27,880 nucleotides of DNA from a virus. A program made the translations under genes and the position numbers. The DNA lies in the IMG/VR virus record IMGVR_UViG_3300032242_002494, positions 1 to 27,880 of that record. One strand, written 5' to 3'. Shown here piece after piece: positions 1-27,880 of the stretch. Each line of letters starts with the position of its first letter. Within the stretch, counting starts at the first letter, position 1. Below the pieces are notes generated by a model. It saw only the letters and a list, made by a program, of their open reading frames with translations. It had not been told where the DNA came from and did not search any database.

Positions 1-258
1 ACATCATCTTATCATGGTGCAACATACGCGTTTAGTGTGGTTGAAGACAGTACAAAGAAAACCACAGTTTATAGTAACTATGTGGTGGCACAAGGTAATA
101 ACAAAATAAGCTCCAATATTGGTGGTGATTCACAAGTAACTTCTGAAGGTAGTTCGCCAAACCCATCATTTACAATAGCGATTAGTGGTAGTTACGCACA
201 ATTCAAGGTTACAGATACAGGAACATTTACATATAGAGGAATTGTTCAGTTATATTAA
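1..258 (+). CDS. C-terminal part of a fibre-like virion protein (partial)
   Basis: The reading frame is open from the first base of the window, so the gene begins upstream and only the last 85 residues are seen. The fragment is rich in Ser, Thr, Gly, Asn and Val with alternating hydrophobic residues and no charged helices. This is typical of beta-rich Ig-like or fibre domains of phage appendages. It ends TFTYRGIVQLY. A GTG at 37 could be read as a start, but the frame upstream is equally protein-like, so I treat it as internal. The next gene starts 12 bases downstream. The family is not recognised with certainty; a structural role is inferred from composition and from the virion genes around it. 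Confidence 0.6.
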   Translation, partial: TSSYHGATYAFSVVEDSTKKTTVYSNYVVAQGNNKISSNIGGDSQVTSEGSSPNPSFTIAISGSYAQFKVTDTGTFTYRGIVQLY

Positions 259-266
259 TATTTATA
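259..266 (+). promoter_or_regulatory. TATTTATA box before the 271 gene
   Basis: This is an exact TATTTATA with only four bases (AGAT) between it and the ATG at 271. It belongs to a set of nine boxes found upstream of transcription-unit starts in this window, all oriented with the gene. If it acts as a -10 element, the transcript would be almost leaderless. No promoter activity is demonstrated. Confidence 0.45.
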
Positions 267-270
267 AGAT

Positions 271-639
271 ATGGAATTTTATATTAGACAAGGTGCTTCT
301 GACCCAATTTTAAAAATGCGAATGATTGATGATGGGAAAAATGATAAATCACAATTCAACGAATTGGTTGAAAATGCTGTTATTAGTTTTGACATGATTG
401 ATACGCAAACAAGTAATATTGTAATCTATGGTGCAGAATGTGAGCTTGCTAATAGGGTAAAAAAATATCACTACATAAATGATGAATATTACATCACATT
501 TAGATTTACAGAAGAACAAACAAATGAACCAGGTAGATATGAAGGTAAAATTACCATACAATTTAATGATGGGAATGGTAATAATACCACTAAATTAATC
601 CTACCTATTCGTGAAAAATTATACATCAATATTTTTTAA
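271..639 (+). CDS. Small virion-associated protein, BppU/Ig-like
   Basis: This 122-residue protein starts MEFYIRQGASDPILKMRMID and ends with the strand-rich segment PIREKLYINIF. The pattern is an N-terminal RQGAxxPxLKMxxxxDG, a central FxM.D stretch, then EEQTNEPGRYEGKITIQF and a closing PIxEKLYI. It resembles small beta-sandwich proteins of large phages related to the N-terminal domain of baseplate upper proteins (BppU). No signal peptide or membrane segment is visible. There is no Shine-Dalgarno sequence; the ATG follows a TATTTATA box by four bases. A virion role is inferred from composition and context. The family assignment comes from memory of the pattern and should be confirmed by profile search. 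Confidence 0.5.
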   Translation: MEFYIRQGASDPILKMRMIDDGKNDKSQFNELVENAVISFDMIDTQTSNIVIYGAECELANRVKKYHYINDEYYITFRFTEEQTNEPGRYEGKITIQFNDGNGNNTTKLILPIREKLYINIF

Positions 640-657
640 TTAGGCAATTTTTAATTA

Positions 658-665
658 TATTTATA
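658..665 (+). promoter_or_regulatory. TATTTATA box in the polymerase leader
   Basis: This exact TATTTATA lies 64 bases upstream of the polymerase ATG at 730. It is the longest box-to-start distance in the set, and the leader it would create contains the hairpin at 682-699. Confidence 0.4.
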
Positions 666-681
666 GTGTTATCAAGGCTAA

Positions 682-699
682 TTGCAGATTTATCTGCAA
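682..699 (+). promoter_or_regulatory. Hairpin in the polymerase 5' leader
   Basis: A perfect 7-base-pair stem (TTGCAGA/TCTGCAA) encloses the four-base loop TTTA, 30 bases before the polymerase start. No U-run follows, so it is not an intrinsic terminator. T4 polymerase gp43 is known to repress its own translation by binding a hairpin in its leader. A similar role here is only a suggestion, since the T4 operator overlaps the ribosome-binding region and this hairpin does not reach it. Confidence 0.35.
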
Positions 700-729
700 G
701 CTAATATGTCACATTATAAAAAATAAAAT

Positions 730-3636
730 ATGCAAGAGGTTATCTCTCAGGAAGTTATTGAAAGCTTTCTAAATGGTGGTGACGATGAAATGTACATCGT
801 TGGTATCGAATACGATTATCCATCAAATACAATTTACAAAATTATACAAGACCCTGAAAAGGGAAAAATTATTAAACCGGATACTTCATTTACTCCATTT
901 ATATGGGTTGGTGATTTATCGGAAATGAATTTTTATAATGATTCAAAATCCCTTCAAAAGAAAAGAATGGGTGAGTATGGAATTATTATAGAAAAACTAG
1001 AAACTCACGGGAATGAAAGATTAGAAGCAGGTATGAAATACTTAGTCAAGAGTATTAAATCATATACTGACTTAGTATCTTTTTTTAGACAAGGCGGATT
1101 GAATCCGTGGGATGAAAAATGTAGACATTTATTTACAGTATTAAACCCCGTAGAACAATATCTAATACAAAAGAAAAAAAGATTATTTAAAGGTATTGAT
1201 GAATATTCAGGTGTACATAGATTTGTATTCGATATTGAAACAACTGGTCTTGAACCAGAAAAATGTAACATCATTCTTATTGGAGTTAAAGATAATCGTG
1301 GTTTACAAAAAACAATTCCAGCATTTGGTGAGGATGGTGAAAAAAAATGTATTGAAGAATTTTTTAAAATTATACGTGAATTAAAACCTACAATTATTAG
1401 TGGTTATAACTCAGCATTTTTTGACTGGCCTTTTATTTTAAAGAGAGCACAAATTTTAGGTGTTGATGTTGATGGTTTAACACAAATTTTTACATCTCAA
1501 GGAATGAAAGAAAAAGAGGGTATGTTAAAACTTGCAAACGAAGTTGAGCCATACTCACAACATATTATATGGGGATTTAATATTATTGATATTGCTCATT
1601 CAGTTAGAAGAGCTCAGGCAATTAATTCTGAAATTAAATCTTGGGGATTAAAATATATTACCAAATATTTGGAGAAAGAAAAACCTAATCGTGTGTATGT
1701 TGAAGGTAGTAAAATATCAAAAATATATCTAGAGAATGAAAGTTATTATGCAAATCCAAAAACAGGAAATTATAAATTAATTGGTGAACCTGGTACAGAA
1801 AACTTGTTAGAAAAATATCCTGGTAAATTTGAAATATGGACAGGTAGAAAAATTGTCGAACAATATCTTGATGATGACTTGTATGAAACAATGATTGTTG
1901 ATGATTCATTTTCACAATCAACATTTTTATTATCTAAAGTCGTACCTACAACATATGAGAGAATTGCAACTATGGGTACAGCAACTTTGTGGAAAGTTAT
2001 TATGTTAGCGTGGTCATATGAAAATGGATTAGCAATACCAGCAAAAGATGAGAAGAGAGCAATTACAGGAGGTTTATCAAGATTATTAAATGTTGGTTAT
2101 TCAAAGAATATTGTAAAGTTTGACTTTGCCTCACTTTATCCATCAATACAATTAGTGTATGATGTATTTCCTGAATGTGATGTAATGGGTGTACAGAAAT
2201 CAATGTTAAAATATTTCCGTAATATTCGTATCAAGTATAAAAGATTGGCTGGTGAGTTAGCAAAAACAAATCCTGTTGAAGCTGAAATGTATGATAGAAA
2301 ACAATTACCGATTAAAATTTTTATTAATGCTTATTTTGGTAGTTTATCAGCTCCACATGTATTTCCTTGGGGTGATATGAACATGGGTGAAACAATTACT
2401 TGTGTGGGTAGACAATGTCTTCGTATGATGATTATGTTTTATATGAAGAAAGGATATAAGCCTTTGGTTATGGATACGGATGGTGTTAACTTTGAAACAC
2501 CTGATGATATTAATGAACATATTTACATAGGCAAAGGTTTAAACGAGTTAGTTATCGAAGGACAAGAATACAAAGGTATTGAAGCTGATACCGCAGAATT
2601 TAACGATATCTTTATGAGAAATGAAATGGGTTTAGATATAGACTATGTTGCACCTGCTTGTATAAATGTTTCTCGTAAGAATTATATTATTAAATTGATT
2701 AAAAAAGGAAAAGAAAAAATTAAATTAACAGGTAATACTATTAAGTCTAAAAAAATGCAACAATATATTGTAGAATTTTTAGATGAAGGATTAAAGCATT
2801 TATTAAATGGTGATGGTTTATCATTTGTTGAATTATATTATGATTATGTAAGTAAAATTTTTAATAAAGAAATTCCATTATCTAAAATTGCTAATAAGTC
2901 TCGTGTAAAACAATCTGTTGAGGAGTATAAAAAACATATAACTAAGACAACAAAATCAGGCTCTTTGATGTCCAGACAAGCACACATGGAATTAATTATA
3001 CAAAATGATTATCCTGCAGGTCTTGGTGATACAATTTATTATGTTAATAATGGAGTTAAAAAATCATCAGGTGATGTTGAGAAAAAAAATAAATGGACAA
3101 AAAAGGAAGTGTTAGAATATCTAGAAAAAAATGGTACTGAAATGCCTAGTGATTATTCAGTCTTAAACATAAATTGTTATATGATACCAGAAAAAGAAAT
3201 TACAAGTAATCCTGATATGACTGGTGATTATAATGTTCCAAGATATTTGAGTGTTTTCAATAAAAGAATTGAACCATTATTAGTAGTATTTAAACCTGAA
3301 ATCAGAGAAGATATTTTAATTGACGACCCAAAAGATAGACAATATTTTACAAAATCACAATGTCAATTAGTTAATGGTTATCCGTTAAAAGAAGAAGGTC
3401 AAGATAAATTAGAAGAAGTAATGACACTATCTGATAGTGAAGTAATTTTTTGGAATAGAGTTCAAAGAGACCCTTACTTTATGTACATGGAAGATAGCTT
3501 AAGTTTAGCAGACCCGTATTGGGTCGATAAAAACAGAAAAGTTGTTGCCATGCAAGAAAATAGTATTGCATCAAATGAAGAAGAAATTATTGAAACTAAT
3601 GGACATGATTATGCTTTTCACGCAATTGAATCTTAA
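730..3636 (+). CDS. 43: DNA polymerase, family B (T4 gp43-like)
   Basis: This is the replicative DNA polymerase with a 3'-5' proofreading domain, 968 residues long (T4 gp43 has 898). Exo I is FDIETTG with D168 and E170. Exo II is SGYNSAFFDWP with N227 and D232. Polymerase motif A is FDFASLYPS with D465. Motif B is KIFINAYFG (K529, N533, Y535, G537). Motif C is MDTDGV with D582 and D584. Motif C carries Gly585 where DTDS is usual. The catalytic aspartates and proofreading acidic residues are present, so the enzyme looks intact. The gene is preceded by a TATTTATA box and a hairpin leader, with no Shine-Dalgarno sequence. It converges on the gp13-like gene with a four-base overlap. No other replisome gene except the SNF2 helicase is seen nearby. 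Confidence 0.96.
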   Translation: MQEVISQEVIESFLNGGDDEMYIVGIEYDYPSNTIYKIIQDPEKGKIIKPDTSFTPFIWVGDLSEMNFYNDSKSLQKKRMGEYGIIIEKLETHGNERLEAGMKYLVKSIKSYTDLVSFFRQGGLNPWDEKCRHLFTVLNPVEQYLIQKKKRLFKGIDEYSGVHRFVFDIETTGLEPEKCNIILIGVKDNRGLQKTIPAFGEDGEKKCIEEFFKIIRELKPTIISGYNSAFFDWPFILKRAQILGVDVDGLTQIFTSQGMKEKEGMLKLANEVEPYSQHIIWGFNIIDIAHSVRRAQAINSEIKSWGLKYITKYLEKEKPNRVYVEGSKISKIYLENESYYANPKTGNYKLIGEPGTENLLEKYPGKFEIWTGRKIVEQYLDDDLYETMIVDDSFSQSTFLLSKVVPTTYERIATMGTATLWKVIMLAWSYENGLAIPAKDEKRAITGGLSRLLNVGYSKNIVKFDFASLYPSIQLVYDVFPECDVMGVQKSMLKYFRNIRIKYKRLAGELAKTNPVEAEMYDRKQLPIKIFINAYFGSLSAPHVFPWGDMNMGETITCVGRQCLRMMIMFYMKKGYKPLVMDTDGVNFETPDDINEHIYIGKGLNELVIEGQEYKGIEADTAEFNDIFMRNEMGLDIDYVAPACINVSRKNYIIKLIKKGKEKIKLTGNTIKSKKMQQYIVEFLDEGLKHLLNGDGLSFVELYYDYVSKIFNKEIPLSKIANKSRVKQSVEEYKKHITKTTKSGSLMSRQAHMELIIQNDYPAGLGDTIYYVNNGVKKSSGDVEKKNKWTKKEVLEYLEKNGTEMPSDYSVLNINCYMIPEKEITSNPDMTGDYNVPRYLSVFNKRIEPLLVVFKPEIREDILIDDPKDRQYFTKSQCQLVNGYPLKEEGQDKLEEVMTLSDSEVIFWNRVQRDPYFMYMEDSLSLADPYWVDKNRKVVAMQENSIASNEEEIIETNGHDYAFHAIES

Positions 3637-4754
3637 ATAATTTCAATAGGGATTGGCATAGCTCTATACTTAAGTGATTTGTTTAAGTTTTCAGCTTCAT
3701 TACCTTTTCTTTCTAATAATTTATCAGGACGTAATCTTTCTAATCGTTGCATTAATTCTTCAACTAATTTAGATTTTTCGTCTTTTGCTTCGGTTAATAA
3801 TGAATTATAATCTAATTTAACTGAACTATCTGGTACTTGAAGGTCTCCTGAGAATTTTCCCCAAATTCTTGCGAGGCCTTCTTTTGAGAATGCTATCAGA
3901 TATTTTCTAACCCAGTTTTGTGCTGGTTTGTTTAAGTTTTCCCATATTAATTGTTCTGTATCAACATCTGAAGGTAGTTTGATAATATCTTTGTGTTTAG
4001 CCAAACATTCATCTCTATCTTTATCATGTGTATCATAATACCAATACCATACTTGATAGTTGTTTGTTACTACATCACCAAAATCAAATTTACCCCCTGG
4101 TGTGTTATGTAAATGGATTAATTTAGTTCCTTCAGGTCCTGCAGTAATTCTATATGTTAAATCTCCACCAATAATTTTGTTTTTTAATTTTCTATCTTGC
4201 ATTCTTAATAATAGGTCAAATGCTGGCATCATAAAATAAGAACCCGCATTACCCATCTGAGCAAATCCACCAATACCACCATAACCTACACCGCCTAATC
4301 CACCAAAACCACCTAGAAATGGGTCAATAATAGAATCTGTTAAAGATGCTCTAGTAAACCATAATAATTCATTTATTTCTCGGCCAGCAGGTATTTGATA
4401 GGTTTGCTGTCCTTTAACAATTGTTATAAAATCTTTTTTCAATTCATTATCACCACCAGCTTGAAGACCCACAATTTTTGAATATGAATAGGTATATTGG
4501 GTTTCATAATCTAGACTACGAGTAGTAAATGCTCTAGTTAAAGATTGATTATCTACGTCTAAACCAGCCAAAGCAGACCATTGTGATTCAATTAACCAAT
4601 CACTAACATACTGCTCATACTCAGATAATGAAAGCTCCAAAAATGTATCCATTTGCTCTTCGGTTAATTCAATTCCACGTACTGGCATACCTAATAAATG
4701 GTATACTTGGGTATATAATTTTTCTTTTTGTTCTTGTGTAATAATCTGTGCCAT
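3633..4754 (-). CDS. 13: Neck protein, T4 gp13-like
   Basis: This 373-residue protein begins MAQIITQEQKEKLYTQVYHL. The segment ELTEEQMDTFLELSLSEYEQ is followed by a strand-rich core, and by QTYQIPAGREINELLWFTRA near residues 115-135. The C-terminal half has WVRKYLIAFSKEGLARIWGK, then a Val/Pro-rich turn and a helix (TEAKDEKSKLVEELMQRLER). This matches the gp13 pattern of a YatalIkkqWGxNLsKf segment, then LPGG and EA..E. gp13 joins the portal vertex to the tail through gp14. A glycine-rich loop lies at residues 144-165. The gene is on the opposite strand from its partners gp14 and gp15 and is separated from them by the helicase. It overlaps the polymerase stop by four bases. The assignment rests on motif memory. 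Confidence 0.62.
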   Translation of the reverse strand: MAQIITQEQKEKLYTQVYHLLGMPVRGIELTEEQMDTFLELSLSEYEQYVSDWLIESQWSALAGLDVDNQSLTRAFTTRSLDYETQYTYSYSKIVGLQAGGDNELKKDFITIVKGQQTYQIPAGREINELLWFTRASLTDSIIDPFLGGFGGLGGVGYGGIGGFAQMGNAGSYFMMPAFDLLLRMQDRKLKNKIIGGDLTYRITAGPEGTKLIHLHNTPGGKFDFGDVVTNNYQVWYWYYDTHDKDRDECLAKHKDIIKLPSDVDTEQLIWENLNKPAQNWVRKYLIAFSKEGLARIWGKFSGDLQVPDSSVKLDYNSLLTEAKDEKSKLVEELMQRLERLRPDKLLERKGNEAENLNKSLKYRAMPIPIEII

Positions 4755-4755
4755 A

Positions 4756-4787
4756 TTTGGTATATTCCTATAAATACTTTATATTTG
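4756..4787 (+). promoter_or_regulatory. Bacteroidota-type promoter for the 4792 gene
   Basis: TTTG (4756-4759) is separated by 20 bases from TATATTTG (4780-4787). This fits the -33 TTTG / -7 TAnnTTTG form of the Bacteroidota primary sigma factor. The ATG at 4792 lies five bases beyond, so the transcript would be nearly leaderless. The match is seen directly; function and host are inferred. Confidence 0.45.
4769..4776 (-). promoter_or_regulatory. TATTTATA box for the gp13-like gene (minus strand)
   Basis: Read on the minus strand this is TATTTATAGG, with 14 bases before the ATG at 4754. It shares the spacing of the boxes at 15541 and 26487 (13 bases). On the plus strand it reads TATAAATA, the T4 late core, 15 bases before the 4792 gene, so it could in principle serve either direction. 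Confidence 0.4.
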
Positions 4788-4791
4788 GTAT

Positions 4792-4986
4792 ATGAATAAA
4801 TCATTATTAGAACTATTCCAATTAGGCGGCAGAAAGAATTACGAGTTTCATTTAAAAATTACGGAGGATAAAACCAACGTAATTACTTTAGATAATGAGA
4901 AAAAAATAATTACAGCAAATATTGGTGATACTGAAGATGAAAATTTAACCAACATAATTGAGGATTTAAAAAAACAATTACAATAA
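4792..4986 (+). CDS. Small hypothetical protein, 64 residues
   Basis: The protein begins MNKSLLELFQLGGRKNYEFH and ends with an amphipathic helix, LTNIIEDLKKQLQ. It is charged and hydrophilic with no signal peptide or membrane segment. It is the only plus-strand gene between two minus-strand genes. It shares a 37-base divergent region with the gp13-like gene, and its last nine bases overlap the end of the helicase. Its upstream region has the host-type TTTG/TAnnTTTG element, which suggests early expression. I do not recognise the family. That it is a real gene is supported by tight packing against neighbours and the promoter match, not by homology. Confidence 0.55.
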   Translation: MNKSLLELFQLGGRKNYEFHLKITEDKTNVITLDNEKKIITANIGDTEDENLTNIIEDLKKQLQ

Positions 4987-6729
4987 TTGTTTAATAAAAT
5001 CTTTACTGAAGGATTCTGAATATTCACCATCTCCCATTACTTGGTCAATTACACCTTTCTTTTTTTGCAATATATTGTAAATTACTTTTTCTATGGTATT
5101 TTCAAAAATTGGATAATAAACCAAAACGCTATTTTTTTGTCCGTATCTGTAAGCTCTATCCTCTCCTTGTGAGTGGTCGGCAGGTACAAAAGATAAATCG
5201 TTCATAATTACAACTTCAGCGGCAGTTAATGTAATACCGACTCCAGCAGCTTTAATGTTTCCAATGAAAATTTTTATTTTGTCTTCATTTTGAAATTTAT
5301 CAACAGCCTCTTGTCTTCTATCTTTAGACATACGACCATCTAATGTTACTGAATTTTTTTTATATTTTTCATGCAACATATCTAATGTCATTGTAAAGTT
5401 AGTTAATATGATTACCTTTTTTCCTTGCTCTAAACATCTATCAATTAATTCACATGTATATGGTATTTTTTCATATGAGATTAATTGTCTAACCTTCATT
5501 AAACGATTAAGTGTTACTGATAATGTTTCTTTATCTTTATTATCGTTACTTATTCTTGTAAAGTCATCCATTTCCTCTTCATACATTTTACTAGATAATT
5601 CAACAAAAATTGGTGTTACAATTTTTTCTGGTAAATCTAATATGTCGGTTTTCATTCTTCTTAAGACATATGATTTTGTCTGCTCACGTAATTCGTCTAA
5701 ATTACTTGCTCCACTCGTATTCCAAACTTTTCTATTACCAACTTTAAATTGAAACCCTTTACAATATCTTCTTACGTATGATTGCCAATTCAATGTTAAC
5801 GGAGAGTCTACAATCTTTAATAAGTTAAAATAATTTATTGGTCTTGATGTCATTGGTGTACCGGTTAACAACCAAACTTTTTTAATTTGGTCTAAAACAT
5901 CATTTAGTAAACGAGTTCTTTGTGCGGTATTATTTGAAATATAATGCGCTTCATCAACAATTGCTAAATCAAATCCGGCATTTACTAATAATTTATAATC
6001 ATCACTATCTTCTGACTTATCTGTTGTATGATAATTTTTTATAATGTCATAATTGATTATATAAAAATCAAATGTTGATCCCCACTTACGACCTTCAACT
6101 ATTAATGTTTTCCTATCACTATAATTTTTAATTTCTCTTTCCCAATTTATTTTAAGTGATGCAGGACATACAATTAATATTTTTTTAGCACCGCTTTCTA
6201 ATGCAGCAATAACTGCAGATGTTGTTTTACCAAGACCCATATCATCGGCAAGAATAAACTTATCATTTGCTAATAGTTTTTCTATCGCTACCTTTTGATG
6301 TTCCATGGGTGGTCTTGTTGAATAGGTGGTATAATCTATTATTCTATCAAGTTTTTTTTCAGGTTGAATTACTGCTGCTTTAGGTAACCACATTGCATGG
6401 TTTTGTTCTTTTTCAAATAGTTTACCCCAAATATGAAACGCTTTATCGCTTTCACATAATAATTTTTCACACCATATTTGCTCAGGTGTGGTTGTTAATA
6501 ATTTATCTTCTCTTAATTTTTCACCAAATGTATTTGCTATTTGAATATATTTTTTAGCAACTTTTGGAGTTGTGTCTTTGTATTTTATAACATATTCGGC
6601 TTGAGGTCGAGTAAGTTTAAAATTTTTTATATCATTAAATTTGTTCTTATATTCTAGCAAAACATTATTAGACCCTTCATAATTTTCTAATATCATTCTT
6701 GCTTCTACTTCTGGTATCTTAATTTCCAT
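4978..6729 (-). CDS. SNF2-family DNA helicase/translocase
   Basis: This 583-residue superfamily 2 ATPase is of SNF2 type, closest in style to SMARCAL1-like annealing helicases. Walker A is DDMGLGKTT (residues 162-170), motif II is DEAH (259-262) and motif III is LTGTP (288-292). Motif V is GVGITLTAAE and motif VI is QGEDRAYRYGQ (521-531), equivalent to the SNF2 QxxDRxxRxGQ. The N-terminal 140 residues hold no recognised domain. It probably remodels or anneals forked DNA in replication and repair, a role UvsW fills in T4. The start is the ATG at 6729; a TTG two codons earlier is less likely. The frame ends by overlapping the small plus-strand gene by nine bases. All core ATPase motifs are intact. 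Confidence 0.92.
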   Translation of the reverse strand: MEIKIPEVEARMILENYEGSNNVLLEYKNKFNDIKNFKLTRPQAEYVIKYKDTTPKVAKKYIQIANTFGEKLREDKLLTTTPEQIWCEKLLCESDKAFHIWGKLFEKEQNHAMWLPKAAVIQPEKKLDRIIDYTTYSTRPPMEHQKVAIEKLLANDKFILADDMGLGKTTSAVIAALESGAKKILIVCPASLKINWEREIKNYSDRKTLIVEGRKWGSTFDFYIINYDIIKNYHTTDKSEDSDDYKLLVNAGFDLAIVDEAHYISNNTAQRTRLLNDVLDQIKKVWLLTGTPMTSRPINYFNLLKIVDSPLTLNWQSYVRRYCKGFQFKVGNRKVWNTSGASNLDELREQTKSYVLRRMKTDILDLPEKIVTPIFVELSSKMYEEEMDDFTRISNDNKDKETLSVTLNRLMKVRQLISYEKIPYTCELIDRCLEQGKKVIILTNFTMTLDMLHEKYKKNSVTLDGRMSKDRRQEAVDKFQNEDKIKIFIGNIKAAGVGITLTAAEVVIMNDLSFVPADHSQGEDRAYRYGQKNSVLVYYPIFENTIEKVIYNILQKKKGVIDQVMGDGEYSESFSKDFIKQLL

Positions 6730-6775
6730 ATACAATATATATAAAAATATAGTTAAATAGATTGTAACATTAAAC

Positions 6776-6788
6776 TATTTATTAGGAT
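6776..6788 (+). promoter_or_regulatory. TATTTATTAGGAT element before the gp14-like gene
   Basis: TATTTATT is followed directly by AGGAT and the ATG at 6789. The 17 bases at 6775-6791 (CTATTTATTAGGATATG) are identical to those at 13625-13641 before the tape-measure gene. The AGGA could act as a ribosome site but is only two bases from the ATG, which is too close for a standard Shine-Dalgarno. Confidence 0.45.
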
Positions 6789-7301
6789 ATGGAAAACAAA
6801 TTACCAATTACTCGTTTGGGTAAATTTTTCTCCCAAGATGACTTTGATATCAATATTCAAATGGGTGAGGAATACCTACATGGTGATTTAAATATGAAAT
6901 TAGTTTTATATCGTGTTGATAGGGATAAAACAAGTACTGATGCTGTATATGCTGAGGTAGGTAAAGATGATATAAAATACTTGACACCTGTTGAATTTAA
7001 CGCATTAGTTAAAATTGAGGAGCCAAAAAATGCGTCATATAAAAATGGTATATTACGTTATCAAGAACCAGGTAATTTGATTATTTCAGTTTATATAAAA
7101 CATTTAAATGATTTGAAAGTAGATATTGGTTATGGTGATTTTATTGGATACCAAGATTCTGAAAGTAAAGTAAGGTTTTATACTGTTGTAAATGATGGAA
7201 AAGTGACTTCGGATAATAAACATAAAATGTTCGGATATAAACCTCATTATAGAACAATAACTTGCACAATCGCGCAAGAGGGTGAATTTAGAGGAGTATA
7301 A
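6789..7301 (+). CDS. Neck protein, probably T4 gp14-like
   Basis: The protein has 170 residues and begins MENKLPITRLGKFFSQDDFD. The centre has IEEPKNASYKNGILRYQEPG, then strands LIISVYIKHL and KVDIGYGDFIGYQ. The end is VRFYTVVNDG.....YRTITCTIAQEGEF. This order (acidic start, IxEP, an I.vyI strand, GD.I, F..v...., ..itC) resembles gp14 neck proteins that bridge gp13 and gp15. It is shorter than T4 gp14 (256 residues). The gene lies directly upstream of the gp15-like gene, with its stop one base before the next ATG, so the two are likely co-translated. The identification depends on gene order as much as sequence. It could instead be another head-tail joining protein. Confidence 0.45.
   Translation: MENKLPITRLGKFFSQDDFDINIQMGEEYLHGDLNMKLVLYRVDRDKTSTDAVYAEVGKDDIKYLTPVEFNALVKIEEPKNASYKNGILRYQEPGNLIISVYIKHLNDLKVDIGYGDFIGYQDSESKVRFYTVVNDGKVTSDNKHKMFGYKPHYRTITCTIAQEGEFRGV
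7291..7296 (+). promoter_or_regulatory. Shine-Dalgarno sequence GAGGAG for the 7303 start
   Basis: GAGGAG lies six bases before ATG 7303, inside the end of the upstream gene. It fixes the start at 7303 rather than the in-frame GTG at 7282. It is the only strong Shine-Dalgarno noticed in the window; most other starts have A/T-rich leaders without one. Confidence 0.6.
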
Positions 7302-7302
7302 T

Positions 7303-8577
7303 ATGGGAATACCAAAAAGAAAAAACGATATTAATGTCTACGGAAATAAGCTCGTAGAATATAATAGTGATGTCATAGATAGAAGGAAACAACTTACTAA
7401 TATGATTACCAAATTTAATACAGATTTACCAGAATCGGTATTACATGATGATTTGGATATGGGAATGTTAGATTTTGTTAAAGAAAATTTTGAAATAATT
7501 TCTGACGGACAGAAAATACCTGTTGTAGATAAAATTATGACAATACAAAGATGGGGCGAATATTCAACTAATTGGAGTTTTTCTGATGATGATGGTAATC
7601 CTAAAATACCTCTTATAGCTGTTATTAGAAAACCAGATGCTCAGATTGGTAAACACCCGAGTACAATTTATACTATACCAAACAGACAAACTTTTTATTA
7701 TGCAACAGTACCAACTTGGAATGGTAATCAAATGGGCGCAGATGTTTATAAAATACCTCAACCAGTTGCAGTTGACTTAACTTTTGATGTTACAATTGTG
7801 TGTACAAAGTTTAGGGATTTAAATAAATTCAGTAAAATTGTTATGCAAAAATTTGCATCTAGACAAGCATATAAAAATATTAAAGGTCATTACATTCCAA
7901 TTATTTTAGATTCAATTGCAGATAATACACCGATGGAATCAATTGACTCGCGTAGGTTTTATTTACAAACATATACTTTTATAATGATGGGGTTATTAAT
8001 AGATAATGAGGAATTTGAAGTAAAACCAGCAATTAGTAGGTCGGTAATGATGACTGAATTTATTGTCGATAATCCAATGCAAAAAACATTAAAAGTTGGT
8101 GGAATTGATATTACAACAGCGAGTTTTAAAGCTGATGGGTCGCAAACAGTTTTTAGTGTTGGTGAACCTATGACAACAATTTTCAACGTATATGTAAATA
8201 ATGAAATTTTAACTAAGGATATTAATTATTTACACATACCAGGTACATCTAAAATTACAATGCTTGGAGCACCTCAATTAAATGACGTTATCACTATTCA
8301 GTATTATAAAGCTAAGAAGAGTACAAAAGTGGATAATATCAATTCTTTTATTAATAGTTATGGTAAAGTAGTTTACTTATTTACAGATAATATTAGAATT
8401 ACAAATAAAAGTCCTTTTATGAATTTAAGTAATGACTTTGACACATTTATTAGTTTAGATATTAATGGACTAGCACAGATTGAAAATACCAATTTCACAA
8501 TACAAAATACAAAACAAATTAAATTGTTGGGTACACCTTCAATTGGTTCAGTTGTGAATATAAAATACCTATATTAA
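7303..8577 (+). CDS. Tail terminator/sheath stabiliser, gp15-like, with extra C-terminal repeats
   Basis: The product has 424 residues. Residues 1-260 carry the gp15-like signature: PQPVAVDLTFDVTIVCTKFR, a helix FSKIVMQKFAS, then SRRFYLQTYTFIMMGLLID. T4 gp15 has the equivalent PSPIKMIYELSIFTRYEDD and SRRRIEWSLTFEVNGWMY. gp15 caps the tube and sheath and binds the neck. Residues from about 270 to 424 are extra. They hold two imperfect copies of a beta-rich repeat ending ITMLGAPQLNDVITIQYYK and IKLLGTPSIGSVVNIKYLY, which look like Ig-like decoration domains. T4 gp15 is 272 residues without these. The start is supported by GAGGAG. The stop is followed at once by the minus-strand RHH gene. Confidence 0.55.
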   Translation: MGIPKRKNDINVYGNKLVEYNSDVIDRRKQLTNMITKFNTDLPESVLHDDLDMGMLDFVKENFEIISDGQKIPVVDKIMTIQRWGEYSTNWSFSDDDGNPKIPLIAVIRKPDAQIGKHPSTIYTIPNRQTFYYATVPTWNGNQMGADVYKIPQPVAVDLTFDVTIVCTKFRDLNKFSKIVMQKFASRQAYKNIKGHYIPIILDSIADNTPMESIDSRRFYLQTYTFIMMGLLIDNEEFEVKPAISRSVMMTEFIVDNPMQKTLKVGGIDITTASFKADGSQTVFSVGEPMTTIFNVYVNNEILTKDINYLHIPGTSKITMLGAPQLNDVITIQYYKAKKSTKVDNINSFINSYGKVVYLFTDNIRITNKSPFMNLSNDFDTFISLDINGLAQIENTNFTIQNTKQIKLLGTPSIGSVVNIKYLY

Positions 8578-8733
8578 TTATTCACCATATATATCTTTCT
8601 TTTTAGGTTTACACAATTCTTCTATATATTTTTCTAAAACCTTATAAATTTTAAGGCCTTTCTGTTCACAATATGTTTTTAACATTTCGTGATGTTTTTC
8701 ACTTATTTTAACGTTTTTTTGAGGTGATTTCAT
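8578..8733 (-). CDS. Small ribbon-helix-helix-like protein, 51 residues
   Basis: This minus-strand frame of 51 codons begins MKSPQKNVKISEKHHEMLKT. A short beta strand (NVKIS, residues 7-11) is followed by helix 1 (EKHHEMLKTYCEQKG) and helix 2 (LKIYKVLEKYIEELCK). A Lys-rich tail, KKKDIYGE, closes it. The strand-helix-helix plan and the pattern VKISxxxHxxLKxYCxxxxLKxxKxxExxIE fit Arc/MetJ-like ribbon-helix-helix DNA-binding proteins, which dimerise and insert the strand into the major groove. Its stop abuts the gp15-like stop. It is divergent from the sheath gene across 116 bases that contain an inverted repeat, so control of that region is plausible. Function is inferred from fold pattern only. 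Confidence 0.65.
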   Translation of the reverse strand: MKSPQKNVKISEKHHEMLKTYCEQKGLKIYKVLEKYIEELCKPKKKDIYGE

Positions 8734-8749
8734 ACAAAAGATAATTTAA

Positions 8750-8757
8750 GATAAATA
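8750..8757 (-). promoter_or_regulatory. TATTTATC box for the RHH gene (minus strand)
   Basis: Read on the minus strand this is TATTTATC, one base different from TATTTATA, 16 bases before the ATG at 8733. The spacing is like that of the boxes before the 4754, 15562 and 26508 starts. It is a weaker candidate because of the mismatch. Confidence 0.3.
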
Positions 8758-8784
8758 ACTATCTTTTTACTTAAAACTTGGGAA

Positions 8785-8805
8785 ATCTTTGCAATAATCA
8801 AAGAT
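8785..8805. repeat. Inverted repeat abutting the sheath promoter box
   Basis: ATCTTTG and CAAAGAT are perfect 7-base arms around CAATAAT. The last base is shared with the TATTTATA box of the sheath gene. The repeat could be an operator for a dimeric protein such as the adjacent RHH protein, or a transcript hairpin. There is no U-run, so it is not a terminator. Confidence 0.4.
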
Positions 8806-8812
8806 ATTTATA
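8805..8812 (+). promoter_or_regulatory. TATTTATA box for the tail sheath gene
   Basis: Exact TATTTATA, 37 bases before ATG 8850. The tail tube gene has the same box 38 bases before its ATG. The two highly expressed tail genes therefore share a long A-rich leader that differs from the 4- to 16-base spacing of most other boxes. Confidence 0.5.
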
Positions 8813-8849
8813 ATATAACAATAAATTTTATTAATCCAAACATTAATCA

Positions 8850-11837
8850 ATGGCTAGTAACAACAGAGTATTTGTATCACCAGGTGTCTATACATCGGAG
8901 GTAGATCTTACATTCGTAGCTCAAAGTGTAGGCGTAACAACATTGGGGTTAGTAGGTGAAACTTTAAAAGGACCTGCTTTCGAACCAGTATTAGTTACAA
9001 ATTTTGATGAGTTCAAAACTTATTTTGGTGGGGCATCACCAGAAAAATATGGTAATGGTTATCCGAAATATGAATTACCATATAACGCTAAATCTTATTT
9101 ACAAGAATCAAACCAATTATTCGTAACAAGAGTTTTAGGTTTATCAGGGTATAAACCGAATATGTCATATGCAATTACAGCAATTGGCGGTATCAGATTA
9201 GAAGACTATAGTGGATATGTAATTGATGAAAACGTAAATTTAACATCAGTTGCATCTTTTTCAGGTTCAACAGCTGAATATCAATTTATTTCCAATTTAA
9301 CTGCAATAGATGGTACACCAATGGATGAGTATATCGTTAAGCATTATAGTGGATATACTAATTCGGACCATTTAAAGTGGTTTGCAATTGGTAAAATTAC
9401 TGATTATTTGACAGCTGAAAGTTTAACATTACCATCTGATAAAGAACAATTATCTCCACTAACAGGTAAAAACAAAACAGAAAGTCCAAATAATAAAGAG
9501 TGGATTAACACAATGTATCATATTCATAGTGGTGTTGACGAAGATAATAACGTTAACGCAGTATATTCTTATATTTTCCAATATTATAGTGGTGTATCCG
9601 CACATTGGGAAGTTACAAGAATTATGTATGATGCTACACCATATACAGAATATAATAATGCTGTAATTGCAACATTACGTTCAAGAGGTCATTATAACGC
9701 AGGTGAAGTTTTAGATTTGGAAGTATCTGATGAAATGAATTTTTCTTTAGAAATGGATACTGCAAATATGGCAACAAATCCATTAGGTGAATTTTTTATT
9801 AATGTTACCGGTGCGACAGGTGGAGCTAAACAGTACGGCGTAAATTTTGATACAGCATCTACTAAATTTATATCTAAAGTACTAGGTGTAGAACCATTTG
9901 ATAAAACCCCTAAAGATTTTCCTTTATATGTACACGAAACATATCCTAATTTATTAATGAAGGCATATGAAAAAGGGTTGATAAGAGGTATAAAAATGAC
10001 ACCAACTTTTGTTTCTGAGGGAGATAATTTCTTAAAAAGTTATGATACTCCAATATCTCCAATGATTGTATCAGAAGTTCGAGGCGGTAAAGTTCATGAT
10101 TTATTTGAAATTATTACAATACCAGATGGAGAATCTGCTAACACACAAGTTAAAGTTACTATACAAAATATAAATGTTGATACAGCAGAATTTGATGTTT
10201 TAGTACGTGATTTTTATGATACAGATGATAATCAAGTAGTATTAGAAAAATTCACAAGATGTTCAATGAATCCTGAATTACCAGGTTACGTTGCAATTAA
10301 AGTGGGAACATCAGATGGTTCATTTGCTTTAAATTCAAAATATATTATGTTGAATATGGCAATGAATGCACCAGCGGATGCGTTTCCAGCAGGTTTCAAA
10401 GGACTAGTTCAATATAATGCTGCAGGTTTATATGAAGGAGCTAAATTTGGTAATATCATGTATAAAACCAAATACAACAATGCAGGTGAAGTTGAAACAT
10501 ATGATGCAAGCGGTGTTGCTAAAATAGAATCCGGTGATAAAGTTAGAAAAGTTATGTTAGGTGTTTCATCTAGCGAAGGCTTTGATTCTGATTTATTAAA
10601 ATATAAAGGTGGTGATGCCTCAAGTGAAACATTTGGATTCCATTTATCATATAATGCAGCACATATTACAGGTGCCACTTCATTAACAGTTGACGTTAAA
10701 GGGGTTTCAGTTTTAGATGTACCAAGTATTGGTAATGATATTGTTGGTTTTGCATTTGCAACTACACCATATGATTTAGAGGGTCAATCAGGAAATGACA
10801 ATAAACTAACAAACATTAACTATAGAAAATTCACTACAGTAGTGTTTGGTGGTAGAGATGGTTGGGATATCTATAGACAAGATAGAACAAATACTGATGG
10901 ATATATTTTTGGAAAAAAGACATATATTAGTGGTAACACTTTAAATAATGGCGTATTCAGTACTACTAATGGTAACTCTGATTATTATGCTTATTTACAA
11001 GGAATACATACATATGCAAATCCGGAAGCAATTGATATAAATGTATTTGCAACTCCTGGTATTGATTTTTATAACCATAGTTCTTTGGTAAGCCAAGCTG
11101 TGGATATGATAGAAACAGATAGAGCAGACTCATTATATATAATGAATTCACCAGGACCAGTAGATGTTTCTGACGCGCAAAGCCTAGTTGACGAATTAGA
11201 TTTAGTATCAATAGATTCTAACTATTCAGCAACATATTGGCCTTGGATACAAGTAAGAGATACTGATAACGCAACTCAAATTTACATTCCACCAACAGGT
11301 GAAGTATTGAAAAATATAGCATTAACTGATAATGTATCTTATCCTTGGTTTGCTGTGGCTGGTTATTCAAGAGGTTTAATTCACTCAATTAAAGCAGCTA
11401 AAAAACTTACTTTAGATGAAAGAGATACTTTGTATAAAAATAGAGTTAACCCTATTGCAACATTCTCTGACACTGGTACCATTATTTGGGGTAATAAAAC
11501 ATTACAAGTTAGAGAATCTGCATTAGACAGAATTAATGTAAGACGATTATTATTAAGAGCTAGAAAATTAATTTCTGCTGTTTCTGTAAGATTATTGTTT
11601 GAACAAAACGATGATCAAGTAAGAAACGAATTCTTAAAATTAGTAAATCCAATTTTGGATTCAATAAAGAAAGAAAGAGGATTATACGATTTTAGAGTTA
11701 CAGTATCTAGTGATCCAGCTGATATTGATGCTAATACAATGAGAGGAAAAATCTACATTAAACCAACTAGAAGTTTAGAATTCATTGATTTAGAATTTGT
11801 AATTACTCCAACTGGAGCTTCATTTGAAAATATTTAA
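8850..11837 (+). CDS. 18: Tail sheath protein (T4 gp18-like)
   Basis: This is the contractile sheath subunit that surrounds the tail tube. The N-terminus FVSPGVYTSEVDLT and the following strands VGVTTLGLVGET are classic sheath N-terminal arm and fold. The C-terminal domain is diagnostic: INVRRLLLRARKLISAVSVR (about residues 895-915), then FLKLVNPILDSIKKERGLYD and MRGKIYIKPTRSLEFIDLEF. These are the conserved core that interlocks subunits. At 995 residues it is about 340 longer than T4 gp18 (659). The extra length lies in the middle and is probably surface domains. The gene starts 37 bases after a TATTTATA box, has no Shine-Dalgarno, and ends 21 bases before a strong terminator. The tube gene follows after a 317-base gap. 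Confidence 0.95.
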   Translation: MASNNRVFVSPGVYTSEVDLTFVAQSVGVTTLGLVGETLKGPAFEPVLVTNFDEFKTYFGGASPEKYGNGYPKYELPYNAKSYLQESNQLFVTRVLGLSGYKPNMSYAITAIGGIRLEDYSGYVIDENVNLTSVASFSGSTAEYQFISNLTAIDGTPMDEYIVKHYSGYTNSDHLKWFAIGKITDYLTAESLTLPSDKEQLSPLTGKNKTESPNNKEWINTMYHIHSGVDEDNNVNAVYSYIFQYYSGVSAHWEVTRIMYDATPYTEYNNAVIATLRSRGHYNAGEVLDLEVSDEMNFSLEMDTANMATNPLGEFFINVTGATGGAKQYGVNFDTASTKFISKVLGVEPFDKTPKDFPLYVHETYPNLLMKAYEKGLIRGIKMTPTFVSEGDNFLKSYDTPISPMIVSEVRGGKVHDLFEIITIPDGESANTQVKVTIQNINVDTAEFDVLVRDFYDTDDNQVVLEKFTRCSMNPELPGYVAIKVGTSDGSFALNSKYIMLNMAMNAPADAFPAGFKGLVQYNAAGLYEGAKFGNIMYKTKYNNAGEVETYDASGVAKIESGDKVRKVMLGVSSSEGFDSDLLKYKGGDASSETFGFHLSYNAAHITGATSLTVDVKGVSVLDVPSIGNDIVGFAFATTPYDLEGQSGNDNKLTNINYRKFTTVVFGGRDGWDIYRQDRTNTDGYIFGKKTYISGNTLNNGVFSTTNGNSDYYAYLQGIHTYANPEAIDINVFATPGIDFYNHSSLVSQAVDMIETDRADSLYIMNSPGPVDVSDAQSLVDELDLVSIDSNYSATYWPWIQVRDTDNATQIYIPPTGEVLKNIALTDNVSYPWFAVAGYSRGLIHSIKAAKKLTLDERDTLYKNRVNPIATFSDTGTIIWGNKTLQVRESALDRINVRRLLLRARKLISAVSVRLLFEQNDDQVRNEFLKLVNPILDSIKKERGLYDFRVTVSSDPADIDANTMRGKIYIKPTRSLEFIDLEFVITPTGASFENI

Positions 11838-11858
11838 TCTAATATGATTAAAGTAGAG

Positions 11859-11884
11859 AAGGGGGTTGAAAAACCTCCTTTTTT
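11859..11884 (+). terminator. Intrinsic terminator after the sheath gene
   Basis: AAGGGGGTT (11859-11867) pairs with AACCTCCTT (11872-11880), with one G-T wobble, around a GAAA tetraloop. Four more T residues follow the T-ended stem. A GC-rich stem in such an AT-rich genome, directly after a gene, makes this convincing. It should let sheath mRNA be made separately from downstream genes. Confidence 0.85.
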
Positions 11885-11892
11885 ATTGGACA

Positions 11893-11960
11893 TGTTCCAC
11901 ATGGAACAACTACATTATGTTAAATGAACACCCAGTATACTGGTACTGTATACTGGAACA
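11893..11960. repeat. Cluster of palindromes between sheath and tube genes
   Basis: TGTTCCA-CA-TGGAACA (11893-11908) has 7-base arms. CCAGTATACTGG (11932-11943) is a perfect 12-base palindrome. GTATACTGG recurs 13 bases later (11948-11956), and TGGAACA recurs at 11954-11960. The elements look like an operator array or binding sites for a dimeric protein. The rest of the 11838-12154 gap, apart from the terminator and the 12109 box, is A/T-rich with no convincing gene on either strand. Confidence 0.5.
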
Positions 11961-12108
11961 TATATTTAAAAATTATTGAAAGAAATATAAAGATAATTAA
12001 CTTATACTGTACTTATATAATAGAATAGTAAAAAACTACGAAAAATAATTGATATTATCAAGATTTGAACATAATAATTTTAAAAAAAAATATTTTCTAA
12101 TACTGGTA

Positions 12109-12116
12109 TATTTATA
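12109..12116 (+). promoter_or_regulatory. TATTTATA box for the tail tube gene
   Basis: Exact TATTTATA, 38 bases before ATG 12155, with an A-rich leader and no Shine-Dalgarno. The placement nearly matches that before the sheath gene. With terminators on both sides, the tube gene looks like a single-gene transcription unit. Confidence 0.5.
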
Positions 12117-12154
12117 AGAAAGTAAATAATTACAAAAAACTTAACAAATACAAC

Positions 12155-12643
12155 ATGGCTGATTTATTAATGAAAATGCCGGTTCCATATGAACCAAAAC
12201 GAACCAACCGATTTATCGTTAGATTTCCTTCTACTTTAGGTATAAACGAATGGTATGTAACATCTGCAAGTAGACCTAGTGCAAAAATCAAATCAGTAGA
12301 AATACCTTTTTTAAATACGAAAACTTACGTAGCAGGTATGTTCGAATGGAATGAGATTAAAGTTAAATTTAGAGACCCAATTGGTCCTTCAGCTGCTCAG
12401 GCATTAATGGAATGGTTCCGTCTTCATGCAGAATCAGTAACAGGTCGTATGGGATATGCTGCTGGTTATAAAAAAGATATAGAATTAGAAATGTTAGACC
12501 CAACAGGAGTAGTTGTTGAAAAATGGTTACTTGAAGGTTGTTTTATTACTGATTTAAACTTTGGTGAATTAGATTATTCAAGAGATGATTTAGCTAATAT
12601 TGATTGTTCATTAAGAATGGATAGATGTATTTTAATATACTAA
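12155..12643 (+). CDS. 19: Tail tube protein (T4 gp19-like)
   Basis: This protein of 162 residues (T4 gp19 has 163) forms hexameric rings of the inner tube under the sheath. The start PVPYEPKRTNRFIVRFP, then WYVTSASRPS and SVEIPFLNTKTYVAGMFEWN follow the gp19/T4-type tube pattern. Further on come VKFRDPIGPSAAQALMEWF, the DIELEMLDPTGVVVEKWLLE strands and the GCFITDLNFGELDYS segment. No truncation or insertion is apparent. The gene lies between its own promoter-like box and a strong terminator, which fits a highly and separately expressed structural protein. Confidence 0.93.
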   Translation: MADLLMKMPVPYEPKRTNRFIVRFPSTLGINEWYVTSASRPSAKIKSVEIPFLNTKTYVAGMFEWNEIKVKFRDPIGPSAAQALMEWFRLHAESVTGRMGYAAGYKKDIELEMLDPTGVVVEKWLLEGCFITDLNFGELDYSRDDLANIDCSLRMDRCILIY

Positions 12644-12665
12644 TATTATAATTTTTTTATATGTG

Positions 12666-12697
12666 AAACCGATTCTAGAAATAGAGTCGGTTTTTTT
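12666..12697 (+). terminator. Intrinsic terminator after the tail tube gene
   Basis: AAACCGATTCT (12666-12676) pairs with AGAGTCGGTTT (12683-12693), with one T-G wobble, across a six-base loop (AGAAAT). The final T run continues for seven bases in total. It ends 47 bases before the next ATG (12744). Confidence 0.88.
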
Positions 12698-12743
12698 AAT
12701 TGTATACTTTACTTTCACATAGTTATTAGATAAATTGATTATT

Positions 12744-13493
12744 ATGAGTGATTTTAGATTAGACCCAACAATAGCTTACGATGTAATACCCTTACCAAGT
12801 CAGGGGATATATTATCCAAATAAGAAAAAAAATATTAAAGTAGCATTTTTAACAGCATCAGATGAAAATATTTTATCGTCTCCGAGTTTAATTGCTAGTA
12901 ATTTGGTTGTAGATGAATTGTTAAAAAGAAAAGTGTTGGACAAAGATATAAATGTTGAAGATATAGTAGAAGAAGATAGACAAGCAATTTTATTTTTTTT
13001 AAGAAATACTGCATTTGGTAGTGATTACGAGGTAACAACAATTGATCCTAAAACTTCTGATTCATTTACTACAAAAGTTGATTTAAGTAATATAAAAATT
13101 AAAGATTTTACACTAAAAGAAGATGTAAATGGTGAATATGAATTTTATTTTCCTGTATCTAAATTTCCAATCACATTTAATTTTTTAACAAAAAAACAAG
13201 AAGACGAATTAAAAAAAATTGAAGATAGTTGGAATGGTAATGGAGTTGCACCAATTAAAACTAAAGAATTAGAATTTTTAATAAAATCAATTAATGGTAT
13301 TAAAGACCCCATGCAATTGAAGAATTTTATTGAAAAAATGCCAATACGTGATTCACAAGAATTTAGAAAATTTGTTAAAGAAAATAAACCAGGCTTAGAT
13401 TTAAGCCAAAAAGTAATAGCCCCATCAGGAGAAGAAGTCCAAGTTTCTATTGGATTTGGGGTTGAATTTTTTCGCCCTTTCTACGGCATATAA
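12744..13493 (+). CDS. gp26-like baseplate-hub/tail-assembly protein
   Basis: This 249-residue protein of the T4 baseplate family (PF12322; gp26) has N-terminus IPLPSQGIYYPNKKKNIKVA. It contains the near-invariant Ser19 and Gly21, then LTASDENILSSPSLI. The centre has a TIDPKT...VDLSNIKIKDFTLK strand pair. A helical C-terminal region follows, and the last residues, GFGVEFFRPFYGI, match the usual hydrophobic FFxP ending, so the stop at 13493 looks natural. The start is ATG 12744; a TTG three codons upstream is less likely. The gene lies between tube and tape measure, the position of tail assembly chaperones in many tailed phages. Its 3' end overlaps a small +1-frame ORF. A chaperone role is inference. 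Confidence 0.65.
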   Translation: MSDFRLDPTIAYDVIPLPSQGIYYPNKKKNIKVAFLTASDENILSSPSLIASNLVVDELLKRKVLDKDINVEDIVEEDRQAILFFLRNTAFGSDYEVTTIDPKTSDSFTTKVDLSNIKIKDFTLKEDVNGEYEFYFPVSKFPITFNFLTKKQEDELKKIEDSWNGNGVAPIKTKELEFLIKSINGIKDPMQLKNFIEKMPIRDSQEFRKFVKENKPGLDLSQKVIAPSGEEVQVSIGFGVEFFRPFYGI

Positions 13494-13623
13494 AAAATCT
13501 CAACTAGATGAGATTTTATTTTTGGTTCAAAAAGGATTTACTTATAATGATATTCTATCAATGCCAATTTATTTAAGAAGGTATTTTATAAATTACATGC
13601 TAGAAGCACAAAATTCAGATTAA
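13462..13623 (+). CDS. Overlapping 53-codon gp51-like ORF, TTG start or frameshift product
   Basis: This frame is +1 relative to the gp26-like gene and overlaps its last 32 bases. It has no ATG before position 13561. It is open from 13420, just after TAATAG, to the TAA at 13621. TTG codons at 13450, 13456 and 13462 could start it; from 13462 it reads MNFFALSTAYKK. It then gives LVQKGFTYNDILSMPIYLRR and YFINYMLEA. The GFTYxDxxxMPIxLRRxxI pattern is one I associate with small proteins beside the tape measure in T4-like phages, some annotated gp51-like. Alternatively it is made as a fusion by +1 slippage at GGGG (13458) or TTTTTTC (13467), giving a 292-residue protein. The coding nature is well supported; how it is started is not. 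Confidence 0.65.
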   Translation: MNFFALSTAYKKSQLDEILFLVQKGFTYNDILSMPIYLRRYFINYMLEAQNSD

Positions 13624-13625
13624 TC

Positions 13626-13638
13626 TATTTATTAGGAT
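13626..13638 (+). promoter_or_regulatory. TATTTATTAGGAT element before the tape-measure gene
   Basis: TATTTATT plus AGGAT runs directly into ATG 13639 and lies three bases after the small ORF's stop. It is the same 17-base sequence as before the gp14-like gene (6775-6791). Two unrelated genes sharing it argues for selection on this site. Confidence 0.5.
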
Positions 13639-15522
13639 ATGAATTATAAAAAAGTTGCTTCTCAATTAGCAAAAGCTAATCCAAATAGAACTGCAGCGTT
13701 AAAAGCACTTGATGATTTAAATCTTCCACCTACAGATGCTACTGGAGTAAAGGGACAATTGATGTTATTGAACGACCCAACTGATTTTGGTGGTAAATCG
13801 TCAAATAGTAATTCATCAAACAATTCACCTTCAAGTCCATTTGAACAGCTATATAAATCAAATCAAGGTACGTCTTTAATAGCTAATTTACCTGAAGATG
13901 AAAATGTAAAAGGAGGATTTGCTGGATTATTTGAAATTAATAATTTACACTCAGAAATTGTTAAACAAATTCAAAGAGAATCTAATTTACAAACACAATT
14001 AAACGAAAAAGTTGGTTTAACAGGCGAATTATCAAATGCATTTCAAAAGGACATTTTAAAGACTATACCATCAGCAGTAAGTTTAGGTTATAGTTTTGCA
14101 AATGTTACAGAAATGCTTACAAGGATGGGAGAACAATCTGGTAGATTTAATCTTATATCAGAAGAAACATTACAAAATTCATACGCAGTTGGTAGAGCAT
14201 TTGTTGGAGACTTAGCAAATTTAGCTCAAACGTTTACTGAATTTGAAAAAATAGGTAAAGGTGCTTATGATACATTAGCAGCAATTAGTAAAGCTGGTTC
14301 AGCATCATTAAGTTTAGGTTTAAATTCTAAAAAAACAACAGAATTACTTAGAGAAAATATTGGTAAATTAAATGAATATGGATTCAAAAATGGCGTAGAT
14401 GGTTTAAATAGAATGGTTCAAAGGTCTATTGAATTTAGAATGAATTTAGGTGAAGCATTTAAAGTGGCTGACAATGTAATGGACCCTGAAAAAGCAATAG
14501 CATTAACTGCAAATTTACAAGTTTTGGGTGGTGCAATAGGAGATTTTAACGACCCATTAAAATTGATGTATATGGCCACGAATAATGTGGAGGGGTTACA
14601 AAAAGCATTAATTGATGCCGCTAAAGGATTGGCAACATATAATGCGGAGCAAGGTAGATTTGAAATTATTGGTGTTAATACAAGAAGAGCGCATGAAATG
14701 GCGGCTCAATTAGGTGTTGATTATAATGAATTAACTAAAGGAGCTATTGCAGGTCAAGAAAGAATGTTAGCTAATTCCGTATTGATGGCGAAAGGATTTA
14801 ATGTATCAAAAGAAGATAAGGAGTTTATTACTAATATGTCACAAATGAAAGGCGGACAAATGGTAGTAACAATACCAGAAGATGTTGCTGGTAAGATAGG
14901 TTCTAAAACTGAAATAGCGTTAAAAGATTTAACAGCTTCACAAATTGAAGCGTTAAAAGGCGTAAAAGAGCAATTAAAAGAAAAAACACCCGAACAAATA
15001 GCTAGAGGTCAATTTACATCAATTCACAATATTGAAATGATGTTACAAGGAATTTACAGAACTGTTGTAACAGATGTAAAAAATTTAACATATGGAGAAA
15101 AAGGAATAGTTGATATAAAAGCAATTGCAGATAGATTACAACCTAATGTAAAACAAGCATTTTTAACTGCAAATCAACAATTGCCAGAATTCCAAAAATA
15201 TGTAGGAGGTCTTTTTGATACAGTAAAAGGAGGATTAACGCAATTAACTGGTCCATTTGCAACACAATTTGAAAATGTCACAAATGAAGCAATAAATAAA
15301 TTTATATCAGTATCAGCAAAAGCCAATCCAGGTCAATTCGAAGAACAATATATGAAGTTAATGGATCAATTTAGCACATGGTTCCAACAAAGCAGAAATA
15401 ATAAATTTATTAAAGGAGCATCTATACAAAATAAGTTAACCATAGTAGACCAATCTAAAGGTAGTAAAGGTTATCTTTTAAATCAAACTAAGAATGCATA
15501 TATTGATGATGGTATTGATTAG
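13639..15522 (+). CDS. Probable tail tape-measure protein
   Basis: The product has 627 residues and is almost wholly helical. The first 90 residues hold a Ser/Asn-rich flexible stretch (about 55-70). After that come long helices such as LSNAFQKDILKTIPSAVSLG, MLTRMGEQSGRF and EFEKIGKGAYDTLAAIS, plus Gly/Ala-rich segments. Position between the gp26-like/small-ORF pair and the baseplate genes is the canonical tape-measure slot. In other phages this protein fills the tube and sets tail length. By the usual 1.5 A per residue, 627 residues would suit a tail of roughly 94 nm. No catalytic motif is seen. An alternative is a gp29-like hub component. The call relies on position and composition. Confidence 0.55.
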   Translation: MNYKKVASQLAKANPNRTAALKALDDLNLPPTDATGVKGQLMLLNDPTDFGGKSSNSNSSNNSPSSPFEQLYKSNQGTSLIANLPEDENVKGGFAGLFEINNLHSEIVKQIQRESNLQTQLNEKVGLTGELSNAFQKDILKTIPSAVSLGYSFANVTEMLTRMGEQSGRFNLISEETLQNSYAVGRAFVGDLANLAQTFTEFEKIGKGAYDTLAAISKAGSASLSLGLNSKKTTELLRENIGKLNEYGFKNGVDGLNRMVQRSIEFRMNLGEAFKVADNVMDPEKAIALTANLQVLGGAIGDFNDPLKLMYMATNNVEGLQKALIDAAKGLATYNAEQGRFEIIGVNTRRAHEMAAQLGVDYNELTKGAIAGQERMLANSVLMAKGFNVSKEDKEFITNMSQMKGGQMVVTIPEDVAGKIGSKTEIALKDLTASQIEALKGVKEQLKEKTPEQIARGQFTSIHNIEMMLQGIYRTVVTDVKNLTYGEKGIVDIKAIADRLQPNVKQAFLTANQQLPEFQKYVGGLFDTVKGGLTQLTGPFATQFENVTNEAINKFISVSAKANPGQFEEQYMKLMDQFSTWFQQSRNNKFIKGASIQNKLTIVDQSKGSKGYLLNQTKNAYIDDGID

Positions 15523-15540
15523 TGAAAATTATATTACACC

Positions 15541-15548
15541 TATTTATA
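15541..15548 (+). promoter_or_regulatory. TATTTATA box before the 1582-residue baseplate gene
   Basis: Exact TATTTATA, 13 bases before ATG 15562, with an A-rich run up to the start. The layout TATTTATA-N9-AAAT resembles the one before the 26508 gene and, on the minus strand, before the 4754 start. Confidence 0.45.
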
Positions 15549-15561
15549 ATAAAAACAAATA

Positions 15562-18500
15562 ATGCCATATTATTTAGATTTTGATAGCACAAAAAATTTT
15601 AGAGATAAATTATTAGCAAGAACTTTGGACCCAATTTATGGTAATTCACCATCTCCAAAAACTTTTAATAATAAAAGTTATAGTGAACAAAATTTAAGTG
15701 ATTTACCCAATATTTTACAACCAGCTGTTGATACAAATAGATTAGATGAACTTACAAGTATTGCAACTAGTAATGTTTATAAACCAAACGAATACTCAGT
15801 AAAAGATACATTAATAGATTTACCAAGAAGAGCAAATTTAAGTTTGTATCCATATTTTATAAAATCGGATGAGAATTTGATTAGTATTATGGCTACTAAT
15901 TCATATAACACTGAATCTGAACTTTTTAAATTTGCTGCAAAATATATACAACAAGATCCAAATGGTCCAGTATTAGCTAGAATACAACAAAATTTATATT
16001 CAGCAACAACAGCAAAGGTTAGGATTGCTGATGCACTTGAAGGTAATTTTGTGACATTACAAGCCATTTTAAGAGGTAGAGAACCACTTGTGGAAGGTAA
16101 TAACAAAATTACAGTATCAAGCTCAATTTTAGGTAAGGGAATTGATTTTTTGGGTACTGTGGCTGGTACTCAGTTACCTTGGTCTGAAATATCCGGTGAT
16201 TATTTAACTAATCCTAGAAATCCAATTAATGTAAGACCTACAAATGTATCTAACGCAACTAAAATATGGCAAGATTTAACAGGTGTTTTAGGCTCAGTAA
16301 TAGGTATTCAGAGAAGACCATTACCAACTAGAAAACCATCTGATATTTTAATTCAAAGTACTGGTAATTCAACATTAGCAAGATTATACGATGCATTATC
16401 ATATAATGATTATGCACCCAACTATACAACAACTGCAAGATCTCAACAAAGTAGTAAACTTTTTAATTATCCAAATCAATTTGCACAGGGAGTAAAAAAT
16501 TTAATTGGAATGGAAGCACCAGCTGGTATTGCATATATTGGAGATGATAGGTCTCACGATGTTAAAAATGCTATGAGTGATTTATTATCAGGAAGACCAG
16601 TTCGTAGTCCATATTATCTTTCATTAATGTTTGACCCAATATCAACTGAGTTATTTCATAATGATAAAAATACAATGGACCAAGGTAGATTGGATGGTAG
16701 TCTAACTTGGATTAGTAAAAAAACAAGTAATAAATATAATAAAAATGCAATACAAGGTGGGGAATCGTTTAATTATTCTGGTTCTTTTAGACCTGACTCT
16801 ATTTTATACACAACACAGGATATTTTAGATAGTGTTCCAAGTAATGGTGCCGGTGCATTTTCACATATTGGTCATATTATGGACCAAACTAGTAAATTTT
16901 TCGTTGAAGGTTCAAAGTTAGTATCAAGAGGTTCTGCTGTAAAATATACATTAAATGGTAAAGACGTTGGAGCTGAGTTTGCAAGAGTATGGACTAAAGA
17001 CAGACCTTATCGTACATATGGTAGTACAGCACCTTATATTGATGATGTTAATACACCTTATTATAGTGGAGCTACAGGAAACTATTTTAGAAGAAAAAAT
17101 ATAAGAAAATTTGATGGTTCAGTTTTAAGTAATACATGGAATTTAAATATTGCACCTAATTCAGACGGAACTAAAAATTTTACAGATTCCACAAATATAT
17201 CAGACAACTATAAATTTGGTGGCGGTTTTTATGCTAAAAAATATATGTTATCTATTGAAAACTTAGCATGGAAAAACACACATTTACCAGGTTTTACCGT
17301 AAACGATTTACCATATAGTGAAAGAGGTCCTAATGGTGGTAGAGTTATGTGGTTTCCACCATATGATGTAAAAGTAAATGAAGTATCAACTGCTACATGG
17401 GAAAGAAATAATTTTTTAGGAAGACCCGAACCAATATACACATATCAAAATACAGAAAGAAGTGCAACATTAAGTTTTAAAATTGTTGTTGACCATCCAA
17501 GTATTTTAAATTTACTTGTTAGAGAACATTTTAAAACAATGAGTGATGAACAGGCTGATAACTATATTCATTCTTTTTTTGCTGGTGTAAAAGATGTTGA
17601 TTTTTATAGTTTAATAAGAACCTATGCGAATTTAGATACTAACGATATCACAACAATAAAAAATTATTTAAATTCTAATAGTGACCCAAATCAATTATCA
17701 AGATATAATGTTGGTGTAAGTCCAAAAACAGCAATTAATCCAAATACAACAGATAACTCGAATAATGTAAATTTAAATATTGTTTTAAATTTTGGTAATG
17801 CCGACCCACAACCAACTGAAAAAAGTTTTATGACCGGTGATTATTATGCTGCAATTAATAAAGAGTTATTATTGAAAAAAAGTAAAATTATTGAAGATTT
17901 AAATACTGGAATGGATACAATAATAACTGGTACAGATGAAAAAAGTGTAAGCGATAGAAAATTATTATTTGGTACTGTAAATGCTACAGCAGATAGTAAA
18001 CCAAATATAGTTACAAAATTAAGTGATTTAATTGATACTTCTACTAATAATTTTAGTACGTTGTTATCACAATTAGAATCATTAAAAACGGAACTTAATA
18101 ATAATATTGTAAAAAATGATGTAATAATAAAAATAGGTTCATCATCATCACATACATGTGATTTTGATATTACAAATGGATTTAATTATTCTTTATCTGT
18201 TAGACGTGCATATTCTGTACTTTTATCTATTATAGCAAAAATTAATGTAAGTACAAATAAAGAATCAGATATCTTATCAAAGAATTGGTCTGAAACTGCA
18301 AATTCTGATGCTTCAGGATATGAGCACTATATAATTAATGCTTCAATACCATTAGAAGATTTGGGTTATAAAGGTAATAATAATTCATTAATTATTAGAA
18401 CTATAAGTTATGGCGAAAAAGTACAAAATAATGGTATAGATTGTAGTGCTACTGAATTTAATAATACAAATTTAAAAAGGTCTGCGCCGGTAATGTATGG

Positions 18501-20310
18501 TTGTAGAGCTTCAAACGTTACATTATCATACTTCAAAAAAACTACAAATGAAACAACAGCTGGTAACAATACAAAAACACCAACTCAAATTATAATCAAT
18601 AATATACAAGGTCAAAATCAAAAACCACCACTTGAAGAAATGAAGAAGATAATTATGAAAACATTATCTGAACAATATTATTTCAAGGTATTAAAAGAAG
18701 GAAATCCAATTATATATAATTCATTAAGAGAAAAACTAAAATATTTTCATCCAACTTTTCATTCAATGACACCGGAAGGATTAAATGGTAGATTAACGTT
18801 TTTACAACAATGTTTAAGACCGGGTGATACAATACCAGTAAAAGGTGTTGCAGATAATTCTGATATCGGTGCTAGAAATACTACATTTGGTCCACCTCCA
18901 ATTTGTATATTGAGAATTGGTGACTTTTATCATTCAAAAGTTGTAATTAGAGATTTAAATATAAATTTTGATGAAGGTGGGTGGGATTTAAATCCTGAAG
19001 GTATAGGCGTTCAACCGATGATAGCATCTGTACAAATGCAATTAAATTTCATTGGTGGTCAGGGATTAGAAGCACCAGTTGAAAGATTGCAAAATGCATT
19101 ATCATCAAACTTCTATGGTAATACTGAAATGTATGACGAACGTTCAATTAATACAACAACATCTATAAATCTTACAGGTGCCACAGCATATTCAAAAGAA
19201 TTTTTAAATTCACTTAATAATCAAATAGTTAAAAAAGCAGCAACAAAAAATCAAGATGGGACTTCTAAATTTATAGAAGGAAAATATCTAGGAACATTAA
19301 TAACTAATAATGTATTAGGTACATTAGATTATACACCATTAATTACTACAATATATGGTTATACCAAAAATTATTTTATAACTTATAGTGATTTATATAA
19401 TACAATTGCTTCTGAATTTGGTGCTGAATTAGCACCTATGATGATTGACTCAACATATAGACCAGTAAATCAATATAATGTTTCAACACCAACGGGTCCT
19501 ATAACATTAAATTTATTTGGATATATAAATAAATATGATTATAATACTTTAGTTCAATCTGTTAGAAATCAAGTTATGAGTTCAATATCAACAACTGGCG
19601 ATACGATTTCAACAATATTGAATTATACTGATTTGATTTCAGATACGACATTATTATATACAATAAATGAAAATGTAATAAACTATTTTTTACCTTTAAT
19701 AAGTTCAAAATTTGATGAAATTGATAGATATGATTTTAGTCCAATTGAGAAAATAAGATATAAATTAATTAAATCTTTAGATAATCTAAATTATTTAATT
19801 GATAATCAAATCGATATTACAATTTCTGGTGGCACAGCATATAGTGCAACATTAAATAATTTTACAGCACAAGATTTATATGATTCATATAGTGATTGTA
19901 TAACATATATAAACTCACAAAATGAAAAAATGTATAATGATTTAGATGATACGTTTGATTTTACAGATAATCAAATTTGTTGTTTAAATTATCCTGAAAT
20001 TGCTTTAATTCTTGCTAGTTTTTTTAACGATAAAGTAGATGAAATTATGAACATTATTAAAGATACTATGAATCTAGGTGATGAAGACACAACAATCGTG
20101 GAAATAAAAAAGAGAATAAATGTTGTATTAACTAAAAAGAAAACATCAAAAAATTTTAAATTTAGTAAAGCACCAATTAGAAAAAATGAAAAATCTTTAT
20201 CATATAACATATCAGTAATTAACATGGTGGAATTAACAAATACTATGAAACTTTTGTTCTCAAGACAAAATCCAGTAAACAATACTTTAAACTATTATAG
20301 AAATGAGTAG
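15562..20310 (+). CDS. Giant baseplate/tail-tube-junction protein with OmpA-like region
   Basis: The product has 1582 residues. Around residue 597 it has WFPPYDVKVNEVSTATWERN. FLGRPEPIYTYQNTERSATL follows at about 619, a GRxEPxYxY...R pattern like that of T4 gp48/gp54 tail-tube-junction proteins. Residues about 855-990 resemble an OmpA-like peptidoglycan-binding domain: IIKIGSSSSH, LSVRRAYSVL (R881, R882) and a later YGE...CRASNVTLSY. Near 1100 a further structural block holds FGPPPICILRIGDFYHSKVV and GWDLNPEGIGVQPMIASVQM. The gene overlaps the gp53-like gene by eight bases. It follows the tape measure, so a place at the tube-baseplate interface is likely. The exact T4 counterpart is uncertain; it may combine several T4 proteins. 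Confidence 0.55.
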   Translation: MPYYLDFDSTKNFRDKLLARTLDPIYGNSPSPKTFNNKSYSEQNLSDLPNILQPAVDTNRLDELTSIATSNVYKPNEYSVKDTLIDLPRRANLSLYPYFIKSDENLISIMATNSYNTESELFKFAAKYIQQDPNGPVLARIQQNLYSATTAKVRIADALEGNFVTLQAILRGREPLVEGNNKITVSSSILGKGIDFLGTVAGTQLPWSEISGDYLTNPRNPINVRPTNVSNATKIWQDLTGVLGSVIGIQRRPLPTRKPSDILIQSTGNSTLARLYDALSYNDYAPNYTTTARSQQSSKLFNYPNQFAQGVKNLIGMEAPAGIAYIGDDRSHDVKNAMSDLLSGRPVRSPYYLSLMFDPISTELFHNDKNTMDQGRLDGSLTWISKKTSNKYNKNAIQGGESFNYSGSFRPDSILYTTQDILDSVPSNGAGAFSHIGHIMDQTSKFFVEGSKLVSRGSAVKYTLNGKDVGAEFARVWTKDRPYRTYGSTAPYIDDVNTPYYSGATGNYFRRKNIRKFDGSVLSNTWNLNIAPNSDGTKNFTDSTNISDNYKFGGGFYAKKYMLSIENLAWKNTHLPGFTVNDLPYSERGPNGGRVMWFPPYDVKVNEVSTATWERNNFLGRPEPIYTYQNTERSATLSFKIVVDHPSILNLLVREHFKTMSDEQADNYIHSFFAGVKDVDFYSLIRTYANLDTNDITTIKNYLNSNSDPNQLSRYNVGVSPKTAINPNTTDNSNNVNLNIVLNFGNADPQPTEKSFMTGDYYAAINKELLLKKSKIIEDLNTGMDTIITGTDEKSVSDRKLLFGTVNATADSKPNIVTKLSDLIDTSTNNFSTLLSQLESLKTELNNNIVKNDVIIKIGSSSSHTCDFDITNGFNYSLSVRRAYSVLLSIIAKINVSTNKESDILSKNWSETANSDASGYEHYIINASIPLEDLGYKGNNNSLIIRTISYGEKVQNNGIDCSATEFNNTNLKRSAPVMYGCRASNVTLSYFKKTTNETTAGNNTKTPTQIIINNIQGQNQKPPLEEMKKIIMKTLSEQYYFKVLKEGNPIIYNSLREKLKYFHPTFHSMTPEGLNGRLTFLQQCLRPGDTIPVKGVADNSDIGARNTTFGPPPICILRIGDFYHSKVVIRDLNINFDEGGWDLNPEGIGVQPMIASVQMQLNFIGGQGLEAPVERLQNALSSNFYGNTEMYDERSINTTTSINLTGATAYSKEFLNSLNNQIVKKAATKNQDGTSKFIEGKYLGTLITNNVLGTLDYTPLITTIYGYTKNYFITYSDLYNTIASEFGAELAPMMIDSTYRPVNQYNVSTPTGPITLNLFGYINKYDYNTLVQSVRNQVMSSISTTGDTISTILNYTDLISDTTLLYTINENVINYFLPLISSKFDEIDRYDFSPIEKIRYKLIKSLDNLNYLIDNQIDITISGGTAYSATLNNFTAQDLYDSYSDCITYINSQNEKMYNDLDDTFDFTDNQICCLNYPEIALILASFFNDKVDEIMNIIKDTMNLGDEDTTIVEIKKRINVVLTKKKTSKNFKFSKAPIRKNEKSLSYNISVINMVELTNTMKLLFSRQNPVNNTLNYYRNE

Positions 20311-20626
20311 AGATTATTTTGATAGATATCAATTTTTTATAGAAAATGGAACATATAAAGTTGTACCAGGAATACAACTTGACATTAAAGCTACAGACAA
20401 ATATATGATATATAGAAGTGGTATTGATAGATTAGATAAAATATCCCAAGATTATTATGGTTCACCAACATTTGGTTGGTTAATTATGGTTGCAAATCCT
20501 AGCATAACAGGTACGGAATTTGAAATACCTGATAATTCATATGTCAGAATTCCATTTCCTTTAGTTACCTCTTTACAAGATTACAAAAGAGCGGTAGAAT
20601 TGTACAAACTTTATTATGGCGAATAA
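20303..20626 (+). CDS. Baseplate wedge protein, gp53-like (LysM-type)
   Basis: This 107-residue protein begins MSRDYFDRYQFFIENGTYKV. The core is a LysM-like unit: DRLDKISQDYYGSPTFGWLI then MVANPSI and FEIPDNSYVRIPFPL, the usual Y.v..gDtL..IA..yyG.......I..aN......i..G..L.IP order. T4 gp53 is a LysM-fold wedge component of about 196 residues, so this is a short version. The LysM fold in such proteins is structural and need not bind peptidoglycan. The gene overlaps the upstream gene by eight bases and the downstream gene by eleven, which suggests translational coupling in one baseplate operon. Confidence 0.62.
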   Translation: MSRDYFDRYQFFIENGTYKVVPGIQLDIKATDKYMIYRSGIDRLDKISQDYYGSPTFGWLIMVANPSITGTEFEIPDNSYVRIPFPLVTSLQDYKRAVELYKLYYGE

Positions 20627-23600
20627 CAATATAACTGGTAGTGAAAATATACATGTAAAAGTAGATCAAAATAATTTAATATATATTGATCCTAATACTG
20701 TTATATCACCAGATGGTTCGTTATCACCAAGAGGAGTTAAACATGAAGAATTAACTATGTATGTTAATTTAGAAGCAGATTTAGTACCTAGGTCTATATT
20801 AGTTTCAGATAATGATACAAATACTTTAAAATTTGTAGCTGGAGGTAAGTTAAGTTTTTTAAATAATAAAAATAATGTTGAAGGTGTTGAAACTAAAGAT
20901 TATGATACATCATGGACAGATGCATTTGCACCATCATCATTAATAAGTAATAATAATCATACTACTTATGATGCGTCAGCACAAAGTTTTGGTATAGAGC
21001 ACGTCGATATTTCAATAAAGGGTTATAATGCAATTCCTCAAGTCTCTATGCAATTTATTGATGTGAGAGGAAAAACATTATTTGAAGCTGCAGAAGATTC
21101 ACCTTATGCGGCATTTTTTCATGTACCTTGGCCTATATTTTATTTAACAATAAAAGGTTACTATGGTAAAGCTATAAAGTACAGATTACACCTTGTAAGT
21201 TTCAAAACAAAATATAACGACACAAATGGTAATTTTGAAAGCGCCGCTGTGTTTGTTGGTTCAACATATGCTTGGCTATCAGATATTCCTTTACAAGGAA
21301 TATTAAATGCGGCTTATATGTTTCCAATTGAATCTTCAAAAACAAACACAAATGATGGAACTAAATCACAAGAAACAGTTGTAAAATCAACTAGAGGTTT
21401 TAGTTATTTAAAAACTATTTTTAGTGAATATAAAAAAAGTGGACATATATCAGCCAACTTCCCGGTTAAAACTTTAAGAGAAGTTATAACAGCAGCATCA
21501 ACTTTAGATAAAATATTAGAACAAAAAATATTTTCTGAAGTAGTTGATATGAGATTATTTACCGGCATAAAAGAATTTGGTGAAACTCTTGATGAGTTTA
21601 GACAAGCAATTACAGGTTGGGCTAATTTATATTTAGATAAAGCTGCTGGTGTTGCATTAACAAGCAATAATATAGATTATTATTATTTAAGTGATAGTGA
21701 TAAATTTAATACAAAAAATGTTATTGGACTTAAAACACCAGGAACATTACAAAATCTTATAACAAGTTATTCCGAAAAGTTATCAAAGAATGACATATTT
21801 GTAACTAATTTAATAAATCAAACACAAGCAGTTTTTAAAAAAAGAAGTTTTGGTTTAGGTGACATAAGTAAATTTGAATGGAATAGTCAAACTGAACAGA
21901 ATAATTTTTTTCAATTAGAACCATCAGATGACCCTAACTTACAAAAACAACAAGATGCTGGTGAAATAGTTGGTAAAGTTCTAATTGGTATAGACTATCT
22001 TGTTGGTTTAATTGATGATATTAGTAATTTATTTGAAGAGCAAAGAATATTGTTTGAAAATGATGTTGAAGTTGCAATGAATGAATATGTAAAAAGGTCG
22101 GATACTGGATTAGGATTTGAACCAACAATCAAAAATTTATTTGTAATTGTACTTGCAAATGCAGAAGCATTTATAAGATTAATGCAAGATACTCATGCAA
22201 GAGCTATAGAGGTTGCTAGTGAAAGAAGATTGTTTGTAGACAAATATACCAATGAAAATAGTAAAGCAGATATTATTTATCCATGGCCTGAAATTAAAAA
22301 AAGGAATGAGAAAGATAAACAAAACGTTTTAGTATATCCAGGCGACCCTTCAATTAGTAAAACATTATTTGCCGATAATGCAAAATTGTGGCCTGAAGTA
22401 GATTTTGTGGAAAATTTTATTGGTGTTGCAACTAATAAAATAGACTCATTGGCGCCAAAAGAAGGTGGCGTTGGTAAAATTGTTTATAGTTTTAATAACA
22501 ATGAAGACCAAAAAAATATACAAAAGGTGAGCGTAGGGGATTTATTAAGTACTATAGTACCATATTCATCTAAAATACATTCTGATTTTGTTTATGAAAT
22601 TTGGGAAAGGGCATTAAATTATACATTTGTCGATTCATTTGACGATGAAACAATAAAAGAATTGGCAGATAAAGAATATAAAAATATTTTATCATCAATA
22701 CAATATGATGAAGATTTGATTAAATTGGTCAAAGAAAACTTCTTGAGCCAAAATACATTTAGAGATTTATTATATAAATTAGCACCATATGACAAATATT
22801 TTTATTATCTAAGTCAACAACCAACAACAAATTATTTACAAGGATTATATGATAATCCGATAACAATACTACAATATAGAGATAACAAAACTGATTTTGG
22901 TAACTCATTAAAATATTCTAGACTACAAAATTATTTGAGTAATTATAAACCAGAAGCATATAGACAAAATATATTTCCATATAGTTCTCAGGCTTATAAC
23001 AATTATTTTGAAACTAAAAATAGTAGAACATTTTCAAACACAGATTTAGAATTCAATGGGTTTATTAATGTTAACACAAACATTGGATTTATATGTGGAA
23101 AAATTGACCCACAATTTTGGATTAATAAATATTATTCGACAAACATTTTTTTACAAAAATTAAATTTAAATGGTAAGTATACACACATACTTAACACACC
23201 ATATTTTCATAAACAATTGTTTTCAGATTTTGTTGCAAATACTGCTAGAGGAAAATACGCAGGTTCTGCTTATTTACTTTTAAACTCAATTCCATTTGTT
23301 GATTTGGAAGATAATGTAAAATATTCAGGAGAAAACTTTTTAGTATCTTCTTTATTTAGGGAAATTAGTTCTACGCAATCTATACCATATCATTTGATGT
23401 TGAAATGGGGTTCATTATATCATAGATATAAAATTTATAAAACAACGGGTAATGACATATTAAAAGGATTTTTGACCGGAGGAATTACAACGCCAATAGA
23501 TGGTAATACTTTTTTTGATAACAATAGTGGCTTTACATATACAAATGGTTCAGTAACAGGTATAACATATACTGGTGCAACTCATATTGGTGTACATCCA

Positions 23601-26474
23601 TTTTATGATGCAATATTTCACCAAGTAGTAAATGACTATGAGCCATTTAATTTTATTTCAGGAAACACAGAATATTCAATTAATACAAACAATGGAAATA
23701 TTTTAACGTATAGTTTTGCTAGTCCAAATGGAAGAACTTACTGGACATCATATGTTGATAATTCAAAATATGATACAGCTGATTATAGATATACAATTTT
23801 ACCATCTAACGGAATTAATACACAAGTAGATAAAATAATATATGACACTACTACCGCTAATCAAAAAGGACAATTAGCAAACAATGTCTTATTAGATACT
23901 GAAAGAAATTTTGATGACGATACACAAAACAATTTTAGATTATTTTGGGAAGAAGAAATTTTTGTTCAGTCATTCAGTGGAGCAACTTTTTCAACCCCTA
24001 GTGAATACAATAGAATTTATGATAGGTACAATATATATGACAATGAATTTGGTTTAAATAAATCATTAAGAAAGGTATATGATTTAATATCAACGTTTAG
24101 TCCGACAATTTTAGATGAATTTGAATATTATTTTTTAGAATTTGCTAGTCAGAGAAATTCAACCACAAGTACTAACCCACCTTTTAACTCAGTATATTAT
24201 TATAATTTTCAAGATTTTTTAAAGGAAATTGTGAGTGTAAATAAATCAAAAATTACAGCAACAACAATAACAGATCAAATTAATCAAATAATTAATTTAC
24301 AAAATCAAAAATTAAAAACAATATCATCAAATATTTTATCTAAAAACAATTTAATTAATATTACATTTGGAAATCCAAAAGAATTGAATCCACATATATT
24401 TCATGGTTTTGCACAAATAGATAACTTTAATATATTAACTTATAATCCATATGTTGATAATACTAATCAGTATTTAATTGATTTATATGTTGGTGAAGAA
24501 CCACAAACAGATTGTTATTTAAATTTCTTTAAAGATTTTAACATTGAAATTACAGACCAAAATGTAAAAGATTTTAGACCATTAGTTTTAATATATGCAG
24601 GTTATAGAAATGCATATTCAGGTAATACTGCAGATTTATTTAGGAATTATATTAAAACTAATATTTTTGTAAAAGATAACGATTCAAATTCCTCAGCAAA
24701 AGGATCAGCGGAAAGATTAAGTTTATATCTAACAACCTTAGTTAATAGTTTATATAAAAATGTAAAACCGCAATCTTCGGCAAATAAAATTAATATAACC
24801 TCTGGTTATAATGATTCTCCGTTAAAATTAGAATTATATAATCATTTCAAATCTTTCAATGATAAATGGACTGGTGGTAATTCAATTGGACAGAGAAATT
24901 TAATAGATGAATTTTTATTTTTAGATAAAGCAAATAGAGATATAGGTCAACAATATTTTTTAAATCTAGATAGAATAACTAGTTTAGAAGATGAAGGTAA
25001 TGCTAAACAAAGTTTGTATGGTGTAATATCTCTATTGTTACAGCAAACTGGTTTTGATATGAAAGCATTACCAGCTTATGTTAATTTTTATGGAACAAGT
25101 GTATCACCAACACCAAAATTAATACCATCTAAAAATGTAGCTTCTAATTTATTTGGTACGTTTACTGATGTTGATTTTCAAGAATCATCACCAAAAATTA
25201 TAATTCAATATGTTCAAAATCTTTCTAAAAGACTTGACATGCCAAAACCAAATAAAAAATATAAATTTAATGACGATAGTTTTGATATTTCAAATGTAAA
25301 TAATAATCCGGTAATATATGAATTACCAAAAGTATTTTCTACAGCTGATTTAGTAAAGTCAAATAGAGTAGTTGCATTTGAATTAAGTTTTGGTGACCAA
25401 AATCAAAATATATTCAAAACAATACAATTAGACCAAGCAACATTAAAAAATACCACAGAATCATTTGTAGTACTGGAAAACTTAGCAAGGTCAGAATCAG
25501 GTTCATCATCATACAATGTGGATGTTAGTTTATATGACTATTATAGACAAGCAGCATATTCATGTGAAGTTACTTGTTTAGGTAATGTAATGATACAACC
25601 TACTATGTATTTCTATCTTAAAAATGTACCTATGTTTAAGGGTACATATTGGATAACAGAAGTATCACATAGTATTAGAAACAATAATATAGTTACTACA
25701 TTCAAGGGAGCTAGAATGCCGTATACACAGCTACCAGACCCTAAAGATTCTTTTATGTCTTCATATCGTACAATGTTTGATAAGATGACACAAAATGCAA
25801 TATCAAGAATATATGGTTCTGACAAAAATACCGTACAAACATTACAATTTGTAAGAACTTCAACTGGTGTATATACAGTTGATACCGGTAAATCAACATT
25901 AGATTCTGAAAACGTTAAATTAGTAAACGAAAGTGGATATCAAATGGGTATACCATATAACGGACAAGATGGTGAAAGATATATTTCATATATAGAATTA
26001 TTAACACCGCATGGTACATATGGTAAAGGTGATAAATTCTTAAGAGGTTATGTTGCACAGATGGGTGGATTATTTAACACATATAATCCTACAGACGATA
26101 TGACTTTATTATCAAATTTAGATACAACTACTTTAGGACAAACATTCAATCCAGCTAAAGTTCAATTTCAAGAATTAAGAACAATTGAGGAAAAAAACTT
26201 TTTCTATTCATGTAGATTTAATACTAAAGAAACAAATGCAAATAAAATAATAAAAGCCAAAACGACTTTTTTAAATCCAAAAGATAATAGTACTTATAGT
26301 TATAATCATACATATCAACTAGACGCATCAAATAACCAAACTAGGTCATTTAATGGACCGGTTGATATTGGTCCAAAAGCCACTGATGGTAACTATGCTG
26401 TTGGAATGTCGGTAGCATTAATGAAGAAACTAGCACTAAATCCTGGTGATGTTGTATATTTTAAGGTAGAATAG
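20616..26474 (+). CDS. Giant baseplate hub-like protein, 1952 residues
   Basis: This is the largest gene in the window. Residues about 128-215 are conserved-looking: IPQVSMQFIDVRGKTLFEAA, FHVPWPIFYLTIKGYYGKAI, then YRLHLVSFKTKYN. The long middle is Asn/Tyr/Asp-rich, with helical and beta stretches but no recognised domain. Residues about 1640-1700 hold CEVTCLGNVMIQPTMYFYLK and MFKGTYWITEVSHSI, a pattern of tail hub proteins of the gp27/gpD kind (a barrel with Gly-rich turn, then W-I-T-x-V-x-H). The last 30 residues, including GNYAVGMSVALMKKLALNPG, look like a small barrel. It starts inside the gp53-like gene. A central hub role is inferred from these blocks and gene order; no enzyme motif is seen. 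Confidence 0.5.
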   Translation: MANNNITGSENIHVKVDQNNLIYIDPNTVISPDGSLSPRGVKHEELTMYVNLEADLVPRSILVSDNDTNTLKFVAGGKLSFLNNKNNVEGVETKDYDTSWTDAFAPSSLISNNNHTTYDASAQSFGIEHVDISIKGYNAIPQVSMQFIDVRGKTLFEAAEDSPYAAFFHVPWPIFYLTIKGYYGKAIKYRLHLVSFKTKYNDTNGNFESAAVFVGSTYAWLSDIPLQGILNAAYMFPIESSKTNTNDGTKSQETVVKSTRGFSYLKTIFSEYKKSGHISANFPVKTLREVITAASTLDKILEQKIFSEVVDMRLFTGIKEFGETLDEFRQAITGWANLYLDKAAGVALTSNNIDYYYLSDSDKFNTKNVIGLKTPGTLQNLITSYSEKLSKNDIFVTNLINQTQAVFKKRSFGLGDISKFEWNSQTEQNNFFQLEPSDDPNLQKQQDAGEIVGKVLIGIDYLVGLIDDISNLFEEQRILFENDVEVAMNEYVKRSDTGLGFEPTIKNLFVIVLANAEAFIRLMQDTHARAIEVASERRLFVDKYTNENSKADIIYPWPEIKKRNEKDKQNVLVYPGDPSISKTLFADNAKLWPEVDFVENFIGVATNKIDSLAPKEGGVGKIVYSFNNNEDQKNIQKVSVGDLLSTIVPYSSKIHSDFVYEIWERALNYTFVDSFDDETIKELADKEYKNILSSIQYDEDLIKLVKENFLSQNTFRDLLYKLAPYDKYFYYLSQQPTTNYLQGLYDNPITILQYRDNKTDFGNSLKYSRLQNYLSNYKPEAYRQNIFPYSSQAYNNYFETKNSRTFSNTDLEFNGFINVNTNIGFICGKIDPQFWINKYYSTNIFLQKLNLNGKYTHILNTPYFHKQLFSDFVANTARGKYAGSAYLLLNSIPFVDLEDNVKYSGENFLVSSLFREISSTQSIPYHLMLKWGSLYHRYKIYKTTGNDILKGFLTGGITTPIDGNTFFDNNSGFTYTNGSVTGITYTGATHIGVHPFYDAIFHQVVNDYEPFNFISGNTEYSINTNNGNILTYSFASPNGRTYWTSYVDNSKYDTADYRYTILPSNGINTQVDKIIYDTTTANQKGQLANNVLLDTERNFDDDTQNNFRLFWEEEIFVQSFSGATFSTPSEYNRIYDRYNIYDNEFGLNKSLRKVYDLISTFSPTILDEFEYYFLEFASQRNSTTSTNPPFNSVYYYNFQDFLKEIVSVNKSKITATTITDQINQIINLQNQKLKTISSNILSKNNLINITFGNPKELNPHIFHGFAQIDNFNILTYNPYVDNTNQYLIDLYVGEEPQTDCYLNFFKDFNIEITDQNVKDFRPLVLIYAGYRNAYSGNTADLFRNYIKTNIFVKDNDSNSSAKGSAERLSLYLTTLVNSLYKNVKPQSSANKINITSGYNDSPLKLELYNHFKSFNDKWTGGNSIGQRNLIDEFLFLDKANRDIGQQYFLNLDRITSLEDEGNAKQSLYGVISLLLQQTGFDMKALPAYVNFYGTSVSPTPKLIPSKNVASNLFGTFTDVDFQESSPKIIIQYVQNLSKRLDMPKPNKKYKFNDDSFDISNVNNNPVIYELPKVFSTADLVKSNRVVAFELSFGDQNQNIFKTIQLDQATLKNTTESFVVLENLARSESGSSSYNVDVSLYDYYRQAAYSCEVTCLGNVMIQPTMYFYLKNVPMFKGTYWITEVSHSIRNNNIVTTFKGARMPYTQLPDPKDSFMSSYRTMFDKMTQNAISRIYGSDKNTVQTLQFVRTSTGVYTVDTGKSTLDSENVKLVNESGYQMGIPYNGQDGERYISYIELLTPHGTYGKGDKFLRGYVAQMGGLFNTYNPTDDMTLLSNLDTTTLGQTFNPAKVQFQELRTIEEKNFFYSCRFNTKETNANKIIKAKTTFLNPKDNSTYSYNHTYQLDASNNQTRSFNGPVDIGPKATDGNYAVGMSVALMKKLALNPGDVVYFKVE

Positions 26475-26486
26475 TTATTATTGGGA

Positions 26487-26494
26487 TATTTATA
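26487..26494 (+). promoter_or_regulatory. TATTTATA box before the 26508 gene
   Basis: Exact TATTTATA, 13 bases before ATG 26508. It would lie inside the coding region if the TTG at 26481 were the start, which supports the later ATG. Confidence 0.45.
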
Positions 26495-26507
26495 TAAAAA
26501 ACTAAAT

Positions 26508-26711
26508 ATGGAAAATACTAAGTTACAAAATAGTGTAAACCAATTTTTAAGTCCAAAGAAAGTAAATAGCATATCAAATGATGGTATGGAGAGAGAAGAA
26601 TGCGACTTATTAACTGGTGAATGCTATACTATTAGAGAAAAAGATGGTATAGTTGAAAGAATAAATAAAAAATATATTACCAATGATGGTAGACAATTAT
26701 TACAAGATTAA
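26508..26711 (+). CDS. Small hypothetical protein, 67 residues
   Basis: The protein starts MENTKLQNSVNQFLSPKKVN and ends with NDGRQLLQD. It is hydrophilic, with two cysteines in ECDLLTGEC (C32, C39) that could pair or bind a metal. The start is the ATG at 26508; an in-frame TTG at 26481 would place the promoter-like box inside the gene. The stop is one base before the next ATG (TAATATG), the same junction as at 7299-7305. No domain is recognised. Position among virion genes suggests a virion or assembly role, but this is weak. Confidence 0.55.
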   Translation: MENTKLQNSVNQFLSPKKVNSISNDGMEREECDLLTGECYTIREKDGIVERINKKYITNDGRQLLQD

Positions 26712-26712
26712 T

Positions 26713-27399
26713 ATGTTAGAGAAAAAATTATTAGAAGAAGTAAAGCGTTACAATGCCATAAACAGATATGGTAAAAAAATGATTTTAGAACAAGATGCAC
26801 CAGAACCTCCTGCACCACCAGCAGGTGATGTACCGCCACCTCCAAGTGGTGATGCACCTTTAGGCGGAGATGCACCTTTAAGTGGTGACGTTCCACCTCC
26901 ACCAAGTGGAGCACCGGATGCTGGTGGTTTAGATACACCTACGCCACCTGCGGGTGGTGATACACCAAAAGGTGATACCGAAGAAGTAGATGTTACTGAT
27001 TTAGTTGATATGGTTAAAAACCTTAAAAAAGACATGGATGGTAATCAACAAAGTAATAGTGAAGTAACCAATAAAATGGATGATGTGTTTACTAAATTAA
27101 GTGAACTAGAACAAAAATTATCTGCAATGGATAATATAGTTGCTAAAATTGACCAATTAGGTTCTAAGGTTGAAGAGATGAGACCTGAAACACCTCAAGA
27201 AAAATTAGAAATGCGTTCATTAGATTCTTATCCGTTCAATCAAAAACCACAAGATTTTTTTACGAATAAACAAGCAGAAATGAGACAATCTGGTAAGAAC
27301 GAATATGTTTTAACTAAAGACGATGTTAATAATTTTTCACCAGATGAAGTAAAATCTTCATTTAATCCAACAGCAGAAGAAGATGAATATACATACTAA
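26713..27399 (+). CDS. Virion-associated protein with Pro-rich linker and coiled coil
   Basis: The protein has 228 residues in three parts. A short basic helix, MLEKKLLEEVKRYNAINRYG, comes first. Residues about 28-85 are a proline/glycine/aspartate linker with repeats such as PPPPSGDAPLGGDAPLSG. Residues about 90-155 are a heptad-rich helix including TKLSELEQKLSAMDNIVAK, probably a coiled coil. The tail contains SLDSYPFNQKPQDFF. The linker is locally much more GC-rich than the rest of the window. The start is ATG 26713, one base after the upstream stop; an ATG ten codons earlier overlaps the upstream gene and is less likely. The 3' end overlaps the Dps-like gene by 17 bases. Function is not known; the design suits an extended virion or scaffold protein. 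Confidence 0.6.
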   Translation: MLEKKLLEEVKRYNAINRYGKKMILEQDAPEPPAPPAGDVPPPPSGDAPLGGDAPLSGDVPPPPSGAPDAGGLDTPTPPAGGDTPKGDTEEVDVTDLVDMVKNLKKDMDGNQQSNSEVTNKMDDVFTKLSELEQKLSAMDNIVAKIDQLGSKVEEMRPETPQEKLEMRSLDSYPFNQKPQDFFTNKQAEMRQSGKNEYVLTKDDVNNFSPDEVKSSFNPTAEEDEYTY

Positions 27400-27754
27400 T
27401 ATAAACTTTTTTTTAACATTGCAAAGTCAATTAAAAGTAATGCATTGGCAAACTATTGGGTATGCACGTCATAAAGCTCTAGACGAAACTTTAGATGAAT
27501 TATATGATGTAGTTGACCAATTTGTGGAAGAAGCAATGGGAAAATATGGAAGGTTTAAACTAGAAAATGAAACAAAAACAATTAAATTATCAAATTTGAA
27601 CGAATTAGATATTAAATCTTTTTGTAATACTTCTATTGAAGCATTAATACAGTATAATGACCAATTTGAAGAAGTTGATACAAATTTATTTAATCTTCGT
27701 GATGAAATGCTTGGTTTATTTAATAAATTAAAATACTTAATAACTTTAGAATAA
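27383..27754 (+). CDS. Dps/ferritin-like small protein
   Basis: This 123-residue helical protein has QLKVMHWQTIGYARHKALDE at residues 16-35, then LDELYDVVDQFVEEAMGKYG. It resembles phage DUF5856-type proteins and Dps. The residues that bind iron in E. coli Dps (H51, H63, D67, D78, E82) correspond to H21, H30, D34, D45 and E49. The spacings from the second His (+4, +15, +19) are the same as in Dps, while the His-to-His gap is nine instead of twelve. It could bind iron or protect DNA, or it may just use this four-helix fold. It is shorter than Dps (167 residues). It overlaps the upstream gene by 17 bases and its stop is one base before the next ATG. Confidence 0.6.
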   Translation: MNIHTNINFFLTLQSQLKVMHWQTIGYARHKALDETLDELYDVVDQFVEEAMGKYGRFKLENETKTIKLSNLNELDIKSFCNTSIEALIQYNDQFEEVDTNLFNLRDEMLGLFNKLKYLITLE

Positions 27755-27755
27755 A

Positions 27756-27880
27756 ATGATATCAGGATCAGCAGCATTATCAGCTTCAAATACCACAACA
27801 GGTTCACTTACTTACATAAACACATTAGTATCAGACGCTACTAGTTCTGGTTCATATTTTATTGTTGTACCCAACAGATA
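27756..27880 (+). CDS. N-terminal part of a virion-like protein (partial)
   Basis: ATG 27756 is one base after the previous stop, and the frame stays open to the end of the window (41 complete codons). It reads MISGSAALSASNTTTGSLTY then INTLVSDATSSGSYFIVVPN. The composition is Ser/Thr/Gly/Ala-rich and beta-like, like the fragment at 1-258, consistent with an appendage or decoration protein. No family can be named from this length. Confidence 0.5.
   Translation, partial: MISGSAALSASNTTTGSLTYINTLVSDATSSGSYFIVVPNR

What the first reader, a model, noticed from the sequence alone, without database searches (positions are those of the whole stretch)
13420..13623. Hidden +1-frame ORF between the gp26-like and tape-measure genes: possible programmed-frameshift tail assembly chaperone
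The frame after TAATAG at 13414-13419 is open for 67 codons to TAA 13621 and carries the GFTYxDxxxMPIxLRRxxI pattern, but it has no ATG until late in its length. It sits between tube and tape measure, exactly where lambda G/GT-type chaperone frameshifts occur. The overlap holds two +1-slippery candidates: GGG-G at 13458-13461 and TTT-TTT-C at 13467-13473. Either would give a 292-residue fusion. The alternative is a separate 53-residue protein from TTG 13462, coupled to the upstream stop. If the frameshift is real, gp26/PF12322 plus the gp51-like extension may be the T4-type version of the chaperone pair. Observed: ORF, overlap, order. Known: frameshifted chaperones upstream of tape measures. 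Inferred: function.
Basis: partly seen in the sequence, partly recalled or inferred. Interest (0 to 1): 0.8.

Follow-up and report, generated by a model that had tools for sequence, protein, structure and literature searches.

The report
Plus-one frameshift makes T4-type tail chaperone
A large group of mostly uncultured T4-like viruses of bacteria appears to make the long form of a tail-building helper protein by having the ribosome skip one base forward at a fixed spot, whereas cyanophages appear to slip one base backward at the matching spot and T4 uses two separate genes.

Summary
The hidden +1 ORF is real, and its +1 relation is conserved in 176 of 178 distinct junctions from related phages, far beyond chance. 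The upstream gene is a PF12322/phrog_150 protein, the family of T4 gp26 and gp51. The ORF encodes the C-terminal extension that gp51 has and gp26 lacks. Best explanation: a programmed +1 ribosomal frameshift at TTT TTT CGC (13467-13475). tRNA-Phe re-pairs from UUU to UUC next to a nearly unused CGC codon, giving a 292-residue long tail assembly chaperone beside the 249-residue short one. GGG-G (13458-13461) is excluded as the conserved site because relatives have a +1 TAG right after it. Separate initiation is disfavoured: 69 junctions have no start codon before the conserved FF residues, and dual-coding constraint starts at the site. The two genomes that lost the frame relation have an ATG just after the stop instead. 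In cyanophages, KVP40 and some jumbo phages the homologous extension sits in the -1 frame, so the direction has switched at least once. That gp26/gp51 are the T4-type chaperones was published in 2022 (paper not readable here). The +1 version, its wide conservation and an upstream hairpin in this clade look like a new variant of a known kind.

The parts
12744..13493 (+). TAC-N: short tail assembly chaperone (gp26-like, PF12322/phrog_150), 249 aa, ATG start
   Evidence: PF12322 E 1.6e-5, phrog_150 E 2.6e-10; 46 full relatives at 62-93% identity; AlphaFold2 model pLDDT 87 matching SP-15 hub protein and Aeromonas phage gp26 models
13420..13623 (+). +1-frame ORF, 67 codons; the part translated after the shift (13474-13620) is the TAC-NC extension
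   Evidence: extension homologous to the -1-frame extensions of cyanophages (hhalign 95.4%, E 1.8e-8), and those to the T4 gp51 C-terminus (90.4%, E 1.4e-6)
13467..13475 (+). +1 slippery site TTT TTT CGC (P-site TTT 13470-13472 re-pairs on TTC 13471-13473; zero-frame A-site codon CGC 13473-13475)
   Evidence: TTT TTT CGN CCT in 33/33 distinct gp26-like genes of the clade; CGC used once in 8575 window codons (here) and 0 times in 35166 codons of large ORFs in related loci
13419..13462 (+). candidate upstream stimulatory stem-loop; outer arms 13419-13424 / 13457-13462, inner arms 13438-13442 / 13450-13454
   Evidence: outer stem 98.6% of cells paired over 23 sequences, with 5 sequences changed on both sides (G-C to A-U) at one pair; clade mean z -2.7; window z -2.0; absent in the sister clade
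12155..12643 (+). tail tube protein (gp19-like), upstream neighbour
   Evidence: phrog_4542 E 2.7e-27
12665..12694 (+). intrinsic-terminator-like hairpin between tube and chaperone genes
   Evidence: 13 pairs followed by T tract; shuffles give 0.1 such sites against 3 found in the region
13639..15522 (+). long ORF downstream (627 aa), tape-measure position; identity not shown
   Evidence: position only; no family hit, no significant match to immuto TMP

Best explanation
The locus encodes the two forms of a T4-type tail assembly chaperone. Normal translation gives TAC-N (249 aa, ending EFFRPFYGI). A fraction of ribosomes, with peptidyl-tRNA-Phe on the second UUU of GAA UUU UUU CGC, slip forward one base (UUU to UUC) while the rarely used zero-frame CGC codon waits in the A site. 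They then continue in the +1 frame (EFF-ALSTAYKK...) to give TAC-NC (292 aa), carrying the extension that T4 places in gp51. By analogy with lambda G/GT, the long form should link the tape measure to the tail tube. Shown by computation: conserved frames, slippery site, coding in +1, homology of both halves to gp26/gp51. Inferred: that frameshifting occurs and its efficiency, P-site re-pairing as the mechanism, the upstream hairpin as stimulator, and the assembly role.
For: +1 relation in 176 of 178 distinct junctions. A UUU or CUU able to re-pair at +1 in nearly all: TTT TTT TGG 125, TTT TTT CGN 29, TTC TTT TGG 9, CTT TTT TGG 3, TTT CTT TGG 3, plus single variants. No ATG/GTG/TTG between the upstream +1 stop and the site in 69; 44 of these have none before codon 29 after it. 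Synonymous variability in the diverse sister clade is about normal up to the site and falls to 0.1-0.4 from the FF codons on. CGC is essentially reserved for this site. The fusion aligns to phrog_150 across the junction (19-264/282) against 19-233 for TAC-N alone. Extension homologous to the -1-frame extensions and, through them, to the gp51 C-terminus. T4 gp26 and gp51 both match PF12322, gp51 with the extra C-terminal part. Where the frame relation is lost (L365, L371) the extension has its own ATG just after the stop.
Against: No protein or ribosome data. Many sequences are close relatives, so counts are not independent. Part of the codon conservation downstream of the slip is explained by dual coding itself, including the preference for CGC (+1 codon GCC, Ala). 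Start codons do occur in the +1 frame in many individual genomes, the window included (TTG 13450, 13462). No structural match to known TACs beyond a weak one (HK97 2OB9, probability 0.21, E 4.1). The downstream gene is not proven to be a tape measure.
Confidence: 0.9

Rival explanations
1. The +1 ORF is a separate small protein, started at TTG 13450/13462 or another non-ATG codon by coupling to the gp26-like stop.
For: TTG codons are in frame in the window; 13 of 33 clade members have an ATG four codons after the site; distant phages L365, L371 and LR756511 do have an own ATG.
Against: 69 distinct junctions have no start codon before the conserved FF residues, many with a +1 TAG five bases upstream. 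Constraint begins at the slip site, not at a start codon. The ATG is not conserved.
Confidence: 0.07
2. A -2 rather than a +1 ribosomal slip produces the same frame.
For: With six or seven Ts, tRNA-Phe could also re-pair two bases back.
Against: Junctions TTC TTT TGG (9), TTC TTT CGT (1), TTT CTT TGG (3) and TTT CTA TTC (1) allow +1 re-pairing but no good -2 re-pairing.
Confidence: 0.03
3. RNA polymerase slippage on the T run makes mRNAs lacking one base.
For: Six or seven Ts at most sites.
Against: At least 14 junctions keep the frame relation with no run longer than four Ts; the conserved feature is a re-pairable P-site codon, not run length.
Confidence: 0.03
4. The reading-frame relation is a chance overlap or an assembly error.
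For: Low-GC DNA gives many open frames.
Against: Same relation in isolates (Mel-JY01, immuto, SP-15, LIS04, GXN1) and in over 170 distinct contig junctions; third-position bias beyond the stop.
Confidence: 0.01

Closest known systems
T4 gp26 / gp51 (T4-type tail assembly chaperones; Vladimirov et al. 2022, known here only through citing papers PMC10885494 and PMC12846349)
   Same: Same protein family (PF12322, phrog_150); short form plus long form with a C-terminal extension
   Different: T4 encodes the two forms in two paralogous genes; here one gene plus a +1-frame ORF
-1 frame version in Kyanoviridae (P-SSM2, S-PM2, HTVC008M), KVP40, Cr30, phiM12 and others
   Same: Same gene, shift at the terminal Phe-Phe codons, homologous extension
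   Different: Extension in the -1 frame at T_TTT_TTC-like heptamers (63 of 63 distinct P-SSM2-like junctions); +1 frame here
Phage lambda G/GT (-1) and haloarchaeal myovirus HSTV-2 (+1 'very likely', review PMC5009743)
   Same: Short and frameshifted long chaperone encoded before the tape measure gene
   Different: No sequence similarity found here; lambda shifts -1. The review states T4 is the exception to the conserved G-T frameshift
UUU_CGN +1 frameshift of influenza A PA-X and related viral sites (review PMC5009743 and its reference 125)
   Same: UUU in the P site next to a CGN codon, +1 direction, no downstream structure evident
   Different: Eukaryotic RNA viruses and a different product; here in a phage, with a candidate upstream hairpin
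E. coli prfB (RF2) +1 frameshift (from memory)
   Same: immuto-type site TTT CTT TGG uses CUU to UUU re-pairing as in RF2
   Different: No in-frame stop codon in the A site; no conserved Shine-Dalgarno-like element at RF2 spacing

Membership tests
T4-type tail assembly chaperone (gp26/gp51 family) | PF12322/phrog_150 domain | tested here: met
   PF12322 E 1.6e-5 above the cut-off; phrog_150 E 2.6e-10
T4-type tail assembly chaperone (gp26/gp51 family) | Long form carries a C-terminal extension homologous to gp51 | tested here: met
   Transitive: +1 extension vs -1 extensions 95.4%, E 1.8e-8; -1 extensions vs gp51 C-terminus 90.4%, E 1.4e-6; the direct comparison of the +1 set with gp51 alone is not significant. 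Fusion aligns to phrog_150 across the junction
T4-type tail assembly chaperone (gp26/gp51 family) | Two separate paralogous genes (T4 arrangement) | tested here: not met
   One match of the gp26-like protein in the window record (a 27.9 kb fragment); one phrog_150 match each in the complete Mel-JY01 and immuto genomes
Lambda G/GT-like frameshifted tail assembly chaperone | Encoded between major tail (tube) protein and tape measure protein | tested here: inconclusive
   Tube upstream confirmed; tape measure by position only; in immuto and LIS04 the next long gene is annotated tape measure
Lambda G/GT-like frameshifted tail assembly chaperone | Conserved slippery site near the 3' end and extension in another frame | tested here: met
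Lambda G/GT-like frameshifted tail assembly chaperone | -1 direction of shift | tested here: not met
   +1 frame in 176 of 178 junctions
Lambda G/GT-like frameshifted tail assembly chaperone | TAC fold | tested here: inconclusive
   Foldseek: HK97 chaperone 2OB9 has the highest probability of the 50 matches shown but weak (0.21, E 4.1, TM by target 0.50)
Programmed +1 ribosomal frameshift | P-site codon can re-pair at +1, slow or stop A-site codon, dual coding from the site | tested here: met
Programmed +1 ribosomal frameshift | Fusion product detected in cells or a reporter | not testable with these tools
   needs an experiment

The most novel reading that the evidence does not exclude
One homologous chaperone gene family has reversed the direction of its programmed frameshift (-1 in cyanophages, KVP40 and some jumbo phages; +1 in this large mostly uncultured group; none in T4 after splitting into two genes) while keeping the Phe-Phe shift position. 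In the window's clade the +1 shift is driven by a UUU_CGC site whose A-site codon is otherwise almost absent from the genes examined, with a conserved upstream hairpin pushing the ribosome forward.
Probability: 0.5. Interest if true: 0.7.

Novelty: new variant of a known kind. Interest (0 to 1): 0.6.

Why it matters
T4 is cited as the exception to the conserved G-T frameshift of long-tailed phages (PMC5009743), and its chaperone pair has been explained by two genes (2022 paper cited in PMC10885494). Finding the same protein pair apparently made by +1 slippage in a wide group and by -1 slippage in another suggests that T4 is a derived case. It gives matched natural sites for asking what sets frameshift direction in bacteria. 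It also corrects gene annotation: in immuto, SP-15 and LIS04 the extension is started too late or not annotated at all.

Tried and rejected
Single-sequence family search of the +1 ORF (Pfam, PHROGs) gave nothing. Downstream RNA structure is not unusual in either clade (mean z -0.3 and -0.5). No Rfam family or tRNA in the window. GGG-G as slip site rejected because relatives have a +1 TAG right after it. Hungry-codon reading of CGC kept only as likely, since dual coding for Ala can also force CGC. The inner stem of the upstream hairpin is not consistent in register across sequences; only the outer stem is claimed. The structure of the fusion itself could not be predicted: the tool does not take that four-letter code, so only TAC-N was folded. 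Direct profile comparison of the +1 extension with gp51 alone is not significant. No solved structure matches by sequence. The tape measure could not be confirmed by comparison with the immuto protein. A guessed query protein matched nothing and is not used. Cyanophage S-TIM5 gave no PF12322 or phrog_150 match.

Full report
What was checked. The window is a complete 27.9 kb IMG/VR record, a fragment of a T4-type phage: tube protein (12155-12643), sheath, DNA polymerase B and a gp26-like gene are identified by family searches.

Conservation of the frame relation. A search with the gp26-like protein returned 47 viral contigs. All 46 that contain the gene's end have an open +1 frame overlapping it and continuing about 40-45 codons past the stop. 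All 26 distinct junctions read GGG GTN GAR TTT TTT CGN CCT TTC TAY GGN. A more distant phage, Microcystis phage Mel-JY01, has the same +1 relation; searches with it and with relatives gave further contigs. Of 178 distinct junctions in the combined set, including isolates Mel-JY01, Flavobacterium phage immuto, Bacillus phage SP-15, Listeria phage LIS04 and Streptococcus phage GXN1, 176 have the open +1 frame.

Where the shift occurs. Sites are TTT TTT TGG (125), TTT TTT CGN (29), TTC TTT TGG (9), CTT TTT TGG (3), TTT CTT TGG (3) and single variants. In nearly all, tRNA-Phe on UUU, or tRNA-Leu on CUU, can re-pair one base forward. Many window-clade relatives have GTA GAR just before the site, which puts a +1 TAG immediately upstream; this excludes the GGG-G alternative and any upstream start there. 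In the diverse sister clade, synonymous variability is normal until the FF codons and drops to 0.1-0.4 of expectation from them onward, so double coding begins at the site. In the window's clade this boundary is less clean, because there is extra constraint upstream.

Is it translated, and how? Past the zero-frame stop, the +1 frame varies mostly at third codon positions even in genomes with no start codon for 28 or more codons. In 69 distinct junctions no ATG, GTG or TTG lies between the upstream +1 stop and the site. Two genomes, L365 and L371, break the pattern: L365 has TTC TTG TAT and L371 TTC CTT TGG CCA, the +1 frame is closed, and the extension has moved to the other frame with its own ATG just after the stop. 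The more distant LR756511 also has an own ATG. So a start codon is present where the frameshift relation is absent. That a free extension occurs at all also suggests that covalent fusion is not essential in every phage.

Possible stimulators. CGC occurs once in 8575 codons of 14 window genes, at this site, and not once in 35166 codons of large ORFs in the related loci, yet in 26 of 33 distinct clade genes it is the codon here. Dual coding for Ala in the +1 frame may contribute. Immediately upstream, the clade has a stem ACCCCG / CGGGGT ending about four bases before TTT TTT. It is paired in 98.6% of cells, with one pair changing on both sides in five sequences and with wobble positions fixed to rarely used codons (GGG 33 of 33). 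The window's own hairpin has z -2.0. The sister clade lacks it. Downstream structure is not unusual. The role of the stem is inferred.

What the protein is. T4 gp26 and gp51 both match PF12322, and gp51 alone covers the C-terminal part of phrog_150. The +1 extension is homologous to the extensions found in the -1 frame of P-SSM2, S-PM2, HTVC008M, Cr30, phiM12, PhiW-14, phiM9 and KVP40, and those to the end of gp51. The window's fusion aligns to phrog_150 across the junction. AlphaFold2 gives a confident TAC-N model that matches SP-15 and T4-like hub proteins and, only weakly, the HK97 chaperone. A 2022 paper (Vladimirov et al., not held; cited in PMC10885494 and PMC12846349) already named the T4-like chaperones as a short gene plus a longer fused gene, and PMC12846349 cites it for poly-T -1 signals in T4-like phages. 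The identity is therefore known; what appears new is the +1 direction.

Direction switch. A tree of TAC-N separates the T4/cyanophage half (-1 or two genes) from a half that holds all +1 members, together with a jumbo-phage -1 group (Atu_ph07, PA5oct, RAS14). The number of switches is unresolved (one or two for +1), long branches make parts of the tree unsure, and the root is unknown.

Verdict. A programmed +1 frameshift making a T4-type tail assembly chaperone is the best explanation (0.9). Nothing here measures frameshifting itself.

Noticed in passing
L365 and L371, just after the gp26-like stop: The extension has its own ATG and sits in the -1 frame; L365 has lost the slippery motif. A natural replacement of frameshifting by separate initiation.
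   Followed up: partly
LR756511 (L053), 4783 onward: A huge-phage relative has the extension as a separate ORF with an ATG directly after the gp26-like stop, suggesting the extension can act without fusion.
   Followed up: partly
KVP40 (L156), reverse strand: Vibrio phage KVP40, in the same family as T4 (Straboviridae), keeps a -1 frame extension at TTT TTC GTA TAA, so the two-gene arrangement of T4 is not universal in its family.
   Followed up: no
window 13425-13432: TCAGGAGA, a perfect Shine-Dalgarno-like sequence, is invariant in 23 of 23 distinct relatives and lies in the loop region of the upstream hairpin; no conserved start codon follows it.
   Followed up: partly
window 12665-12694: Strong terminator-like hairpin between the tube and chaperone genes; SP-15 has an annotated terminator at the same place.
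   Followed up: no
window 15562-20310 and 20616-26474: Two very long ORFs (1582 and 1952 aa) in the tail region without any Pfam or PHROGs match.
   Followed up: no
window 4978-6735 and 3633-4754, minus strand: An SNF2-type helicase and an unknown protein on the opposite strand inside the structural gene region.
   Followed up: no
window, all major genes, and loci L002-L047: Arg codon CGC is almost absent from this phage clade (1 in 8575 and 0 in 35166 codons).
   Followed up: partly
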